Shown piece by piece: positions 1-49,279 of a stretch of DNA of 49,279 nucleotides. The notes below the pieces were generated by a model. It saw only the letters and a program-made list of their open reading frames with translations, made no database searches and had not been told where the DNA came from. Source of the DNA: a virus. The translations under genes were made by a program, and so were the position numbers. How positions within the stretch are numbered: the stretch's first letter is position 1; the number at the start of each line of letters is the position of its first letter. Where the stretch lies: positions 1-49,279 of the IMG/VR virus record IMGVR_UViG_3300027749_000163, one strand, 5' to 3'.

Positions 1-1737
1 AGCTATTTTTAATATATGATCTTTTGATGTTTCGTCTTTTAGTTTTTCATTATCTACATCTTTTGTTGAATCTTCAATTTTTTCAGACAATTGTTTAGCT
101 TTTTCTTGATTAATATTCCATTCCTTCTCTTCGCCTTCTTTAAAATTATTTGACCATGCACCTTTTACACTTTTCTCTTTAATAGCTTCTGGAGTTATTT
201 CTGGAGTTGTTTCCTCTTCCTCTTGTGTATCCATATCTGTATCAATAATCGCCTCATTATCATTATCTACGTCTTCTGATAAAAGTGACTCTTTTACTGG
301 TGATTTAGTATAATTAGACTGCATTTCTTCATAGGAGTCAATGATTTTATTAATACTTTCTTCAATTTTTGATAGTTTACCTTCTTTTAATAATTTGCTA
401 TTTTTCAACGGTAAAATCAATCTGCATAATAACGATACTCCTTTAGCTGTATCATTATATAATAAATCTTCATTTATCTTTAATTCAGCAGCAGTTGCTG
501 GTTTACCAACGGTTGACGAATTTAGCATTATTTGTTTACCAAATTTAACTATTTCATTTTTATTTTTTGTTTTTACTAATTCTTGTAAATTAGCCAAATA
601 ATTTTTTAAACTATTTCTAAAAACTTTAAGCATCATATCATATAATTCATCAGATTTTGATGTTAAAGTTGGCGTAGCAGCTGGCGTTGCAGCTGCAGTT
701 GGCGTTGCAGTTGCAGTTGGCGTTGCAGCTGGCGTTGCAGCTGGTGTTGCATTATTTTCATTTAAAAAATTAGAGTATTTTAAGTGTAAATAATTAATTT
801 TTTCTAACTTAATCAATTCATTATACTGTGCTGGAAATATAGTACCACTGAGTGTTTTTACTTGGTTTTTTGTCTTTAGTGCATTATCTTGTAATACAAT
901 AATATTTTTACCAGCATTTACACCTGTTTTTGGTTTATATAAGTAAGTTCCATCTGGAATAGGCTTAAGTTCATTCTCGTCAATAGCAAAAGGAGAACCA
1001 CCTAATATATCTTTTATTTTTATCGAACCATTTGGATTTATTGCTACAACTTCGACATATTTAGATTTATTATCATTTGTGATATATAAAAATTTCTGCC
1101 CAATTTGAATTTTATTTGCATTTGTATTTTGATTTGGTGTTGTTTCAAAAGTTAAAGAAACAAATTTAGAACTTAAATCTAAAACTGCTTGTATAAAATT
1201 AAGAGTGGAGTTATAAAAAGGTGTATCATCCCCTTCTTTAACTTCTTCACCTTTTAATTCTTCTAATTCTTTTCTAAACTTTTCTAACTTATCAATTAGC
1301 TCTTGCTTATTACCACCAAAGATTACTTCATCTGGTGTTTGTTGAATGTATTTAACAGCTAAAGTTATTAATCCATCACCTTCTTTTTTATCTAAAAGTT
1401 GATTTATTTTTTCAACATCACTTACTTCACTAATAACTACTTTATAGATTTCTTCTAATAATGCTTTTAACATGAAATCTTTAATTTCTTGCTTTTGCTC
1501 TTCATCAAGAGTTTCCTTTAGAAGTCTATCTAATTCATCTCTAATTTCATCTGCAATTGATCCAATTTTCATGTAATTGATTTGAATCTTTGCTTTTCTT
1601 ATAGTAGAATTAATTAATCTTCCTAATAGAGAACCCCCAAATGTTATATCATTTGCGAAAGTTCCTGAACCAGTATCTTCATTCAATTTAATTTTTATTG
1701 TAGATAAGTAAACGTCTCTTGTATTTAAATATTTCAT
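1..1737 (-). CDS. Large virion-like protein, 3' end outside window
   Basis: The frame is open for 579 codons and runs off the left edge, so the C-terminus is missing. I do not recognise the family. The first 20 residues (MKYLNTRDVYLSTIKIKLNE) end in L-N-E, a possible T4-type prohead protease site, and another L-N-E lies just before a low-complexity Ala-Thr-Pro tract (about residues 327-358, repeats of TPAATP). The region before the tract is charged and helical with many Glu/Lys; the region after it is also Glu-rich. Length, Pro/Ala/Thr linker and candidate cleavage sites suggest a structural or internal head protein, but this is inference. The start is the ATG at 1737; an AT-rich late-promoter-like stretch lies just upstream near 1755-1770. 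Confidence 0.75.
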   Translation of the reverse strand, partial: MKYLNTRDVYLSTIKIKLNEDTGSGTFANDITFGGSLLGRLINSTIRKAKIQINYMKIGSIADEIRDELDRLLKETLDEEQKQEIKDFMLKALLEEIYKVVISEVSDVEKINQLLDKKEGDGLITLAVKYIQQTPDEVIFGGNKQELIDKLEKFRKELEELKGEEVKEGDDTPFYNSTLNFIQAVLDLSSKFVSLTFETTPNQNTNANKIQIGQKFLYITNDNKSKYVEVVAINPNGSIKIKDILGGSPFAIDENELKPIPDGTYLYKPKTGVNAGKNIIVLQDNALKTKNQVKTLSGTIFPAQYNELIKLEKINYLHLKYSNFLNENNATPAATPAATPTATATPTAAATPAATPTLTSKSDELYDMMLKVFRNSLKNYLANLQELVKTKNKNEIVKFGKQIMLNSSTVGKPATAAELKINEDLLYNDTAKGVSLLCRLILPLKNSKLLKEGKLSKIEESINKIIDSYEEMQSNYTKSPVKESLLSEDVDNDNEAIIDTDMDTQEEEETTPEITPEAIKEKSVKGAWSNNFKEGEEKEWNINQEKAKQLSEKIEDSTKDVDNEKLKDETSKDHILKIA

Positions 1738-1868
1738 TAAAGAACATTATATTTTAGGTATATATTAATTACTTAAATCTTATTTTAAAAAATTTGTAAA
1801 AAACCAAAAAAAGGAATAAAAGCTAAAATGAAAAAGAATATATATTGTAATAATTTAAAAATTATTTT

Positions 1869-2153
1869 ATGAGATTTAAAGAATTCAAAGTAGGAGACAA
1901 GGTTTTAACGAAACCTATTGAGATAAATAAAGAATTAACTAAAAACAATCTACAATGGTTAATTGACTCGGAAATCGAGGGCGCAGTAGTAGAAATCAAG
2001 AATAAAACTTTAATCTGGAAAGAAGGTAATTACTATGCTGGTAACTGGCATTACGGTATTTGGCTTCTTGGTAATTTCTCTGGCATATGGGAAAATGGCA
2101 TATGGGAGAACGGGCATTTTGACGGGAAATGGAAATCCGGAATAAAGAGCTAA
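1869..2153 (+). CDS. Small protein with W-x-x-G repeats
   Basis: 94 residues. The C-terminal half (about residues 50-90) is a ladder of Trp/Gly units such as GNWHYGIWLLGNFSGIWENG, resembling the short beta-strand repeats of MORN-like or pentapeptide-like solenoids. The N-terminus, MRFKEFKVGD, loosely resembles the MKxIKxFExF peptide found on many proteins here. An AT-rich element (aatatatattg near 1837) lies about 30 bases upstream, the spacing seen for other putative late promoters. Function unknown; a repeat-built binding or structural role is inferred. Confidence 0.6.
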   Translation: MRFKEFKVGDKVLTKPIEINKELTKNNLQWLIDSEIEGAVVEIKNKTLIWKEGNYYAGNWHYGIWLLGNFSGIWENGIWENGHFDGKWKSGIKS

Positions 2154-2187
2154 TCCAGCATTGGATATAAAAAATAAATTTTCTTTT

Positions 2188-2646
2188 ATGAAAAAGAAAA
2201 GAGTAATAACAAAAGAGAGGGAAACTTCCATTGTTATTTATAGTTCAGATAGAATTAGAGTAAGTAAAGAATTAAACGGCGAATTATTTTTTGAAATTGA
2301 AAACGAAATTACAGCAGATTTATCAGAAGCAATCGCAATTGTATTAAACAAAGGAATTAATGACAATAAGTTTTGGGAAACCTCATTTAATATTAACATA
2401 AACAACATAGCCCCAGATAAAACTCTTTATTGGTTATCAGGTGGTGATAGAGAGTGGATTTCTAGAACACATTATAATAAAACTTGGTCAGAAGTTTACT
2501 TGACTTTCCAAGAAGAATATGGTGTATCTATTATAGATATAATCTCTAAAGCAAAAACATTTAGCGATGTAAAGAAAGAATTTTTAAAAAAATTAAATTT
2601 ACCAACTTTATATGAATTTTCTTTGGATAAAGGATATTTAAAATAA
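2188..2646 (+). CDS. Hypothetical protein
   Basis: 152 residues starting at the ATG at 2188 (MKKKRVITKE). An in-frame TTG nine codons upstream is less likely, because it sits almost on the stop codon of the previous gene. The protein is soluble and mixed alpha/beta by eye, with no signal peptide or membrane segment and no motif I recognise. A strong hairpin follows the stop codon directly. Function not assigned. Confidence 0.6.
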   Translation: MKKKRVITKERETSIVIYSSDRIRVSKELNGELFFEIENEITADLSEAIAIVLNKGINDNKFWETSFNININNIAPDKTLYWLSGGDREWISRTHYNKTWSEVYLTFQEEYGVSIIDIISKAKTFSDVKKEFLKKLNLPTLYEFSLDKGYLK

Positions 2647-2678
2647 ATTAAACCCCACAATTGTGGGGTTTAATTTTT
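2647..2678 (+). terminator. Intrinsic terminator
   Basis: The hairpin attaaaccccacaattgtgg and its complement (core AAACCCCACAA/TTGTGGGGTTT) is followed by a T-run. It lies between the gene ending at 2646 and the ATG at 2690. Confidence 0.8.
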
Positions 2679-2689
2679 ATATATACTTA

Positions 2690-3532
2690 ATGGTAGGACA
2701 TATATTTGATATAGACGTTTTGTTAAAAACATCATCTCAACCTTGGATTGTAAGTAAAAATAATCCAAACGAAGCTTTAATTAAAATAAGTAAAACAGAT
2801 TATAATCTGTTTAAAAATGGTGTATATAAGAATCAAGGTAATAAAATTGAATATAATGGTAGTATATATTGGTTACCAAACAATCTTTATGAAAAATTAA
2901 AAGTTATTGCCAAAACCAAAAAAATTGGTATGAGTGATTTTGCTATCTCTCTTAAAGAATTTTTAAGTAAAGATGTAATTGAAAATTTGGATTATACAAT
3001 TAATTGGGACTCTATTTCACATCTAAAAAATAAAAATGAAGATATTTATATAGTTTGCTCTAATAATACTGAAAGATATTTTGGAGATTTTTTAGTTAAA
3101 TTGATGGAGAAATTTAAATATGAAGGCATTGATGTTAAGAAATTCTATTATATCAATGAAACTTTTTATAATGTTAGTTCAGATGAAATTATCTTTAAAA
3201 AAGCATTAATTAATTTACAACATTTAACTGGATATGAAATCCAAAATGAAAAATTCATTGATAAAGATGCACCAAAATATTCAAAATTATATTTTTATGA
3301 TAATGATTTTGATACATTAAAAATGACACAGGAAATTAATTCGTATTTGAAATATGTTTTATCTAAGACTGATAATGGAATTAAAGAAGTTATTAAGGAA
3401 GGAATTAATTATGATAGACCTGAATTTATTGTTAATAAAATAACTAATAATAAGTATAATAAAATTGTAACAAGCAGTGTTAAAATTGATAATTCATACT
3501 TAATGAAATTTGAAAATTTTAAATGGAAATAA
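2690..3532 (+). CDS. Hypothetical protein, possibly HAD-like
   Basis: 280 residues from the ATG at 2690 (MVGHIFDIDV). An upstream GTG at 2663 lies inside the terminator hairpin and is rejected. The first ~75 residues contain a phrase typical of small phage beta domains (GVYKNQGNKIEYNGSIYWLP). The second half has IYIVCSNNTERYFGDFLVKL followed by a helix and YFYDNDFDTL, which is reminiscent of HAD-type Rossmann folds, but the canonical DxD nucleophile motif is not clear. Function is therefore unassigned. It converges on the gene at 3561-3875 across a shared terminator. Confidence 0.55.
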   Translation: MVGHIFDIDVLLKTSSQPWIVSKNNPNEALIKISKTDYNLFKNGVYKNQGNKIEYNGSIYWLPNNLYEKLKVIAKTKKIGMSDFAISLKEFLSKDVIENLDYTINWDSISHLKNKNEDIYIVCSNNTERYFGDFLVKLMEKFKYEGIDVKKFYYINETFYNVSSDEIIFKKALINLQHLTGYEIQNEKFIDKDAPKYSKLYFYDNDFDTLKMTQEINSYLKYVLSKTDNGIKEVIKEGINYDRPEFIVNKITNNKYNKIVTSSVKIDNSYLMKFENFKWK

Positions 3533-3562
3533 AAAAAGCCACTCAATGAGTGGCTTTTTTTT
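3531..3562. terminator. Bidirectional terminator between convergent genes
   Basis: Stem GCCACTC/GAGTGGC with loop AAT, flanked by an A-run on the left and a T-run on the right, so it can work on both strands. The core GCCACTCAATGAGTGGC recurs with small changes at 11817, 22049 and 45473. Confidence 0.85.
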
Positions 3563-3875
3563 ATCTTGCATAATTAGGTTTTCTATGTGTTCCTTTATTG
3601 CCATTTTTTTCTGCTTTTCTTTTACGTGCTACTGATGCCTTTCTTTGTTTTTCCGACATTTTTCCAGCAACTTTTGCTTTCCGACATTTTGGATAACCAC
3701 CTTTAGATGTGTCTGATCTACCACATGGTGGATGACTACCATCTTTATTAGTTTTGGATATATCTACCCATTTTTCTTTAAACCATTTATCGACACCACC
3801 ATGTGAATTCGCATATGGTTTTTTCTTTTCGTTTAGTTCTTCAACAAAATCTTCAAATAATTTTAAATGTTCCAT
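3561..3875 (-). CDS. Small basic protein with capsid-targeting-like N-terminus
   Basis: 104 residues. It begins MEHLKLFEDFVEELNE: the shared M-x-x-[LI]-K-x-F-E-x-F peptide followed by L-N-E, a possible prohead protease site at residue 16. The remainder is very basic. It has W-x-K-E-K-W near residue 31, then PCGR and GYPKCRKAK, then MSEKQRKASVARKRKAEK, a pattern I associate with small phage and plastid-like DUF5872-type proteins. If cleaved as predicted, the mature product would be a cationic, probably nucleic-acid-binding polypeptide. Its ATG overlaps the TAA of the upstream gene by one base (TAATG), so the two are probably cotranslated. Confidence 0.75.
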   Translation of the reverse strand: MEHLKLFEDFVEELNEKKKPYANSHGGVDKWFKEKWVDISKTNKDGSHPPCGRSDTSKGGYPKCRKAKVAGKMSEKQRKASVARKRKAEKNGNKGTHRKPNYAR

Positions 3876-4069
3876 TATTTCTTTTTACTTTTTTTCCATT
3901 TACCGCCTTTACTTTTATAGCGTTTAGAAGCTGCACCACTTGCATATGCCGAAGGCCATACATCATAGTTAGATTTAGCCCATGCAACACAAGATTGCCA
4001 TAATGAAGGATTCGTTGGTGTATTTTTTTCTAAAATTGAAAAGTCCTCAAAATTTAATATTTGTTTCAT
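3875..4069 (-). CDS. Small basic protein with capsid-targeting-like N-terminus
   Basis: 64 residues using the ATG at 4069, chosen because it gives MKQILNFEDFSILEK, matching the N-terminal peptide of other genes here; an upstream in-frame ATG at 4132 runs into the terminase small subunit gene. I-L-E at residues 12-14 is a possible prohead protease site. The rest contains NPSLWQSCVAWAKSNYDVWP, AYASGAASKRYKSKGGKWKK and a Lys-rich end. This matches a common small phage/viral family with a YPSAYANxxxxKWYKxKGG signature. It is likely packaged with, or bound to, DNA; this is inference. Confidence 0.7.
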   Translation of the reverse strand: MKQILNFEDFSILEKNTPTNPSLWQSCVAWAKSNYDVWPSAYASGAASKRYKSKGGKWKKSKKK

Positions 4070-4079
4070 AAAGTATATA

Positions 4080-4688
4080 TTATTTATTTTTAAGATAATT
4101 TGATACCATATCATTAATTCTTCTAGAATCAACTACCATATTATCTTCTTTACCCTCGTCTTCGCTTATATCTTCTTCAACTTGGCTTTGAACTTCATTT
4201 AATCCAAGATCTTTTCTAATTTCTTTATAAAATTTTTCCAATTCCGATTTAACTGATGTATTAAATTTTATATTTTCACGCATTTGATTCATAGTTTGAT
4301 TTACAACTTCATGCATTCTAGCATTATTTTCACCATTATCAACTTGTCTTAATTGAGATATAAAATGTTTCTTAGTCATTTTTATTAAAAATAGAGTTTC
4401 CGCATAGTTTTGTGCATCTTCTTCAACTTTATTTTTAACATAAGGATGTTCTTTTACTTTTGGCGCATCACCTAAATATAGATCGACTAGAGAATTTAAT
4501 ACCGTATCAGCACGATATTTAGAATCGACTATATCAGAATCATAATTATATATTTCTATTTCACCTAATTCAGGCAGGTCGTCCATCTTCGCAAGATACA
4601 TATTGACATCTAAGTCTTTATTATCCTCCTGTATCTTATTAAATTCTTCTTGGAGGTTGTTTATTTTGTCTGTTTTCTTATCACTCAT
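4080..4688 (-). CDS. Putative small terminase subunit (gp16-like)
   Basis: 202 residues, mostly helical and acidic. It lies directly divergent from the large terminase gene. It has the features of T4 gp16: an N-terminal acidic stretch with DLPELGEIEIYNYDSD (compare the DLPGIDGEEIKVYEP phrase of T4 gp16), a central helical pair that would form the oligomer, and an acidic tail. In T4-type phages this subunit forms a ring that regulates the ATPase and recognises packaging DNA. The assignment rests on this phrase, size and position, not on strong identity; an unrelated coiled-coil protein remains possible. Confidence 0.55.
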   Translation of the reverse strand: MSDKKTDKINNLQEEFNKIQEDNKDLDVNMYLAKMDDLPELGEIEIYNYDSDIVDSKYRADTVLNSLVDLYLGDAPKVKEHPYVKNKVEEDAQNYAETLFLIKMTKKHFISQLRQVDNGENNARMHEVVNQTMNQMRENIKFNTSVKSELEKFYKEIRKDLGLNEVQSQVEEDISEDEGKEDNMVVDSRRINDMVSNYLKNK

Positions 4689-4706
4689 AGGAGTTTTGAT
4701 TTTTAC

Positions 4707-4717
4707 TATATATATAA
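4707..4717 (+). promoter_or_regulatory. Putative late promoter for terL
   Basis: TATATATATAA lies 26 bases before the terminase ATG with no visible -35 box. It belongs to the TATATA-type set described in the findings. Confidence 0.4.
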
Positions 4718-4732
4718 AAAAACATATTTCTT

Positions 4733-5269
4733 ATGGCAACTGCGAAAAAGCAACAACAAGAAGAAGAAAACAAAAAATTTGTATTTACTAGTAAAAATAT
4801 AACCGAAATAACAGAACAACTTAGTGATGGTATAATACTCAAAAGGTATCAAAATCCATGGCTCAAAAATGAAGTAGGTATAAGAAGAGCTGGTATATCA
4901 TTTGGTATATCACCTGAAGAGGTTCAAGAATATATTAGATGTATGGATGACGTGCAATATTTTGCTGAAAGATATTGTCAAATTAAAAGAGAAGATGGTT
5001 CTATTGGGCCTATAAAATTAAGAGATTATCAGAGAGGTATATTAGATTTATATAAAAATAATCGTGTTATATTATGCGCTAGTCGCCAGTCAGGTAAGTG
5101 TGCCACTGGACAGAGTGGAATAGTAATAGAAAATTCCAATATTAAAACATTGAGCGAATTATACTACACATTGTTATCTTCATATAGAAAATTAACATTT
5201 TTGGAAAAAATAAAAATAAAATTATATAAATTACTTACCCATTTAGACAACATGCACACAAAAATTTAA
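4733..5269 (+). CDS. terL (N-part): Large terminase N-terminal part with N-half of a split intein
   Basis: 178 residues. Residues 1-122 are the N-extein of a gp17-like packaging ATPase: a short Gln/Glu-rich start, an adenine-binding region with LRDYQRGILDLYKNNR (about 96-111) and the Walker A beginning ASRQSGK (116-122). Instead of the expected Thr the sequence continues with Cys123, the first residue of an intein (CATGQSGIVIENSNIKTLSE), and stops 56 residues later. The partner half is encoded at 6751. Trans-splicing would join K122 to T144 of the downstream protein and recreate GKT. Neither half alone has a complete Walker A motif, so splicing should be needed for DNA packaging. Confidence 0.92.
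   Translation: MATAKKQQQEEENKKFVFTSKNITEITEQLSDGIILKRYQNPWLKNEVGIRRAGISFGISPEEVQEYIRCMDDVQYFAERYCQIKREDGSIGPIKLRDYQRGILDLYKNNRVILCASRQSGKCATGQSGIVIENSNIKTLSELYYTLLSSYRKLTFLEKIKIKLYKLLTHLDNMHTKI
5099..5266 (+). other. Split intein N-fragment
   Basis: 56 residues starting at Cys (TGT at 5099). Block A is recognisable (C-x-x-G...V-x-I-E...I-K-T-x-S-E-L-Y), but block B is missing here and is found on the C-fragment instead. This places the split unusually early, as in the metagenomic AceL-TerL and VidaL inteins, which also carry a short N-fragment. The last ~30 residues are Lys-rich helix. Confidence 0.88.
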
Positions 5270-5292
5270 TATATAATAAAAAGGAAATTATT

Positions 5293-6309
5293 ATGATATT
5301 AGAAAATGTTAAAATTTTAGACAACGAAGAAAAAATCACATGTAGATTATGTGGCGCAAGAATGAAAAGAGTATATGGAAAACATATGGAAAATCATGCA
5401 AAGGAAGATGGAATTGATATAAAAACGTATCGAACTATGTATCCGAACGCTCCAATTCAAACTGAAGCAGATCATAAAGCAAATAGTAAATCTTCTGGAC
5501 TACATATGAAAGAACAAAAATACAAAGATATGTTTTCTGAAAAAATTAAAGGTAATAATAATCCAAATCATAAATTAAATACAACAGAAAAGGAAAGAAA
5601 AGAACGAAGTCCATTTTCGAAAGAATTTGTGGGATATAAAAATTTAGAGGAAGTAAACAAACAAAGTGCCGCAAGTAAATTATCAAAAGATGTAGCTAAA
5701 ATAAGGTTATCAACAGCACAAACTGAGTATTGGATTAAAAAAGGATTTAATTTAGAAGATGCTAAATTAAAAGTATCTGAAAGACAAAAAACATTTACAT
5801 TAGATTTATGCATAGAAAAATATGGAGAAGAAAACGGTAGACAAGTTTATACAGATAGACAAAATAGATGGCAGACAAGTTTATTAACTAATGGTAATTT
5901 AAAGTATGGTTATTCTAATGCTAGTCAGGAATTATTTTTAGAAATAATTAAAAATTATAAAAATATTAAAGAATTATCAAAAGTATATTTCGCTACAAAA
6001 AATAATGAACATAAAATTGATAAAAAAGAAGGTGGTATTTGGATATTTGATTTTGCAGATATTAGTAGGGGTAAATTTATAGAATATAATGGTGATAGAT
6101 ATCATGCTAATCCATTATTATATAATGAAAATGATTTTCCACATCCTTTCAGAAAAGGATTTAGTGCAAAATTTTTATGGCAAAAAGATGCAAATAAAAT
6201 TGCGGATGCTGCAAACATTGGTTTTGAAGTTTTAACTATATGGGATTCTGAGTATAAAAAAGATAAAATCGGTACTCTACAAAAATGTTTAGATTTTTTA
6301 AATATATAA
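5293..6309 (+). CDS. Free-standing homing endonuclease, Vsr-like (EDxHD type)
   Basis: 338 residues. The N-terminus holds a Ros/MucR-like zinc finger (C17, C20, H31, H35) followed by a Lys-rich linker. A middle segment (about 170-200) has the CIEKYGEENG phrase often seen in phage endonucleases. The C-terminal ~90 residues have the PD-(D/E)xK fold signature of very-short-patch-repair nucleases: FDFADI, then FIEYNGDRYHANP (E264, D268, H271), then WQKDANKI (D299) and EVLTIWDSEY. Such enzymes are known between the halves of fractured phage genes that carry split inteins. It probably cuts intein-free terL near the Walker A codons and spreads this arrangement. The ATG at 5293 follows an A-rich leader, and atatataata lies 20 bases upstream. 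Confidence 0.85.
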   Translation: MILENVKILDNEEKITCRLCGARMKRVYGKHMENHAKEDGIDIKTYRTMYPNAPIQTEADHKANSKSSGLHMKEQKYKDMFSEKIKGNNNPNHKLNTTEKERKERSPFSKEFVGYKNLEEVNKQSAASKLSKDVAKIRLSTAQTEYWIKKGFNLEDAKLKVSERQKTFTLDLCIEKYGEENGRQVYTDRQNRWQTSLLTNGNLKYGYSNASQELFLEIIKNYKNIKELSKVYFATKNNEHKIDKKEGGIWIFDFADISRGKFIEYNGDRYHANPLLYNENDFPHPFRKGFSAKFLWQKDANKIADAANIGFEVLTIWDSEYKKDKIGTLQKCLDFLNI

Positions 6310-6312
6310 CTA

Positions 6313-6711
6313 ATGAAATATATAAAATTATTTGAAGATTATGAGAATAAATTAACTAAAGAAATGATAATTAATTTATTCGTAAATGCATTAGAAGGAG
6401 GTTCTAATTATTGGTATTATTTAAAAGATATACCTAATGAAGTAAAAAACATAATGAGTAAGAAACATATAGCTACATCTGAGGCGATAGGAGAATTTAT
6501 ATTAAATGGTGGTGAAATACATATTTATGATATAGAAGATGAAGATGATTTATTAGGTAGTATAAATATGAATAATTTACTAGATGCTATAAATACGATG
6601 AAAAAAGAATATTCAGCAAATTACTTAAATATAGTTAGCGAAACTGATGATGCAGAGGATGCGGATATATTTTTACAAATAGCTACTATGGGAAAAATTG
6701 TATTTGGATAA
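6313..6711 (+). CDS. Passenger protein inside the split terL locus
   Basis: 132 residues beginning MKYIKLFEDY, the capsid-targeting-like peptide shared by many genes in the window. The body contains ALEGGSNYWYYL and SEAIGEFILNGGEIHIYDIE followed by an acidic segment. I have seen this type of small domain (xALEGGxNYW) in phage proteins, always without assigned function. It starts three bases after the endonuclease stop, so it is co-transcribed with it. Why a virion-type gene should lie between the two terminase halves is unclear; it may be ancestral neighbourhood trapped by a rearrangement or cargo carried along by homing. Confidence 0.75.
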   Translation: MKYIKLFEDYENKLTKEMIINLFVNALEGGSNYWYYLKDIPNEVKNIMSKKHIATSEAIGEFILNGGEIHIYDIEDEDDLLGSINMNNLLDAINTMKKEYSANYLNIVSETDDAEDADIFLQIATMGKIVFG

Positions 6712-6712
6712 T

Positions 6713-6751
6713 ATGAAATTATTTGAGGTATATAAAAAACATTTAAAATAA
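6713..6751 (+). CDS. 12-residue mini-ORF, possible remnant
   Basis: The reading frame MKLFEVYKKHLK begins one base after the previous stop, and its TAA overlaps the next ATG (TAATG). It reads like a decayed MKxIKLFExF peptide. It may be a remnant of a lost gene or may couple translation into the C-terminal terminase part. No function can be claimed. Confidence 0.3.
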   Translation: MKLFEVYKKHLK

Positions 6752-7179
6752 TGATAAAAAAAATAATATATTTCTTAATACAATTAATTGAGAAATACGA
6801 ATACAGGAATCTTTCATTAGATGAAGAAGATATAAATAAGAAGATACTAAATACAATATCTGGATTAAATATTAAGGTTAAAACTGATACTGGATATGAA
6901 AAAGCAACTGATATACATCTAACACAGCCTTACAAAGTATATGAAATTATACTAGATAATGGTTATCAATTAGAATGTGCTGATAATCATATTTTATTTG
7001 ATGAAAATTTTAATCAAATATTTTGTCAAGATTTAGCTATTAATTCTTATATACAAACTGATTTAGGTTTATCAAAAGTTATTAGAATAAATAAATCTAA
7101 ATGTAAGTTAAGTATGTTTGACTTAACAATTGATCATCCCAATCACAGATTTTATACAAATGGCATATTAAGTCATAAT
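6751..7179 (+). other. Split intein C-fragment
   Basis: 143 residues ending in His-Asn. Block B (DNGYQLECADNHILF, about 69-83) and blocks F/G (DHPNHRFYTNGILSHN) are both present. A leading ~30-residue charged helix may serve to associate with the N-fragment. Having block B on the C-fragment makes this an atypical split. Confidence 0.88.
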
Positions 7180-8964
7180 ACAATTAATGCAGCAATTTCA
7201 ATTTTGCATTTTATTACTTTTAATAATGATAAAAATGTAATGATTGTGGCGAATCTTAGAGATACTACTATTGAAATTGTAGATAAAATTAAATCTATTT
7301 ATGTAAATTTACCATTCTTTTTAAAGGTTGGTATTAAAGGTTGGAATCAAAAATCTATGGTTTGTGAAAATGGTTGTAAAATTAGAACAGCAGCGAGAAG
7401 TAAGACACCAGCGATTGGTTTCACAATTGACTTCTTATATTTGGATGAATTTGCGCACATTCCTTCTAATATTATAGAACCATATTATACCGCAGTATAT
7501 CCAATTGTTGCGGCTGTTAATAACTCCAAAATAATCATAACTTCAACACCAAAAGGAATGAATTTATTTTATAAATTATTAACTGATTCTGAAAGATCGG
7601 AATTAGATCCACTGAAAACAAATTTTAAATCTAAAAGAATATATTGGTATGAAGTAGAAGGAAGATTTGTAACATATTTTAGACTTTTTGAAAATAAATT
7701 ATTTGAACATGGTTTGACAAAAGAAGAAGTATTTGAACAAGTTAAAGCGGCATTTCCACAAACTAAAGTAGAAATGAATTATATAGCTGATTTAGAAAAA
7801 CATGTTGTTTATATTTATAATAAACATAATGGTGTTTTAGTTCCTTCTGAAGATGTTAAAAAGTTTATAGTTGAAAAAGATGGTAAACAAATCTTTATAC
7901 AACAATTAGCCTATGTTACAACGTGGCAAGAAGAAACTACCAAAGAAATTGGTGGTGAAGATGCATTTAATCAAGAATTCGCATTGAGATTTGTTGATGG
8001 TTCACGTTCATTATTAAACGAAGCGTTAATTGACGAATTATTGAAGAATAAAAAAGATTATGTTCATTATCCATCATACGAGTTTGATAGAAGATTGAAG
8101 TTTAATTATGAAGATTTACAATTTGTGGATGATACTAAAATTTTCTCACCATTAGATAGAAATAAAATTAAAGGTATATTCTCAATCGATATATCGGAAG
8201 GACTAGGACAAGATTACTCAGTTATTAACATGTTTAGAATTGCACCAAAACCAATGGAAATTATTGATATGTATAAAAAAGAATATAGGTATATATCGGA
8301 CTTTTTTTACTTACAACAATTTGGTATGTATAGATCTAATTTAGTATCTGTTAAGCAATTGGCTGAATTATTCTATGTATTAGCATTTGAATATTTTAAT
8401 CCTGAGAATTTTAAAGCTGTTATTGAATATAACACATATGGTATGCCATTTTTAGCAGAATTACCACATTTATTTGACGGTAATAATCAATATGGTTCAG
8501 GTATATTTTATAGATATAAACATAGAGTAGATTCGGAAGAAGAAAAAATTGGATTAAGAATAACTTCTACTAAAGAGATATTAGTAAAAGATTATCAAGA
8601 AAATATGAATAAAAGAAATTTTGATATAAACCACCCTACTAATATAAATGAAATTACTACATTTATCAAACATGTTTTACCTTCTGGTAATATAAGATAT
8701 GCCGCTGATACTGGCAATGATGATACTGTAATGAGTATAGTAAATGCATCTAGCGTTTTTTCTAAATTTATGTTTAGAGAAATGGTTGAATCAGCTGCTC
8801 CTGAATTAGTCGATTCGGCTACATTGAAATATTTTAATGATATACTAAAAAATCAAGAACAAGAAGATTATGGTAGTAACCATGATTATGACATATTAAC
8901 AAATGTAAATAAGCAAAGGAAATTCATGAATCAATATGGAATAAGAAATCGTAATAGTTGGTAA
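6751..8964 (+). CDS. terL (C-part): Large terminase C-terminal part with C-half of a split intein
   Basis: 737 residues. Residues 1-143 are the intein C-fragment, ending in FYTNGILSHN; Thr144 is the +1 extein residue. The C-extein has the rest of a gp17-type motor. Walker B FLYLDEFAH is at about 228-236 and the coupling motif TSTPKG at about 264-269. The RNase H-like nuclease acids are D480 (FSIDISEGLGQDYS), E559 (AVIEYNTYG) and D657/D658 (NDDTVMS). With the N-part the spliced protein would be about 716 residues, longer than T4 gp17 (610); a stretch around 300-400 looks like added sequence. The ATG at 6751 was chosen because the intein homology starts soon after it. Confidence 0.92.
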   Translation: MIKKIIYFLIQLIEKYEYRNLSLDEEDINKKILNTISGLNIKVKTDTGYEKATDIHLTQPYKVYEIILDNGYQLECADNHILFDENFNQIFCQDLAINSYIQTDLGLSKVIRINKSKCKLSMFDLTIDHPNHRFYTNGILSHNTINAAISILHFITFNNDKNVMIVANLRDTTIEIVDKIKSIYVNLPFFLKVGIKGWNQKSMVCENGCKIRTAARSKTPAIGFTIDFLYLDEFAHIPSNIIEPYYTAVYPIVAAVNNSKIIITSTPKGMNLFYKLLTDSERSELDPLKTNFKSKRIYWYEVEGRFVTYFRLFENKLFEHGLTKEEVFEQVKAAFPQTKVEMNYIADLEKHVVYIYNKHNGVLVPSEDVKKFIVEKDGKQIFIQQLAYVTTWQEETTKEIGGEDAFNQEFALRFVDGSRSLLNEALIDELLKNKKDYVHYPSYEFDRRLKFNYEDLQFVDDTKIFSPLDRNKIKGIFSIDISEGLGQDYSVINMFRIAPKPMEIIDMYKKEYRYISDFFYLQQFGMYRSNLVSVKQLAELFYVLAFEYFNPENFKAVIEYNTYGMPFLAELPHLFDGNNQYGSGIFYRYKHRVDSEEEKIGLRITSTKEILVKDYQENMNKRNFDINHPTNINEITTFIKHVLPSGNIRYAADTGNDDTVMSIVNASSVFSKFMFREMVESAAPELVDSATLKYFNDILKNQEQEDYGSNHDYDILTNVNKQRKFMNQYGIRNRNSW

Positions 8965-8967
8965 CTA

Positions 8968-9246
8968 TTACGATTCTTCCAATGTCACTGTTAATTCACA
9001 TGCAGATAATTTATTATAAATTATCTGCATTTTTTCTTTATCACCTCTTTTAACATCACATTTACCTTTAAAGTGTATTAAATAGGTACATTGCTCGGCT
9101 TGTTCTTTTTGATGTCCAGCATGTTTAATTAAACAATCAATAACATAATCGAAGCTATGTATATCATCGTTCCATACTATAATTACATATGGATAATTTA
9201 TTATCTCTTCCAATTCTGGACTTTCCAGCTCTTTAATTTTGCCCAT
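8968..9246 (-). CDS. clpS: ClpS-like adaptor for Clp protease
   Basis: 92 residues. ClpS delivers N-degron substrates to ClpAP/ClpCP in the cytoplasm. The signature is clear: YVIIVWNDDIHSFDYVI, then GHQKEQAEQCTYLIHFKGKC and a final CELTVTLEES. N26, D27 and H58 have the same spacing as the E. coli N-degron pocket residues N34, D35 and H66. The gatekeeper Met40 of E. coli is Phe32 here, which could change side-chain preference. It overlaps the upstream UVR-domain gene by 14 bases, so they form one operon. ClpS in a phage is unusual. Confidence 0.85.
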   Translation of the reverse strand: MGKIKELESPELEEIINYPYVIIVWNDDIHSFDYVIDCLIKHAGHQKEQAEQCTYLIHFKGKCDVKRGDKEKMQIIYNKLSACELTVTLEES

Positions 9247-9646
9247 CTAAATTTTTTATTTCCTCATTAATTAAGTTGGCTAATTCATAATTTTCATTAT
9301 GAATAGCTGCTTGCATTTCTTTTTTCAATTGTTCTTTAGATTTATTTTGGGTTTCTAAAGGTCCGCAATTTAATAAAATAAAATCTTTAAAAATTTCCGA
9401 TTTATAACTTTTAATAAAACTAACTTGATTATCATCTACCTTAGTATAAAACCATACTTTTTTTGATATAGGGTCATTATTATGAAGTGTAATTTTCATT
9501 ACTTGATCACAATATTTTTTGCCATTTATATTAACTGTATATCCTTCTGGTGGATAGATATTTATTATATCGTCTTTTCGAAGTAATTTTAATTCTTTAA
9601 TTTTTCTACTTTCGAAGAAACTGAATATTTTATATAACCATTTCAT
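9233..9646 (-). CDS. UVR-motif protein next to ClpS
   Basis: 137 residues. The N-terminal ~95 residues form an unrecognised, probably beta-rich domain. Residues ~103-135 are a UVR motif (LKKEMQAAIHNENYELANLI), the helical hairpin used by UvrB/UvrC and by Clp partners such as McsA and ClpC. With ClpS downstream, a role as a Clp-associated adaptor or modulator is more likely than DNA repair, but this is inferred from context. It is the middle gene of a three-gene minus-strand operon. Confidence 0.75.
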   Translation of the reverse strand: MKWLYKIFSFFESRKIKELKLLRKDDIINIYPPEGYTVNINGKKYCDQVMKITLHNNDPISKKVWFYTKVDDNQVSFIKSYKSEIFKDFILLNCGPLETQNKSKEQLKKEMQAAIHNENYELANLINEEIKNLDGQN

Positions 9647-9647
9647 A

Positions 9648-10163
9648 TTAGAATATTTGTTTTTTGCTAATTACATCAATTATGGATACTTTAATTTTAA
9701 AATTTTTTTCTATTTCAGCAGCCCACTCAACAAATTTAACTAGATGTTCATGCCTATCATCGTATAGAATAAATTCTGTTGCTTTTTTATTTTCTTTAAT
9801 TATTTTTTCAAATAATTTAGTTTTAAATTTAAAAGTTTCGCTACCCCAATTACAGAATACATCATTAAATTTTAAATTATGAAAATCAAGTATAGCCTGG
9901 ACTTCTTCTTTTAATTTATCCATACGTCCAGTTGCTATAAATACATAGTTATCTTTTTCAGCAATTGCTTCTGTATATTTTTTGTATGTCCACATATTCA
10001 TAGCTGGATAGAATACACTCATATCCATAGACTCTTTTTTACCCCACCAACCAGTGGGATGCGGAAATTGCTCACCTTTTTCACGAAGCCAGATTTGTCT
10101 ACCTTCTTCGGGTTCCATAGTGTGTATAAGAGTCTTGTCAAAGTCAAAACAAATGAGTTTCAT
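9648..10163 (-). CDS. HAD-superfamily phosphatase, RNA-repair (SAK) type
   Basis: 171 residues. HAD motif I is DFDKTL (D7, D9), followed by the family-specific HPTGWWGKKESM, motif II in FIATGRMDKL, and motif IV in ILYDDRHEH. This layout matches the HAD domain of Swiss-Army-Knife-type RNA repair proteins found in phages and bacteria, where the enzyme trims phosphate from RNA ends. First gene of the operon with the UVR and ClpS genes. A Bacteroidota-type promoter (rc of 10190-10220) lies 27 bases upstream of the ATG. Confidence 0.75.
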   Translation of the reverse strand: MKLICFDFDKTLIHTMEPEEGRQIWLREKGEQFPHPTGWWGKKESMDMSVFYPAMNMWTYKKYTEAIAEKDNYVFIATGRMDKLKEEVQAILDFHNLKFNDVFCNWGSETFKFKTKLFEKIIKENKKATEFILYDDRHEHLVKFVEWAAEIEKNFKIKVSIIDVISKKQIF

Positions 10164-10189
10164 AAGAAAATGTATTTTTTATATATACA

Positions 10190-10220
10190 CAAAGATACGA
10201 AAAATCTTTTAAAAAACAAA
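10190..10220 (-). promoter_or_regulatory. Bacteroidota-type promoter for HAD-UVR-clpS operon
   Basis: On the minus strand TTTG, 19 bases, TATCTTTG: an exact match to the Bacteroidota vegetative consensus TTTG-N17-23-TAnnTTTG. The expected start lies about 20 bases before the ATG at 10163. Confidence 0.65.
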
Positions 10221-10236
10221 AAAATTACAAAAAATT

Positions 10237-10674
10237 ATGTCAGAACAAAATCAGGTAATCAAAAGTAAATTTGATTTAAAAACAATTATGCTCATTATTT
10301 TATGTGCTTTATGTGCTGGTATGTTTATTTTTGGTTTCAATGATTCTTTAAATTTCAAAAAAGAAAAAAGAGAATTAGATGCTAAAATAAATATGTATCA
10401 ACATATTGATGATAGTCTATCAAATGTGGCTAAAATAAAGGTAGATGAATATACTACATTAGAAACTAAATTTCAATCAGACTCTCTTAAATTAGATAGT
10501 TTAAAGGATGAATTTTATGATGCTAGCGATAATGCTAAACAATCAGAGCAAACAGCTAATTACTATAAAGGTAGATATACCGATGCAAAAAACAAAATAG
10601 TTTATTTAGAATCGCATATGGTAAATATAAAAGGTGATAGTTTATTAATTTCACTTTCAAAAAAAATAAATTAA
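10237..10674 (+). CDS. Membrane-anchored coiled-coil protein
   Basis: 145 residues. A short cytoplasmic N-terminus is followed by one hydrophobic segment (about 16-35, TIMLIILCALCAGMFIFGF), then a long charged coiled coil to the end. The topology (N-in, coiled coil in the periplasm) resembles an inner-membrane spanin (Rz-type), but no family signature is visible. It is followed after three bases by another exported coiled-coil gene, so the pair may act together at the envelope. Alternative: an unrelated membrane structural protein. Confidence 0.65.
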   Translation: MSEQNQVIKSKFDLKTIMLIILCALCAGMFIFGFNDSLNFKKEKRELDAKINMYQHIDDSLSNVAKIKVDEYTTLETKFQSDSLKLDSLKDEFYDASDNAKQSEQTANYYKGRYTDAKNKIVYLESHMVNIKGDSLLISLSKKIN

Positions 10675-10677
10675 TAT

Positions 10678-11238
10678 ATGAAGAAAATATTATTATCATT
10701 AATTATAACATTAATAGGTTTTAGTGGATTTTCACAAACCTATACAAACTATAGCATAGCCGCTATTGATACTACTAGCACTTTAATACCAAGATATTTA
10801 ATTGGTGAAAATGTAAATACAAATATAAAAGACACTCTCGGTATTGTTATTACAATTAAACAAGCTCAAAAAATTAATACTGATTTAGATATATTGCATC
10901 TATATAGAGGATTACACAAAGAATGTGATTCAACAGTAAATTTTTTAGTTCAAGTTGTAGATGATTATAAAAAAGCAAATGTATTAGCAGAAGCTTCTAT
11001 AAAAGCATACGATTCTACTTTGAATACAAGAAATCTACAAATAGTAAACTTAAAAGAACAAATAGCTATAAGTTCGGCTCGATTACTAGCAAAAGATAGT
11101 ATCATTATTAAGAAAGACGATATAATTGCTCTAACTAGACAAGAAGGTAAAAAGTTTAAAAAACAAAGAAATAAGGCAATTGTAGTTGCATGTGGACTAG
11201 GAGCAATAGTTGTTGCTATATTAGCAGGACATCTTTAA
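10678..11238 (+). CDS. Exported coiled-coil protein with C-terminal membrane segment
   Basis: 186 residues. The N-terminus is a classical signal peptide (MKKILLSLIITLIGFSGFSQ, cut probably after Ser-Gln). The middle is coiled coil with repeats of IKKDDII-type heptads, and the last ~20 residues (VVACGLGAIVVAILAGHL) form a hydrophobic segment. The FSQT cleavage style is typical of Bacteroidota secreted proteins. Pairing with the preceding gene suggests a lysis or envelope role; not proven. Confidence 0.65.
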   Translation: MKKILLSLIITLIGFSGFSQTYTNYSIAAIDTTSTLIPRYLIGENVNTNIKDTLGIVITIKQAQKINTDLDILHLYRGLHKECDSTVNFLVQVVDDYKKANVLAEASIKAYDSTLNTRNLQIVNLKEQIAISSARLLAKDSIIIKKDDIIALTRQEGKKFKKQRNKAIVVACGLGAIVVAILAGHL

Positions 11239-11291
11239 TAAAAACCACTTTTTATTTATAATATATAATTTACAAAAAACAATTTTTGATA

Positions 11292-11798
11292 ATGAAACAC
11301 GTAAAAAAATTCGAAGGTTTTAAAAATAATAAACCTGAAGTTAAAATAGAAGATAAAGTAAACGAAACTGTATTCCAGGTTGAAAATACATATAGAGTCA
11401 ATGTTATTGTTGACATTGAGGACAAATTCTTATCAGCTTATGCTAAAAAAGTTAAACAAAACATGAATAAAGATATTCTTGATTTAATGGGTAAAGCAAT
11501 GTTAGCAGAAGAAATTGTAAAGTGGGTTATAAAAGATGGTTTAGATGTCGAAAAGATACCAGCAAGTGCTATTATAGGTGGCGCACAGGGTCAAGGGCAA
11601 GCACAAGGTCAACCAGCAGCACAAGAACCAGCAGCAGCACAAGGTCAACCAGCAGCACAAGGTCAACCAGCAGCACAAGGTCAACCAGCAGCACAAGGTC
11701 AACCAGCAGCACAAGGTCAACCAGGAATTCAAGTACAAACACAAACAACAGCACAACCAGCACAATCTCAAACTGGTGGTGAAGAATTACCAGTTTAA
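11292..11798 (+). CDS. Capsid-targeting-like protein with GQPAAQ repeats
   Basis: 168 residues from the ATG at 11292 (MKHVKKFEGF), preferred to an in-frame TTG six bases earlier because it restores the shared N-terminal peptide. Residues 15-95 form a charged mixed domain (FQVENTYRVNVIVDIEDKF). From about 97 to the end the chain is Gln/Pro/Ala/Gly only, including five near-perfect GQPAAQ hexapeptides. Probably a virion-internal or surface protein with a flexible tail; function unknown. A long terminator hairpin follows. Confidence 0.7.
   Translation: MKHVKKFEGFKNNKPEVKIEDKVNETVFQVENTYRVNVIVDIEDKFLSAYAKKVKQNMNKDILDLMGKAMLAEEIVKWVIKDGLDVEKIPASAIIGGAQGQGQAQGQPAAQEPAAAQGQPAAQGQPAAQGQPAAQGQPAAQGQPGIQVQTQTTAQPAQSQTGGEELPV
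11603..11724 (+). repeat. 18-base tandem repeats (GQPAAQ)
   Basis: The unit caaggtcaaccagcagca is repeated in register at 11640, 11658, 11676, 11694 and 11712, with degenerate copies upstream. It has no stop in any of the six frames, so spurious frames appear across it. Copy number is likely variable. Confidence 0.9.
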
Positions 11799-11801
11799 TT
11801 A

Positions 11802-11850
11802 TTAGTTAAATTAAAAAGCCGCTCAATGAGCGGCTTTTTAATTTAACTAA
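11802..11850. terminator. Long bidirectional terminator palindrome
   Basis: A 23-bp perfect stem with loop AAT and core GCCGCTC/GAGCGGC, flanked by A- and T-runs. It extends into the 3' end of the glutamine synthetase gene and includes its stop codon. Confidence 0.85.
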
Positions 11851-13003
11851 TACAATGTTGATCATTTATAAAAAATGAATAATCTTCTAATTGAACGATT
11901 GTATCACCAAGAATTGTTTGTACAATCCTATCTATAATTTCATATGGATCACCATTTGATGCTGGTCTGCGATCTTCTAAATAACCTGGTGTAGTAGAAT
12001 CTTCAATAGAAGAAGGAATACGAATAGAAGCTGTTCTATCACCTATACCGTATCTATATTCATTAATAGAACAAGTTTCATTAGCACCTGTTAAACGATG
12101 TTCATTATTAGAACCATAAACGGCAATATGCTCTTCAATTTTAGTAGCTAATTTCTCACAAGCTTCTATAACTAATTTCTTTTTATTAACTAAATCATCT
12201 CTCATAGTTTTTGTAGAGAAATTAACGTGCATACCAGACCCATTCCACTCATTTCCTTTATATGGCTTAGGATCTAATACAATATAATAATCATATTTTT
12301 CCGATAATCTTTCTAAGATATATCTCGAAACCCATAATTGATCTGAGCCTTCTTTGGCATAAACTGGTCCAATTTGATATTCCCATTGACCTAATGCTAC
12401 TTCAGCATTTATACCAGATATTTTTAAATCAGCATATTCGCACATTGAAGCATGTTCTTCGACAAATGCTCTACCTGATACATTTCTACCACCAACAGCA
12501 CAATAATAAGGTCCTTGAGGTCTAGAAGGATATGTAGTTATATCATAGTTATCTTTAGGCCACCCTAATGGTTTAGTTGTCTTTAAATCATATATAAAAT
12601 ATTCTTGTTCTAAACCATACATAGTATAATCATCATATTTATCTAATGTTTCAACCATTTTAGCTCTTTTATTTGTAATATGTGGTGTCATATCTGTATG
12701 GTATACTTCAGACACAACAATAAATCCATTTTGCTTAAATGGATCTTTAAATATATTAACTGGTTTAAGTAATAATTCGGAATTTTTTGTATCAGCTTGA
12801 TCAGTAGAAGAACCATCAAAATTCCACATAGGAAGTGTTTCAGGATTTTTTTTCCAATTATTAAATAATGTGACTAATGTTATAGCATTTTCATTAATTA
12901 CCGTAGATACTTGTTTTTCTATAATTTTAGTCTTAGAGCGTATTTGTTGTGGATACACCCCATCCAACCAAATATATTCCAAATGGATGTTTACTTTTTT
13001 CAT
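11843..13003 (-). CDS. glnA (GSII): Type II glutamine synthetase
   Basis: 386 residues. Catalyses ATP-dependent ligation of ammonia to glutamate. The sequence follows the eukaryote-like GSII family from end to end: beta-grasp start LEYIWLDG (8-15), WNFDGSSTDQA (60-70), metal-ligand GLEQEYF (E132, E134), GPYYCAVGG (164-172), GINAEVALGQWEYQIGP (E201, E208), WNGSGMHVNF (H259), the NEHRLTGANET loop and RTASIRIP. All catalytic residues I can check are present, so the enzyme should be active. GSII occurs in some Bacteroidota, a likely source. TATAAATA, the T4 late consensus, lies 21 bases before the ATG on the minus strand. Confidence 0.93.
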   Translation of the reverse strand: MKKVNIHLEYIWLDGVYPQQIRSKTKIIEKQVSTVINENAITLVTLFNNWKKNPETLPMWNFDGSSTDQADTKNSELLLKPVNIFKDPFKQNGFIVVSEVYHTDMTPHITNKRAKMVETLDKYDDYTMYGLEQEYFIYDLKTTKPLGWPKDNYDITTYPSRPQGPYYCAVGGRNVSGRAFVEEHASMCEYADLKISGINAEVALGQWEYQIGPVYAKEGSDQLWVSRYILERLSEKYDYYIVLDPKPYKGNEWNGSGMHVNFSTKTMRDDLVNKKKLVIEACEKLATKIEEHIAVYGSNNEHRLTGANETCSINEYRYGIGDRTASIRIPSSIEDSTTPGYLEDRRPASNGDPYEIIDRIVQTILGDTIVQLEDYSFFINDQHCIS

Positions 13004-13023
13004 AATGTAATTTTTTTATTTTT

Positions 13024-13031
13024 TATTTATA
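13024..13031 (-). promoter_or_regulatory. Putative late promoter for glutamine synthetase
   Basis: Minus-strand TATAAATA inside ATATATAAATAAAA, 21 bases upstream of the ATG at 13003; identical to the T4 late promoter core. Confidence 0.4.
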
Positions 13032-13122
13032 TATTTGAAATAAAAAATGTTGTTTTTGGTGTAATAATCCTACACAACTAATGTAATTTTTTTACATACA
13101 ATATAAAAATAAAGGATAAATT

Positions 13123-13407
13123 ATGAAAACAATAAATGTTAGTGATGAATTACACACGAGATTAAAAAATGCTGCTGATTTTTGTGGTATATCTATACAA
13201 AGTTTAGTAACAGAAATGATAGAAAGAGACTTTAAAAATGCTACAAAAGTTAAAGAATTTGTTATAGAAGATATTAAAGATATAGAATTATATCGTGAAC
13301 AAATGGAAAATTATATTAAATTTAAAAAATTAAATGAAGATGAATTTAAGATAACAGTGATTACCGAGGTTTTGAAGAAACCTATCATAAAAATTTATCA
13401 TAAATAA
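13123..13407 (+). CDS. Ribbon-helix-helix DNA-binding protein
   Basis: 94 residues. The first ~45 (INVSDELHTRLKNAADFCGI then SIQSLVTEMIERDF) fit the Arc/CopG ribbon-helix-helix fold: one beta strand and two helices used as a dimer to read operator DNA. The C-terminal half is an acidic extension of unknown role. It is divergent from the glutamine synthetase gene across 119 bases, so it may regulate that promoter or itself; this is inference. Confidence 0.7.
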   Translation: MKTINVSDELHTRLKNAADFCGISIQSLVTEMIERDFKNATKVKEFVIEDIKDIELYREQMENYIKFKKLNEDEFKITVITEVLKKPIIKIYHK

Positions 13408-13437
13408 AAATTGTCCTATTTTATAGGGCAATTTTTT
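13406..13437. terminator. Bidirectional terminator
   Basis: Hairpin AAATTGTCCTAT/ATAGGGCAATTT with one G-U pair and loop TTT, flanked by A and T runs, between convergent genes. Confidence 0.75.
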
Positions 13438-14027
13438 GCTGAGTAAATATATTTATCATTTTTAAGTATTTTTAATCCGAGTGCTTTAGCTGCAATCATC
13501 ACATCTAATATACACTCATTTTCTGCACCACCAACTATTACAATTTCTTCTCCTTTTATAGATTTAAATATATTATATAATTTAATTGGACAGTGAAACC
13601 ACTTATGATTATTACCTATATAAACTATAATAGTCCCTTCTGTAGTTTCGAAGTATTCACCTCTTTGTATATTACCTTCTTTAGATTTTATAGTATTATA
13701 TGTATCTTCTGATAAAATTTTCTTATAATAATCTGCATTAACATTATAGTTATATCTTTTTTCGATTAAATCTATTTGGTTATTGAATCTATATAAATCA
13801 TCTTTATTTTCTATATCTGGTGTTTCATCATATAAGAAATCTTTATCAGGATTTTTTCCGTCATGGTGATTATCGAATATTTGATAAACTTTATCAAAAT
13901 CACTACAATAGGTATTTAGAGCTGCTAAATAATTTTTATTAAAAAACTTTTCAAAAGATTTTTGAACGTCAACTATAATAAGAATTCTATTCTTGGAAAA
14001 ATTTTCAAATAATTTAATATACCTCAT
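13416..14027 (-). CDS. Isochorismatase-like cysteine hydrolase with capsid-targeting-like N-terminus
   Basis: 203 residues. MRYIKLFENF is the shared N-terminal peptide; the enzyme domain starts directly after it (ILIIVDVQKSF, catalytic D20). The nucleophile region is GGAENECILDVMIAAKALGL with C172, as in nicotinamidase/isochorismatase-type hydrolases. A catalytic Lys is expected in the middle third, but I cannot place it firmly. If the N-terminal peptide targets the prohead, this would be an enzyme packaged in the head and delivered with the DNA. Substrate unknown; an NAD-related amide is one possibility. Confidence 0.72.
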   Translation of the reverse strand: MRYIKLFENFSKNRILIIVDVQKSFEKFFNKNYLAALNTYCSDFDKVYQIFDNHHDGKNPDKDFLYDETPDIENKDDLYRFNNQIDLIEKRYNYNVNADYYKKILSEDTYNTIKSKEGNIQRGEYFETTEGTIIVYIGNNHKWFHCPIKLYNIFKSIKGEEIVIVGGAENECILDVMIAAKALGLKILKNDKYIYSAKNCPIK

Positions 14028-14045
14028 TATCTATATATTAATAAA

Positions 14046-14074
14046 AAAATCCATTACTTTAAGTAATGGATTTT
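14046..14074 (-). terminator. Terminator at the end of the gp25-like gene
   Basis: AAAATCCATTACTT/AAGTAATGGATTTT hairpin followed on the minus strand by a T-run; it includes the last codons and stop of the gp25-like gene. Confidence 0.75.
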
Positions 14075-14442
14075 CCAAATTGAGCATATACTTCATAATC
14101 GGCTATTTGGAAATAAATATACATTATATCATAAAAATTATTTGGGTCTTTAGTGAAAGCTACCTTTAATGAATAATTCATATTATTTAATTCAGGTATA
14201 TACACCATTATTTGATTAATTAATTGTGTTTCTACATATTGATTTGAAACCGATGTTTCATTTAATAGTAATTCTAAATCACCACCAAAATTTGGATTAC
14301 CAAATAAATCACCTTTATTTGTAAATAAAATCATTTTATATTTTTGTAAAATAACTCTAATGATGTCATCTTCGATAACTTGATTAGCGGTAAATGAAGG
14401 ATCTGTTTTATCTATTATATAAAAATCGGTATAATTAAACAT
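14059..14442 (-). CDS. Baseplate wedge protein, gp25-like
   Basis: 127 residues, the usual size of T4 gp25. The family core is visible: a helix with VIEDDIIRVILQ, then the GNPNFGGDLELLLNE phrase (compare the P-x-F-G-x-x-L motif of gp25/GpW-type proteins), a second helix VETQLINQIMVYIPELN and strands that end in YIYFQIADY. In T4 gp25 sits at the inner baseplate where the sheath starts to assemble. It lies 10 bases downstream of the clamp-loader gene. Confidence 0.72.
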   Translation of the reverse strand: MFNYTDFYIIDKTDPSFTANQVIEDDIIRVILQKYKMILFTNKGDLFGNPNFGGDLELLLNETSVSNQYVETQLINQIMVYIPELNNMNYSLKVAFTKDPNNFYDIMYIYFQIADYEVYAQFGKSIT

Positions 14443-14452
14443 AAATTATATA

Positions 14453-15430
14453 TTAAATAAAAACTTCTCTTATTCTGGATAAGACAGTTATACCTAACAT
14501 AATTGGGTCAGTATTTGTTTCTAATAATCGAGTGTGATCTGTTACTACATTACATACTTTGAAAAGTTTTTCTGTATGTTTTGGCTGATTTGCTATAACA
14601 TAATCAACAAACGGTCTTCCTAATAAGGAAATCATTTCATCTACTTTATCAGCTCCAAAATTATCCATTATATGATGGTATATTTCATCAAATGTTTTCT
14701 GTTCACCTAATGCTATTTTAAATAGTTCATCTCTTTTTTTAATATCTATATTAGATGAAGCAGATATTTCACCATTTCTTCTGAAATGATCTAATGCAAT
14801 TAGAGTTTGTCTAAAATCTGGAAAGTTCTTATTTATTATTTTAGCTAAATCTTCTTTACTGATTTCAAATCCTTCTGCTGGTGCAATAACTTCTTGTATT
14901 CTTTTATAAAAGAGAGTTTTTAAGAATTTTTCTTCTCCGGCATCTTGACAATCAAAATTAATAGAAGATAATCTAGATGTTATACCTTTTGATACCTTAT
15001 CAATATGATTAGTTACTAAAATAAATCTAACATTTTTAGTAGAATAGTCCTCAATATATGCTTTTAATGCATCTTGGTATTGTTTTGATGTTCTTTCAAA
15101 TTCATCTAAAAACACATATTTCATTGAATCAGATTTAATATCTACCGACATATCTAATCCCATATATACCTTTGAACAAAAATCATCAATTTTAGTTCTT
15201 AAGTCGTCAATAGATGTATAATACGAAGAATTTAATTCTAATTTTGGTGCGTCTTTAGTATATCTACCAATTAATATTCTTGCTAAAGAAGTTTTTCCTG
15301 TTCCAAAATGTCCATATAAAATAACATTGTCGTTTAACCCATTTTCAAAAAATTTTTGAATTCTAGGAAGAAGTATAATATCCTCCATTGTCTTTGGTCT
15401 GTATTTATCTGCTAATAATAGTTGTTTCAT
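14453..15430 (-). CDS. Sliding-clamp loader large subunit, gp44-like
   Basis: 325 residues, close to T4 gp44 (319). It starts with the clamp-loader phrase LLADKYRPKTMEDI. Walker A is GHFGTGKTS (about 41-48), Walker B VFLDEFER (about 107-114) and the SRC-like segment ITSRLSSINFDC with sensor features follows. The C-terminal helical collar domain is present. It loads the polymerase clamp at primer-template junctions with ATP hydrolysis. Its small-subunit partner (gp62-like) is not seen in this window. Confidence 0.88.
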   Translation of the reverse strand: MKQLLLADKYRPKTMEDIILLPRIQKFFENGLNDNVILYGHFGTGKTSLARILIGRYTKDAPKLELNSSYYTSIDDLRTKIDDFCSKVYMGLDMSVDIKSDSMKYVFLDEFERTSKQYQDALKAYIEDYSTKNVRFILVTNHIDKVSKGITSRLSSINFDCQDAGEEKFLKTLFYKRIQEVIAPAEGFEISKEDLAKIINKNFPDFRQTLIALDHFRRNGEISASSNIDIKKRDELFKIALGEQKTFDEIYHHIMDNFGADKVDEMISLLGRPFVDYVIANQPKHTEKLFKVCNVVTDHTRLLETNTDPIMLGITVLSRIREVFI

Positions 15431-15482
15431 ATATTTTGTATCTTAAGAAATATGAAAGTTTAAAGAGAAAAAATTATTATAA

Positions 15483-15491
15483 TATATACAT
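15483..15491 (+). promoter_or_regulatory. Putative late promoter
   Basis: TATATACAT, 25 bases before the ATG at 15508; same type and spacing as at the capsid genes. Confidence 0.4.
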
Positions 15492-15507
15492 AAAATTATA
15501 AATAAAA

Positions 15508-16329
15508 ATGATAGGCGATAGAAAAAATTATGATGATATATTTTTAAGAAATTTAACAATTGCTGTATTAGACACATTAGAAAATGAAGTTTATTGGAAT
15601 TATGAATTTACATCAGGTACAAGACAAGTTGTTGTTCCATTTTATTATTCTTTAACAGGTGATGAAAAATTCATTATTGATACATTTGTAGATGACGTTG
15701 TTTCTGATAATAGAAAAACCGAATTAAATACTGATCAAATACCAAGAGGAGTATTAACTATGACTGGATTTGATATATTAACAGATCAAATGGATAATCC
15801 TAATGTATGGATGAGAGTTAAATTTGAAGATACTGATGAAGTTAAAAATATAGCTGCTAGAGTAAGACCTTATCCTATATCTGTAAAATATGAATTGTCT
15901 ATATTTTTAAATTCCGAAAATGATTATTTTAAATGTGCAGAAGCATTAATGGATACAATTGGTATTTATAGGTATATGATGTTCGAGTATAATCAGTTTA
16001 ATATAAATGCTGTTATGCAATTACCAGAATCAAATCAATTTGAAAATACCCGTGAAAAAAGTTTATCTTCTAAAAACGAAATTAAATTAACAACTACATT
16101 TGATGTTTATACTTTTTATCCAGGTTATAGACGTCCAGCTAAAAAAGGTATTAGAGGAATAGATGGTCCAAATACTTGGTCTAATTCAAGTGATTATGAT
16201 TCATTTTCAGTTGACGAGCAAAATATTATTATACCAAAAAGAACAAAATGGTATTCCAGTATAGATAAATCTGCGGGGAATCAAGCTAATAGTGGTAACA
16301 TCGATAGCACAAACCCAGATACAATATAA
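15508..16329 (+). CDS. Tail completion/sheath-terminator protein, gp15-like
   Basis: 273 residues. The pattern matches T4 gp15 family members. A helix near the start has IFLRNLTIAVLDTL; strands then lead to a region with QIPRGVLTMTGFDIL, and RVRPYPISVKYELSIFLNSE is followed by a helix EALMDTIGIYRYMMF (in gp15: ..PYDIxFELyIyTxNxDD..qIxEQIL). The C-terminal ~60 residues are a polar tail. In T4 gp15 caps the tail tube and sheath and joins them to the neck. Assigned by motif order only, so moderate confidence. Confidence 0.55.
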   Translation: MIGDRKNYDDIFLRNLTIAVLDTLENEVYWNYEFTSGTRQVVVPFYYSLTGDEKFIIDTFVDDVVSDNRKTELNTDQIPRGVLTMTGFDILTDQMDNPNVWMRVKFEDTDEVKNIAARVRPYPISVKYELSIFLNSENDYFKCAEALMDTIGIYRYMMFEYNQFNINAVMQLPESNQFENTREKSLSSKNEIKLTTTFDVYTFYPGYRRPAKKGIRGIDGPNTWSNSSDYDSFSVDEQNIIIPKRTKWYSSIDKSAGNQANSGNIDSTNPDTI

Positions 16330-16391
16330 AATTGGTTATAAAAAACTAACAAAAATAGGGTTTTAGGATTAAACTTCTTAATATATAGTAT

Positions 16392-17163
16392 ATGAAGAAG
16401 TGTACTAAATGTGAAAAATTATTGGAGACTATAGAATTTTATTCTAAATTTTCTGTTTGCAAATCTTGTTGTAAGGAAAATTATTTAAATAAAAGAACAG
16501 AAAAAGTAGAATACCAAAGAATATATAATAGCAATAAAATTAAAAAGAGAGAACAAGATAAAAAAATGGCGAGAAAATAATAAAGATAAATATGATTTGA
16601 AAAATAAAAAATGGCGAGAAAACAACCCCGAATATAAAAGAAAATGGGAAGAAAATAATCCTGATTATAATAAAAATTATTATGTAAATAGTATTGAAAA
16701 AATAAAAAATTACCAAATTAATAATAAAGAATCTATTTTAGAAAAAAGAAAAAAATATTACCAAGATAATAAAGAATTGATTAAGAATAAGGTGAAAGAA
16801 TATAAAAGAAACAAGAGAAAAATTGATCCTCTTTTTAAATTAACAGAAAATATTAGAAATTTAATTAAAAATGGATTAAAAAATAGTAATATACTAAAAA
16901 GTTCCAAAACAGAACAAATTTTAGAATGTTCCTATATAGATTTTAAAATATATTTAGAATCCAAATTTGAATCATGGATGTCTTGGGAAAACTACGGGAA
17001 ATATAATGGTGAGTTAAATTATGGCTGGGATATTGATCATATAACTCCTTTATTTGGATGCACAGATAATGATGAAATAATAAATTTAAACAACCATAAT
17101 AATTTACAACCTTTATGTAGTAAGGTGAATAGGGATATCAAAAGAAATATGAAAAGTGAATAA
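16392..17163 (+). pseudogene. HNH homing endonuclease broken by a frameshift in an A7 run
   Basis: Two adjacent frames make one endonuclease. The first (16392-16580) has a zinc ribbon (C4, C7 and a second Cys pair near residues 23-27). The second has KKWRENNPEYKRKW-type repeats and a C-terminal HNH: DIDHITPLFGC then NNLQPLCSKVNRDIKRN. Reading through would need one A less in the run 16560-16566: QDKKWRENN instead of QDKKMARK-stop. Repeats of the kWRENN unit on both sides of the join show the two belong together. It sits between two virion-type genes, a usual place for such elements. It may be a real inactivation, programmed slippage or a sequencing error. Confidence 0.8.
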
Positions 17164-17183
17164 AATGCACTTTTCAATAGTAA

Positions 17184-17193
17184 TATATATACT
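17184..17193 (+). promoter_or_regulatory. Putative late promoter
   Basis: TATATATACT, 31 bases before the ATG at 17215; the same ten bases precede the protease, major capsid and 30839 genes. Confidence 0.45.
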
Positions 17194-17214
17194 AAACAAA
17201 AATTAATTTTAATT

Positions 17215-18495
17215 ATGAAGGATCTCAAATTAGAGCTTTTTAACTTTAAGAAAAACTTGTCTTATGAACAAAATGACATTTTTAATATCGTAGAAAGCCA
17301 TTTAAACGCTTGTAATGTGGCATCTGAGAAGCAAATTATATTATCTCTAAATGAGAAGCTTAAAACATATACTTATGATTCCGATGTTAAACAAATGTTG
17401 GAAACATTAAACAATGATATGAGTCAATATCAATTATTATATGAATTGAAAAACTTATATAATGTGTTAAACTCAAAAAACCAAGGCGAAATGTATAGAC
17501 AACCTATTAATGTTGTTCTACAAACGATTAATCTTGATTCAGACCAAGATAGAATGTCCAAAGTTCTTAATGAATTAGCTATCTATGATTGGGTTCCAGA
17601 AATTAAGTTGTTTGTTCATAATTTAACAAAATCACCAGAACAAAGAACTAATCTTTTATCAGGTGGTAAATCTGAATCAGTTTATACTATTGTTGATAGA
17701 GTTGAAGAAGGTTATATTTGTATGGTTAAAGATTCATGGTTCTTACTTTCTGAAAATAATATTGAAAAAACTTTATTAGAAACTCACGTTACTGATAATG
17801 AAAAATTAAAGGTTTTGAGAAACTTACAAACTGCTATGAATTACGCTAACGTTTCTGAAGATAGAATTAATTTTAGAATATCTGAAAATTTAACAATAGG
17901 TTTATCAGTTGCTAAAAAAGGCGTAATATACATCAATGATGATGAAATGAAGGAAACCACATTAGAATCTTTATTCTCATCTCCAATTATCCCAATCGTA
18001 AATAAAAACTTTTATCCAATTTTAATGGAAACAATGAATAATACCAATAAATTTGTTGAATTAGACGTTGTTAAAAGAGTTAATAACTTAATCAATCCTT
18101 ATTTAGAATGTTTCGCATTCAATTACAAAAATGCTACCTATTTATATAGATGTGACGAAAGATATGGTAATTCATTTTTCAAATATGAATCTGCTATTGA
18201 ATTAGTAAATGAGGTTAGAAATGAACTTAATTATGATTTAACTTTCTTCTATGAAAATAAATTAGACAAGGAAATGATAGTTAAGAGAAAATTAGAAGAT
18301 AAAGAAAGAGAAATTTCTATTAAATTAGAAGATTTAAATTTCAATATCACTAAATTAGAAGCATCAATTAAATATATTGGTGAATCAGAAGTTCTTTCAA
18401 CAGCTATGGAAAATCTTAATTCTAGAAAACAAGTATTAAATGATGAATTACAAGCAGTTAAAGAATTACAATACAAAGAAAGAGTAAAACTATAA
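17215..18495 (+). CDS. Conserved-type phage structural protein of unknown function
   Basis: 426 residues. Helical N-terminal third (about 1-110), a mixed middle domain with ENLTIGLSVAKKGVIYINDD, and a C-terminal coiled coil (about 345-426). No signal peptide or membrane segment. It has an exact copy of the putative late promoter, lies among virion-type genes and is followed by a terminator, which all suggest a late virion or assembly protein. I do not recognise a T4 counterpart. Confidence 0.65.
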   Translation: MKDLKLELFNFKKNLSYEQNDIFNIVESHLNACNVASEKQIILSLNEKLKTYTYDSDVKQMLETLNNDMSQYQLLYELKNLYNVLNSKNQGEMYRQPINVVLQTINLDSDQDRMSKVLNELAIYDWVPEIKLFVHNLTKSPEQRTNLLSGGKSESVYTIVDRVEEGYICMVKDSWFLLSENNIEKTLLETHVTDNEKLKVLRNLQTAMNYANVSEDRINFRISENLTIGLSVAKKGVIYINDDEMKETTLESLFSSPIIPIVNKNFYPILMETMNNTNKFVELDVVKRVNNLINPYLECFAFNYKNATYLYRCDERYGNSFFKYESAIELVNEVRNELNYDLTFFYENKLDKEMIVKRKLEDKEREISIKLEDLNFNITKLEASIKYIGESEVLSTAMENLNSRKQVLNDELQAVKELQYKERVKL

Positions 18496-18522
18496 CGTTA
18501 GCGGAATAGGACTGCTATTTAT

Positions 18523-18559
18523 AAATTAAAAAACCACCAAAAAGGTGGTTTTTTAATTT
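18523..18559 (+). terminator. Intrinsic terminator
   Basis: AAAAAACCACC AAAAA GGTGGTTTTTT, extended by AT pairs on both sides, about 30 bases after the preceding stop codon. Confidence 0.85.
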
Positions 18560-18573
18560 AAATATATATCATT

Positions 18574-19146
18574 ATGATACACTTAAAAAATTTCAACTCA
18601 TTTGAGGTTGTAAGTGAGAACTTACAATATCACATAGACAACAAAATGTCTATTTTAGAAAATGTCTTTAGACCAGGTTCGGAAGCATTCTTTTCATTAT
18701 TAAATGAAGCAAGAGAATTATATGAAAAAAACTTAATTGGATTAAGTGATTTAGATAAGGAATTATTTGAAACAACTGATATAGGTAAATTTGCAGAATT
18801 TGAAGGCAAAAGAGTTGCTTTAGATTTCCCATTTGAAGAAGAAATGATAAATGAAAAGGTAAAAGCAAAAAAACATCCACAATTAAACCATCCAACTAGA
18901 AGTTCAGGTCCTAAAAAATACCAAGTTTATGTTAGAAATCCAAAAACTGGCAATATTAAGAAAATAAGTTTTGGTGATTTAAAGGGTGGTTTAACTACTA
19001 AAATAGGAAATCCAGCTGCAAGAAAATCATTTGTAGCTAGACATAAATGTAGCACTAAAAAAGACAAAATGACTGCAGGCTACTGGGCGTGTCGCATACC
19101 CAGATATAAGAACTTATATTCCGGCTCATATTCCGGATTTTGGTAG
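18574..19146 (+). CDS. Capsid-targeting-like protein with basic C-terminal domain
   Basis: 190 residues. MIHLKNFNSF is a variant of the shared N-terminal peptide. Residues 11-90 are acidic and helical; M-I-N-E at 91-94 is a possible prohead protease site. The remainder is basic (KVKAKKHPQLNHPTRSSGPK) and contains YVRNPKTGNIKKISFGD and ARHKCSTKKDKMTAGYWACR. That second part matches a family common in T4-like cyanophages (VFVRxPxTGxIKKxxFGD...ARHxC..K....AxYWxCR), always of unknown function. Cleavage at 94 would leave a compact basic domain with two Cys, perhaps DNA- or portal-associated. Confidence 0.75.
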   Translation: MIHLKNFNSFEVVSENLQYHIDNKMSILENVFRPGSEAFFSLLNEARELYEKNLIGLSDLDKELFETTDIGKFAEFEGKRVALDFPFEEEMINEKVKAKKHPQLNHPTRSSGPKKYQVYVRNPKTGNIKKISFGDLKGGLTTKIGNPAARKSFVARHKCSTKKDKMTAGYWACRIPRYKNLYSGSYSGFW

Positions 19147-19162
19147 TAGATTTTAGAAACTT

Positions 19163-19663
19163 ATGAAATATATTAAATTATTTGAATTATTTGATGAAAA
19201 AAGATGTAATTTTGAAATAATAAAGGATTATACATTTTTTAAAATATATAAATTCAGTATAGATGATATTGATTATGAAGCATTATTTAATGGCAAAGAC
19301 AATATTTGGTTTTTTGAGTATAGATTATACAACGGTTCATATATGGAAGTAAATAAAAATACATATAAAATATTATCTACTATATCTTCTATTCTTAAGG
19401 ATTTTATTGATAAAAATAATCCCAATGCTATTATAATGAAGCCTAAATTGATGTCTGGTGAGATTTTTATTAAAGATAAATTAAATAAAAGAGGTAGAAT
19501 ATTTCTACAACTTTACAAGTATTTTACAAATTTAGAATACAGTATTTTACAAAGTTTAGAATTGGGACAAACAGTGATGATTTTATATAAAAGTGATTTT
19601 AATATAAATGAGTTAATAAAGTCGTATTTTGGATCCTTTTCAAAATTGAAAAATAATATATAA
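19163..19663 (+). CDS. Capsid-targeting-like protein, unknown domain
   Basis: 166 residues beginning MKYIKLFELFDEK. The body resembles a phage domain seen repeatedly without function: strands with WFFEYRLYNGSYMEV, then a helix TISSILKDFIDKNNPNAIIM, then KLNKRGRIFLQLYKYFTN. In this family the N-terminal half binds like a small beta sheet and the R-x-x-[IL] segment follows a helix. It probably belongs to the virion-internal set because of its first ten residues. Confidence 0.7.
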   Translation: MKYIKLFELFDEKRCNFEIIKDYTFFKIYKFSIDDIDYEALFNGKDNIWFFEYRLYNGSYMEVNKNTYKILSTISSILKDFIDKNNPNAIIMKPKLMSGEIFIKDKLNKRGRIFLQLYKYFTNLEYSILQSLELGQTVMILYKSDFNINELIKSYFGSFSKLKNNI

Positions 19664-19681
19664 TAAAAATAATTTTATAAA

Positions 19682-20161
19682 ATGAATAAATTAAAAAAAT
19701 TCCAACAGTTTAACGAAGATATGGGCAATATGGACATGCATAGTATGGGCATGGAACATATGGATATTGAACATGATATGGATAGAGATAATACTTCAAA
19801 TTATATGTTCTTTGAAAATTTAAAGACTATTCAAAGATTAATCGAAGAGCTATTAACTTTAGATGAAACAGAAGTAGATGAAATTATAGAAAGCGGTCAT
19901 GACTGGGCTACCGATCATATTTCTGTTGCAAAGACTGATATTGAACAAGTATATAATTTTTTAATGAACAATGCCGAAGAAGGTGAATATGATCATGATT
20001 CAGACATGGAACACACTATGGATATGGAACAAGATATGTATAACGATATGGGTATAGATATGGAAGAAGAACCTGAGAATTTTTCATCATTTTCTGAGGA
20101 AGAAGGTGAAAATGAAGACGAAGAAGACGAAGAAGACGAAGAAAACTATGACGGAGAATAA
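19682..20161 (+). CDS. Acidic Met/His-rich capsid-targeting-like protein
   Basis: 159 residues. MNKLKKFQQF is the shared peptide. It is followed by a Met/His/Asp-rich stretch (about 14-36, e.g. MDMHSMGMEHMDIEHDMD), a compact helical domain (about 42-100) with FFENLKTIQRLIEELL and GHDWATDHISVAKTDIEQV, which I have seen in other phage proteins, then a second Met/His/Asp stretch and a very acidic Glu/Asp tail. The composition suggests metal binding or counter-charge to basic head proteins; both are inference. Strong candidate internal head protein. Confidence 0.72.
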   Translation: MNKLKKFQQFNEDMGNMDMHSMGMEHMDIEHDMDRDNTSNYMFFENLKTIQRLIEELLTLDETEVDEIIESGHDWATDHISVAKTDIEQVYNFLMNNAEEGEYDHDSDMEHTMDMEQDMYNDMGIDMEEEPENFSSFSEEEGENEDEEDEEDEENYDGE

Positions 20162-20426
20162 TTATAAATTTCCTTTTAACGAAAAAATAAAAGATGGTTA
20201 TAATATTAGGACTTTTGATTCTACGACTGACGAAGAAGAATTTGTCTGGCACAGAGATCAAGAAGATAGAATCGTAGAATGTGTACACCAAACTAATTGG
20301 ATGTTTCAAAAAGATAATGAACTTCCAATAAGTTTTGATAAAATAATTTTCATAGAAAAAGAAACATGGCACCGAGTCATTAAAGGGGACGGTGATTTAA
20401 CACTAAAAGTAAAAAAGCTAATTTAA
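20148..20426 (+). CDS. Cupin-like small phage protein
   Basis: 92 residues from the ATG at 20148 (MTENNYKFPF), overlapping the previous gene by 14 bases; an in-frame ATG at 20106 lies deep in that gene and would add only a Lys/Thr stretch. It matches a common phage family with EFVWHRDQEDRIVE, WMFQKDNELPISFDK and ETWHRVIKGDGDLTLKV, laid out like a single-domain cupin. Conserved His/Asp/Glu suggest metal or ligand binding; function unknown. Confidence 0.7.
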   Translation: MTENNYKFPFNEKIKDGYNIRTFDSTTDEEEFVWHRDQEDRIVECVHQTNWMFQKDNELPISFDKIIFIEKETWHRVIKGDGDLTLKVKKLI

Positions 20427-20442
20427 TAAATTGGCTTTTTTA
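20411..20442 (+). terminator. Terminator overlapping the 3' end of the cupin-like gene
   Basis: AAAAAAGCTAATTT/AAATTGGCTTTTTT with one wobble pair and a long T-run; stop codon in the hairpin. Confidence 0.75.
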
Positions 20443-20500
20443 TTTTTTCCAATAAACAATATAGAAATATTTCTATATAATCCAAAAATAATTTTAATTA

Positions 20501-20872
20501 ATGAATTATCTCCACAACAAAGACCTTTATGTAGAAATCGTAGTAAGTAAAGCACAGGGTAAATTAACAAAAAATGCCAAATTGATGCTAGAATTATTAG
20601 CGAAGAAAACAATTAAAAAAATGAGATACTGGTCTACTGATGATAAAATGGATTGCTATCAATCTGGTTTATTAGATATGTTTGATAACTGGTATAACTT
20701 TAATGAAGAAAAATCTGATGGAAATGCTTTTGCATACTTCACTGAAATTTTTAAGAGAGGATTAGCAAAAGGATTCAATCAACTTTATAAGAAAAAAGGT
20801 GATGCCGAACATAAGATAAAACTTATATCATTAGAAGGTTCTAATCAAGGACAAGGATTACACTCTATTTAA
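20501..20872 (+). CDS. Late-transcription sigma factor, gp55-like
   Basis: 123 residues. It starts NYLHNKDLYVEIVVSK, parallel to NYVNNKELLQAIIDWK of T4 gp55, and continues with the sigma-region-2 helices: KTIKKMRYWSTDDKMDCYQS, then GLLDMFDNWYNFNEEKSDGN and AFAYFTEIFKRGLAKGFNQL (compare [20 protein letters not shown] and HAYITQACFNAFVQR in T4). gp55 directs host RNA polymerase to -10-only late promoters together with gp33 and the clamp. It is shorter than T4 gp55 (185), missing most of the C-terminal tail. This fits the TATATA-type late elements in the window. Confidence 0.78.
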   Translation: MNYLHNKDLYVEIVVSKAQGKLTKNAKLMLELLAKKTIKKMRYWSTDDKMDCYQSGLLDMFDNWYNFNEEKSDGNAFAYFTEIFKRGLAKGFNQLYKKKGDAEHKIKLISLEGSNQGQGLHSI

Positions 20873-20891
20873 CAAATAAATAAAACTTATT

Positions 20892-20928
20892 AAAAATTGA
20901 TTATAAAATATTATAATCAATTTTTTTT
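20892..20928 (+). terminator. Terminator abutting the next start codon
   Basis: AAAATTGATTATAA/TTATAATCAATTTT with a T-run ending at the ATG at 20929. The hairpin can hide the start region of the next gene, so it could also limit its translation. Confidence 0.7.
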
Positions 20929-21180
20929 ATGAACATAATCAACAACAAATTACCATTACCTGGAGAAATATACACACACTATAAAGGTGGAACTTATGAA
21001 ATAGTAAGTATGGCAACACATACCGAAACAGGTGAAAAATTAGTAGTTTACAAATCAATTAATTTTGGAAGCATATATGTCCGCCCTTATAGCATATTTT
21101 CCGACAAAGTAGAAACCGAAAATGATTTTGGTAAATTAGTTATTAATAGATTTGAAAAGCAATCAAATTTATTTTTTTAA
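20929..21180 (+). CDS. DUF1653-type small protein
   Basis: 83 residues. The family pattern is clear: PGEIYTHYKGGTYEIVSMAT, HTETGEKLVVYKS, and VRPYSIFSDKVE (compare GxYxHYKGxxYxV...HTETxExxVVYxxL...WVRPxxMFxExV). Small SH3-like beta protein of unknown function found in bacteria and phages. Starts directly at a terminator hairpin. Confidence 0.78.
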   Translation: MNIINNKLPLPGEIYTHYKGGTYEIVSMATHTETGEKLVVYKSINFGSIYVRPYSIFSDKVETENDFGKLVINRFEKQSNLFF

Positions 21181-21207
21181 TTCACAAAAAAATTGTATCT
21201 TTACTTT

Positions 21208-21498
21208 ATGAAAAAAGTGTATTTACAATATTGGGAGGAGTCCGAAAGAGGTTGGGGCATTCGTCCTGATGGATGCTCGCTACACCTTACCGAAGAAGAC
21301 CGTAATAAATATATAACTTCTATATATGAGCAAAGAAAAAATGATAAGGAAGTTCCTTATGAATATGACCGACCTGTGGGTGAGTCAATAGAGGTTATGA
21401 TAAATGATAATCTTTTCGAGCTTATAAAGGAAAGTTATAGATTACTTTCTTTTGAATTAAATAATCTAATAAAATTAGAAGAAATAGTTATACTATGA
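21208..21498 (+). CDS. Hypothetical protein
   Basis: 96 residues from the ATG at 21208; an in-frame TTG at 21193 is less likely. Starts MKKVYLQYWEESERGWGIRP. Contains PYEYDRPVGESIEVMINDNL and a C-terminal helix. Looks like a small soluble alpha/beta protein of a kind common in Bacteroidota phages; function unknown. TATCTTTA, one mismatch from the -7 consensus, lies just upstream, but no good -33 box is found. Overlaps the next gene by four bases (ATGA). Confidence 0.65.
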   Translation: MKKVYLQYWEESERGWGIRPDGCSLHLTEEDRNKYITSIYEQRKNDKEVPYEYDRPVGESIEVMINDNLFELIKESYRLLSFELNNLIKLEEIVIL

Positions 21499-21806
21499 GA
21501 TATTTAGGACTATTATTTATATGGATGAAATATTACCATATATCTAAAAATGAATTACTTTATAAAAAAATCAACGATAAAATAGTCAAATATTCTTGGA
21601 TATTTTATCTGTTAAAGCTATTATATCCAGTTTGGTTAGTATTTGGTTTATTTACTGGCAAATGGATTTACATGATATTATCTATTATGGGATTAATAAA
21701 GTATTTCATATATCCTTTAATTAGAGGCAAAGTTTATAGATGGTATGAACTAATCGAAGCTATAATAAGTATTATATTATATATAATGTTATCATTCAAT
21801 GTGTAA
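21495..21806 (+). CDS. Small membrane protein
   Basis: 103 residues with about three hydrophobic segments (around 33-52, 58-73 and 84-101), separated by Lys/Arg loops. No family recognised. The gene overlaps both neighbours by a few bases, so it is part of the 21208-22047 operon. Could be a holin-like or superinfection protein, but nothing in the sequence decides this. Confidence 0.65.
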   Translation: MRYLGLLFIWMKYYHISKNELLYKKINDKIVKYSWIFYLLKLLYPVWLVFGLFTGKWIYMILSIMGLIKYFIYPLIRGKVYRWYELIEAIISIILYIMLSFNV

Positions 21807-22047
21807 TATAGAAGGATGTGGATGTATTTATCCACTTAAAGTAATTTGTATTTATAGTTTTTTAGGACACTTTACTATAGGTAAAATATATGACGCAATT
21901 GATATGGAGAATCAACTTCATGTTAAGCAAACTAAAAATTACAATTTAGTAAATGATGGTGGATTTAGAGAAAGTATCTCTAAAGAACATTTTAAATTAC
22001 TCTCAGTATTAAGAGATGAGAGAATAGATGAGATATTAAATGATTAA
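21799..22047 (+). CDS. Small protein with the R-x-x-RIDEILND tail
   Basis: 82 residues. N-terminus with clustered Cys (C2, C7, C9); middle has FTIGKIYDAIDMENQLHV, an SH3-like strand pattern. The end, KLLSVLRDERIDEILND, is nearly the same as the ends of the proteins encoded at 38043-38516 and 38509-38829, so all three belong to one family. Function unknown. The stop codon lies in a terminator palindrome. Confidence 0.65.
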   Translation: MCNIEGCGCIYPLKVICIYSFLGHFTIGKIYDAIDMENQLHVKQTKNYNLVNDGGFRESISKEHFKLLSVLRDERIDEILND

Positions 22048-22077
22048 AGCCGCTCAATTGAGCGGCTTTAATCATTT
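22038..22077. terminator. Bidirectional terminator, 40-base perfect palindrome
   Basis: Perfect 20-bp arms centred on CTCAATTGAG, with core GCCGCTCAATTGAGCGGC. Includes the stop of the gene ending at 22047; separates convergent genes. Confidence 0.85.
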
Positions 22078-22079
22078 AA

Positions 22080-22604
22080 TTATTTTCTTTTCATTTTACC
22101 TGGATTTAAATGTCTATCGGTAATTATTACAAACTCAAATCCTTTTCTTTTACACCACTCTATACAATATTTCCATTTATCTAGATTTTTTGAGTATTCT
22201 TTTAAGGCATATTCAAAATTTTTCATTTGTTTTGCTGTTGGACTTGCTTGCAATTTTGGCGGCTGTGTTTCATGCTCTGCTTTTACTTCAGCTACAACTC
22301 TGGATATAGAGCCATCAGCTTTTTTTAGTTCATAATAAAAGTCTGGAAAATATGTATGCTCCGATAGTGTCATCTCCATTAGTCTATTATTCCAAGCATT
22401 TTTAGTATAAGGAATTTTAATTAATTCTGTATTCCAATGAACTATATTCTCATTATTATCTAAATAAATCATAAATTTTTGTTCTAATGAACTTCTATAG
22501 TAGAGCCCACCTTGGTTATTTAATTTAATTATCTTAATTTTATTTTTTGGAATAAATAGTCCTTGTTTAAATTTAGTATTTTTATTAGGTGCTGAATTTA
22601 ACAT
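22080..22604 (-). CDS. Head completion nuclease-like protein, gp4-like
   Basis: 174 residues (T4 gp4 is 150). The family pattern is clear: GLYYRSSLEQKFMIYLDNNE, NIVHWNTELIKIPY, YFPDFYYEL, VVAEVKAEHETQPPK, then a helix with LDKWKYCIEWCKRKGFEFVI. T4 gp4 finishes the head after packaging and has a TnsA/PD-(D/E)xK-like fold; here E (in SSLEQK), D (FPDFY) and E-x-K (AEVKAE) are in place. TATATACTAA on the minus strand at 22622-22631 may be its late promoter. Confidence 0.82.
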   Translation of the reverse strand: MLNSAPNKNTKFKQGLFIPKNKIKIIKLNNQGGLYYRSSLEQKFMIYLDNNENIVHWNTELIKIPYTKNAWNNRLMEMTLSEHTYFPDFYYELKKADGSISRVVAEVKAEHETQPPKLQASPTAKQMKNFEYALKEYSKNLDKWKYCIEWCKRKGFEFVIITDRHLNPGKMKRK

Positions 22605-22655
22605 ATATGTATGTAATTTTTTTAGTATATATTAAACTTTTAAATATATACTATT

Positions 22656-23336
22656 ATGGGAGAGTTATTAAATAGGTTAAAAGAACAAGACAAAAATATT
22701 GCTGAAAATTACAAAAGTAATACGATGCTTTTCTATGAGGGATATCAAAAGACTTCAAAAGAAATTATGAGTATTAGAGTTGGGCAGATGCAATTAGGTG
22801 GATTTTATTTTCTACAATATCAAGACGATTCTAATTGGATGCAATACTCACCAGTATTTACGGTCGATTTTAGAAAATTTGATAATTTAGTTGTAATTTA
22901 TGCTTTAAATCTAAATTTTATACCATTACAAGTTAGGGCAACTATATTTGATAGATATATTACTAAAAAAGATTTAGAAGGAGATACTTTATTAAAAACT
23001 GATTATCAAGCGGTGTATAAAGTTTTATTACAATATGGTTATGAATATGCTTTAGTTGAATATAATATGAAACAAATTCAACAAGTTCATAAAATAAAAA
23101 ATTCTCTAATACCACAATTTTTATATTCTGGGTTTCCAAAAAATAAATATGACCCAAAAAAACTATATAGTATTTGGAAAAAGAAAATAAACGATAGAGA
23201 TAAAAGACATAATGAGATGATGAATTCTGTTATAGATGATTTCTATAATCTGGAAAAAGATATTTCAAATGATTATGATGCATTAGAAAAGCATATAGAA
23301 AGAGTTAGGAAATCTTATGAAAAATATGGTAAATAA
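22656..23336 (+). CDS. Conserved-type phage structural protein next to portal
   Basis: 226 residues. The N-terminal part has GQMQLGGFYFLQYQDDSNWM, then QYSPVFTVDFRKFDNLVVIY, then ALNLNFIPLQVRATIFDRYI. It parallels a family in T4-like cyanophages (GxLxxFxYDPK...LPYYDxFPLVxPL...FLGLNLHYLPxxxR). The remainder is helical and Lys-rich, ending in a coiled coil. Function unknown; its place upstream of the portal and a TATATACTA element suggest a virion or assembly role. Confidence 0.65.
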   Translation: MGELLNRLKEQDKNIAENYKSNTMLFYEGYQKTSKEIMSIRVGQMQLGGFYFLQYQDDSNWMQYSPVFTVDFRKFDNLVVIYALNLNFIPLQVRATIFDRYITKKDLEGDTLLKTDYQAVYKVLLQYGYEYALVEYNMKQIQQVHKIKNSLIPQFLYSGFPKNKYDPKKLYSIWKKKINDRDKRHNEMMNSVIDDFYNLEKDISNDYDALEKHIERVRKSYEKYGK

Positions 23337-23377
23337 TAAAACCGGCTAATAGCCGGTTTTATTATTTACCATATTTT
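23321..23377. terminator. Very long terminator palindrome
   Basis: 27-bp perfect arms with loop AAT; core ACCGGCT/AGCCGGT. The arm covers the last five codons and the stop of the gene ending at 23336, and the other arm mirrors them. Confidence 0.85.
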
Positions 23378-23439
23378 AATATATAATGGCTAATATACAA
23401 GATTGTTAAAATAGGAAGGACGCAACTTGTAATATATAA

Positions 23440-23487
23440 AATAATTAAAAATAATTAAATAAAAAATAATTAAATAAAAAATAATTA
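23440..23487 (+). repeat. AT-only tandem repeat in portal leader
   Basis: Three to four copies of a ~15-base unit (aataattaaataaaa) directly upstream of the portal ATG. It contains only A and T and forms an unstructured A-rich leader; the stretch between 23378 and 23492 holds no gene that I can support. Confidence 0.65.
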
Positions 23488-23492
23488 AAAAT

Positions 23493-25238
23493 ATGGCAAG
23501 TTATAATCCAACAAATCAGGGCAATATGAATATTGCCGCCGCAGCTGGTGAAAATAAAGGAGTATTCAACAGATTACTTAGAAATTTAAGTAGTTTTGGT
23601 ATGAAATATGATGATATGATCGCTAGAAATACCGTAGGTATAGGTATGAATGAAGATCCTTTATCACAGAAAAATAATTCTATGTATGACTTTTTTAGCC
23701 AAAGAGCTGTAGCTCAGGTTTTAAACAAAAAGTCAATACCTTATTTAGATAAATCATATTCAGATAAAAGAAGAATATTAAGAGAATATTCTATTAAAGA
23801 TTTAATAAGAGATTACATCGCAATTGTATCGGATGAGTGTATCATATTCAATGGTCAAGACTTTTGTAGTCCAAAACCTTTGTCTAGTAATTACTCATCT
23901 GATATAAGAAATAAATATCAAGAATATTTTGAAAAGATATATAATAGATTTGGGTTCTCAGATGGCATCACAGCATGGAATATGATGCGAGATTTCTTAA
24001 TTGATGGTTTTGTAGCTATGGAAATTGTATGGGATGATAAAAAACAAAATATTATCGCATTTAATAGAATGCGTCCTGATACATTAGTTCCTTCATATGA
24101 GCCTACAATAGGTAATTTATGGATACAATATCCAGAAGATCCACAATTAAGAAGAATATTTCTAGATTCGCAATTAGTGTTTATATCTTATACTACTCAA
24201 AATGATTTTACAGAAACTTCTTATATAGAAGGTTTAATTAAACCTTATAATCAATTGAAGATAATCGAGCAAACAAGAATAATGTATAATATTATTAATG
24301 CTCAGATTTATCAAAAATTTACTATACCAACTAAAGGTTTATCAAGGCAAAAGGCTGAGGAACAAATCGGTCAGTTAATAGCTAATTATTCCGAACATAT
24401 TGAATGGGATGATTCTTTAGGTACATTAAGTATCAATGGTAGTAAACATTTACCTTACAATAAACAATTATGGTTTCCAGATGGTGATCAGGGAACACCA
24501 GCATTTGAATTAGTATCTCCAACTGGTAATGACTTAAATGAGGAAACAACTTTGAAATATTTTTCTAATGCATTAAAGAGAGCTTCTAAAATTCCATTCC
24601 CAAGATTTGAAATGGAAAGTGGTGGTGGTAGTATATTTACTATGGATTCAGCTGATGTGAGTCAGGAAGAACAACAATTTGCTAATTTTGTCGGAAGACA
24701 AAGAGCTAATTTTAAAGAAATAATAACTAAGCCTTTAAAATTACAAATGTGTATGGAATTTCCAGAATTAAAAGATGATGAAATATTTTTAAATCAAATT
24801 GATATAGTATTTAGTTCTAATCAAACTATCGAAGAATGGAAAAGAATCAAAACATATACAAAGAAAATAGAAGCGGCTACTAATATACTTGCTTTCCAAA
24901 AAGCAGACGGCACACCATATTTTCACGTTGATTTCATTGTTACTAATATATTAAAATTATCTCAACAAGAAATTGAAGAAAATAATGCCTTTTGGCTCAA
25001 AGCTAAAGCAGCTGGTGCAGCTCCTGGTGCACAAGGTGCAGCTCCTGGTGGAGAAATGGGTGGTGCTCCTGGTGGAGAAATGGGTGGACAAGTAGGTGGT
25101 CAAACACCACCAGCACAAGGTGGACAAGTAGGTGGTCAAACACCACCAGCACAAGGCGGACAAGCAGGAGCGCAGACTCCTCCACCACAGGGTGGGCAAG
25201 CAGGCGCACAAGGTGGGACAACTGAATTTGAATTTTAA
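23493..25238 (+). CDS. Portal protein, gp20-like
   Basis: 581 residues (T4 gp20 is 524). The phrase RRILREYSIKDLIRDYIAIV (about 90-109) and the core WNMMRDFLIDGFVAMEIVWD, then FNRMRPDTLVP, then EGLIKPYNQLKIIEQTRIMY are those of T4-type portals; the segment with MESGGGSIFTMDSADVSQEE follows. It forms the dodecameric head vertex through which the terminase pumps DNA. The last ~75 residues are an unusual low-complexity tail of GGQVGGQTPPAQ-type repeats, absent from T4. A short Ala-rich start (NIAAAAGENKG) is also unlike T4. Confidence 0.88.
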   Translation: MASYNPTNQGNMNIAAAAGENKGVFNRLLRNLSSFGMKYDDMIARNTVGIGMNEDPLSQKNNSMYDFFSQRAVAQVLNKKSIPYLDKSYSDKRRILREYSIKDLIRDYIAIVSDECIIFNGQDFCSPKPLSSNYSSDIRNKYQEYFEKIYNRFGFSDGITAWNMMRDFLIDGFVAMEIVWDDKKQNIIAFNRMRPDTLVPSYEPTIGNLWIQYPEDPQLRRIFLDSQLVFISYTTQNDFTETSYIEGLIKPYNQLKIIEQTRIMYNIINAQIYQKFTIPTKGLSRQKAEEQIGQLIANYSEHIEWDDSLGTLSINGSKHLPYNKQLWFPDGDQGTPAFELVSPTGNDLNEETTLKYFSNALKRASKIPFPRFEMESGGGSIFTMDSADVSQEEQQFANFVGRQRANFKEIITKPLKLQMCMEFPELKDDEIFLNQIDIVFSSNQTIEEWKRIKTYTKKIEAATNILAFQKADGTPYFHVDFIVTNILKLSQQEIEENNAFWLKAKAAGAAPGAQGAAPGGEMGGAPGGEMGGQVGGQTPPAQGGQVGGQTPPAQGGQAGAQTPPPQGGQAGAQGGTTEFEF

Positions 25239-25279
25239 AAAAGAAAAAACCTTAACATTAGTTAAGGTTTTTTCTTTTT
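25238..25279. terminator. Bidirectional terminator
   Basis: 19-bp stem AAAAAGAAAAAACCTTAAC / complement with loop ATTA. It carries the stop and the Lys-Pro codons of the convergent minus-strand gene. Confidence 0.85.
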
Positions 25280-25642
25280 AGGGTTATCTACACCATATTT
25301 TTCTATTAATGTAGTTTGTATTTTATTTCTTATTTCTTTACTTTGTATCGGATAATCTACACCGTAACTTTCATTTAAAGATTTTCTTCTTTTATGCTCA
25401 GAACATTTACGGCAATTATATTCACCCCATACATTGTCATATTTTATGTAATTTTTATACATAACTTCTTTTTCTTTGCCGCAAAAATCACATTTGCATA
25501 AAATTTTATAGTGACTACCAGTAGATAAAAGTCCCGGTGGAATAACTATAGTGTCACCAATACTAACGCTATAACCACATTCTTCATAGTGTTCATAATT
25601 AGATTCATTTATTTTAACGGTAACTTCTTTTGTTAGTATCAT
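25262..25642 (-). CDS. Zinc-ribbon protein, probably a homing-endonuclease fragment
   Basis: 126 residues. A four-Cys zinc ribbon (CKCDFCGKEKE ... YNCRKCSEHKRR) is followed by two copies of a DNA-binding unit, SYGVDYPIQSKEIRNKIQTT then EKYGVDNPKK. This unit is typical of phage endonucleases, where a nuclease domain follows; here the gene ends within the second unit in a terminator. It may be a truncated homing endonuclease beside the portal gene, or a stand-alone DNA-binding protein. Confidence 0.65.
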   Translation of the reverse strand: MILTKEVTVKINESNYEHYEECGYSVSIGDTIVIPPGLLSTGSHYKILCKCDFCGKEKEVMYKNYIKYDNVWGEYNCRKCSEHKRRKSLNESYGVDYPIQSKEIRNKIQTTLIEKYGVDNPKKKKP

Positions 25643-25662
25643 TGATTTTTTATTTTTATATA

Positions 25663-26004
25663 TTATAAAACAACACCTCTAAGTTTATTCTTAGATTTTA
25701 GATTTAATCCTAAATTTGTTTCATTAATAAAATATGGTTTAAGATGAATATTTTCTAAGTTTATACTATTAGTTATAACTCTCGCATGATTTCCTAATTT
25801 TGAATCAGTGAATTCAATAATAGCAGACATTTTGTCTTTTTCCACAATAATTTCTTTTATATTATGTGTAACATCATTTAATTTTATATATTCTCCATTA
25901 AAAATATCTTCAATTGTTCCAAACAATTTATTATTATCTATACTTCCGTAATAGAGAGGTAATATACTCTCATTTATTATCGGATAAATTTCTATTTTAT
26001 ACAT
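25663..26004 (-). CDS. Hypothetical protein
   Basis: 113 residues, probably beta-rich, with LYYGSIDNNKLFGTIEDIFN and KDKMSAIIEFTDSKLGNHAR. No motif recognised and no membrane segment. It is divergent from the protease-scaffold gene across about 156 bases; that gap holds the late element at 26131 and two copies of aaaaagtcc (26039, 26093) but nothing else that I can name. Confidence 0.6.
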   Translation of the reverse strand: MYKIEIYPIINESILPLYYGSIDNNKLFGTIEDIFNGEYIKLNDVTHNIKEIIVEKDKMSAIIEFTDSKLGNHARVITNSINLENIHLKPYFINETNLGLNLKSKNKLRGVVL

Positions 26005-26130
26005 ATATCTTATATATAATTATTTAAAAATGTTTATAAAAAGTCCGCACTATTTTATATTCTATTGTAATCCCCAAGGATGTTAATGATAAAAAGTCCA
26101 TCGTTTTTAAAATAGGCATAAAAGGTATGA

Positions 26131-26140
26131 TATATATACT
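26131..26140 (+). promoter_or_regulatory. Putative late promoter for protease-scaffold gene
   Basis: TATATATACT followed by ATAA, 30 bases before the ATG at 26161. Confidence 0.5.
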
Positions 26141-26160
26141 ATAAAAATAAACTATAACAA

Positions 26161-28296
26161 ATGAAACCAGTAATGATTATTGAAAACAATAATAATCCAT
26201 TAAGTTTAAATGAGGAATTTGTTAGTTCTAATGGTAAGAAGTCTTATTTATTAGGTGGTACTTTCACTGAATTCGATATTAAAAATCGTAATGAAAGAAT
26301 ATATACTGCCCCAAGATTTCTACCATGCTTAGAAGAACTTAACTACAGAATAACTAACATGGGTGTTTATGGTGAATTTGACCATCCAGATGTATTTGAT
26401 ACTTCTTTACAAAGAGCTTCACACGTTGTGAAAGAAGCTATTTTTAATAAAGAGGCAAATAGAATTGAGGGTAAAATTCAATTATTATCAACATTTTGGG
26501 GAAAAGAAGCAAGAGCATTGGTTGAAGACCAGTGTCCTATTTTCGTTTCTTCTAGAGCAGCAGGTGTTACCGAGAATGACGGAACTGTAACTCTTAAAAA
26601 ATTATTCACTTATGACATCGTAGCTGACCCAGGTTTTGGTTCCGCTAAAATGAGTTCAATAAATGAATCTTTAAATTATTCAAATAACTCTAATTTCAGA
26701 ATCTATGAAATGAATGACGAGTCAAAAATTAATGATATTTTCAACATGAACAACAATGATTATGTTACAAAAGAACAAATCTCTGATTATTCTAACCATT
26801 TAATTGACGAGATAGCTAAAATTAAGAAATCTGTAAATGAAGCCGTTAAAAAGGGTAATATGGATCCTAAAAAGTTGGAAAAACTTCTTGAATACTACGA
26901 AGTATTAAACAGCACTAACTCTCAAATGGTTAAATATTTAGACTATTTAGCTGAAACTGTACAAGTAGTGGTTAATGAAAATAAAAATTTAAGAGAAACT
27001 TCTGAAAAATTAATTCAACATAATGACTACTTAACTGAAAATCTTGAAAAAGCTATCGGTTATAGTGAATATATTGCTGAAAAAGTTGATCAAAATATTG
27101 TTTATGTTGAACACATTGCTGAAAACTTAGATAAAACTATTGGTTATACAGAATATATTGCTGAAAACTTAGATAAAACTATTGCTTATGGTGAATATAT
27201 AGCTGAAAACTTAGATAAAACTATTGCCTATGGTGAGTATATCGCTGAAAACTTAGATAAATCTATCGCTTATGGTGAGTATATCGCTGAAAACTTAGAT
27301 AAATCTATCGCTTATGGTGAATATATCGCTGAAAGTGTAGATAATGCAATTGCCTATTCGGAATATTTAGCTGAACATGTTGAAGGCAACATTGCTTACT
27401 CTGAATACATTGCTGAACATTTAGATGAAAATATCGCTTATGGTGAATATATTGCTGAAAACTTAGATAAAGCTATTTCTTATGCTGGTTTAATTTCAGA
27501 AAAATTAAATGGTAATAAAATTAATGAAGATGCATCATCTTCTGCAATACCAACATTAGAAGAGTGGGGGTTTGAAAATGAAATAGAAGAACCAACTTCA
27601 TTCGAAACTGAAGAAGTATTGGAAGAAGAACCAACTGAAGAAGCACCAATATTTATTGATGCACCTTCAATTGAAGTTACTAACGAATTACCAACAGTTG
27701 ATGCTCCTATGGTTGACGTAACAAATGTTACTATCGAAACTACTGAAGCTGAACCAGCTATTCCTTCATTTACAGGTGAATCTGATTCTCAATTATCTTC
27801 ACAAATAGATAATTTAATTGCTGAGGCTAAAAAACGTAAAGCAGTTGAATCAAATGATTTACATTTCTTAAAGTTCTTAAATAAGTCACAAGTTGATAGC
27901 TACTATAGCTTAACAAATGAAGAACAAGAATCTGTTAAAATACATATTAACGGTAAATCTTACTTCAACAATGGTGACGTTTTAAAGCTAGTTCAAGAAG
28001 CATTATCAGTTAAATCTGAAACTATGGAAGAAAAAATTGTAAGATTAATTCCAGAATCAGTTAAACCTATGTGGGAAAATTTAAATGAATCTGCAAAGAA
28101 ATCAATTTTATCTCAAGCTAAATTAGGTTATGATTTAACAACTGAATCTTCAATTGAACATTTCTGGTATACTAGAAATTTAAAGAAAAATGAATCTACT
28201 AAGACTTTAGTAAACCATGATTCTTTAATCCAAGAAGATAAACTTTCAGATAAAGATGTTAATTCAATCTTAGAAAGAATTAAGAGTTTAAAATAA
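26161..28296 (+). CDS. Prohead protease (gp21-like) fused to a repetitive scaffold domain
   Basis: 711 residues. Residues ~20-165 are a gp21-type serine protease: GEFDHP with His75, VSSRAAG with Ser130/131, and YDIVADPGF with an Asp. T4 gp21 is only 212 residues and the scaffold gp22 is separate. Here the chain continues into ~540 residues that look like a scaffold core: a coiled coil, about eleven 14-residue repeats of the type YIAENLDKTIAYGE (about 289-444), an acidic Pro/Glu/Thr linker and a helical C-terminus. [LI]-N-E sites, the T4 cleavage type, occur at E18, E169 (right after the protease), E456 (right after the repeats) and near the C-terminus, so the fusion could cut itself into parts. 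Confidence 0.85.
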   Translation: MKPVMIIENNNNPLSLNEEFVSSNGKKSYLLGGTFTEFDIKNRNERIYTAPRFLPCLEELNYRITNMGVYGEFDHPDVFDTSLQRASHVVKEAIFNKEANRIEGKIQLLSTFWGKEARALVEDQCPIFVSSRAAGVTENDGTVTLKKLFTYDIVADPGFGSAKMSSINESLNYSNNSNFRIYEMNDESKINDIFNMNNNDYVTKEQISDYSNHLIDEIAKIKKSVNEAVKKGNMDPKKLEKLLEYYEVLNSTNSQMVKYLDYLAETVQVVVNENKNLRETSEKLIQHNDYLTENLEKAIGYSEYIAEKVDQNIVYVEHIAENLDKTIGYTEYIAENLDKTIAYGEYIAENLDKTIAYGEYIAENLDKSIAYGEYIAENLDKSIAYGEYIAESVDNAIAYSEYLAEHVEGNIAYSEYIAEHLDENIAYGEYIAENLDKAISYAGLISEKLNGNKINEDASSSAIPTLEEWGFENEIEEPTSFETEEVLEEEPTEEAPIFIDAPSIEVTNELPTVDAPMVDVTNVTIETTEAEPAIPSFTGESDSQLSSQIDNLIAEAKKRKAVESNDLHFLKFLNKSQVDSYYSLTNEEQESVKIHINGKSYFNNGDVLKLVQEALSVKSETMEEKIVRLIPESVKPMWENLNESAKKSILSQAKLGYDLTTESSIEHFWYTRNLKKNESTKTLVNHDSLIQEDKLSDKDVNSILERIKSLK
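27025..27490 (+). repeat. 42-base coding repeats (14-residue helical repeat)
   Basis: About eleven copies of a 42-base unit encoding [E]YIAENLDKTIAYG-like peptides. The three central copies are nearly identical in DNA and the outer ones diverged, as expected for growth by recombination in the middle. 14 residues equal two heptads of an amphipathic helix. Confidence 0.88.
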
Positions 28297-28312
28297 TTTA
28301 AACAAAATTAAT

Positions 28313-28345
28313 AAATAATCCTCTCTTCTAAAGGGAGGATTATTT
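28313..28345 (+). terminator. Intrinsic terminator
   Basis: AAATAATCCTC ... GAGGATTATTT hairpin between the protease-scaffold gene and the capsid gene. The remaining gap up to 28477 holds only the late element. Confidence 0.75.
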
Positions 28346-28442
28346 CTTTGATATATATTTATAACACATAAAATGTGTAGTTATTATAAGGTAAACAAAC
28401 TATAAAAAATCCACTCTTGATAAAATAAAGGTTTTTAAAAGT

Positions 28443-28452
28443 TATATATACT
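28443..28452 (+). promoter_or_regulatory. Putative late promoter for major capsid gene
   Basis: TATATATACT followed by TTATAA, 35 bases before the ATG; the leader after it is almost only A. Confidence 0.5.
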
Positions 28453-28477
28453 TTATAAAAAAAAATAAAAAAAAATT

Positions 28478-30271
28478 ATGAATCACATTCGTATAGACAA
28501 ACAAAAAGCTATTAACAAATGGGCTCCAGTATTGGAAAACATGGGCGTTATTGGCGAAGACAGAATCGATTGGATGGCGGAATATGCTGAATATCATGCA
28601 ATTAATGAAAACGCATATGCTAACGTATCAAACGTATCAGGCTTAGGTACAATTACCGCACCACAAGCATCATTATTACCAGGTACTACAATAGGTACTA
28701 ACTGGGGAACAAATACAGCAGGTTCTGGTAACGGCGGTACATTAGGTTCTGGTGACTTAGGACAAAACTTATTACCAGTTGCGATGAAAATTGCTGCTCA
28801 AACAATAGGTTTAGATTTAGTTGCTGTAAAGCCAACTCCAGGTCCTAAAATGGACTTACTTTATATTGATTTCCAATATGACGAAGGTAACATGGGTAGT
28901 TCAGATGAAAGACCAACAGTATTTAAACTAGATTTTACAAGTGTAACAAACACTTCTACTTTTACTGGTACAGTTTCTACTGCTTTATCTGCAGCTTCTA
29001 TTATTCAATCAGTAGGTGGCTTAACTAAATTAGATGGCACACCAGCAAGAATTTTCACTAAGATTAATAATAATCCAGGTACTTTCTCTAATAACTCTAA
29101 CTTATATTGGACTACAGTTGATCCAAATACTGCTGGTTTAAGCGTAGCTGGTATCGTAGAATTCTTAGGTTATTCTAGAATTGATGGTTATCCAATGTTC
29201 AGAGCGTACAAACAAGCAAATACTGCTCAAACATTAGCTTATCCTTATGTAGGATCAACTACATCTGCTAACACAGTATGGGGCTTTGATCCACAAAGAA
29301 ATACTTTCAGTGCAACATCATCAATGTTATCTCAAATATCTCAAGCATTTGGTGTTGCGTTTAGCGGAACATTAGTTATATCTTTAATCTCAGCTTTAGA
29401 AGATCATATTCCAGGTTATGTATCAAACTTTAATGGTGGTGGTAGATATCCAATGGATCGTGCTCAAGAAGAAAATATCTATGCGGGTCAAATTGGTCCA
29501 AAGATTTCTTCTAAATCAATCGCTGTTGGTACAATTGAAGTATCTTCTGCATTAAGAAGAACAGAAATTGAAGATATTAAAGCTAACACAGGTATGGACA
29601 TCGTTCAAAAAATGGAATCAATCCTTGTTAATGAATTATCTCAAACAATTTCTAAACAAATCGTTGGTAAAATCTTCGAAATGGGTGGTTTAAACAGACA
29701 ATCAGCTCCTCTTTATGTTGGTAATACTGCTTACAACTCTATTTCAAGTGCTACAATATTCGACTTAGATACTGCTTACGTTCAAGCTGGACCAGGTGGT
29801 GAAACTACACACGCTGTACAAAGAAAATTAATCACTAAAATGGTTCACGCTTCTAACTACATCGCAACAGAAGGTCGTGTAGGCCCTGCACAATTCGCAG
29901 TAACAAATGGTGCTCTTGCAGCTTCTTTAATGGATATAGCTGGTTACACAATTAACCCTCTTAAATCTAAATTAAATAGCTCTGGACAACTTTATCCAGT
30001 AGGACAAATTGGTGATATTCAAATATATGTTGATCCATATATGAAGTATAATGATAATAGAGTTGTTATTGGTAGAAAGAATAACCCAGACCAACCAGGT
30101 ATCATATTTGTACCTTACTTAATGGCACAATCAATCAGCATCATCTCTGAAGCAACATTTGCTCCAAGAATGCTTTTAAGAAGCCGTTATGCAGTAGCAG
30201 AAGTGGGTTGGTATCCACAAAAGCAATTTATGACTATCGTTGTAAATGACGCAGCTCAATACCTTAACTAA
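28478..30271 (+). CDS. Major capsid protein, gp23-like
   Basis: 597 residues (T4 gp23 is 521). The N-terminus parallels T4 gp23: a helix with INKWAPVLENMG (compare LLNKWKPLLEGEG), then a Gly/Thr/Ala-rich segment, then LLPVAMKIAAQTIGLDLVAV and PTPGPKMDLLYIDFQYD (T4: ..PTGQVFALRAVYG). The C-terminal half has RRTEIEDIKANTGMDIVQKM and VGPAQFAVTNGALAASLMDI, which are HK97-fold hallmarks of this family. I-N-E at 42-44 is a probable maturation site, comparable to T4 cleavage after E65. More GC-rich at wobble positions than neighbouring genes, as expected for high expression. Confidence 0.92.
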   Translation: MNHIRIDKQKAINKWAPVLENMGVIGEDRIDWMAEYAEYHAINENAYANVSNVSGLGTITAPQASLLPGTTIGTNWGTNTAGSGNGGTLGSGDLGQNLLPVAMKIAAQTIGLDLVAVKPTPGPKMDLLYIDFQYDEGNMGSSDERPTVFKLDFTSVTNTSTFTGTVSTALSAASIIQSVGGLTKLDGTPARIFTKINNNPGTFSNNSNLYWTTVDPNTAGLSVAGIVEFLGYSRIDGYPMFRAYKQANTAQTLAYPYVGSTTSANTVWGFDPQRNTFSATSSMLSQISQAFGVAFSGTLVISLISALEDHIPGYVSNFNGGGRYPMDRAQEENIYAGQIGPKISSKSIAVGTIEVSSALRRTEIEDIKANTGMDIVQKMESILVNELSQTISKQIVGKIFEMGGLNRQSAPLYVGNTAYNSISSATIFDLDTAYVQAGPGGETTHAVQRKLITKMVHASNYIATEGRVGPAQFAVTNGALAASLMDIAGYTINPLKSKLNSSGQLYPVGQIGDIQIYVDPYMKYNDNRVVIGRKNNPDQPGIIFVPYLMAQSISIISEATFAPRMLLRSRYAVAEVGWYPQKQFMTIVVNDAAQYLN

Positions 30272-30286
30272 TATAAAGTTAAATAT

Positions 30287-30326
30287 AATAAAAAAGTCCT
30301 TCTTGAAAAAGAAGGCTTTTTTATTT
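30287..30326 (+). terminator. Terminator after major capsid gene
   Basis: AAAAAAGTCCTTCTT GAAA AAGAAGGCTTTTTT with one wobble pair, 16 bases after the stop codon. Confidence 0.85.
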
Positions 30327-30378
30327 TTAGCTATTTTTACCATTTAATAATTTAATATATAATAAAAACAATTTATTT

Positions 30379-30777
30379 ATGTCTATACCATATTTTAATA
30401 TAAATTCTATGACCTATTCTGGTGGCACAGTATCATTTAATGCGGATTATTCCAATTTTTTAGGTGGTGCTTCTATTAGTATAGCTGGATTTTGGACAGG
30501 CGTGACATTATCTTATGCTAATTCATTTGGTATAAGGTCAACTTATACATTTTCATTAAGTTTATCAGCTTCAACTACTTATAATTTAACATTTTCTTTT
30601 TTAAAATCACCTTATATAAATTATCCACTAAACCAACCACAAGGAATTGGATTAACTGGTGGTACATCATTCCTAAATGGTGGATATCCGTATAATACGG
30701 GTATATATAATCCAGGTGGATATGGAACTTTATATCAAGTTAATCGTGTTGTGGAAACTTATACATTTAGGACATAA
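30379..30777 (+). CDS. Beta-rich putative capsid surface protein (paralogue 1)
   Basis: 132 residues, Ser/Thr/Gly/Tyr-rich and almost free of charge, predicted all-beta. The first 18 residues (MSIPYFNINSMTYSGGTVSF) align with the start of the next protein, showing common origin. A Gly/Pro/Tyr stretch (GGYPYNTGIYNPGGYGT) precedes the end. Directly downstream of the major capsid gene, it is a good candidate for a decoration protein or head fibre; no Hoc/Soc signature is visible. It has an AT-rich element (aatatataata near 30352) upstream. Confidence 0.68.
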   Translation: MSIPYFNINSMTYSGGTVSFNADYSNFLGGASISIAGFWTGVTLSYANSFGIRSTYTFSLSLSASTTYNLTFSFLKSPYINYPLNQPQGIGLTGGTSFLNGGYPYNTGIYNPGGYGTLYQVNRVVETYTFRT

Positions 30778-30806
30778 AAACTAATAAAAATGCATTTTAA
30801 AAATAA

Positions 30807-30816
30807 TATATATACT
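30807..30816 (+). promoter_or_regulatory. Putative late promoter
   Basis: TATATATACT followed by ATAA, 32 bases before the ATG at 30839. Confidence 0.5.
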
Positions 30817-30838
30817 ATAACAAAATAAAAATATAACT

Positions 30839-31546
30839 ATGTCAAGACCTTATTTCAATATTGATAATCTAACTTACGCAGGACCTACTTTAAGTATGTC
30901 ATTAACTTATTTCAAGTTAAGAATTGCTGGTACAGCAGGTGCAACTTTTTCCATAGATGGATTCTCTAACTCAATAGTAGCTTCACTTACTAGCAGCAAT
31001 TCATATCAGGGATTATATGACTCTAATTCAGCAACAACCGGAGAAGAAGTTCCGTATGATCTTATTAAGTTGACAGTTGGGACATTAGGAACATCTTCCA
31101 CTACAACATATACACAACCAACTTTAACTTATAATTATAGTGGTACGGTTTCTTCTTCTACTAATCTTAAAGTTCAAATTAAAGGAGTAACAGTAATAAA
31201 TGCAACTAGTTCGACAACATTGGCTCCAACAATATCTAACTTCTTTACAGCACTTATCGCTAGTGCAAGTTGTTTAAATTTTACTGGCGCGGCTGCTGGA
31301 TTTAGCGTTGCATTAAGTGGTACTACTTCTTTAGTATTTACAGCTCCAACAAATACTGGTAATTTTTATAACACTACTACAATAAGTAATACAATCGTTG
31401 CTGGTGCCGCTGGTGGTAGCTTTGCAACTGCTTCTGCAAATGGTGTTACTTTTTCAGGTGGATTAAATAACTATACAGTAGTTCTAAACTATTTACCATT
31501 GGGCCCAGTAAATACTGGTAATGAAGTATATCCTTTCAGTATCTAA
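30839..31546 (+). CDS. Beta-rich putative capsid surface protein (paralogue 2)
   Basis: 235 residues. The start MSRPYFNIDNLTYAGPTLSM is homologous to the preceding protein; the rest is longer and Ser/Thr/Ala/Gly-rich with Ig-like strand spacing (LKVQIKGVTVINATSS, GGLNNYTVVLNYLP). It has its own copy of TATATATACT, so it is probably made at high level late in infection. Likely exposed on the capsid and perhaps binding glycans, but this is inference. Confidence 0.68.
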   Translation: MSRPYFNIDNLTYAGPTLSMSLTYFKLRIAGTAGATFSIDGFSNSIVASLTSSNSYQGLYDSNSATTGEEVPYDLIKLTVGTLGTSSTTTYTQPTLTYNYSGTVSSSTNLKVQIKGVTVINATSSTTLAPTISNFFTALIASASCLNFTGAAAGFSVALSGTTSLVFTAPTNTGNFYNTTTISNTIVAGAAGGSFATASANGVTFSGGLNNYTVVLNYLPLGPVNTGNEVYPFSI

Positions 31547-31557
31547 TTACTAATATA

Positions 31558-31613
31558 ATAATAAAAAATGGAAATAACTATCACTAGTGATAGTTATTTC
31601 CATTTTTTATTAT
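31558..31613. terminator. 56-base perfect palindrome, bidirectional terminator
   Basis: 28-bp arms centred on ACTAGT, the longest perfect inverted repeat found in the window. The right arm contains the last codons and the stop of the convergent glycosylase gene. Confidence 0.85.
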
Positions 31614-32367
31614 ACCAAAATGTTCTATTATTTGAATCTTTTATTGATTCTCCTTTTTGGTAAAAAACCCAATCATCAAATTCAGTTGAATCTTTTACAA
31701 ATGGATTTTGCCAATCTCGTAATTGACCACCATTTAAATAATATGCTTTTAAGGGGATTTCATTACATAAATCTAATATTTTAGGATTATTTTTTATAAT
31801 CGTCTTAGCATCTATAAATGGATTCTCATCTAAATAATAAAGTATAGTAGAACGTAAATAATTACCTATTCCATTAAAATACTCTTGGTTCAGTAATACC
31901 TCATATATAGGCTTACTAAATGCCTTTTTATCTAAATTATCTAATATATTTTTCTTAAATAATTCAAATTCTTTTACTGGATCTGGGCCTCTTTTAGAGG
32001 ATTTAAATGGTGAACCTATTGAATATTTCGGCCCCAAGAAACCACCATATAATGATAAAGAATTACCGATGTTATCATCAAACCGAAGTCTTGTGAATTT
32101 AATATTATTCCAATCATTAGTATTTATATATTTCCATCCACCACTCATACCCATAAAAATATAGATAGGTATAATTTTATTATCTTGTTTAAGCGATAAT
32201 TGCAATTCTTTCCCATTAGTGTTAGCTTCGATTATAAAGTTATTAAATTTCGTATCTAAAATCGCAGCATTGCCCTTTTCTACATGATATAGTTTAGTAA
32301 ATGATTTATCTTTTGAATTAACATTAATAAAATCCGCACTAATTTTTACTTCAGCCCATTCTGGCAT
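31594..32367 (-). CDS. Fpg/Nei-family DNA glycosylase with zincless finger
   Basis: 257 residues. Repairs oxidised bases by excision and strand nicking. The catalytic start MPEWAEV (Pro and Glu after the initiator Met), NGKELQLSL in the N-domain, and the helix-two-turn-helix phrase LLNQEYFNGIGNYLRSTILY are all present. The C-terminal finger, which in bacterial Fpg has four Cys, is FYQKGESIKDSNNRTFWYNK: no Cys, but the loop with R-T-F-W is kept. Such zincless fingers are known in human NEIL1 and mimivirus Nei. Two genes upstream on the same strand is a 2H phosphoesterase, spaced by six bases. Confidence 0.82.
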   Translation of the reverse strand: MPEWAEVKISADFINVNSKDKSFTKLYHVEKGNAAILDTKFNNFIIEANTNGKELQLSLKQDNKIIPIYIFMGMSGGWKYINTNDWNNIKFTRLRFDDNIGNSLSLYGGFLGPKYSIGSPFKSSKRGPDPVKEFELFKKNILDNLDKKAFSKPIYEVLLNQEYFNGIGNYLRSTILYYLDENPFIDAKTIIKNNPKILDLCNEIPLKAYYLNGGQLRDWQNPFVKDSTEFDDWVFYQKGESIKDSNNRTFWYNKKWK

Positions 32368-32373
32368 AATTTA

Positions 32374-32916
32374 TTATTTTATTTGTAATTTATCTTTTTC
32401 ATAAAAGTCTATTATTTTATGTTCAGATAATGGTTTTCTTGGCTCAGAACTTAATAGTCCAAACTTTTTAATAGTATTATAAATATAACCAGAGTGTCCT
32501 ATATTTCTCTCATTCATATAACCTATTGTTAGATGAAATCCGAAATATGGTTCTTTACTCAAACCCATTGCTTCTCTTATTTCTTCTGCTTCTGGACAAT
32601 GAACTCTTAACCACCAATGTTTAGTATTAGTTCTTGGTTCTAATTCATAGAAAAATGTTATTTCTTTACCTTCAAATTTTCCAGCAGCTTGTTCAAACAC
32701 TTCTGGATTAACTCTATCGGATATAATAGTGACGTGTGCTCCCCTTAAATTTTTAACAAAATCTAAGTTAAATCTTTTATTAAGAAACCAAGCGTAATAA
32801 TTATCTATATCACACTTTAACATAATCATTGCAATTTTTTTCCAATCTTGCTTATCATGTTTTTTAGTCTTATTCTCTGGTTGGAATTTAAGCTTGCCTT
32901 TTACTTTTATGACCAT
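32374..32916 (-). CDS. 2H phosphoesterase (LigT-like)
   Basis: 180 residues. The two H-x-T motifs that define the family are RGAHVTIISDR (about 60-70) and FGFHLTIGYM (about 126-135). Members hydrolyse 2',3'-cyclic phosphates on RNA ends or cyclic oligonucleotides. It begins with a basic extension of ~25 residues. A role in RNA repair or in removing cyclic-nucleotide immune signals are both possible; the sequence does not decide. A Bacteroidota-type promoter precedes it and it heads a two-gene unit with the glycosylase. Confidence 0.75.
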   Translation of the reverse strand: MVIKVKGKLKFQPENKTKKHDKQDWKKIAMIMLKCDIDNYYAWFLNKRFNLDFVKNLRGAHVTIISDRVNPEVFEQAAGKFEGKEITFFYELEPRTNTKHWWLRVHCPEAEEIREAMGLSKEPYFGFHLTIGYMNERNIGHSGYIYNTIKKFGLLSSEPRKPLSEHKIIDFYEKDKLQIK

Positions 32917-32936
32917 TGATAAATTTATTTGTCGTG

Positions 32937-32968
32937 CAAAGATACAAAGATTTTTTCACAAAAACAAG
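32937..32968 (-). promoter_or_regulatory. Bacteroidota-type promoter for 2H phosphoesterase
   Basis: Minus strand CTTG, 20 bases, TATCTTTG (exact -7 box), 21 bases before the ATG at 32916. Confidence 0.55.
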
Positions 32969-33016
32969 TAAAAACATAGATTTTTTATTTAATATATAAA
33001 AAAATAACGAAAAATT

Positions 33017-33205
33017 ATGAATAATGAAAATTTAATAAAAAGTACAAACAATTTATCAAAGGATGACTTAACTATGTTAAGAGAAAGATTTATTAATGAT
33101 TATGCGAGAAAAAAAGGTTGGGATAAAAACCAATTAACTCCAAATCAATTACTTGAAATAGTAGAGCAAAAAGCTTACAAAAATCCAGGAATAATAAAGT
33201 CATAA
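33017..33205 (+). CDS. Small hypothetical protein
   Basis: 62 residues, helical: LTMLRERFINDYARKKGWDK, then LTPNQLLEIVEQKAYKNPGI. The type is familiar from other phages of this kind but has no function. An AT-rich TATATAAAA element precedes the ATG and a strong terminator follows, so it is a single-gene unit. Confidence 0.7.
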   Translation: MNNENLIKSTNNLSKDDLTMLRERFINDYARKKGWDKNQLTPNQLLEIVEQKAYKNPGIIKS

Positions 33206-33206
33206 T

Positions 33207-33236
33207 AAAAGCCCACCAAATTTGGTGGGCTTTTTT
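33207..33236 (+). terminator. Intrinsic terminator
   Basis: AAAAGCCCACCAAATTTGGTGGGCTTTT plus extra T residues: strong GC stem, right after the stop codon. Confidence 0.9.
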
Positions 33237-33276
33237 AAACCTTTTATTTTTTATTGATATAAAAAATAAAAATTAA

Positions 33277-34044
33277 ATGGAATTACAAAATATACCCAAA
33301 ATAACATATGTTATTGCGTATCAACATAAGCCAGATAGACTTCAAAATTTAAGAAGAGTTTTAGAATGGCTACAACCTTTCCAAGGTTTAGAAATACTTT
33401 TAGTTGAACAGGATAAAGTATCTAAAATAGCCGAACTTAATTTAAGAGTTAAACATGTTTTTATTAAAAGTGAATTACCATTTAATAAAGCTTGGGCATT
33501 TAATGTAGCTACAAGATATATCACGACACCTATTATTATATTTGGTGACTCTGATTTAATCATTCATCCAAATTCTTTTATCCAAGGTGTTCAAGCATTA
33601 GATAATTATGATTGTGTAAATCCATATAATTCTGTTGTAGATTTAACACCACAAGAGGCACAAATGGATTTAAATAGTATATTACAAATTGATAGAATCG
33701 GTAGGGGAGAAGCTGCTGATGATATACAAAAAGTTCCTTTATGTGGTGGTATTATAATGTTCAAAAAAGAAAAATTATATGAAATTGGTGGATGGAATCA
33801 GGACTTCATATCATGGGGTGGTGAAGATGACTTTCAATCCTTAAAGGTCAAGACGTTTTTAACACACACAACTTTATCTAACAGATGCTATCACTTTTAT
33901 CACGAGAAAGCAAAAATAGATATGAAATTATACCAAAGAAATCTACAAATTTTAAATCATTTTCAAAATACTACAAAAGAACAATTAAAAAAACATATTG
34001 ACATGTCTTTACCAAATATTGGTAAATTAAATCAGTTTAGTTAA
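33277..34044 (+). CDS. GT-A glycosyltransferase
   Basis: 255 residues. N-terminal nucleotide-sugar fold with ITYVIAYQHKPDRLQNLRR, metal-binding DSD at 91-93 (FGDSDLIIHP), and an acceptor region with GGIIMFKKEKLYEIGGWNQD then FISWGGEDDF, which is the signature of the galactosyltransferase-type (GT27/GT7 C-terminal) group. It may decorate virion proteins, phage DNA or host surface sugar. It ends inside the 3' end of the convergent endonuclease gene (18 bases shared). Confidence 0.8.
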   Translation: MELQNIPKITYVIAYQHKPDRLQNLRRVLEWLQPFQGLEILLVEQDKVSKIAELNLRVKHVFIKSELPFNKAWAFNVATRYITTPIIIFGDSDLIIHPNSFIQGVQALDNYDCVNPYNSVVDLTPQEAQMDLNSILQIDRIGRGEAADDIQKVPLCGGIIMFKKEKLYEIGGWNQDFISWGGEDDFQSLKVKTFLTHTTLSNRCYHFYHEKAKIDMKLYQRNLQILNHFQNTTKEQLKKHIDMSLPNIGKLNQFS

Positions 34045-34953
34045 TATATTTTCAATATTGTCAACTTCTGTATAAGGTATCCTTATTAAACGAATATTGT
34101 TATTTTGGCAATATTCGTTTTTTATTTTATCATTTTGTTGTGTATATAACAATTTTTTTTCTCCACCAAAATATCCCATAGGCTTAAAATGCTGTTCTCC
34201 GTCAAATTCAATTATTAAGTTATATTTTTCTAAATAAAAATCAAATGGTAATGCTTCTTTATTTTTGCAGTCTATGAAAGTTTTTTCTCTTTTAAAAACA
34301 ATATTTTTGCTACAAAGATAATTTTCTATTTTTACTTCTCCATGTGAATTCTTGCATAGTTTACAACCTTTACCAATTAAATGATTGTAAGGAATTTGTT
34401 TAAATTCACCATGTTTTTGACATATTATTATAATTGATTCACTTGATTTTTTATAGTTAACTTTAGAATAATTATATTTATCACCATGTACTTTTTTTGC
34501 TCTATCAATGAATATTTTGCTATATTTTGTATTCATTGATTTGGTAAATTTATCACCTTTACAATTAGGACATCCTCTACCATTTATATGCTTATTAGCT
34601 AATTGTTCAAATTCTCCGTGTATAGGACATATTACAATTAATTTGGTTGAATCATTAATATAATCTGTTTTAGAGTAATTATATTTATTATTGTGTATTA
34701 AATTTGATTCTTCAATAAATTTTTCTTTTGTTTTGGTAAAAAGAGTTTTCAATTTGCTTATACCACACAATTTACATGCTTTACCTTGTAAATGGTTATC
34801 TGGTCTTTGTTGAAAGTCGCCATGTATAGGGCATGTAATAGTCCCTGCTATTCTTGCAGTTTCATAAGTAAATTTGTCATAATCATAAAAATTATTATGC
34901 TTAATATTGGCATTTTTTAAAAATTTTAAATAGTTTTTTTCTTGTTTTTTCAT
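34027..34953 (-). CDS. Homing-type endonuclease with three DUF723 zinc modules
   Basis: 308 residues. Three tandem modules of the form [YF]-D-Y-x-K...I-x-C-x-x-H-G-x-F-x-Q...H-x-x-G-x-x-C-x-x-C (about 15-65, 72-135 and 145-200) bind DNA through zinc. The C-terminal ~100 residues are a Vsr/PD-(D/E)xK nuclease: PFDFYLEKYNLIIEFDGEQH, then NDKIKNEYCQNNNIRLIRIP. A free-standing mobile endonuclease; the target is unknown. Genes nearby on the minus strand are accessory. Confidence 0.8.
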   Translation of the reverse strand: MKKQEKNYLKFLKNANIKHNNFYDYDKFTYETARIAGTITCPIHGDFQQRPDNHLQGKACKLCGISKLKTLFTKTKEKFIEESNLIHNNKYNYSKTDYINDSTKLIVICPIHGEFEQLANKHINGRGCPNCKGDKFTKSMNTKYSKIFIDRAKKVHGDKYNYSKVNYKKSSESIIIICQKHGEFKQIPYNHLIGKGCKLCKNSHGEVKIENYLCSKNIVFKREKTFIDCKNKEALPFDFYLEKYNLIIEFDGEQHFKPMGYFGGEKKLLYTQQNDKIKNEYCQNNNIRLIRIPYTEVDNIENILTKLI

Positions 34954-35000
34954 ATACTATATATTATATAAACTTTCTTTGGTTGTGGCTATGAAGTTGT

Positions 35001-35047
35001 CAATTCAAATAAAAAAGCACCAATTTGGTGCTTTTTTATTTGAATTG
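35001..35047. terminator. 47-base terminator palindrome
   Basis: 23-bp perfect arms around a single T, core AAAAAAGCACCAA/TTGGTGCTTTTTT. Includes the last codons and stop of the gene at 35036. The rest of the gap 34954-35000 shows nothing beyond an AT-rich promoter-like stretch. Confidence 0.85.
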
Positions 35048-35818
35048 AACATATTGATTTTTATTGTTAAATAATTCTTCTAAAAATATTTTTAATCCTT
35101 TTTTACGATGAACACGATATTTTATATACTCTTTTAATACTTCCTCATTATTAATAAGTATTTTAACAAAATAAGATTCATTACTTTCCTGCACACTAAT
35201 AGGATGTATTTCCATATACAATTTATCCATATCAGTTGGCGCATAATCATTAAATAAACTAACTTCATGTAGTGTATTATGTGGAGATATAACTTTTATA
35301 TTTATTTTCTTTTCATAAACAAGGCATTTGTATTGTTCCTCATCCATACCATACCACTCATTAGTTTTAATGAACTCTTTAAACCACTCATCAGTATATC
35401 CTTCTTTTATAAATCCTATATTAACAGATGATGGGCGTCCAATACCATCTAATACTTCCCACCAGACTTTATACAAACTGCTATCTGTATAGGATAAATG
35501 TTCTATAACTTGTTGTAAGTTTTTATAATAAGAGTATCTAAATGATTTTGGTGAACCTGAGCCACCTAATTTTGTGTCTGTTTTAATAACTATATATTGC
35601 TCATTATATTTTAAAAATTGATATAAATATCTGTCATATGACGTAATAAAAAATCTAAATATATGATTTTCTTCCGATACCATATAATCTAAATCATTTT
35701 CTTTAATATAATCTATAATTCTTTTTTTATCAGATTCGCTAATACTATGTTCCTCTTTTAGAAACATAGTTTCTTGTGTTCGATTAGCTATTCTTAAAAA
35801 TTCTTCCGAGTTAAACAT
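35036..35818 (-). CDS. Hypothetical protein
   Basis: 260 residues, mixed alpha/beta, no signal peptide or membrane segment. Distinct segments include TDTKLGGSGSPKSFRYSYYK and SLYKVWWEVLDGIGRPSSVN. No family recognised. Its start lies one base after the stop of the upstream gene, so the two form an operon. Confidence 0.65.
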   Translation of the reverse strand: MFNSEEFLRIANRTQETMFLKEEHSISESDKKRIIDYIKENDLDYMVSEENHIFRFFITSYDRYLYQFLKYNEQYIVIKTDTKLGGSGSPKSFRYSYYKNLQQVIEHLSYTDSSLYKVWWEVLDGIGRPSSVNIGFIKEGYTDEWFKEFIKTNEWYGMDEEQYKCLVYEKKINIKVISPHNTLHEVSLFNDYAPTDMDKLYMEIHPISVQESNESYFVKILINNEEVLKEYIKYRVHRKKGLKIFLEELFNNKNQYVQFK

Positions 35819-35819
35819 A

Positions 35820-36389
35820 CTAATAACAAACTCTTATTTTTTCGTATTTCATTAATAATTTATACATCTTGTCGTATTCAATATCTAAATTAGTAACAAT
35901 TTTTTGATACCAATTATTATTATTGAAATACTCAACAATCATACCTTCTTTTAAATCTTCTTTAGTTTTAGGAAAAATATAACGTTTTTTTTCATTTAAT
36001 GTGAATGAAACACCGTCATGTATAAATACTTTATTATTTTCATTACTATCATAGTAATTAACTTCTATTGGATATTCATCTCCTTTAAAATTAATTTTAG
36101 TTAAAATATCATGTCCTCTATATTTAACAAAAATATCATTTTTATGAAATTGATTCATCATAAATATAGATTCTTGTCTTAGTTTATCATTATCTTCGGA
36201 GCAAATTGCTAAATAATTCTTTTCATAAACACCTTTATCATAAGCATAAATAGGCACAATAGAATAATTCATAGAATATAACATATTTAAAAATGTATTA
36301 TTTCTATGATTGTTTTCTAATTGAGATAAACCAACGATTTCTGGCGAAGCCATTAAGAATGATAAATTGATGTCGTTAAGGTTGATCAT
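35820..36389 (-). CDS. Hypothetical protein, N-terminus DUF3293-like
   Basis: 189 residues. The first ~75 (LENNHRNNTFLNMLYSMNYS, VPIYAYDKG, then a helix with KLRQESIFMMNQFHKND) resemble DUF3293 proteins (EN..R...L...L...GY....G......S), but I give this low weight. The second half has an SH3-like strand pattern (EGMIVEYFNNNNWYQKIV). A late-type TATATA element lies 16-28 bases upstream on the minus strand. Confidence 0.6.
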   Translation of the reverse strand: MINLNDINLSFLMASPEIVGLSQLENNHRNNTFLNMLYSMNYSIVPIYAYDKGVYEKNYLAICSEDNDKLRQESIFMMNQFHKNDIFVKYRGHDILTKINFKGDEYPIEVNYYDSNENNKVFIHDGVSFTLNEKKRYIFPKTKEDLKEGMIVEYFNNNNWYQKIVTNLDIEYDKMYKLLMKYEKIRVCY

Positions 36390-36404
36390 TATGAGATTTA
36401 TTTT

Positions 36405-36417
36405 ATGTATATATTAA
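36405..36417 (-). promoter_or_regulatory. Putative late promoter
   Basis: Minus-strand TAATATATACATA, 16-28 bases before the ATG at 36389; same type as upstream of 15508. Confidence 0.35.
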
Positions 36418-36421
36418 AAAG

Positions 36422-37630
36422 TTAGAATTTATAATTCTTATTTATAAATCCAAATTCTATATCTAACATAGAATTCATTAAATTTTGAACTTGTTCCTCA
36501 TATTGTTTCTCTACAATAATACTATCGTGTATGGTAATTACATTAATTTCTGGATTTATAATCGCTATTTTTTTAATCAATTGGTTAAAAATAAAATTGG
36601 ACTCTTCATTTTGTAATTTATGTGATAAAATCCTATAATCACCGTATGCTGTTTTATAATCTATAATAAATCTATAAATAGAAGGAAATAGTATAGCAAA
36701 CGCATTTCTTATTTTAGAATTATTCCTACCGAATATAGTTACATAAACTAATTCTTTACACTCTTTTTTGTCTTTTATATTTGATTTATCCATTAAAAAT
36801 TGGTAAAATTTACCATGATATACTAAATAATTAAATACACTAAGCTCTTTCTCTTCTATACCAATACCTTCTTCATTTATTATCTTTGATAAAAAAAGTG
36901 GTTGACTATTAGAAATATCTATTTCAGCCGTTTCAACACCATTTATCAATAAACAATTCTTTCTTATAAATGATTTTAATATAGTGAAGTTAGTATGAAC
37001 CCGTCCATATTTATCAAAATGATAAAATATATGCTTATCATATATAGATTCAACCGAGTATTTATTCTTATTGAATGAATCAGAATCTTGTATTGTATTA
37101 TTTAAATAATAAATAGCCTTTTCGAAATCAATAGATGTAGTAAATAAATCAGCTACTATTTTTTGTTTTATCTCTGGGAATATACTATTTTTAACAATAT
37201 CACTATTATCAATAGCACTGACAGCACTTTTATATTTTTTTAATAAAGATGGATCTGAATTTTTATAACGTAGAATTTGCTCTTCTATTATATGATTATG
37301 TAGTTTATATACTCTGGCATTTTTACCTTGCATATATTCTTTAGAAATATACAGTATATCATTTTTAACTAAATAATCCATATAGTAGTTATATAAATAA
37401 CCATATTTTTCCTTTAATATAAGAGATGATAAATTAAATAGATTTTCTTTTTTGAAGTAATACCTTAATAATAAATTATGAACTATATCTATTATGAAAG
37501 CTGGTTTTAATTTTTTACCATTATAAATTATAAAAGTTTCGGTAGATAATTTCTCAATTGACTTTGGTAAAAATTGCAGGCTATATTTTTTTGATTGTAA
37601 TTTAGACTTTATATTAAAATTTTTAATCAT
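36422..37630 (-). CDS. Family-A polymerase-like palm protein
   Basis: 402 residues from the ATG at 37630 (MIKNFNIKSK); an in-frame ATG at 37714 would run into the divergent gene's start. The second half has a polymerase-A-like palm: GRVHTNFTILKSFIR, then motif A EIDISNSQPLFL (D238), a middle ELVYVTIFGRNNSK like motif B, and motif C VITIHDSI (H368, D369). The N-terminal half looks like a winged-helix replication domain (about 45-115). Proteins of this build occur in Bacteroidota mobile elements, usually as hypothetical proteins. It may be a replication initiator or primase-like enzyme; no exonuclease domain is present. Confidence 0.6.
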   Translation of the reverse strand: MIKNFNIKSKLQSKKYSLQFLPKSIEKLSTETFIIYNGKKLKPAFIIDIVHNLLLRYYFKKENLFNLSSLILKEKYGYLYNYYMDYLVKNDILYISKEYMQGKNARVYKLHNHIIEEQILRYKNSDPSLLKKYKSAVSAIDNSDIVKNSIFPEIKQKIVADLFTTSIDFEKAIYYLNNTIQDSDSFNKNKYSVESIYDKHIFYHFDKYGRVHTNFTILKSFIRKNCLLINGVETAEIDISNSQPLFLSKIINEEGIGIEEKELSVFNYLVYHGKFYQFLMDKSNIKDKKECKELVYVTIFGRNNSKIRNAFAILFPSIYRFIIDYKTAYGDYRILSHKLQNEESNFIFNQLIKKIAIINPEINVITIHDSIIVEKQYEEQVQNLMNSMLDIEFGFINKNYKF

Positions 37631-37691
37631 TAATTTCTTGACTTTTATATTAAATATATATTTATAGAAAAGTTTAAAATATATATTTATT

Positions 37692-38054
37692 ATGAATAAA
37701 TTTACCCAAATCACCGAAAATAACCACTTTATAGATGTTAATAGTGTTAATTTAGATTCCGAATTACTTTACATTACCGAAAATAATAAACAAGTTGGTA
37801 GCTTAATCTTATGCTTTTCAGCAGATGGTAAAGCTTCTGTTTTTTCCGTAGCCGTTTTAGAAAAATGGAGAGGAAAAGGTTATAGCAAAAAATTAATGGT
37901 TTCTGCTATTAATAGAGCTAAACAAAGAGGATGTAAAGTTATGGAACTTAATACCGAAGTGTCTAATACAGTAGCTAATAGTCTTTATCAAAAAATGGGG
38001 TTTGAATTAAAAGGTTTAGTAGATGAGTATAACAATTATACATTAATCCTCTAA
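37692..38054 (+). CDS. GNAT-family N-acetyltransferase
   Basis: 120 residues. Acetyl-CoA binding loop VAVLEKWRGKGYSKKLM (motif A, R-G-K-G-Y-S), then INRAKQRGCKVMELNTEVSN and NSLYQKMGFELKG (motif B). The substrate cannot be read from sequence; host proteins, antibiotics and polyamines are all possible. Its end overlaps the convergent gene by 12 bases. Confidence 0.8.
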   Translation: MNKFTQITENNHFIDVNSVNLDSELLYITENNKQVGSLILCFSADGKASVFSVAVLEKWRGKGYSKKLMVSAINRAKQRGCKVMELNTEVSNTVANSLYQKMGFELKGLVDEYNNYTLIL

Positions 38055-38516
38055 TATTTGATTAATTCTATCATCTCTATATTGAGCTAATGTAATAAAC
38101 TTGTTAGTTTCGAATAATTTTTTAAAAATTTCTCTACCTAATTCACCACTTTGTCTTTGTGGTAATTTAAATCCTGTTTCAAGTGTTAAAGTTTCAGGTG
38201 TTAAACTATATGCGTCACATTTTACTTCATAAATTTGTCCATGGTTTAATTTAAATAAATCTTTTTCTATAGTTTCTCCAATATAGATATATTTAACTAT
38301 TTTAGATTTAATTTTAATTTCAGGAGTAATGTTTATAAAAATAGTATCTCTATCACGCATACGCACATCTATCTTACCATAAGATTCAATTACATCTTCA
38401 TCAAGTTTTTTATTTAAAAAAAATTTTATTTCTTCAGTGATACTATTGATAGTATCTGGTGTATTTGGTTTAAATAAATACCTATCTACAATAGATTTAA
38501 TATCATCATTAATCAT
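38043..38516 (-). CDS. Sheath-domain-like small protein with RINQILED tail
   Basis: 157 residues. The N-terminal ~70 (RYLFKPNTPDTINSITEEIK, FFLNKKLDEDVIESYGKIDV, then TIFINITPEI) resemble the C-terminal domain of contractile tail sheath proteins (..FxxNTPxT...I..EI..FL). Then comes an SH3-like part with KYIYIGETIEKDLFKLNHGQ. It ends ITLAQYRDDRINQILED, the tail shared with the next gene and with 21799-22047. Possibly a tail-related fusion; confidence in function is low. It overlaps the upstream gene by 8 bases. Confidence 0.6.
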   Translation of the reverse strand: MINDDIKSIVDRYLFKPNTPDTINSITEEIKFFLNKKLDEDVIESYGKIDVRMRDRDTIFINITPEIKIKSKIVKYIYIGETIEKDLFKLNHGQIYEVKCDAYSLTPETLTLETGFKLPQRQSGELGREIFKKLFETNKFITLAQYRDDRINQILED

Positions 38517-38829
38517 TTAATATTTCATCAATCCTTTTTTCTCTAAACACCGATAAAGGTATCATAGTTTCATTAATAAGTAATTCCTTAAATTTAACTC
38601 TAGTGACGAAATACTTATTACAATCTTTTATATAAAAATTTATAAATTCACCGTCACATGAACCTTTAATATATCTATCATATAACCTATATGAAGTATT
38701 TTTATACAATGTTATTGATAAATTATTATCCCAAATATATTCCGATGCATCTAAATCTTCGCCTATATAAATATATTCTATATAATTTCCGGGAATATAC
38801 GGACTTCCTCCAAAATGTGGTAATGGCAT
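38509..38829 (-). CDS. Small protein with RIDEILND tail
   Basis: 106 residues. Contains YIEYIYIGEDLDASEYIWDN, similar to the YIYIGE segment of the downstream gene, and ends LSVFREKRIDEILND. It starts MPLPHFGGSPYIPG. These features place it in the same family as 38043-38516 and 21799-22047. Function unknown. Confidence 0.6.
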   Translation of the reverse strand: MPLPHFGGSPYIPGNYIEYIYIGEDLDASEYIWDNNLSITLYKNTSYRLYDRYIKGSCDGEFINFYIKDCNKYFVTRVKFKELLINETMIPLSVFREKRIDEILND

Positions 38830-38847
38830 AAATTATATATTTATATA

Positions 38848-39084
38848 TTATAAGTCTTTAAAGAAATCATCTAAATTTATATCTTCTATACCTTGTATAG
38901 TTTCACCATTAGTTTCTACGTGACTCTTCTTATATTGCTCTCTTATTTCTTCTACTTTAGGACAACCATTACAATATTTATTAGTCTTCTTGAATTCATC
39001 AATTGATTTTTTTTCACCGCAGCCGTCACATATTTTATATAAAGCGTTTTCTCTTGCTATTTGGAATAAATTTTTCTTTTCCAT
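38848..39084 (-). CDS. Small zinc-ribbon protein
   Basis: 78 residues. One four-Cys ribbon: C19-x2-C22 (KICDGCGEKKS) and C38-x2-C41 (KYCNGCPK), followed by an acidic tail (GIEDINLDDFFKDL). Likely a small nucleic-acid or protein binding adaptor; acidic tails like this are found on T4-type transcription co-factors, but the comparison is only suggestive. Confidence 0.65.
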   Translation of the reverse strand: MEKKNLFQIARENALYKICDGCGEKKSIDEFKKTNKYCNGCPKVEEIREQYKKSHVETNGETIQGIEDINLDDFFKDL

Positions 39085-39141
39085 ATAAATTATTATTTTT
39101 AATTTATATGGATAGATCTTTATTTTGTTTTTGTAATTTTA

Positions 39142-40092
39142 CTACTTTGTGGATGCTAATATTTCCGCTGCGTCATTATCTCTTGTATGATTATCAGCAC
39201 TGATATTATTTTTACGATAGACAGTTTTGGCAAAATACTTTTCATTACTAAAAAATTCTTTAAATAAATCTAAATCATGGTTGCTATATATTATATAATC
39301 AAGTTCCTTAACATAATTAAGTAATTTAGTTTGATGTTCTATATTAAACCCATCTTTACTGTAAGAATTTTCCTTTATAGATTTATTCATATAGGGTGGG
39401 TCAAAATAAAAAAGACTTTCGGACTTCAAATGTTTATATTCTTCTATAAATACATCATAAGATTTGTTATGGAACAAAACGTTCATTTTGTTAAAAAACT
39501 TATTAAACTCCATAATTGTATTATAGCGATTTTCTAAATTAATTTTTTTATTAGTCCATCCATATGGAGAGTTATTTAACCCACTTTTATTCTCTCTATA
39601 AAGCCCATTAAAAGCCCTATACATTATAAATAGGAATTGTGCTGACGATAATAATATATGCTCCGGATTGTCTTTAATTTGATTAAATTGAGTTCTTATA
39701 TTTAAGTAATAATTATTAGCATCTAACATTAAAATTTTAAGCCTTTCTTTATCTCTAGTTTTATTTAACTCGAATGCTTCTTCTGGTATTAAAGAAATGT
39801 GTCCTATTTCTATTTCGGAAAGTTTTTGGAATAATTCTTCTGGGCATAGTTTAACCATACGATAAACATTAATTAAATTAGTGTTTATGTCATTTAGTAT
39901 TATTTTTTCTATGCCGAGTTTTTGGAAAAGCTCAATGGAGCCGATTACGGCTCCAAGGCTACCACAAAATGGTTCAACATAACATTTTATATTATTATCA
40001 GTAATAATTCTATTAGCTTCTGCGGTTAGTGTATTGGCAAGCCATTTTTTACCACCTATCCAATCAAATAATTTTGTGTTTATGTTATTCAT
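39142..40092 (-). CDS. Dam-like DNA adenine methyltransferase (D12 class)
   Basis: 316 residues. Motif order is that of Dam/DpnM enzymes: FDWIGGKKWL (about 9-18), SAM-binding YVEPFCGSLGAV (38-49), NDINTNLINVYRMVK (68-81) and the catalytic DPPY at 231-234 (FYFDPPYMNKS). It transfers methyl to N6 of adenine in phage DNA, probably against host restriction. The target-recognition part (about 100-200) is unlike the second methylase at 46346. It follows the preceding gene by two bases, so they are one unit. Confidence 0.88.
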   Translation of the reverse strand: MNNINTKLFDWIGGKKWLANTLTAEANRIITDNNIKCYVEPFCGSLGAVIGSIELFQKLGIEKIILNDINTNLINVYRMVKLCPEELFQKLSEIEIGHISLIPEEAFELNKTRDKERLKILMLDANNYYLNIRTQFNQIKDNPEHILLSSAQFLFIMYRAFNGLYRENKSGLNNSPYGWTNKKINLENRYNTIMEFNKFFNKMNVLFHNKSYDVFIEEYKHLKSESLFYFDPPYMNKSIKENSYSKDGFNIEHQTKLLNYVKELDYIIYSNHDLDLFKEFFSNEKYFAKTVYRKNNISADNHTRDNDAAEILASTK

Positions 40093-40590
40093 CTATATTA
40101 AATCTTTAATTTTTAATTTTAAATATTCATTTTCCATTTTTATTATTTCCATTTCTTTGTCTTTCAAAGACAAAGTTAAAGAATCATTTTTAAGCCTCAT
40201 ATTTTTTATATGTTCTTTATAAGATAAATTCTCTAAAATTAAAGAATTCATTTCTTCTCTTATCAAATCAATTTCATTTTTGGTTTTTGGTTTTAATTTA
40301 TTATTATAATATTCTATACCTTTTTCATTTAAACCCCAGCATTTTAATTTCCCGTTTTCATCTGAGTCAAATAAGTTTTTTTTGTTTGAAAAAACTGCAG
40401 TTAGTTCGGCCCTTATTTGAGATTTTAAATCTTTTTCTGTAATTGATTCTCCTTCTTTCATATAGGAATCTCTTTTCCTATTCACTTCACTTGGGAAATT
40501 CTTATAAAAGTCATTTATTAGTAATTCACTATTTGCTGAGCCATTTTTGAATACATAATCAATTACATATTTTGTCTTGTTTTCTTTCAT
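40093..40590 (-). CDS. Winged-helix and coiled-coil protein paired with a methylase
   Basis: 165 residues. The first ~95 look like a winged-helix/HARE-HTH domain of restriction-modification systems (KYVIDYVFKNGSANSELLIN, then IRAELTAVFSNKKNLF, GKLKCWGLNEKG). The remainder is a long coiled coil (about 100-165). It abuts the methyltransferase gene. It could direct or regulate the methylase or be a degenerate restriction partner; no nuclease motif is visible. Confidence 0.65.
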   Translation of the reverse strand: MKENKTKYVIDYVFKNGSANSELLINDFYKNFPSEVNRKRDSYMKEGESITEKDLKSQIRAELTAVFSNKKNLFDSDENGKLKCWGLNEKGIEYYNNKLKPKTKNEIDLIREEMNSLILENLSYKEHIKNMRLKNDSLTLSLKDKEMEIIKMENEYLKLKIKDLI

Positions 40591-40648
40591 ATTTATTATT
40601 TACTTTTCATTTTTTATTTTTAAAAAATGAAAAGTTTATATACAGAAA

Positions 40649-40680
40649 AAAAAACAGGAAGTTTAAACTTCCTGTTTTTT
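40649..40680. terminator. Terminator-like palindrome
   Basis: AAAACAGGAAGTTTAAACTT and its completion (AAACAGGAAGTTT/AAACTTCCTGTTT), 16-bp arms and T-run. It lies in the 157-base gap between the minus-strand gene starting at 40590 and the RHH gene at 40748. What it terminates is unclear; it may attenuate the RHH gene. Confidence 0.6.
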
Positions 40681-40747
40681 ATATGTCTATTGTAATATTT
40701 TCTAAACTTTTTTGATTAACTTTTTTTTAATTTTTAATAAATAAATT

Positions 40748-40925
40748 ATGGGTAGAAACAAAAAGGAAGAAAAAGATAAGAAATATGAATTAACTATTTC
40801 GATTAATGAAAACCTCTTAAAAAAAATAGATGAATTGATAAAAAAAAAATGGTGATAAGAGATCACCATTTATAGAAAAATTATTAGAAGAGTATATTAA
40901 AGAGAATAAAGATAGATTACTTTAA
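40748..40925 (+). pseudogene. Ribbon-helix-helix gene with a frameshift in an A10 run
   Basis: Frame 1 from the ATG at 40748 reads MGRNKKEEKDKKYELTISIN then ENLLKKIDELIKKKW and stops at 40855. In frame +1 it continues directly as GDKRSPFIEKLLEEYIKENK to a TAA at 40923-40925. Joined, this is a complete 58-residue Arc/CopG-type RHH protein (strand ELTISIN, helix, SPFIEKLLEEYI helix). The break is in the run of ten A at 40840-40849; nine would restore the frame. It may be decay, transcriptional slippage or a homopolymer error. Confidence 0.72.
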
Positions 40926-42200
40926 TGGAGCTTTACCAAAAACTCCTTTTTTCCTTTTCTTTTCTTCTCCACCTCTTTTAATTTCATCGTATATATCTGG
41001 ATATACGGTTTCGGAACCATCAACTGAATATGAAATATCAAACCAATCTCCAAAATCAACTAGTCCCCTACGACCTAATTCAAATTCGGTTTTCTTATTT
41101 AAGAAAGAATCAATAGTATTATTAATATCATCTACATATTTATTAAATATATTTAACATATTATTACTCAAGATACCTATTGGTTCTTTCATTTTATATC
41201 TAAATGAAAAGAAAATACACTTAAAAATATACTCAAATTTTGGATTTTCATTTATTAATTGGCAAGTTATTTTATTTAAAATGGTTTCTTTATTAATTCT
41301 AAATTTATCTTTAGAAAAAAATTCCGGTATTACAAAATCAAATTTATTAATATCATCTTTTACCTCATTAATATACAGATTAAATAATCTAGATATTAAA
41401 TAATTATATACATCGTCTCTTTTTTCACCTTTTAATTTAAAATCTTCCAAATTAACACTTTGACAAAAATTTAAAAAGTTAATTAAAATTAATGAATATA
41501 CTTCTGCATATTCTGTTATGTTATTTTTACTTACTTTACTATATAAAGGATTTAAAATAGCAAAATTTAATTCCATATTATTAGCTACTAACACAATTTT
41601 CTCTACATTTGAGTTAAATTCATTATCCATTAAAAAGGAATGAGCTAATTGTGGATTTAATAAGCGGTAAAAAAAGTAAGCGAAAGACTTTTCCCCAAAA
41701 ACATATTCCAAATCTTCTTCCGAAGTATTTAAGAAATATTTTATTGCCTCAATTTGCTTATCACTTAATTCGCCTTTAAAAATAAATGGTAATGGCTCTA
41801 CATCAAATAATCTAGCGTATTCTTCTAGTTCTTCTACAGTGAAACTATTTTTAGTTCCTTTAATTATACCACTTAAAATTAAATTATGTTTTGGTTTTCT
41901 ATTATATTCATTTAAATTAGTCGGAAAATATTGAAAACAAAACCACCATTTTTTAGAAATTAAACTTTTAACCCTAGTATCCAAGTTATTTAGATAAGAA
42001 TGTGCTTTACCATAAAAATTTTCCGAAGAATCATCAATGAAATTAATTGGGTCTGCATTCATATCTGGTTTAATAATAAAATCCTCACCATCCCATTTAG
42101 CATAAATAACGGTTCCCTTGACATCCTCATAAACAATCAATTCTTGTTCGAGGATATCATCTAGTAATTTCTCGTCATTTATATCGTTAATAATTATCAT
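40917..42200 (-). CDS. Possible ligase/nucleotidyltransferase-like protein
   Basis: 427 residues from the ATG at 42200 (MIIINDINDE); an ATG at 42242 would add a hydrophobic 14-residue stretch and lies in the promoter region. The N-terminal ~150 residues are laid out like phage RNA-ligase-type enzymes: ELIVYEDVKGTVIYAKWDGE, then WWFCFQYFPTNLNEYNRKPK, then HNLILSGIIKG and an LEEYARLFDVEPLPFIFKGE tail. The usual K-x-D-G motif is present only as AKWDG. The rest is helical, ending in a basic tail (GGEEKKRKKGVFGK). Low confidence in function; a large unknown is the alternative. Confidence 0.5.
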   Translation of the reverse strand: MIIINDINDEKLLDDILEQELIVYEDVKGTVIYAKWDGEDFIIKPDMNADPINFIDDSSENFYGKAHSYLNNLDTRVKSLISKKWWFCFQYFPTNLNEYNRKPKHNLILSGIIKGTKNSFTVEELEEYARLFDVEPLPFIFKGELSDKQIEAIKYFLNTSEEDLEYVFGEKSFAYFFYRLLNPQLAHSFLMDNEFNSNVEKIVLVANNMELNFAILNPLYSKVSKNNITEYAEVYSLILINFLNFCQSVNLEDFKLKGEKRDDVYNYLISRLFNLYINEVKDDINKFDFVIPEFFSKDKFRINKETILNKITCQLINENPKFEYIFKCIFFSFRYKMKEPIGILSNNMLNIFNKYVDDINNTIDSFLNKKTEFELGRRGLVDFGDWFDISYSVDGSETVYPDIYDEIKRGGEEKKRKKGVFGKAPLK

Positions 42201-42303
42201 AGTGTATATATTATTTATAGATAGTAGTATTATATATATCATGATGTTGACGATCTTTCCGATTATAAGCTCAAAACACTTGTCAAAATTATTTTAACAA
42301 AAG

Positions 42304-42335
42304 TTTGTCAATTACAATTTTTTTTCTTACTTTTG
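42304..42335 (+). promoter_or_regulatory. Bacteroidota-type promoter for peptidase gene
   Basis: TTTG, 20 bases, TACTTTTG, ending 15 bases before the ATG at 42350. The rest of the gap 42201-42303 holds AT-rich sequence, including TATAAATA on the minus strand at 42212-42219. Confidence 0.6.
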
Positions 42336-42349
42336 TAAAAATCTTATAA

Positions 42350-43726
42350 ATGAGTCGTAAAAGAAAACAGAAAAATATTGATAAAGTAGTAAATTTTACA
42401 TTTACTAATAGACTAGAAAAAGTATTGATGGATATATCTGATAATATATCATATGCCATTATGGGCTCATATATGACAACTAATACACATGGATATAAAC
42501 TATTAGATATGTCAACAGAAGATAATTTTAGAGTTTATATACAAGGTAAAAAACCTGAAAAAATTGATATTAAAGAGTTTCTTAACAATTTCTTTAATTC
42601 AAAGTTTTCCGATAGAGAAATAGACGCATTTATATATGATTATAACCAAAGACTTGATATTCAACAAGAAGAATTATCATATCAATTAATTGATGTCTTT
42701 CCTTACGAACAAAAAGAGTTTGAATATAAACCAAAAGACGTATTTTACACATTTAATTCGCTTTGCTATCAAACATATCCTCATGGAACAGAACAAGAAA
42801 TATTAAAATATATTCCTATTCCACTTAAAGAAGATAAATATGGCAATTACTATATTAAAATTGGTGAAAGCAATACTATGTTTACATCACATTTTGATTC
42901 AGCGTGTAAAGATTTTACAACTGTTAGATTAATGTCATTTGATAAATCTGGACATACATTCATATCCAGCGACGGAAGCACTATATTAAGTGGTGATGAT
43001 AAAGCAGGTGTTACTATCATGCTTTATATGATAGAACATAATGTACCAGGTTTATACTATTTCTTCTTAGGTGAAGAAGTTGGTGGTATAGGTTCAGGAC
43101 ACTTATCAAGAAATTTTGATAAACACGAACATTTAAAAGGTATAAATAAATGTGTATCTTTCGATAGACGTAATTATCACTCTATTATAACGCATCAAAG
43201 TTTTACAAGAACTTGTTCGGACGCATTTGCTAAATCTTTATGTAAACAATTTGAAGACCAAGGCATGGTCTACGATTTAGATAATACAGGTTCATTTACA
43301 GATTCGGCGAATTTTATTCAACATATAAGCGAATGCACAAATGTATCTGTTGGTTATTTCAATGAGCACACAACTGGTGAATATGTTAATATAACATTTT
43401 TAGAGGATTTGTGTAAAGCATGTGTTAATATACAGTGGGACACATTAACAATAAATAGAAATGTTGGATATAATCGTGAGATTGTTGATAAAAATTATGA
43501 TATGTTAATGGACTTTAAAAAGCTTACATTTTTTAATGATGTAAAGCTGAAAGCTTTTGAAGATAGAATCTTTATGCAGTTAATTGTAGCTGGCTCAGCT
43601 TTTCATGAAAATTATGAGGATTTGGCTGATTTAAATACCTTATTTGATAAATATAATTTGAATCCATATATTCATTTATCAGATGATACTAATGGAACAA
43701 TGTTAATGAATATAGAAATAGAATAA
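42350..43726 (+). CDS. M28/M20-like zinc metallopeptidase
   Basis: 458 residues. The second half has the binuclear zinc site in order: TSHFDSA (His, about 180), SGDDKAGV (Asp, about 214), FFLGEEVGGIGSGHL (catalytic Glu plus ligand Glu, about 241), VSFDRR (Asp, about 270) and NEHTTGEYVN (His, about 341). GSFTDSANF is also typical. The first ~130 residues are a separate unknown domain. Such enzymes are amino- or carboxypeptidases; no signal peptide, so it should act in the cytoplasm. Rare in phages. Followed within three bases by the next gene. Confidence 0.8.
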   Translation: MSRKRKQKNIDKVVNFTFTNRLEKVLMDISDNISYAIMGSYMTTNTHGYKLLDMSTEDNFRVYIQGKKPEKIDIKEFLNNFFNSKFSDREIDAFIYDYNQRLDIQQEELSYQLIDVFPYEQKEFEYKPKDVFYTFNSLCYQTYPHGTEQEILKYIPIPLKEDKYGNYYIKIGESNTMFTSHFDSACKDFTTVRLMSFDKSGHTFISSDGSTILSGDDKAGVTIMLYMIEHNVPGLYYFFLGEEVGGIGSGHLSRNFDKHEHLKGINKCVSFDRRNYHSIITHQSFTRTCSDAFAKSLCKQFEDQGMVYDLDNTGSFTDSANFIQHISECTNVSVGYFNEHTTGEYVNITFLEDLCKACVNIQWDTLTINRNVGYNREIVDKNYDMLMDFKKLTFFNDVKLKAFEDRIFMQLIVAGSAFHENYEDLADLNTLFDKYNLNPYIHLSDDTNGTMLMNIEIE

Positions 43727-43728
43727 AT

Positions 43729-44040
43729 ATGGAATTTGAAGAATTTGAAGATTACGATTTGTCAATAGATGAAATTGACGAAATAAAAGAAATAGCAAGC
43801 CAAATTAGGCGAACTACCACTATTACTAACCTTTGTGTAGCTGTTAATAAGCATCACCAAATAGTATTGGAATTAGAAATAGAAAAATGTGAAACAATGT
43901 ATTCAATTATGAATATAATGAACAACATAAAAGAAATACAGGCTGCATATATGCCGGATTTCGATTGTTTATTCGAAATGTGGATGTATAGACAAAAACC
44001 TGTTATTTACTGCACTTATGAAAGATATAAAACTAACTAA
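43729..44040 (+). CDS. Small acidic hypothetical protein
   Basis: 103 residues. Acidic start (MEFEEFEDYDLSIDEIDEIK) reminiscent of the shared FExF peptide but without the basic residues, followed by a small alpha/beta domain rich in Met/Ile (ETMYSIMNIMNNIKEIQ). Co-transcribed with the peptidase; overlaps the next gene by 23 bases. Function unknown. Confidence 0.6.
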   Translation: MEFEEFEDYDLSIDEIDEIKEIASQIRRTTTITNLCVAVNKHHQIVLELEIEKCETMYSIMNIMNNIKEIQAAYMPDFDCLFEMWMYRQKPVIYCTYERYKTN

Positions 44041-44272
44041 ATTTAGAGCCAGAACTGAAATCTTATTCAAAGCGGATAAAGATGATGAGTGGTTTATATG
44101 GATACATCACATAGAGAAAAAATCTGGTAAAAAGCGTTCAACAATGATTATTCAAAAAGATATGGATGACTTTTTGCAAGGTTTTATAAAAGATGGATGG
44201 GTAATTTTTGATGGAATTGAAACAAAACCAGTAAAAAAGCCTAAGAAGCCAAAAGTAGATAAAAAGAAGTAA
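44018..44272 (+). CDS. Small basic hypothetical protein
   Basis: 84 residues. A compact beta domain (FKADKDDEWFIWIHHIEKKS) with a Lys/Pro-rich tail (KPVKKPKKPKVDKKK) that suggests nucleic-acid binding. Starts inside the 3' end of the previous gene. Last gene before the tmRNA promoter. Confidence 0.6.
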   Translation: MKDIKLTKFRARTEILFKADKDDEWFIWIHHIEKKSGKKRSTMIIQKDMDDFLQGFIKDGWVIFDGIETKPVKKPKKPKVDKKK

Positions 44273-44301
44273 TATATAACTAATAAAAATACGACAAATT
44301 T

Positions 44302-44332
44302 TTTGTCATTTGAAAACTTTGTCGTATCTTTG
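44302..44332 (+). promoter_or_regulatory. Bacteroidota-type promoter for tmRNA
   Basis: TTTG, 19 bases, TATCTTTG: full match to TTTG-N17-23-TAnnTTTG. The mature tmRNA begins 28 bases downstream, so a 5' leader would be removed by RNase P. Confidence 0.75.
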
Positions 44333-44359
44333 TTATACAATAACAAACAATAAACACTT

Positions 44360-44724
44360 GGGGCTGATTTGATTAGACTGTTAGTGTTAAAGTAAGTTAT
44401 GATGCAAGCATCGGATGTTGCCTATTCGATTAATAAAAAGCAATAAACAATTAAATGACAACGTAGAAACAGCAACTAGCGAAGATTTCGCATTTGCACT
44501 CTCTAACAACTTGATCAACGAAGTGGCTTTCGCCTAACCTGTTGAAACAGGTGACTCTGTTAAAAAAGTCAAACAAGTGGTTGTGTATAATAAACCCAAT
44601 AATTTTTTAGTTTAAGTTGAAACGGATAAACTGAATATTTCGAGATGTTAGAAAACATCCTAAGCTTGTGAAGGAATGATTTAAGTTAGCTAGCAACACC
44701 CCGGCTCGTAACCGGGCAGCTCCA
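44360..44724 (+). ncRNA. ssrA: Phage-encoded tmRNA with a long tag
   Basis: 365 bases. The 5' end GGGGCTG pairs with CAGCTCC near the 3' end, discriminator A at 44724, CCA not encoded. The T-arm is CCCGG/CCGGG with the unusual loop CTCGTAA. An open tag frame ends at TAA 44535-44537; its last residues are LINEVAFA and it includes SEDFAFALSNN. By position of the Bacteroidota resume codon it would start at GAC 44457, giving about 26 residues against about 10 in most bacteria. A hairpin CCTG-TTGAAA-CAGG follows the tag stop. Rescues stalled ribosomes and marks products for proteolysis. Confidence is high for tmRNA, lower for the tag start. Confidence 0.88.
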
Positions 44725-44725
44725 C

Positions 44726-44758
44726 AAAAATGTCTATCAAAAATGATAGACATTTTTT
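44726..44758 (+). terminator. tmRNA terminator
   Basis: AAAAATGTCTATCA / TGATAGACATTTTT hairpin with T-run directly after the tmRNA. Confidence 0.85.
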
Positions 44759-44780
44759 ATTTAAAAAATAAAAAATAAAA

Positions 44781-45062
44781 ATGAAATTATTAATTTTATC
44801 AGTTACATTTTTTGTAACCTCGCTGTCAACTAAAACAGCCAACACAACAGTATCTACTAATGATACAACAATGTCTTATACTTGCCATCCAAATGGAGAC
44901 TTGTATCCTTGCACACACCCCACTCATCCAAGTGGTGATTTGGGTCCATGCAATCACTTTAATGCATGGGGTAATAGAATACATACAGCAGATGTATATC
45001 CTTGCGCACACCCAATGCATTCTATTGGTGATTTAGGTCCATGTCAACACATTTGCTGGTAA
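44781..45062 (+). CDS. Exported Cys/His-rich small protein
   Basis: 93 residues with a signal peptide (about 1-20, MKLLILSVTFFVTSLSTKTA). The mature part is a repeat of the unit H-P-x-G-D-L-x-P-C-x-H: CHPNGDLYPCTHPTHPSGDL then GPCNHFNAWGN, and a second round ADVYPCAHPMHSIGDLGPCQ. Six Cys and about ten His suggest metal binding or disulfides in the periplasm. I know similar repeats from Bacteroidota proteins of unknown role. Likely an envelope protein of the infected cell. Confidence 0.68.
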   Translation: MKLLILSVTFFVTSLSTKTANTTVSTNDTTMSYTCHPNGDLYPCTHPTHPSGDLGPCNHFNAWGNRIHTADVYPCAHPMHSIGDLGPCQHICW

Positions 45063-45063
45063 T

Positions 45064-45399
45064 ATGAATATATTATTTGTTTGCTCAGCCAATAAACTAC
45101 GCTCTAAAACAGCTGAAGACTATTTTAGTGATAAATATGCTGATACAGGTAATATTTTTATATCTGCTGGAACAAATATTAAAACTTGCTTAAAAGAAGG
45201 TACAATTCCATTAGAAGAATGGATGTTAGAATGGGCAGATTTTATTTATGTTATGGAAAAAAAGCATAAAGAAGAAATACTATCTTATACTAAAGAATAC
45301 TTAAATAAGATAATTGTATTAGGTATAAAAGATAATTATAGTTATTATCAATCAGAATTAATTGAACTTTTAGAAAACAAAGTAAAAATATGGATGTAA
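45064..45399 (+). CDS. Low-molecular-weight protein tyrosine phosphatase-like
   Basis: 111 residues. The P-loop is FVCSANKLRSK: C7-x5-R13, the LMW-PTP/arsenate reductase signature, followed by AEDYFSDKY. Then ISAGT, WADFIYVMEKKHKEEI and IIVLGIKDNY match the family core; the general-acid Asp is in the GIKDNY segment. The usual length is about 150, so this is a short form like those annotated in phages as predicted phosphatases. Starts one base after the stop of the Cys/His-rich gene. Confidence 0.78.
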   Translation: MNILFVCSANKLRSKTAEDYFSDKYADTGNIFISAGTNIKTCLKEGTIPLEEWMLEWADFIYVMEKKHKEEILSYTKEYLNKIIVLGIKDNYSYYQSELIELLENKVKIWM

Positions 45400-45467
45400 G
45401 AGGAAAACAACCAGCAGAATTACAACAATTGATAGGCCGTAGTTAAATGTAATACAGACAACTTTAA

Positions 45468-45495
45468 ATAAAGCCACTCAATTGAGTGGCTTTAT
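45468..45495. terminator. Bidirectional terminator
   Basis: 28-base palindrome ATAAAGCCACTCAA/TTGAGTGGCTTTAT; same core as at 3537, 11817 and 22049. The 78 bases between 45399 and here hold only an 18-codon frame that I do not support. Confidence 0.8.
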
Positions 45496-45738
45496 AATTT
45501 CTTCTATTTGATGTTTTAATAGCTTACGCCATTTTTCATGTTTTATTTTTTGCTGTACTAAAACACTAATTTCAATTTCAATTCTTTTAATAGAATCATC
45601 CCAACCATCATATTTCCAAATAAATTTAGAATGTTCTTTGTCATATTCTAATTGTTTTTTCAAAGCTTTAATTTCTTTACTTAATCCTTTCGCAACTTGA
45701 TGTAAAATTTCTCTTTGTGCTTCTATTTTATCTATCAT
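45478..45738 (-). CDS. Small coiled-coil protein
   Basis: 86 residues, almost wholly helical with heptads: IEAQREILHQVAKGLSKEIK then ALKKQLEYDKEH, and IKRIEIEISVLVQQKIKHEK. No further motif. It overlaps the upstream ATPase gene by 4 bases (start and stop), so they are cotranslated and may interact. Confidence 0.6.
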   Translation of the reverse strand: MIDKIEAQREILHQVAKGLSKEIKALKKQLEYDKEHSKFIWKYDGWDDSIKRIEIEISVLVQQKIKHEKWRKLLKHQIEEIIKPLN

Positions 45739-46256
45739 ATATTTTCTAGTATAAATTCAACTCTTTTTATAGTCTCAATTTTAGGAACAATTATAGGATT
45801 ATAACCATATTTAGTATATGCACCATGTAAATAATTATAAATTATTTCAGCTTCTTCTGGTGTTTCATGCCTAACATCATCATTTTTGTATATTTCTTTC
45901 CAAAAAGGAAAGATAAATACTGTGTTATATCTATAATTTTTAGCGGCATAATCTAATTCGATATTTATATCAATATTATAACGATTCCTATAACCTATTT
46001 CATCCAGAATAGAACGGTCAAAAAATCCAGTTTGGTTATCATGGTAGTTTTTTATGGTTTCTTTTTCAATAGCAGTTTGAAATAAATTCCTGTTCTCCTT
46101 TGAGATACTAGGTAATAATTCCGGAGAATCTATCTTATATTTATCTATAAGAGTTCTAGCCGGTTCAGGCACTATATTATGTCCTCTTTTAGCTAATTCC
46201 TCTATTACCGAAGTTTTGCCGGCACCAGGGCCACCTGTGAATACAATTCTGCTCAT
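45735..46256 (-). CDS. NadR/AAA_28-like P-loop ATPase
   Basis: 173 residues. Walker A FTGGPGAGKTSVIEEL (about 6-21), then VPEPARTLI, and the kinase-type FFDRSILDEIGY (about 98-109) with Asp-Arg as in NadR-like/AAA_28 nucleotide kinases; lid segment near RHETPEEAE. May phosphorylate a nucleoside or riboside, but substrate residues are not recognisable. A Bacteroidota-type promoter is 17 bases upstream. Confidence 0.8.
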   Translation of the reverse strand: MSRIVFTGGPGAGKTSVIEELAKRGHNIVPEPARTLIDKYKIDSPELLPSISKENRNLFQTAIEKETIKNYHDNQTGFFDRSILDEIGYRNRYNIDINIELDYAAKNYRYNTVFIFPFWKEIYKNDDVRHETPEEAEIIYNYLHGAYTKYGYNPIIVPKIETIKRVEFILENI

Positions 46257-46272
46257 AATACTATATTTGACG

Positions 46273-46303
46273 CAAATATACTAAATAAAAATGACATTAC
46301 AAA
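46273..46303 (-). promoter_or_regulatory. Bacteroidota-type promoter for ATPase operon
   Basis: Minus strand TTTG, 19 bases, TATATTTG; match to TTTG-N17-23-TAnnTTTG. Confidence 0.62.
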
Positions 46304-46345
46304 CTTTTATTTAATTGAATATATAAAAATAAAATAATAATATAA

Positions 46346-47290
46346 ATGTCTGTTATTTCATACTTCGGAGGTAAATCTTCAAACACATTCATGGAGTTCA
46401 TTAACTCCAAAATACCCAGAACAGGGATAAAAACCTATTTAGAGCCATTTTCCGGCTCTATGGGAACATATATGGACGATGATAGTCTTTTCTTTGAAAC
46501 CGTCGTCTATAACGATAAAAATAGGCACCAAGTTAACTTATATAAGTGTTGTTCTGAGCCTGAAAAGTTTTTAGCTGTATTGGAAAAGTTCAAGCAAACT
46601 AAATTACATACTGAATTAACAGACCCATTACAAAAATGGGATTTCTATAAAGCTATTTATAGAGAATATGTTAAAAATGATTTTTTAGATAATATGGATT
46701 TTGAAATAGGTGACTTTAAAAAAGCCGCTATGTATGCATTTCTTATTACATCAGCTCACAATTCAGTTTATCCAAGAGGAGCTGGATTTAATGGTTATAA
46801 GAAAGCTAATGATAAACTAAAGTTAGAAACTTTAATTACTAAATTAAAAAAGAATACCTATACTGATAAATTAATTTCTATTAAAGAATATCTAAATATA
46901 GATTTTGAAGAACTTATTAGAAAATATGATTCACCAGAAACATATTTATATTTAGACCCACCATATTATCGTTATGATGAAGCTACTGGTGAAGATGACG
47001 CAAAAAGATTATTTTGGTATGGAGCTGATAAAGAAGGTATGTTTGGACCAGCTTCTCATAGAAGATTATTAGAATTAATTAAAAATACAGAAGCTAGATG
47101 GTCTTTATCATATTATTATTTTCCATTATTGGAAGAATTATTACCTAAGGATAAATATCTTTGGTTTGATAAAGAAGTTTTTAGAAGCTCGGCACATGGT
47201 GGTAATAATTCCGAAAGCAAAGGTGCACAAGCAAAAGGTGTTGAAATGTTGATATTAAACTATAACCCTGAAACAGGAGAAAAACTTTAA
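46346..47290 (+). CDS. Second Dam-like DNA adenine methyltransferase
   Basis: 314 residues. FGGK start (SYFGGKSSNT), SAM-binding YLEPFSGSMG (31-40), VYNDKNRHQVNLYKC and the catalytic DPPY at 204-207 (YLYLDPPYYRY). The C-terminal third (GADKEGMFGPASHRRLLELI) and the middle differ strongly from the methylase at 39142, so they are probably not recent duplicates and may methylate different sites. Confidence 0.86.
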   Translation: MSVISYFGGKSSNTFMEFINSKIPRTGIKTYLEPFSGSMGTYMDDDSLFFETVVYNDKNRHQVNLYKCCSEPEKFLAVLEKFKQTKLHTELTDPLQKWDFYKAIYREYVKNDFLDNMDFEIGDFKKAAMYAFLITSAHNSVYPRGAGFNGYKKANDKLKLETLITKLKKNTYTDKLISIKEYLNIDFEELIRKYDSPETYLYLDPPYYRYDEATGEDDAKRLFWYGADKEGMFGPASHRRLLELIKNTEARWSLSYYYFPLLEELLPKDKYLWFDKEVFRSSAHGGNNSESKGAQAKGVEMLILNYNPETGEKL

Positions 47291-47291
47291 A

Positions 47292-47933
47292 ATGAAAATA
47301 GCAGATTTGACAATAGAAGATTTTATTATTGATAATAAGGTTATAGAACAGCAAATAGTTATTGATAAAACTATTAATATGAAGTTTTATTCTACTTATG
47401 ACGAAGTAATGGAAGATTTAGACTTATTAAGAGTTATAGGACATAGCAACTCTCAATTAAGAGGAGATAATGGATTTCCAATTTTTAAAAATAAAAAAGG
47501 AATATTCCACAGAATGATTAGTGCTTCAACTAACATATCGGTAGCTGGTAGATGTGGACCAGGTAATTTATATCTTGTTGGTACAGAAGTATGGAAGATT
47601 ATAGTGGAATTAGGATATGAGTATATTGATGACTTTGCACCTAAATCGTGTGAAAATTTGGAACCATATGAAGTACTATGCTGTAGATTATTTGCAAAAG
47701 ATTGGATTAATCCAAAAGCTAAAATATTTGATAAAAATTACAAAGTAATTGATAGTGATAATGAATACTTTTATAATCCATATTATCAATTTTCTGGATT
47801 TACTGCTAGGTTAGAAACACATATTTTAGCTGACAAAAGAGATACAACTATTAATGATATTTTAGATATAGAAGAAATTATTATTAAAGAAACTTTTAAA
47901 GATAAAATTAAAAAAATATTAGGAATAAAATGA
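47292..47933 (+). CDS. Hypothetical protein
   Basis: 213 residues. Contains LRVIGHSNSQLRGDNGFPIF and ISASTNISVAGRCGPGNLYL, which hint at a compact globular protein, but no family is recognised. ADKRDTTINDILD near the C-terminus loosely recalls the RIDEILND tail seen elsewhere. The gene follows the methylase by one base and overlaps the isomerase gene by 4 bases. Confidence 0.62.
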   Translation: MKIADLTIEDFIIDNKVIEQQIVIDKTINMKFYSTYDEVMEDLDLLRVIGHSNSQLRGDNGFPIFKNKKGIFHRMISASTNISVAGRCGPGNLYLVGTEVWKIIVELGYEYIDDFAPKSCENLEPYEVLCCRLFAKDWINPKAKIFDKNYKVIDSDNEYFYNPYYQFSGFTARLETHILADKRDTTINDILDIEEIIIKETFKDKIKKILGIK

Positions 47934-48364
47934 AAATAAGTATAGGAAATGATCATGCAGGTTATGAACTTAAAGCTGATATAGTAAATTTTTTACACGA
48001 AAAGGGAATTGACACAATCAACTTTGGTACTAATGACGCAGATTCAGTGGATTATCCAGATTTTGCACATGCAGTTATGCAATCTTTAACAACTGAAGAA
48101 ACAGAATTATCAATTTTAATCTGTGGGACGGGTAATGGGATAGCAATGACAGCTAATAAATGGAATGGCGTAAGAGCTGCTTTATGTTGGAAACCAGAAA
48201 TTGCTATATTAGCGAGGCAACACAATGACGCAAATGTTTTATGCTTACCAGCAAGGTTTTTAGAAACAGATGAAGCATTGAATATAGTAGAAGTTTTCTT
48301 GGAAACTGAATTTGAAGGTGGAAGACACCAAAAAAGAATTGATAAAATAAATACACAAATATAA
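47930..48364 (+). CDS. rpiB: Ribose-5-phosphate isomerase B
   Basis: 144 residues, the usual size. Interconverts ribulose 5-phosphate and ribose 5-phosphate in the pentose phosphate pathway. Signature segments: ISIGNDHAGYELK (4-15), VDYPDFAHAV (40-49), CGTGNGIAMTANKWNGVRAA with the catalytic Cys65, ARQHNDANVL (93-102) and FEGGRHQKRI. All match RpiB, with the same Cys65 position as the E. coli enzyme. It would raise ribose 5-phosphate for nucleotide synthesis. Overlaps both neighbours by 1-4 bases in a tight operon. Confidence 0.92.
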   Translation: MKISIGNDHAGYELKADIVNFLHEKGIDTINFGTNDADSVDYPDFAHAVMQSLTTEETELSILICGTGNGIAMTANKWNGVRAALCWKPEIAILARQHNDANVLCLPARFLETDEALNIVEVFLETEFEGGRHQKRIDKINTQI

Positions 48365-49080
48365 TGGCACTACCACACTTTGAAAAAATAGAAATACCGA
48401 AATCAAAATTAAATTTTGAAATAGAATATAAACTTCCATCTATCATGGAAACAAAAGAGCGTTTAATAGACTCTGATGTAATTGATGTTAAGATTACCGG
48501 GGAAACATTCGCACCAAGTTTTATAATAAGATTTTCAAATGAATTAGTTTTTGAGAAATTAAAAAATTGGTATAACGTAATTTGGAATTCATCTGGACAA
48601 ATGTCTTATAAAATGGATATTGTAGGTGATATAATTATCAAACAACATGATAAAACTGGACTTGTATTGAGAGAATTACATTTTTTTGCTGCACAAGTAA
48701 AATGCATCACCGAAAGTGAGTTTCACTATGAGGTTGAGTTTATAGCTGACTTTTTTGAAGATAAATATTGTGATTCTAAACCTTTGGATGTCACATTTTC
48801 CGGAAAATCAGTTAGCAACACTAAAGATTTAACTACATTTAACGGTTATCATACGACAGAGATTAAAAAGGGTGAAATTGGTACTATATCTAAAATTCAA
48901 GAAGAATTAGATGAATTAAAAGATGCTGAAAAGCAAAATTCTAAGATAATGATGATGGTCGAATTATCAGATTTATACGGAGCGTTAGAAGAATTTTGTT
49001 TAGCACAAAAATTAACAATAGAGGATTTGAGAATATTCTCAGATATAACAAAAAGGGCATTTAAAAATGGGCGCAGATAG
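48364..49080 (+). CDS. MazG-type pyrophosphohydrolase fused to an unknown N-terminal domain
   Basis: 238 residues. Residues ~165-238 are a complete phage MazG-like domain: IKKGEIGTISKIQEELDELK (E180, E181, E184), VELSDLYGALEEF (E200, D203) and DITKRAFKNGRR; these acids hold the Mg ions that cleave NTPs or (p)ppGpp. Residues 1-150 are a different, beta-rich domain of unknown origin (ALPHFEKIEIPKSKLNFEIE, QVKCITESEFHYEVEFIADF), with some likeness to phage tail tube-type proteins. The fusion frame is continuous. Overlaps the isomerase stop by one base. Confidence 0.78.
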   Translation: MALPHFEKIEIPKSKLNFEIEYKLPSIMETKERLIDSDVIDVKITGETFAPSFIIRFSNELVFEKLKNWYNVIWNSSGQMSYKMDIVGDIIIKQHDKTGLVLRELHFFAAQVKCITESEFHYEVEFIADFFEDKYCDSKPLDVTFSGKSVSNTKDLTTFNGYHTTEIKKGEIGTISKIQEELDELKDAEKQNSKIMMMVELSDLYGALEEFCLAQKLTIEDLRIFSDITKRAFKNGRR

Positions 49081-49279
49081 CATAAACTGGCAAAGATTAA
49101 TGACTGCATTAAATTATTATAATGCTGAAACATATAGGACAATTGATTTAGATTGGACTATGGACGTTAAAACATCTAGTATTACTAAACCAATTGATAG
49201 AAAAGATTTTTTTATTAACGACAGAGCTTTAGTAGCATCTGGTGAGCAATCATTTATAGAAATGATGATTACTAATCAA
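49067..49279 (+). CDS. Unknown protein, 3' end outside window
   Basis: The ATG at 49067 (MGADSINWQRLMTALNYYNA) opens 71 codons that run off the right edge. It overlaps the MazG gene by 14 bases, which supports translation. The visible part (YNAETYRTIDLDWTMDVKTS) resembles the start of a small-molecule ligase or synthetase-like phage protein, but too little is present to assign it. Confidence 0.6.
   Translation, partial: MGADSINWQRLMTALNYYNAETYRTIDLDWTMDVKTSSITKPIDRKDFFINDRALVASGEQSFIEMMITNQ

What the first reader, a model, noticed from the sequence alone, without database searches (positions are those of the whole stretch)
4733..8964. Large terminase broken at Walker A by an atypically split intein
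The N-part ends its extein at ASRQSGK and continues with an intein-type Cys. The C-part begins with intein sequence ending SHN and resumes with Thr, so splicing restores GKT. Intein block B is on the C-fragment and the N-fragment is only 56 residues, so the split lies before block B, unlike DnaE or gp41-type split inteins. This resembles the metagenomic AceL-TerL type, a rare class. DNA packaging would depend on trans-splicing of two separate proteins, and the long basic tail on the N-fragment and helix on the C-fragment may be new association elements.
Basis: partly seen in the sequence, partly recalled or inferred. Interest (0 to 1): 0.92.

Follow-up and report, generated by a model that had tools for sequence, protein, structure and literature searches.

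The report
Terminase split by a mobile intein
The DNA-packaging motor gene of this phage is broken into two genes at its ATP-binding loop by a mobile split intein that carries its own DNA-cutting gene, so the phage probably has to glue the two protein halves together before it can package DNA; the arrangement proves to be a large, apparently undescribed branch of a known kind rather than a one-off.

Summary
TerL lies in two ORFs. The N-half (4733-5269) ends ...SRQSGK followed by a 56-aa intein fragment starting with Cys. The C-half (6751-8964) is a 143-aa intein fragment ending SHN, then Thr. Joining the exteins gives a 716-aa T4-like TerL with an intact GKT. The split lies between intein blocks A and B, so it is atypical. 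This is therefore a 'fractured gene' homing cassette.

The family is large: 54 distinct fractured loci, 52 exact empty sites and 2 unsplit relatives; at least 351 viral contigs matched. Mobility shows directly: one cassette (2,174 bp) is present or absent between flanks 97-98% identical, and another is swapped between flanks about 99% identical. The IntN (46-72 aa, median 55) exceeds the 15-37 aa reported for natural atypically split inteins. In an unsplit relative the fracture point falls inside one predicted 32-residue helix, so the halves carry the two pieces of a bisected helix, probably for docking. Trans-splicing is inferred from strict conservation of the catalytic residues, not shown. 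New variant of a known kind.

The parts
4733..5098 (+). TerL N-extein (122 aa) ending ...SRQSGK (first part of Walker A)
   Evidence: same boundary as in 52 empty-site homologues
5099..5266 (+). Intein N-fragment, 56 aa; Cys1 and block A CATGQSGIVIEN at 5099-5134; stop codon 5267-5269
   Evidence: Cys1 in 54 of 54 split homologues
5192..5245 (+). Conserved N-tail helix (LTFLEKIKIKLYKLLTHL), N-terminal piece of the bisected helix
   Evidence: alignment A2; mapped to helix 42-73 of the unsplit L093 model
5293..6309 (+). Free-standing homing-endonuclease-type gene, 338 aa: N-terminal Cys/His zinc-finger-like segment, middle DNA-binding region, C-terminal Vsr-like/EDxHD nuclease domain (about 5899-6306)
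   Evidence: profile hits 3r3p I-Bth0305I 0.0034, 3hrl 0.005; AlphaFold C-domain pLDDT mostly above 90; Foldseek 1vsr prob 0.97, 3r3p 0.96; DUF559 1.1e-6 in homologue L061
6313..6711 (+). 132-aa ORF of unknown function (phrog_2355), cargo between the halves; no homologue found at this position in the other cassettes first examined
6751..7179 (+). Intein C-fragment, 143 aa: block B GYQLECADNHILF (6961-6999), block F MFDLTIDHPNHRFYTNG (7114-7164), block G ILSHN (7165-7179)
   Evidence: VidaL and CatC are the closest solved structures by sequence
6751..6810 (+). Conserved head helix of the C-fragment (MIKKIIYFLIQLIEKYEYRN), C-terminal piece of the bisected helix
   Evidence: alignments A1 and A8
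7180..8961 (+). TerL C-extein (594 aa) starting at Thr+1, which completes GK|T; rest of the ATPase and the nuclease domain; stop codon 8962-8964
   Evidence: Pfam Terminase_6N 2.3e-11; T4 gp17 1.7e-23

Best explanation
This is a mobile fractured-gene cassette at the Walker A codons (GK|T) of a T4-like phage terminase large subunit. The order is TerL-N + intein-N, then a Vsr-like/EDxHD homing-endonuclease gene, (here) one cargo ORF, then intein-C + TerL-C. All are on one strand with gaps of 23, 3 and 39 nt. Shown from sequence: the exact boundaries, the broken P-loop, the conserved class-1 splicing residues, the endonuclease-type gene, empty sites, and cassette gain/loss and swapping. Inferred: the two proteins are translated separately, dock through the HINT core plus the two pieces of a bisected helix, and trans-splice (Cys1 N-S acyl shift, transesterification to Thr+1, Asn143 cyclisation) into a 716-aa TerL whose ATP-binding loop exists only after splicing. 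The endonuclease cuts cassette-free terL in co-infecting phages so that the whole cassette is copied in. Cassettes that lose the endonuclease stay fractured, because the split intein still restores TerL.
For: Junctions and ORFs. Intein family: C-fragment profile hits VidaL 7.6e-11, CatC 3.7e-9, gp41-1 1.3e-8. A predicted unsplit relative (L093) has the HINT fold with VidaL as top PDB match (E 1.5e-7, prob 1.00). Chemistry retained: Cys1 in 54/54 N-fragments; over 50 aligned rows (48 split C-fragments, 2 unsplit): Asn 50/50, +1 Thr 50/50, penultimate His 49/50, block B His 50/50, block F His 50/50. The exceptions seen are LN-T in L040, SQ-T in L042 and SN-T in L101. Empty sites: 52 distinct TerL genes run GK-T with no gap. 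Presence/absence: L006 versus L010 flanks 98.3% (900 nt) and 96.7% (1101 nt) identical, differing by exactly 2174 bp between the GK and T codons. Swap: L075 versus L090, upstream and extein DNA 97-99.5% identical, IntN 57%, IntC 67%. Endonuclease. IntN and IntC distances correlate after removing extein distance (partial Mantel r 0.48, p 0.0005). Purifying selection on an endonuclease-free pair L069/L070: omega IntN 0.14, IntC 0.38. No match in any of 84,980 cellular genomes and no Rfam intron in 4400-9000.
Against: No spliced product has been seen for any member. The complex of the two halves could not be modelled; the AlphaFold model is of a naturally unsplit relative, with only two sequences covering its N-part. 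The nuclease assignment rests on modest scores (profile E 0.003; Foldseek prob 0.96-0.97 but E 0.02-0.1). Cutting of empty sites is untested. Block B has Ala where inteins usually have Thr (ADNH), though VidaL also has Ala there (CAFNH). One member (L040) lacks the penultimate His.
Confidence: 0.88

Rival explanations
1. Genes in pieces without splicing: the endonuclease insertion broke terL and the two polypeptides work as a non-covalent complex, the intein pieces being remnants or docking domains.
For: A non-spliced genes-in-pieces case is cited in the literature for a phage ribonucleotide reductase (Friedrich et al. 2007, cited in PMC3322345). LR756501 has the C-half block G altered to LN-T and its N-half about 12 kb away.
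Against: The break is inside the P-loop (GK|T), where a chain break plus about 200 extra residues should abolish ATP binding; Cys1, Asn and +1 Thr are retained essentially without exception in diverged pairs; purifying selection on IntN and IntC.
Confidence: 0.06
2. The interruption is removed at RNA level (group I or II intron holding a homing endonuclease), as published for the comparable Campylobacter locus ('intein and intron') and for terL of ICP1 and Jug phages.
For: terL introns with homing endonucleases are well known in other phages (PMC10448857, PMC12363816); IBB_35 terL was described as intein plus intron (PMC3322345).
Against: No Rfam RNA family matches 4400-9000 even at E up to 1. 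Both ends of the insertion encode intein halves with complete motifs. Two relatives (L093, L112) encode the same intein uninterrupted in one frame.
Confidence: 0.03
3. It is simply another AceL-TerL/GOS-TerL intein (same insertion site and architecture).
For: TerL host, split before block B, profile match to the consensus of that group (CatC, 3.7e-9).
Against: IntN 46-72 aa against 25 and 37; IntC about 143-150 against 104 and 115; +1 Thr against Cys (table in PMC11766414).
Confidence: 0.05
4. Assembly artefact or decayed pseudogene.
For: The window is a metagenomic fragment.
Against: A second contig carries the same locus at 99-100% protein identity (L001); family-wide conservation in 54 loci; all four ORFs open.
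Confidence: 0.01

Closest known systems
AceL-TerL / GOS-TerL atypically split inteins (and Cat consensus)
   Same: Hosted in TerL; split after block A and the first helix (S2 region), before block B; naturally split, from environmental sequence data
   Different: IntN 25 and 37 aa, IntC 104 and 115 aa, +1 Cys (PMC11766414, PMC13014065); here IntN 56 (46-72 in the family), IntC 143, +1 Thr at GK|T, extra long helix carrying the fracture point
VidaL intein
   Same: Closest solved structure by sequence (7.6e-11) and fold (1.5e-7); shares the AxxH block B and HPNHRYY block F; atypically split
   Different: IntN 16 aa, split directly after beta2 (S1 position, PMC13014065); here the split is further on, inside a long second helix
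Fractured genes with split inteins and Vsr-like/EDxHD homing endonucleases (Dassa et al. 2009; paper not held, known through citing papers)
   Same: Host gene broken in two by a split intein with a free-standing EDxHD-type endonuclease gene between the parts
   Different: Best-known split inteins of this kind (gp41-1, NrdJ-1; from memory) break at the canonical site after block B; here the break precedes block B, at the TerL P-loop
Cis mini-inteins at the same TerL GK|T site in Ackermannviridae (VAP7, Menlow, Kuja)
   Same: Same insertion codons (SGKC...SHNT), homologous intein 31-34% identical
   Different: Contiguous, no endonuclease gene within terL, a linker instead of the long helix
Campylobacter phage TerL: F379 (fractured) and WX1 (contiguous)
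   Same: TerL intein split before block B with an endonuclease gene between the parts
   Different: Inserted a few residues earlier (RQ|SSKST), IntN about 30 aa, T5orf172-type endonuclease; shows directly a contiguous intein and its fractured form in close relatives

Membership tests
Class 1 intein | Cys/Ser/Thr at position 1, block B and F His, C-terminal HN, +1 C/S/T | tested here: met
   Cys1 54/54; B His 50/50, F His 50/50, His-Asn 49/50 and 50/50, Thr+1 50/50
Class 1 intein | HINT fold | tested here: met
   Tested on the unsplit relative L093, not on the window halves: pLDDT 84.9, top PDB hit VidaL E 1.5e-7, prob 1.00, many other inteins
Naturally split intein | Fragments on separate genes | tested here: met
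   Two ORFs 1,481 nt apart with stops and own starts; 54 loci
Naturally split intein | Trans-splicing activity | not testable with these tools
   Needs co-expression or proteomics
Atypically split intein (AceL/GOS/VidaL/PolB16 group) | Split between block A and block B | tested here: met
   Block A on the N-half, B, F and G on the C-half
Atypically split intein (AceL/GOS/VidaL/PolB16 group) | Short IntN of 15-37 aa as reported for known members (PMC13014065) | tested here: not met
   56 aa here; 46-72, median 55, in 51 homologues
AceL-TerL/GOS-TerL type proper | +1 Cys | tested here: not met
   +1 Thr in all; +1 Cys in AceL-TerL and GOS-TerL (PMC11766414)
Fractured gene with free-standing homing endonuclease | Endonuclease gene between the two parts | tested here: met
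   5293-6309; same family present in 40 of 54 split loci
EDxHD/Vsr-like homing endonuclease | Nuclease domain homologous to I-Bth0305I/Vsr | tested here: met
   3r3p 0.0034 and 3hrl 0.005 by profile; Foldseek 1vsr prob 0.97, 3r3p 0.96; modest E-values
EDxHD/Vsr-like homing endonuclease | Cuts the cassette-free allele | not testable with these tools
   Only population footprints seen
Group I/II intron | Ribozyme structure in the insertion | tested here: not met
   No Rfam match up to E 1 in 4400-9000

The most novel reading that the evidence does not exclude
A distinct class of naturally split inteins in which fragment recognition is done by the two pieces of one long alpha-helix that the fracture bisects (N-tail helix plus C-head helix), added to the HINT core. 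This keeps the pair functional after the endonuclease is lost, even with the halves about 12 kb apart, and makes assembly of the packaging motor's ATP-binding loop a two-gene, post-translational step.
Probability: 0.4. Interest if true: 0.72.

Novelty: new variant of a known kind. Interest (0 to 1): 0.62.

Why it matters
It gives a large natural set of about 50 diverged, possibly partly orthogonal split-intein pairs with an unusual split position and extra docking helices, useful for protein ligation tools. It also offers a rare view of how an intein becomes split: empty, contiguous, fractured with endonuclease, fractured without endonuclease and dispersed states all exist at one codon position, with near-identical empty/filled and swapped pairs. 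And it shows that terL, a standard phage marker gene, is often in two pieces, so annotation pipelines can miss or truncate it, and that packaging in these phages probably waits for a protein-splicing step.

Tried and rejected
Group I/II intron: Rfam at E up to 1 gave nothing. Assembly error: rejected because of L001 and the family. Aligning N-fragments and C-fragments on the unsplit relative in one MAFFT run misplaced the N-fragments (A4, probably A6 too), so the intein model used only unsplit sequences and C-fragments (A8). More unsplit relatives were sought with L093; only L093's own contig and one partial match came back. Cellular genomes: none encode the intein, so no host link that way. 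Long-range dN/dS values were saturated and only the few close pairs are used. The Dassa 2009 paper is not held. The L101 N-half seems to end in a remnant of the endonuclease C-terminus (WNKDPKQTLKKCIKFLND, by eye); the formal test failed to run, so it is only a suggestion.
Full report
Observation. The window holds a T4-like terminase large subunit (TerL) in two ORFs. ORF 4733-5269 (178 aa) is 122 aa of TerL ending ILCASRQSGK followed by 56 aa starting CATGQSGIVIEN. ORF 6751-8964 (737 aa) starts with 143 aa ending FYTNGILSHN and continues with 594 aa of TerL starting TINAA. The TerL parts match known terminases and T4 gp17 (1.7e-23); the intein part matches VidaL, CatC and gp41-1.

Between the halves, on the same strand with gaps of 23, 3 and 39 nt, lie a 338-aa ORF (5293-6309) and a 132-aa ORF (6313-6711). 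A profile of the 338-aa family hits the catalytic domain of the EDxHD homing endonuclease I-Bth0305I (3r3p, 0.0034), a Vsr-like protein (3hrl, 0.005) and, weakly, the Ros zinc finger (2jsp, 0.25). An AlphaFold model (C-terminal 130 residues mostly above pLDDT 90) matches Vsr (1vsr, prob 0.97) and I-Bth0305I (3r3p, prob 0.96), with modest E-values. A homologue reaches DUF559 at 1.1e-6. So this is a fractured gene: a split intein with a free-standing Vsr-like/EDxHD endonuclease gene between its parts, a named arrangement (Dassa et al. 2009; paper not held, cited in PMC12350094, PMC13014065 and PMC6892783).

Relatives. Classifying 112 distinct TerL loci by their N-half: 52 empty sites (GK directly followed by T, gap 0); 54 fractured, of which 39 have the same endonuclease family in line, one has it reversed, and 14 have none recognisable; 2 have the same intein uninterrupted (L093, L112); 1 has an unrelated LAGLIDADG maxi-intein starting with Ala at the same codons (L002); and 3 could not be classified. 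The sample is biased by the queries, so these are not prevalences. Among huge phages, LR756500 has the same order with an endonuclease, and LR756501 (735 kb) has an intact N-half about 12 kb upstream of its C-half.

Mobility. L006 and L010 are 98.3% (900 nt) and 96.7% (1101 nt) identical on the two sides of the junction, yet L006 carries 2,174 bp exactly between the GK and T codons. L075 and L090 are 97-99.5% identical upstream and in both exteins but only 57% in IntN and 67% in IntC; their endonuclease genes are 93-98% alike in most of the first 400 nt and mostly 45-70% in the last 500 nt. L060 and L072 share the N-half including IntN (96-99.7%) but differ in the middle (51%) and in IntC (70%), so pieces can also be exchanged separately. 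These are the footprints expected of homing and recombination at one codon position.

Is the intein active? Not shown. Indirect evidence: Cys1 is present in 54 of 54 split loci. In the 50-row alignment (48 split C-fragments and two unsplit inteins) Asn and +1 Thr are invariant, the penultimate His is in 49 of 50, and the block B and F His are invariant. The exceptions seen are L040 (LN-T), L042 (SQ-T) and L101 (SN-T). In the endonuclease-free close pair L069/L070 omega is 0.14 for IntN and 0.38 for IntC, against 0.06-0.08 for exteins. IntN and IntC distances remain correlated after removing extein distance (partial Mantel r 0.48, p 0.0005). That can reflect co-transfer as well as co-adaptation.

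Anatomy of the split. In unsplit L093 the N-tail and C-head are joined directly. Its predicted structure is a HINT domain (top match VidaL, E 1.5e-7, with the Cat intein also among the best) with an extra 32-residue helix (model residues 42-73). The window's C-half Met aligns at model residue 57, so the fracture bisects that helix. Known natural atypically split inteins have IntN of 15-37 aa and break after beta2 (VidaL, PolB16) or after helix 1 (AceL-TerL, GOS-TerL) (PMC13014065). Here IntN is 46-72 aa (median 55) and +1 is Thr rather than the Cys of AceL-TerL and GOS-TerL (PMC11766414). The N-tail is always net positive (mean +3.5 over its last 32 residues) and the C-head on average weakly positive too (+1.8); simple charge pairing is therefore not the likely docking principle, and a hydrophobic helix-helix contact is more plausible (inference).

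How it probably works. Two proteins are made; the helix pieces and the HINT core dock; Cys1, Thr+1 and Asn143 carry out class-1 trans-splicing; the P-loop (SRQSGKT) exists only in the product. The endonuclease copies the cassette into empty terL genes during co-infection. When it is lost, the fractured state persists because both halves are still needed. The origin of such a split can be seen in cultured Campylobacter phages: F379 has 1,155 bp with a T5orf172-type endonuclease gene where its relative WX1 (93% identical downstream, 88% upstream) has 43 bp of a contiguous intein. A comparable Campylobacter locus was described in phage IBB_35 as 'an intein and an intron' (PMC3322345); a split intein is the simpler reading there too, though I did not examine IBB_35 itself.

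Verdict. It is a new variant (a new clade, a new split geometry, a known genomic arrangement) of atypically split inteins in fractured genes, widespread in environmental phages, not a categorically new system.

Noticed in passing
L002:4723-7917: A close TerL relative (82-85% identical exteins) carries an unrelated intein with a LAGLIDADG endonuclease, starting with Ala, at exactly the same GK|T codons: the site attracts different inteins.
   Followed up: partly
L006:5959-9282; L011:5971-9294; L076:5968-9336: Some fractured TerL genes carry an additional insertion in the C-extein (near residue 515 in L006 and L011); in L006 it is a contiguous intein with a LAGLIDADG endonuclease, so that TerL would need one trans- and one cis-splicing step.
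   Followed up: partly
LR756501 (L212, L040, L045): 735-kb phage with the TerL N-half about 12 kb from the C-half, the penultimate His of the intein replaced (LN-T), and a second TerL-like ORF without a normal P-loop (L213:1855-3027).
   Followed up: partly
L128 (Campylobacter phage F379) versus L127 (WX1): Cultured pair with fractured versus contiguous TerL intein at RQ|SSKST; a direct laboratory model for intein fracture by an endonuclease gene.
   Followed up: partly
L030:1797-3527 (-): In L030 the middle of the cassette holds a different gene on the opposite strand, a 576-aa protein with DUF7487; L056 and L060 show internal repeats in the middle that may mean a similar gene.
   Followed up: partly
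window 3561-3875 (-), 6313-6711 (+), 13416-14027 (-), 43729-44040 (+), 1869-2153 (+): Several ORFs begin with a shared N-terminal motif like MKYIKLFEDY (5 of 76 N-termini against 1 of 265 internal Met, Fisher p 0.0024); reminiscent of the T4 capsid-targeting sequence (from memory).
   Followed up: partly
window 11843-13003 (-): Phage-encoded glutamine synthetase homologue (Gln-synt_C 1.1e-14).
   Followed up: no
window 8968-9246 (-): ClpS-like adaptor gene directly downstream of and convergent with TerL (4.5e-16).
   Followed up: no

What the first reader, a model, noticed from the sequence alone, without database searches (positions are those of the whole stretch)
5270..6750. Endonuclease and passenger gene between the two terminase halves
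A Vsr-like endonuclease with a MucR-type finger lies exactly in the break, as in fractured phage genes known from metagenomes. Unusually, a second gene with the capsid-targeting-like N-terminus (6313-6711) and a 12-codon remnant with a similar start lie there too. This suggests either that homing carries cargo or that the break formed within an older gene cluster.
Basis: partly seen in the sequence, partly recalled or inferred. Interest (0 to 1): 0.7.

Follow-up and report, generated by a model that had tools for sequence, protein, structure and literature searches.

The report
Split-intein terminase break carrying passenger gene
A giant phage's DNA-packaging gene is cut in two by a self-splicing (split-intein) element that carries its own homing-type nuclease plus an unrelated phage gene; comparison with related phages shows such breaks repeatedly take in extra genes and even let the two halves drift apart, because the protein can be rejoined after translation.

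Summary
terL is broken at Walker A (GK|T); between the halves lie a 338-aa endonuclease with a Ros/MucR-type finger and a Vsr-fold domain, a 132-aa gene (phrog_2355 family) and a 12-codon ORF. The finding text omits the key feature: the terL ORFs carry the two halves of a split intein. This is a "fractured gene" of the known kind, not an intron.

Many relatives keep terL intact at exactly this point. The window is the only fractured member of its 6-row terL clade, so the break probably arrived horizontally. The 132-aa gene family was never found beside terL elsewhere, so an older terL gene cluster is not supported.

In 59 related fractures with a same-strand nuclease, the nuclease stop lies within 78 nt of the second intein half in 50 and at least 441 nt away in 9; 8 of those 9 hold non-nuclease genes. 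Passengers need at least 7 changes on the terL tree. One lineage has a conserved gene block inverted into the break; in the 735-kb phage the halves lie 12.4 kb apart.

Best reading: the nuclease-bearing split intein opens a splice-tolerated site that collects passengers. That passengers spread by homing is plausible, not shown. New variant of a known kind.

The parts
4733..5098 (+). TerL N-extein (122 aa), ends ..ILCASRQSGK at Walker A
   Evidence: phrog_5989 terminase E 1.7e-15; contiguous with the C part in empty-site relatives
5099..5269 (+). Intein N half: C123 to stop (56 aa): block A, then helical-looking tail ..RKLTFLEKIKIKLYKLL
   Evidence: read from sequence; R-LT-LE--K--LY conserved in 6 relatives
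5293..6309 (+). Free-standing homing-type endonuclease, 338 aa, phrog_22677
   Evidence: 42 homologues; model pLDDT 90
5329..5439 (+). Ros/MucR-type zinc finger of the endonuclease (C17, C20, H31, H35)
   Evidence: profile match to 2jsp, E 0.022; conserved ligands
5887..6306 (+). Vsr-fold nuclease domain (D253, E264 invariant; H271 at least 90%)
   Evidence: 1cw0 Z 11.1, 3r3p Z 10.4
6285..6335 (+). +1-frame ORF over the nuclease 3' end (MFRFFKYITNEIYKII*), possible relic of the ancestral intC start
   Evidence: in 40 of 59 relatives intC starts inside or right at the nuclease end; suggestive only
6313..6711 (+). Passenger gene, 132 aa, phrog_2355 family, with lineage-specific MKYIKLFED N-terminus
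6713..6751 (+). 12-codon ORF MKLFEVYKKHLK*, TAATG overlap with the next start
   Evidence: sequence; role inferred (translational coupling or gene remnant)
6751..7179 (+). Intein C half (143 aa): helical-looking N extension of about 43 aa, block B ADNH, block F, ..SHN|T
   Evidence: Pfam PF14890; alignment of 8; VidaL E 1.1e-10
7180..8964 (+). TerL C-extein starting TINAAIS (Walker A Thr = +1 residue)
   Evidence: Pfam Terminase_6N E 2.3e-11

Best explanation
The terL gene has been invaded at the GK|T codon boundary of Walker A by a split intein whose gap holds a free-standing Vsr-fold homing-type endonuclease. The two terL ORFs are translated separately; the intein halves associate (probably through the added helices at the split), trans-splice and rebuild an unbroken Walker A. 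Because splicing acts on proteins, the DNA between the halves is no longer constrained to be short or contiguous: DNA that lands between the nuclease stop and the intC start is tolerated if intC stays translatable. The phrog_2355 gene is such a passenger, inserted between nuclease and intC together with a short coupled ORF that now supplies translation into intC. Shown here: the anatomy, the intact empty sites, the break being the exception in its terL clade, and repeated presence of different passengers at the same point. Inferred: splicing activity, cleavage of empty terL, the order of insertion, and spread of the passenger by homing.
For: Intein halves at the exact junction. About 30 related loci have the two exteins joined without insert; DNA of pairs L008/L007 and L018/L022 is collinear around the site except for one insert at GGTAAA|AC or GGTAAG|AC. 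The window is the only fractured row in a 100%-supported clade of 6. Nuclease-to-intC spacing in 59 fractures: 40 overlap or abut, 9 at 9-29 nt, one at 78, nine at 441 or more. Passengers differ between lineages, with at least 7 changes on the terL tree. Core genes lie in the break in L026 and a normally downstream gene lies inside it in L085. Passenger-like genes also occur in fractured Rad50-like and DnaB loci. No Rfam family at E<=1 in the region.
Against: No activity data. No close relative of the window carries the same cassette without the passenger, so the order of events in the window itself is not seen. Nuclease-to-passenger co-transfer rests on one insertion pair (L008/L007), where precise loss in L007 is not excluded. 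The intN half (56 aa) is longer than in characterised atypically split inteins.
Confidence: 0.8

Rival explanations
1. Cargo homing: the passenger is part of the mobile unit and is copied with the nuclease into intact terL genes whenever the nuclease cuts them.
For: L008 carries intN-nuclease-passenger-intC as a single 2.17-kb insert relative to 97%-identical L007; L184 and L188 share a 77%-identical passenger; HEG-islands with cargo genes have been proposed (PMC10448857).
Against: Most fractures have no passenger; passengers of different clades are unrelated; L184/L188 may be vertical descent.
Confidence: 0.45
2. Older gene cluster: the passenger was a neighbour of terL before the break formed.
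For: In L026 the genes inside the break are ones that lie just upstream of terL in relatives.
Against: For the window gene, no family member next to terL in relatives; none of the 7 other family loci has terL within the flanks held, up to 6 kb.
Confidence: 0.05
3. Dead relic: the terL break is a degraded insertion, the intein no longer splices, and another TerL is used.
For: Some relatives have lost the nuclease, leaving 3' remnants, and two have unusual intein C-termini.
Against: In the window the Cys1, block B His, penultimate His, Asn and +1 Thr are present, both extein ORFs are open, and splicing would restore the empty-site sequence. A second terL outside this partial record was not excluded.
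Confidence: 0.07
4. RNA splicing: the break is a group I or II intron with an intron-encoded nuclease.
For: Group I introns split terL in other phages (PMC12363816).
Against: No Rfam family at E<=1 over 4000-9500; the intein halves are in frame with both exteins.
Confidence: 0.02

Closest known systems
Fractured genes with split inteins and Vsr-like endonucleases (Dassa et al. 2009, doi 10.1093/nar/gkp095; text not held, known from memory and from citing papers)
   Same: Conserved gene broken at one site, intein halves on the two ORFs, free-standing Vsr-type nuclease between them
   Different: Here passenger genes that are not nucleases lie in the break in several lineages, and the halves can be many kb apart
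Atypically split inteins of the VidaL / Cat type (and, from memory, AceL-TerL)
   Same: Split before block B, so the C half carries blocks B, F and G; VidaL and CatC are the closest solved structures by sequence profile
   Different: N half is 56 aa with a helical-looking tail instead of about 15-25 aa (PMC11923092, PMC10189870); the C half has an N extension of about 43 aa not covered by the VidaL match
HEG-islands (PMC10448857)
   Same: Homing nucleases associated with cargo genes that may spread with them
   Different: HEG-islands bracket cargo with two or more nucleases and have no discrete boundary; here one nuclease and the passenger lie inside a gene split by an intein, with a sharp boundary
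Campylobacter phage F379 terL
   Same: Annotated as terL part, 'intron-associated endonuclease', terL part; intein C half detected
   Different: No passenger gene; recorded by its annotators as intron-associated

Membership tests
Fractured gene (split intein with endonuclease gene in between) | Conserved gene in two ORFs, contiguous in relatives | tested here: met
Fractured gene (split intein with endonuclease gene in between) | Intein N and C halves at the break with splicing residues | tested here: met
   C1, ADNH, penultimate His, Asn, +1 Thr
Fractured gene (split intein with endonuclease gene in between) | Free-standing endonuclease gene inside the break | tested here: met
Fractured gene (split intein with endonuclease gene in between) | Trans-splicing of the halves | not testable with these tools
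   needs expression
Atypically split intein (VidaL / AceL type) | Split upstream of block B | tested here: met
   block B ADNH lies in the C half
Atypically split intein (VidaL / AceL type) | N fragment of about 15-25 aa | tested here: not met
   N half is 56 aa; definition from PMC11923092
Vsr-like homing endonuclease (I-Bth0305I kind) | Vsr fold of the nuclease domain | tested here: met
   1cw0 Z 11.1, rmsd 4.1 over 118; 3r3p Z 10.4, rmsd 2.7 over 94
Vsr-like homing endonuclease (I-Bth0305I kind) | Catalytic acidic and His residues conserved | tested here: inconclusive
   D253 and E264 invariant, H271 at least 90% in 42 homologues; not mapped residue by residue on I-Bth0305I
Vsr-like homing endonuclease (I-Bth0305I kind) | Cleaves the intact insertion site | not testable with these tools
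   needs enzyme assay
phrog_2355 | Profile match over most of the protein | tested here: met
   E 7.6e-13, residues 10-132 of 132
T4-type capsid-targeting sequence | Short N-terminal peptide shared by unrelated proteins | tested here: met
   31 of 363 genes against 0 of 1467 internal Met
T4-type capsid-targeting sequence | Packaging into the head and cleavage by the prohead protease | not testable with these tools
   needs virion proteomics; definition from PMC9026906
HEG-island | Cargo bracketed by two or more homing nucleases | tested here: not met
   one nuclease only in the window break
Group I/II intron | Intron RNA at the break | tested here: not met
   no Rfam family at E<=1 in 4000-9500

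The most novel reading that the evidence does not exclude
Split-intein fractures act as gene-capture and gene-mobilising sites in large phages: the nuclease spreads a cassette that includes passenger phage genes, and trans-splicing lets essential genes be broken up and rearranged around new genes, as in the 735-kb phage, where the terL halves lie 12.4 kb apart.
Probability: 0.45. Interest if true: 0.72.

Novelty: new variant of a known kind. Interest (0 to 1): 0.55.

Why it matters
Fractured genes are known as nuclease-bearing oddities. Recurrent passengers in the same gap, a conserved gene block moved into it, and halves separated by 12 kb suggest that protein trans-splicing turns an essential gene into a landing site for other genes, giving passengers a protected place and possibly a ride on homing. 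It also explains terL genes that look truncated or missing in huge-phage annotations, and it gives natural test cases of how split inteins live: continuous, split with nuclease, split after nuclease loss, split with passengers.

Tried and rejected
Intron at the break: no Rfam hit. Function of the passenger: model pLDDT 82, no PDB match, only uncharacterised phage proteins in BFVD; Pfam DUF7399 only at E 0.037, below its cut-off. Apparent passenger homologues in LR756502 and LR745206 rest on the shared N-terminal motif only. Enrichment of the MKxIKLFED start among passengers: 3 of about 12 by the strict pattern against 8.5% overall, counted by hand, too few to claim. Co-conversion signature next to insertions: no consistent drop or rise of identity at the junctions. 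Most other passengers have no homologue in the loci held. Dassa 2009 is not in the library, so statements about it rest on memory and on papers citing it.

Full report
What is there. The region 4733-8964 holds five ORFs on the plus strand: TerL N part (4733-5269), endonuclease (5293-6309), a 132-aa gene (6313-6711), a 12-codon ORF (6713-6751) and TerL C part (6751-8964). The TerL N part ends its terminase homology at ILCASRQSGK, the Walker A lysine, and continues with CATGQSGIVIEN..., an intein start. The TerL C part begins with 143 residues that end FDLTIDHPNHRFYTNGILSHN, an intein end, and then continues TINAAIS. Pfam gives Intein_splicing (E 7.8e-7, under the curated cut-off) and Terminase_6N. 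A profile of eight C halves finds VidaL (6vgv, E 1.1e-10), the engineered CatC intein (6dsl) and gp41-1 (6qaz) among solved structures. The intein is split before block B, as in VidaL, but both halves carry helical-looking extensions at the split that are conserved across relatives.

The endonuclease. A finger near the N terminus (C17, C20, H31, H35) is conserved in at least 90% of 42 homologues. The sequence profile matches Ros (2jsp) at 13-49 and Vsr at 259-335, each weakly. The AlphaFold model (pLDDT 90) puts residues 199-338 on Vsr (1cw0, Z 11.1, rmsd 4.1 over 118; 1vsr, Z 10.4) and on I-Bth0305I (3r3p, Z 10.4, rmsd 2.7 over 94).

Empty sites and horizontal arrival. In about 30 related loci the two exteins are joined directly. 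DNA alignments of L008 with L007 (97% and 96% identical flanks) and of L018 with L022 are collinear around the site except for one insertion at the same codon boundary. On a tree of terL C-exteins the window lies in a 100%-supported group of six rows: four empty, one (L002) with a different, continuous LAGLIDADG intein at the same site, and the window. Empty and occupied states interchange many times over the tree.

The passenger. The 132-aa gene belongs to phrog_2355. It was not found at E<=0.01 in the 22 other related virus contigs and four huge-phage genomes searched, apart from the near-identical record; a weaker homologue in the 462-kb phage LR756500 lies near 390 kb, terL near 195 kb. 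Seven other phage contigs carry family members in clusters of small genes, with no terL, intein or this nuclease within the flanks held, up to 6 kb. Those homologues start with other residues; the MKYIKLFED start is a motif common to unrelated proteins in the window's phage group (31 of 363 genes). So the gene was not a terL neighbour in these phages, and the cluster reading is not supported.

Passengers recur. Among 83 deduplicated terL loci with this intein, 4 are continuous and 79 split. Where a nuclease lies on the same strand (59 loci), its stop is within 78 nt of the intC start in 50 and 441 nt or more away in nine. Eight of the nine hold genes that are not recognised nucleases (the window, L008, L179, L180, L183, L184, L188, L208); L191 holds a second large ORF that starts like the second nuclease type of L179 and L183 (by inspection). 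Other breaks have passengers without a nuclease: in L026 the genes matching window 1869, 2161 and 2663, which lie upstream of terL in relatives, sit inverted in the break; in L085, from the 735-kb phage LR756501, 12.4 kb and about 17 ORFs separate the halves, among them the homologue of window 11286, normally downstream of terL. The paper reporting the 735-kb genome does not use the words intein, split or homing in its main text (PMC7162821). The passenger label needs at least seven changes on the terL tree. Similar extra genes occur in a fractured Rad50-like gene (L215, L221) and in DnaB (L206).

How the passenger may have entered. In 40 of 59 relatives the intC start lies inside or right at the nuclease 3' end, so intC is probably translated by coupling. 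In the window the +1 frame at the nuclease end reads MFRFFKYITNEIYKII*, like the start of such an intC, and now overlaps the passenger start; the present intC start is coupled (TAATG) to the 12-codon ORF. Window 6294-6335 is 90% identical over 42 nt to the start region of another MKYIKLFENF gene in L002. A passenger fragment joined at short AT-rich similarity is a reasonable reading but is not proved; in DNA of 27% G+C such resemblance is cheap.

Life cycle. Continuous forms (L141, L162, L176) join the two helical extensions directly. L152 has no nuclease, but its N half ends with what look like the nuclease's last residues (DPKQTLKKCIKFLND), so the nuclease was probably deleted there. Gaps in L126 and L139 also hold nuclease 3' remnants. 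L033, L100, L106 and L117 carry a different nuclease type (phrog_3339 in L033) on the opposite strand.

Limits. No splicing, cleavage or homing was measured. Most loci are metagenomic contigs; L026 rests on one contig. The tree is a quick one from about 260 residues. Counts are of deduplicated but not independent sequences. The window record is partial, so a second terL elsewhere cannot be excluded.

Noticed in passing
window 3875(-), 4069(-), 6313(+), 11292(+), 14027(-), 19163(+): Unrelated genes share an MKxIKLFED-like N-terminus; in the phage group 31 of 363 genes against 0 of 1467 internal Met. Possibly a head-targeting peptide as in T4 internal proteins.
   Followed up: partly
L002:6618-9812: A close relative has a continuous intein with a LAGLIDADG nuclease, starting with Ala, at the same GK|T site.
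   Followed up: partly
L008:9553-10656 and the L026 terL C part: A second continuous intein near the TerL C-terminus (..GHDD|C), so these TerLs carry a split and a continuous intein.
   Followed up: no
L085:5072-20256 (LR756501, 735-kb phage) and L084: TerL halves 12.4 kb apart in L085; the intein there ends NLN|T instead of SHN|T. In L084 (462-kb phage) it ends SSQ|T.
   Followed up: partly
L086:3382-6728 (Campylobacter phage F379): Annotated 'intron-associated endonuclease' between terL parts looks like a split-intein fracture.
   Followed up: partly
L081:4040-6376, L206, L219, L215: Related nuclease and intein C halves in fractured DnaB-like helicase and Rad50-like genes.
   Followed up: partly
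window 16597-17163(+), 25262-25642(-), 34027-34953(-): Further nuclease-like ORFs (HNH-like, a fragment resembling the second nuclease type, and one with IIEFDGEQHF), read from sequence only.
   Followed up: no
window 26161-28296: Large ORF with many copies of a YIAENLDKTIAYGE-like repeat; a protein inside the L085 break matches this repeat.
   Followed up: no

Follow-up and report, generated by a model that had tools for sequence, protein, structure and literature searches.

A ClpS gene coupled to a UVR-tailed partner in a phage operon: a possible ClpF/ClpS1-like co-adaptor for the ClpC of Bacteroidota hosts

The redirection of host proteolysis by phages is an established phenomenon, whereas the role of Clp adaptors that phages themselves encode is largely unexplored. 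The closest functional parallel to the gene pair described here, by analogy, appears to be the ClpF-ClpS1 system of plant chloroplasts, in which a UVR protein is likewise paired with ClpS for a UVR-bearing ClpC, and in which the UVR motif also stands beside a small beta domain. ClpF, which combines a UVR motif with a YccV domain, binds both ClpS1 and ClpC, and its UVR motif has been suggested to contact the UVR motif of ClpC (PMC7966870). However, ClpF is reported to be unique to higher plants, whereas the phage protein has no YccV domain by Pfam and is encoded in a phage operon; the likeness is meant as one of function and not of descent. Plant proteins of the DUF151-UVR type have been found enriched in ClpC1 traps (PMC8889267). 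Phage-encoded ClpS is known from Atu_ph07 (gp708; PMC6102473) and from a survey of jumbo phages (PMC7824862), and the proposal is that it hands targets over to the ClpAP of the host; unlike the pair reported here, these papers mention no UVR partner.

The locus lies in a linear virus record of 49,279 bases (IMGVR_UViG_3300027749_000163), the whole of which was analysed and is called the window. Its relevant features are as follows.

9648..10163, minus strand: HAD-superfamily phosphatase, 171 aa (Pfam HAD_SAK_1, 42.3 bits), a conserved upstream neighbour of clpS
9233..9646, minus strand: UVR-tailed protein, 137 aa, here called uvr (Pfam UVR, 21.4 bits against a cut-off of 21.5)
8968..9246, minus strand: clpS, 92 aa (Pfam ClpS, 58.8 bits)
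9233..9246, minus strand: overlap of the uvr and clpS reading frames, 14 nt (read from the sequence)
6751..8964, plus strand: C-terminal part of TerL with a C-intein, the convergent neighbour of clpS (Pfam Terminase_6N and Intein_splicing)
44360..44727, plus strand: tmRNA-like element (Rfam RF00023, model positions 1-374 of 374, 31.9 bits, E 3.4e-9, below gathering)

On the minus strand, the phosphatase, the 137-aa protein and clpS thus follow one another from 10163 to 8968, with 3 nt between the last of them and the convergent TerL stop. The uvr stop codon sits within clpS codons 4-5, an arrangement that makes translational coupling possible. Among three relatives that carry the pair, the overlap is also 14 nt in L004 and L014, and a 1-nt gap takes its place in L003. 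The original prediction of ClpS and UVR-domain genes overlapping within one operon is borne out by the Pfam matches and by this overlap.

TerL itself is interrupted at the lysine of Walker A and spread over plus-strand reading frames at 4733-5269, 5293-6309, 6313-6711 and 6751-8964, which read in order as an N-extein with a short N-intein, a freestanding nuclease-like gene, another ORF, and a C-intein with the C-extein. Related loci have full inteins or a split TerL at the same TerL site, and we take the arrangement in the window to resemble the atypically split intein of the AceL-TerL kind. A phage-borne glutamine synthetase gene is also present in the window (11843-13003, minus strand; Gln-synt_C, 54.7 bits).

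The identity of the window ClpS is unambiguous. The 92-aa ORF matches the Pfam ClpS family over its curated cut-off of 23 bits (E 4.5e-16), and the NCBIfam ClpS equivalogs are its best match, yet it falls under their stricter subfamily cut-offs (43.3 versus 86). The predicted model (pLDDT 85.6), which consists of an N-terminal extension (residues 1-18) and a core (residues 19-92), matches the solved ClpS structure 9ayn with a Z of 15.0 and an rmsd of 1.3 A over 76 residues. The pocket residues N26, D27, D28, F32 (the gatekeeper), T54, I57 and H58 are invariant or almost so across the phage and host sets; N26, D27 and H58, the equivalents of N34, D35 and H66 of E. coli, are invariant in 56 phage ClpS sequences, and Phe32 occupies the position of Met40 in E. 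coli ClpS. Host sequences had been trimmed to the matched domain, which made the length of their N-terminal extension unusable for comparison. Among the four nearest phages, clpS has an NG86 dN/dS of about 0.09-0.2 at almost saturated dS. The pocket, the N-terminal extension and this purifying selection together mark ClpS as intact. We consider it very probable that the window ClpS is a functional N-recognin.

The Phe gatekeeper had been taken as a sign that substrate choice may differ. A comparison with host ClpS led us to reject it as a phage specialisation, because Phe is the norm in Bacteroidota hosts. Within an even sample of 90 Bacteroidota ClpS, the sequences with the standard motif comprise 76 with Phe and one with Met, and the 13 missed by the pattern (NDD-motif variants, judged by eye) comprise 11 with Phe and two with Tyr, so that about 87/90 have Phe at this position. 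The count was taken from this unbiased sample because the pattern used in the alignment-based contig scan, which found ClpS where a single-protein contig scan gave none, demands Phe. In the tree set, which includes 16 sequences picked by a Phe-requiring pattern, Phe is found in 56/56 phage and 102/105 host sequences. The gatekeeper Phe accordingly represents inherited host usage and no retuning by the phage.

For ClpS, a profile scan recovered at least 521 viral contigs that encode a relative. Among 84 phage loci examined in detail, TerL lies downstream of clpS in 78 and the HAD phosphatase lies upstream in 63, as counted by hand from the locus table. In a tree of 161 ClpS sequences, 54 of the 56 phage representatives and two long-branch MAG sequences form one clade that nests among Bacteroidota ClpS, and the two others (L005 and L012) are placed elsewhere; the deep branching order is unsure because the alignment has few columns. 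The simplest reading of a single nested clade is one old acquisition from a Bacteroidota host followed by vertical descent beside the terminase gene. The phage proteins share the fold, the pocket residues and the Phe gatekeeper with the housekeeping ClpS of Bacteroidota, and differ in forming a separate clade, in residing beside TerL, and in having Cys63 and Lys66 near-fixed where host ClpS is variable.

Several other candidates were set aside. L005, whose ClpS is 39% identical and lies outside the main phage clade, was rejected as a second independent uvr-clpS pair since UVR was undetected in its 66-aa overlapping upstream ORF. L006 proved to be a false ClpS match with an ORF that reads like a flavin-dependent halogenase, and the ClpS of H4/MT835505 comes from a contig of high GC content that is labelled UNVERIFIED and appears to be cellular. 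A PADLOC search returned zero matches.

For the 137-aa protein, UVR is the only Pfam match, with residues 102-134 scoring 0.1 bit under the cut-off (E 2e-4). Three homologues with 47-62% identity also match UVR first, at 23.0, 20.4 and 16.8 bits, the first of these above the cut-off. When a UVR model was made from 27 Bacteroidota host motifs, it matched seven proteins among the 4167 mechanical ORFs of the 84 ClpS-bearing phage loci, and these comprise four members of the window uvr family and three others. Judged from these matches, the motif appears to be more than a chance resemblance. The predicted architecture is a beta-rich N-terminal domain (about residues 20-95) followed by a UVR-like helical hairpin (102-135), whose two helices, predicted with moderate confidence, span 104-116 and 120-135 in a model of low overall confidence (pLDDT 63). 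Fold matches reach a Z of 7.0 for a TraI segment and about 4-5 for ribosomal L19, NusG and Tudor-like barrels; because such values are within the usual background for models of this type, the N-terminal domain is best called small, beta-barrel-like and uncertain. A Foldseek search with this model returned nothing at E<=0.001, a result that, given the low confidence of the model, leaves room for a YccV domain. Against PHROG, the whole protein gave weak matches only (best E 0.0065).

An analogy with McsA, the UVR partner in the ClpC/McsB system, had also been drawn, and it fails beyond the shared C-terminal UVR motif: the window protein has two Cys only and no CxxC zinc fingers, and it scores 17.8 bits against the 210 required by the McsA model, over the tail and not the full length. 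McsA membership was therefore rejected. The UVR motifs of the window family score 16-19 bits against the type found in BFN (DUF151) proteins and at most 8 bits against the ClpC, UvrB and UvrC types, which makes the C-terminal UVR of BFN proteins the closest apparent relative. BFN proteins share the UVR type and its C-terminal position, but the window protein lacks the BFN nuclease domain by Pfam, and membership in this family was likewise rejected. Taken by itself, UVR is a generic motif for interactions, which occurs also in UvrB, UvrC and BFN proteins and mediates contacts outside Clp as well. The uvr product might instead take part with UvrB/UvrC in the repair of DNA or RNA, or be a relic of a BFN nuclease, with its proximity to clpS incidental. 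The BFN-like motif and the neighbouring HAD phosphatase, which is of an RNA-repair-like family, would suit this explanation. However, the N-terminal domain is predicted to be beta-rich with no BFN match, and the UvrB- and UvrC-type models score as low as stated above, and we regard it as very improbable.

An unrelated phage protein of about 190 aa has a clear C-terminal UVR motif (37 bits) at three loci, namely L044 (7081-7659), L052 (11117-11692) and L086 (11370-11945), all on the minus strand, where TerL stands between it and clpS and the distance to clpS is about 5 kb.

The uvr family is confined to one ClpS subclade, which consists of the window, L002 (identical here), L003, L004 and L014. 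In the nearest outgroups, L015 and L016, the HAD gene is followed directly by clpS; elsewhere the same slot is filled by HNH nucleases or small zinc-ribbon proteins, and in most phages it is empty. Together, the single subclade, the outgroup arrangement and the other cargo point to a probable single gain of uvr, at a site that takes up cargo. Because other phages carry other cargo or none in this slot, a single insertion there could be incidental. This consideration gives rise to the main rival to a joint function, in which ClpS does function as an adaptor for the ClpC of the host and the uvr protein is an unrelated passenger that uses its UVR motif for self-association or for another partner. 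The restriction to one subclade, the alternative occupants of the slot and the occurrence of UVR in other protein families all agree with a passenger, but three of four relatives retain the overlap with the clpS frame at 45-62% protein identity. Furthermore, UVR proteins are rare in phages: they are absent from 11/13 control records and present only in a 735-kb phage that was deposited twice, so that adjacency to clpS is unlikely to arise by chance, although this argument is post hoc. We consider the passenger explanation possible, if somewhat unlikely.

As for the host unfoldase, 8/8 Bacteroidota genomes contain a single ORF (842-878 aa) that has both Clp_N and UVR, which identifies it as ClpC, and a further Clp_N ORF of 867-906 aa has no UVR match and is taken to be ClpB. 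By these matches, ClpC would be the only class-I Clp unfoldase besides the ClpB-like one in the eight genomes, and host ClpS would thus have a UVR-bearing ClpC to work with. ClpA is not known to have a UVR motif. In keeping with a use of UVR that follows the unfoldase type of the host, no UVR protein was found in Atu_ph07 or Serratia BF, two proteobacterial phages with ClpS, as against 3-4 in each of the complete huge phages of the present lineage; this comparison is confounded by phylogeny and draws on a small, hand-picked sample. UVR and ClpS also track each other imperfectly, as the 735-kb phage encodes UVR proteins but no ClpS.

We therefore put forward, at roughly even chances, that the uvr-clpS pair is a phage-borne co-adaptor module for host ClpC that resembles ClpF/ClpS1. 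Phage ClpS would recognise proteins with N-degrons and attach to the ClpC of the host at its N-domain, while the uvr protein, co-translated with ClpS, would dock on the same unfoldase by setting its C-terminal UVR hairpin against that of ClpC. The beta domain of the uvr protein might then recruit a second set of substrates, or stabilise the ClpS-ClpC complex as proposed for ClpF with ClpS1. The ClpS half of this model is well supported, whereas we infer the UVR half, every binding step and the substrates. The window UVR match is borderline, the R-D that is usual in this motif is missing from it, and the uvr protein evolves faster than ClpS, all of which count against a joint adaptor.

Related phages encode further parts of the Clp machinery. 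In G003 (L004, 144 kb) and G112 (L014, 122 kb), the uvr-clpS pair is accompanied by a ClpP whose GLAAS serine and HQP histidine motifs are intact, as they are in most longer records that have ClpP, and by these motifs the two enzymes are catalytically complete. Four huge relatives of 464-642 kb, LR745206 (W01), LR756502 (W02), LR756504 (W03) and G117 (464 kb), have 3-4 UVR matches each, which include a ClpC-like protein, BFN+UVR proteins, a family of about 130 aa with another head, and singletons; in W01, a separate protein has a BFN domain at 107 bits. A UVR-bearing ClpC without an N-domain is encoded by three of the four (W01, W02 and G117). The W01 and W02 proteins begin just ahead of the first AAA domain with no Clp_N match, and no N-domain-like gene was seen in the 1.5 kb upstream; the G117 protein likewise lacks Clp_N and is split in two, and the ClpC-like protein of W03 is 44% identical and has no UVR match. 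Without Clp_N, these phage unfoldases would miss the usual ClpS docking site. The proposal that the phage retargets host Clp protease captures the intact ClpS coupled to a UVR protein, but it is incomplete, since close relatives bring a ClpP of their own, and the largest ones a ClpC.

The UVR-bearing phage ClpC proteins also have a VGF/IGF tripeptide of the ClpP-binding kind (LR745206 423224-425326; LR756502 440565-442658; G117). In G117 (IMGVR_UViG_3300023174_000033), ClpC is apparently intein-split at the second Walker A, with halves at 169817-171091 (plus strand) and 120918-121709 (minus strand; loci L350 and L352) that lie about 48 kb apart on opposite strands and would need protein trans-splicing. 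At LR745206 296136-296207 (L321), a 99-aa protein starts like a ClpC-type UVR hairpin, matching that of the phage ClpC at 49% identity across 35 residues, and might be a UVR mimic or decoy.

A broader and rather doubtful extension of the joint model is that the UVR hairpin serves as a modular Clp docking code in this lineage of huge Bacteroidota phages, which combine N-domain-less UVR-ClpC, their own active ClpP, ClpS, and small UVR-tailed proteins with different heads. UVR docking would then replace the lost N-domain in the loading of substrates and adaptors, and the window pair would be one such adaptor.

The tmRNA-like element bears on how ClpS might be used. ARAGORN missed it, and its score is below the gathering threshold of 47 bits; its E value was computed over the whole window, and the match is full-length. 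Full-length relatives occur in G003, G117, G123, W03 and G139 at 33-65 bits, two of them above gathering (58 and 65). The window element and these five relatives all (6/6) have a tag-like reading frame at the equivalent position, and the window element is thus likely to be a real tmRNA. The predicted tag in the window is unusually long (about 25 aa) and ends in VAFA instead of LAA, with similar tags in related phages: VAFA also in G003 and G123, ASVA in G117, AVAA in W03 and LELA in G139.

The suggestion that ClpS and tmRNA provide two routes into host proteolysis is sound in that the tmRNA is likely real, but E. coli ClpS is reported to inhibit the degradation of ssrA-tagged proteins by ClpAP (PMC9663308), and the two could therefore oppose each other at one unfoldase. 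This same inhibition, the carriage of tmRNA by the phages, and the expectation that a phage ClpC without an N-domain would escape ClpS speak for an anti-adaptor role. Such a ClpS would fill ClpC N-domains, shield phage proteins (including tmRNA-tagged ones) and divert ClpC from host substrates. However, a pure blocker would not need the N-degron pocket that is wholly kept, and the protein also has an N-terminal extension that would serve delivery; we judge this explanation improbable.

In the open-access literature, we found no description of a UVR partner of phage ClpS or of sets of UVR-tailed proteins in these phages. Nor did we find described there the conserved synteny of clpS with TerL throughout a large lineage of phages, the entry of uvr into the HAD-ClpS interval of one subclade, or the presence of ClpP in the two nearest relatives and of several UVR proteins with N-domain-less ClpC in the huge ones. 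This large virus of Bacteroidota probably steers bacterial protein degradation, and its relatives probably rebuild part of the machinery. If the co-adaptor model is true, the pair would be a bacterial-world parallel to plant ClpF-ClpS1 and a simple two-protein system for UVR-UVR docking on ClpC, and it would offer a reason for the occurrence of ClpP, N-domain-less ClpC and several UVR-tailed proteins in huge Bacteroidota phages.

Follow-up and report, generated by a model that had tools for sequence, protein, structure and literature searches.

A window of viral DNA, by which we mean the whole stretch of 49,279 nucleotides that was analysed, carries on its minus strand (11843-13003) a gene for a type II glutamine synthetase (GSII) whose catalytic residues are complete. 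In our view this gene quite likely encodes a working, ATP-dependent GSII, which would feed glutamine into the infection. As an accessory metabolic cassette, it would be a long-standing possession of a lineage of large T4-like phages whose relatives include huge phages of 635 and 642 kb. The class assignment draws on profile and PDB matches, predicted structure, alignment and dN/dS.

The open reading frame runs from an ATG start to a TAA stop and specifies 386 residues. Its product matches the NCBIfam model GlnII with 350 bits (1.3e-104) and is nearer to it than to the remaining glutamine synthetase (GS) models, which score lower (type I, 55 bits; TIGR03105, 29 bits). The GlnII cut-off lies at 500 bits, and cellular GSII of Bacteroidota, Balneolota and archaea (369-402 bits) also stay below it, so that the cut-off misses this branch and should be read as a naming threshold, not as a defining feature. 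GSII chains of eukaryotic, plant and Streptomyces origin in the PDB match the protein as well, down to 2.3e-83. An AlphaFold2 model, for which a 49-row alignment of the window and locus proteins served as input, reached a mean pLDDT of 86.8 and a pTM of 0.89; Foldseek matched it to the GSII of S. coelicolor at 2.1e-38, and the target TM-score was 0.90 both for this enzyme (4BAX) and for the maize GS (2D3A). As modelled, the protein fits the GSII layout, a single chain of about 330-390 amino acids with a beta-grasp and a catalytic domain.

Fifteen active-site positions (D63, S66, E132, E134, E201, E208, N254, G255, H259, R303, E309, R323, R328, E343, R345), picked from established GSII structures, were checked; they cover the metal, glutamate, ATP and ammonium sites. 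All 15 are the same in every aligned viral and cellular sequence, the alignment comprising the window protein and 45 viral, 30 Bacteroidota/Balneolota/archaeal, three alphaproteobacterial and three PDB-derived sequences. Selection on the gene was estimated from 12 GS pairs: in the eight with dS of 0.69-0.92, dN/dS (NG86) is 0.09-0.16, the rest having a dS above 1 or undefined, and a comparison of the window gene with relatives of 73-84% protein identity gives 0.14-0.17. Such low ratios indicate that the gene is maintained by selection. The initial annotation had described the gene as complete, with all GSII motifs intact, and as apparently used, not decaying; that it is complete and shows no decay is supported.

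Alignment and secondary structure prediction place a phage-clade insertion at residues 31-57 (12833..12913, minus strand), with a predicted helix at 43-52, before the DGSS motif; the spacing from K26 to W60 amounts to 33 residues in the window protein versus 14-16 in Bacteroidota, and the region, about 20 residues extra, is short or absent in cellular GSII. It could be argued from this clade-specific addition, and from the position of GS genes beside late sigma or virion genes, that the protein is kept as a scaffold, a regulator or a counter-defence factor and not as an enzyme. We regard this as very unlikely, as a purely structural role would need none of the catalytic, ATP and ammonium positions that are kept in 46 viral sequences; a role in a defence system was likewise considered and dropped, as the PADLOC models give no match to GS.

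That the gene belongs to a phage, as initially annotated, is confirmed by its surroundings, since T4-like virion genes stand around it in dozens of contigs. To its left lies a conserved phage protein with GQPAAQ repeats (11286..11798, plus strand), which forms the left border of the cassette; its GQPAAQ run is C-terminal, and sequence and length of the tract vary in relatives such as L246. Between the two converging genes, a perfect inverted repeat with 26-nt arms and a 1-nt loop (11800..11852) likely acts as a bidirectional terminator, judged from its sequence. The right border is a conserved phage protein of unassigned function (13416..14027, minus strand), which has no family match; an isochorismatase-like identity, guessed by eye, was supported neither by HMM nor by PDB search. 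Beyond it follow a gp25-like baseplate wedge protein (14059..14442) and a gp44-like sliding clamp loader (14453..15430), both on the minus strand, and then, on the plus strand, a weakly matching gp15-like tail sheath stabiliser (15508..16329), the conserved phage protein ORF25, a backbone marker which served us as anchor (17215..18495), a gp55-like late sigma factor (20501..20872), the conserved small protein ORF32 (21193..21498), a gp20-like portal protein (23493..25238), a gp21-like head maturation protease (26161..28296) and a gp23-like major capsid protein (28478..30271). Head closure and terminase proteins are further encoded in the flanks. This morphogenesis block is common to dozens of IMG/VR contigs, and two huge phage genomes, LR756502 (642 kb) and LR745206 (635 kb), share both the block and a GS.

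Two observations on the terminase region may be added. A ClpS-like adaptor (8968-9246; PF02617, 4.5e-16) adjoins the terminase and is conserved in the lineage. The TerL gene itself is split around an intein (4733-8964): 4733-5269 encodes the N-terminal part of TerL together with what resembles the start of an intein (CATGQSG...), two open reading frames stand free behind it (5293-6309 and 6313-6711), and the C-terminal intein part (...NGILSHN) with the remaining TerL occupies 6751-8964. From its sequence this looks like a split-intein 'fractured gene'; TerL is intact and intein-free in L003 and L004, and in L039 an in-frame insert of about 340 amino acids sits at the same point.

Where did the enzyme come from? 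A recent capture from a Bacteroidota host, or the assembly of a host contig into the record, might be expected, as about 20% of the Bacteroidota genomes sampled have a GSII (29/148; 58/296) and the huge-phage relatives have predicted Bacteroidota hosts (PMC7162821). The trees and identities point elsewhere. The best cellular identity to the window protein is at most 56% (HMMER), or 53% over the whole alignment, versus 83% among viral relatives. A tree of 93 rows puts the window protein into a long-stemmed viral clade of 20 rows (support 100/100), and 44 cellular sequences, those of Bacteroidota among them, form one clade (100/99); when the tree was enlarged with more archaeal rows as well as Alphaproteobacteria and Actinomycetota, the Bacteroidota and archaeal clade stayed intact (97/94) and the phages still stood outside. 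The flanking phage core genes recur in dozens of contigs, and a separate IMG/VR contig (L002) carries a GS copy that is 99.7% identical. The phylogeny against Bacteroidota GSII, which the initial annotation had named as the check on host contamination, speaks for a genuine phage gene, and recent capture or contamination, which we hold to be extremely improbable, is rejected as far as the cells sampled are concerned. It can safely be said that none of the cellular GSII clades in these trees appears to be the source of the gene, the cellular sampling being limited, with Planctomycetota and other phyla left out. Multiple viral origins, suggested by the best tree, in which viral rows are scattered around the cells, were not adopted, as the data remain compatible with a single viral clade (p-AU 0.32); they are also compatible with a grouping of the window clade with the two huge phages, L163/L164 (p-AU 0.42).

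The behaviour of the gene within the phage lineage was followed in 80 loci, gathered with the ORF25 protein as anchor. Three positions in the morphogenesis block are used: site A, which is bordered by the gp55-like sigma gene and ORF32 and holds no GS in the window; site B, between ORF36 and the portal gene, occupied in a few loci; and site C, between the repeat protein and the gene at 13416-14027, where GS is found in the subclade of the window. Both borders of site A are present in 73 loci. About half of these comparable loci carry a GS (36 of the 73), mostly inside site A; among the 37 others, the borders of site A lie just 130-180 bp apart in 22. A clean empty site C is seen in L246 (87% anchor identity with the window): here the stop codon is followed by the terminator hairpin and directly by the next gene, and both GS and the ribbon-helix-helix (RHH) gene described below are missing. 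There are contigs of 150-180 kb that have no GS at all and, as many close relatives lack it too, the gene is dispensable. On the anchor tree the presence of GS changes 11 times, which is an upper bound because some of the loci lacking the gene miss part of the three sites. Two deep GS types occur at site A, and as the anchor tree requires only three type changes, versus a mean of 11 after shuffling, inheritance has been mostly vertical, with some swaps. GS behaves as a cassette, with several losses and several moves inside the block of virion genes. Two neighbourhoods outside the window should be mentioned. At site A of L017 a class III nucleotidyl cyclase gene (8938-9606; PF00211, 7.6e-20) adjoins GS, with homologues in L024, L027 and L030. 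In a different phage group (L041-L055), GS lies near genes that by eye are CysK-like, sugar nucleotidyltransferase-like and peptidyl-prolyl isomerase-like, a setting which, judged from sequence, may be a separate metabolic island.

Such patchiness over three positions, together with homing endonuclease-like and HNH genes that recur at the same gaps, could mean that GS is a mere passenger, moved by homing endonucleases and of no benefit to the phage. We find this highly improbable, as the dN/dS of 0.09-0.16 at a dS of 0.69-0.92 speaks of continued selection on the protein.

As to transcription, the initial annotation had credited the gene with a T4-consensus late element, and this part of it does not stand. 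The motif TATAAATA is present 20 nt upstream of GS (13024..13031, minus strand), at chance level and unconserved: the window has 33 copies versus 24.9 expected, conserved genes show no enrichment upstream (17 versus 16.2 expected), the three nearest relatives have TATAAAA at this position, and only 4 of 41 GS genes are preceded by the motif. It was therefore rejected as a late promoter. The motif which is enriched upstream is ATATATAC (55 versus 2.1 expected); TATATAC, the lineage's own motif ahead of virion genes, stands before 16/18 protease genes, 19/35 portal genes and 23/35 anchor genes, and was found before none of the 41 GS genes. GS therefore probably stands outside the promoter class of the capsid and portal late genes, as far as motif counts can tell. 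In the window, TATATATACT occurs five times (0.94 expected), among others at 17184, 26131, 28443 and 30807, at a distance of 20-25 nt upstream of the start codons of the anchor, protease and capsid genes and of the open reading frame 30839-31546; it is probably the late promoter of the lineage and would vary the T4 late consensus. The window also encodes a gp55-like sigma factor.

Divergently from GS, and beside it only in the subclade of the window, not in the wider lineage, runs the gene of a 94-residue RHH (Arc-like) protein (13123..13407, plus strand; phrog_582, 2.2e-4). A CARF2 match of the same protein (2.2e-4) is weak and probably due to chance. The region between the two genes contains two operator-like palindromic boxes, TGTA-N7-TACA (13060..13074) and TGTAA-N5-TTACA (13082..13096). 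The latter, stricter pattern is found twice in the window versus 0.15 expected, one copy being that between GS and the RHH gene, and its TGTA and TACA ends are kept in four of four relatives; an inverted repeat of 15-16 bp is made by the pair of boxes in L003 and L039. These palindromes would suit an RHH operator and lie nearest to the start of the RHH gene itself, and control of GS by the RHH protein is plausible. In the window subclade the protein may repress its own gene, and possibly GS too, through the palindromes. Taken further, the enzyme could be an old phage-resident GSII, of which at least two deep types were inherited and swapped at the late-sigma locus independently of present cellular GSII, in a lineage to which some of the largest known phages belong; in the window subclade it would have become one half of a regulated pair of genes that brings its own repressor. 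We give this fuller history even chances.

Raised glutamine during infection is the most likely role of the enzyme. Phage GS would make glutamine from glutamate and ammonium, it might escape the control exerted on the host's own enzyme, and host amidotransferases could thereby go on producing the amino acids, purines and pyrimidines that a large genome demands. Amidotransferases of the phages' own are few: a class I domain was found in 4 of 19 large phage records and GATase_6 in none of the 19. Most of the glutamine would accordingly go to enzymes of the host, and phage amidotransferases were discarded as the main glutamine sink. The same scarcity could be read differently. Any active glutamine synthetase shifts the pools of glutamate, 2-oxoglutarate and glutamine, and the phage enzyme might thus mainly disturb host nitrogen control, lowering ammonium or glutamate and raising the glutamine signal, with nucleotide supply being secondary. 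We judge this possible but rather unlikely, no nitrogen regulator being recognised among the annotated neighbours of GS, and prefer glutamine supply. Such supply would then appear as a recurrent, selected need in large phages related to those with predicted Bacteroidota hosts, and the natural pairs of genomes that have the same site with and without the cassette allow the value of GS to be tested. The deep branching further suggests that some metabolic genes of phages are a long-term property of the phages and not recent loans from hosts.

Nor is phage GS as rare as initially stated: one scan of IMG/VR returned 166 viral relatives, although a collection of annotated phages has GS in only 4 of 50,697 records, all from uncultured huge phages. 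The gene is under-annotated, not rare. Phage glutamine synthetase is already known, including that of Bacteroidota jumbo phages; a 2026 paper counts glnA among the auxiliary genes of jumbo phages (PMC13037316). The Mahaphage clade comprises complete huge phages of 634, 636, 642 and 735 kb with predicted Bacteroidetes hosts, and the main text of the respective paper (PMC7162821) does not mention glutamine. What is new here is that a phage GS is shown to be of type II, to be old in its phage lineage and to move between three sites; the literature searched holds no earlier report of the class, placement and cassette behaviour found here.

Among known systems, the GS of moraphages resembles that of the window in setting: the available part of their description gives them as aquatic jumbo phages with predicted Bacteroidota hosts and a patchy distribution of the gene, 9 of 25 genomes having it, but in that part leaves class (I, II or III), tree, position and neighbours unstated (Perez-Hernandez et al. 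2025, PMC12619734). PHROG 21628, a profile of 480 positions, likewise represents a phage-encoded member of the glutamine synthetase superfamily, but matches the window protein weakly, with 69 bits versus the 350 of GlnII. Cellular GSII (Bacteroidota, S. coelicolor 4BAX, eukaryotes) shares with it the fold and every active-site residue checked; the window protein differs from the Bacteroidota type by an identity of 50-53% over the whole alignment, by its helix insertion of about 20 residues and by its separate clade. A further case is the GSII of the huge phages LR745206 and LR756502, which belong to the same lineage by their morphogenesis block, but whose gene sits between the gp55-like sigma factor and ORF32 and encodes a second GS type, 43-45% identical to the window protein and without the insertion.
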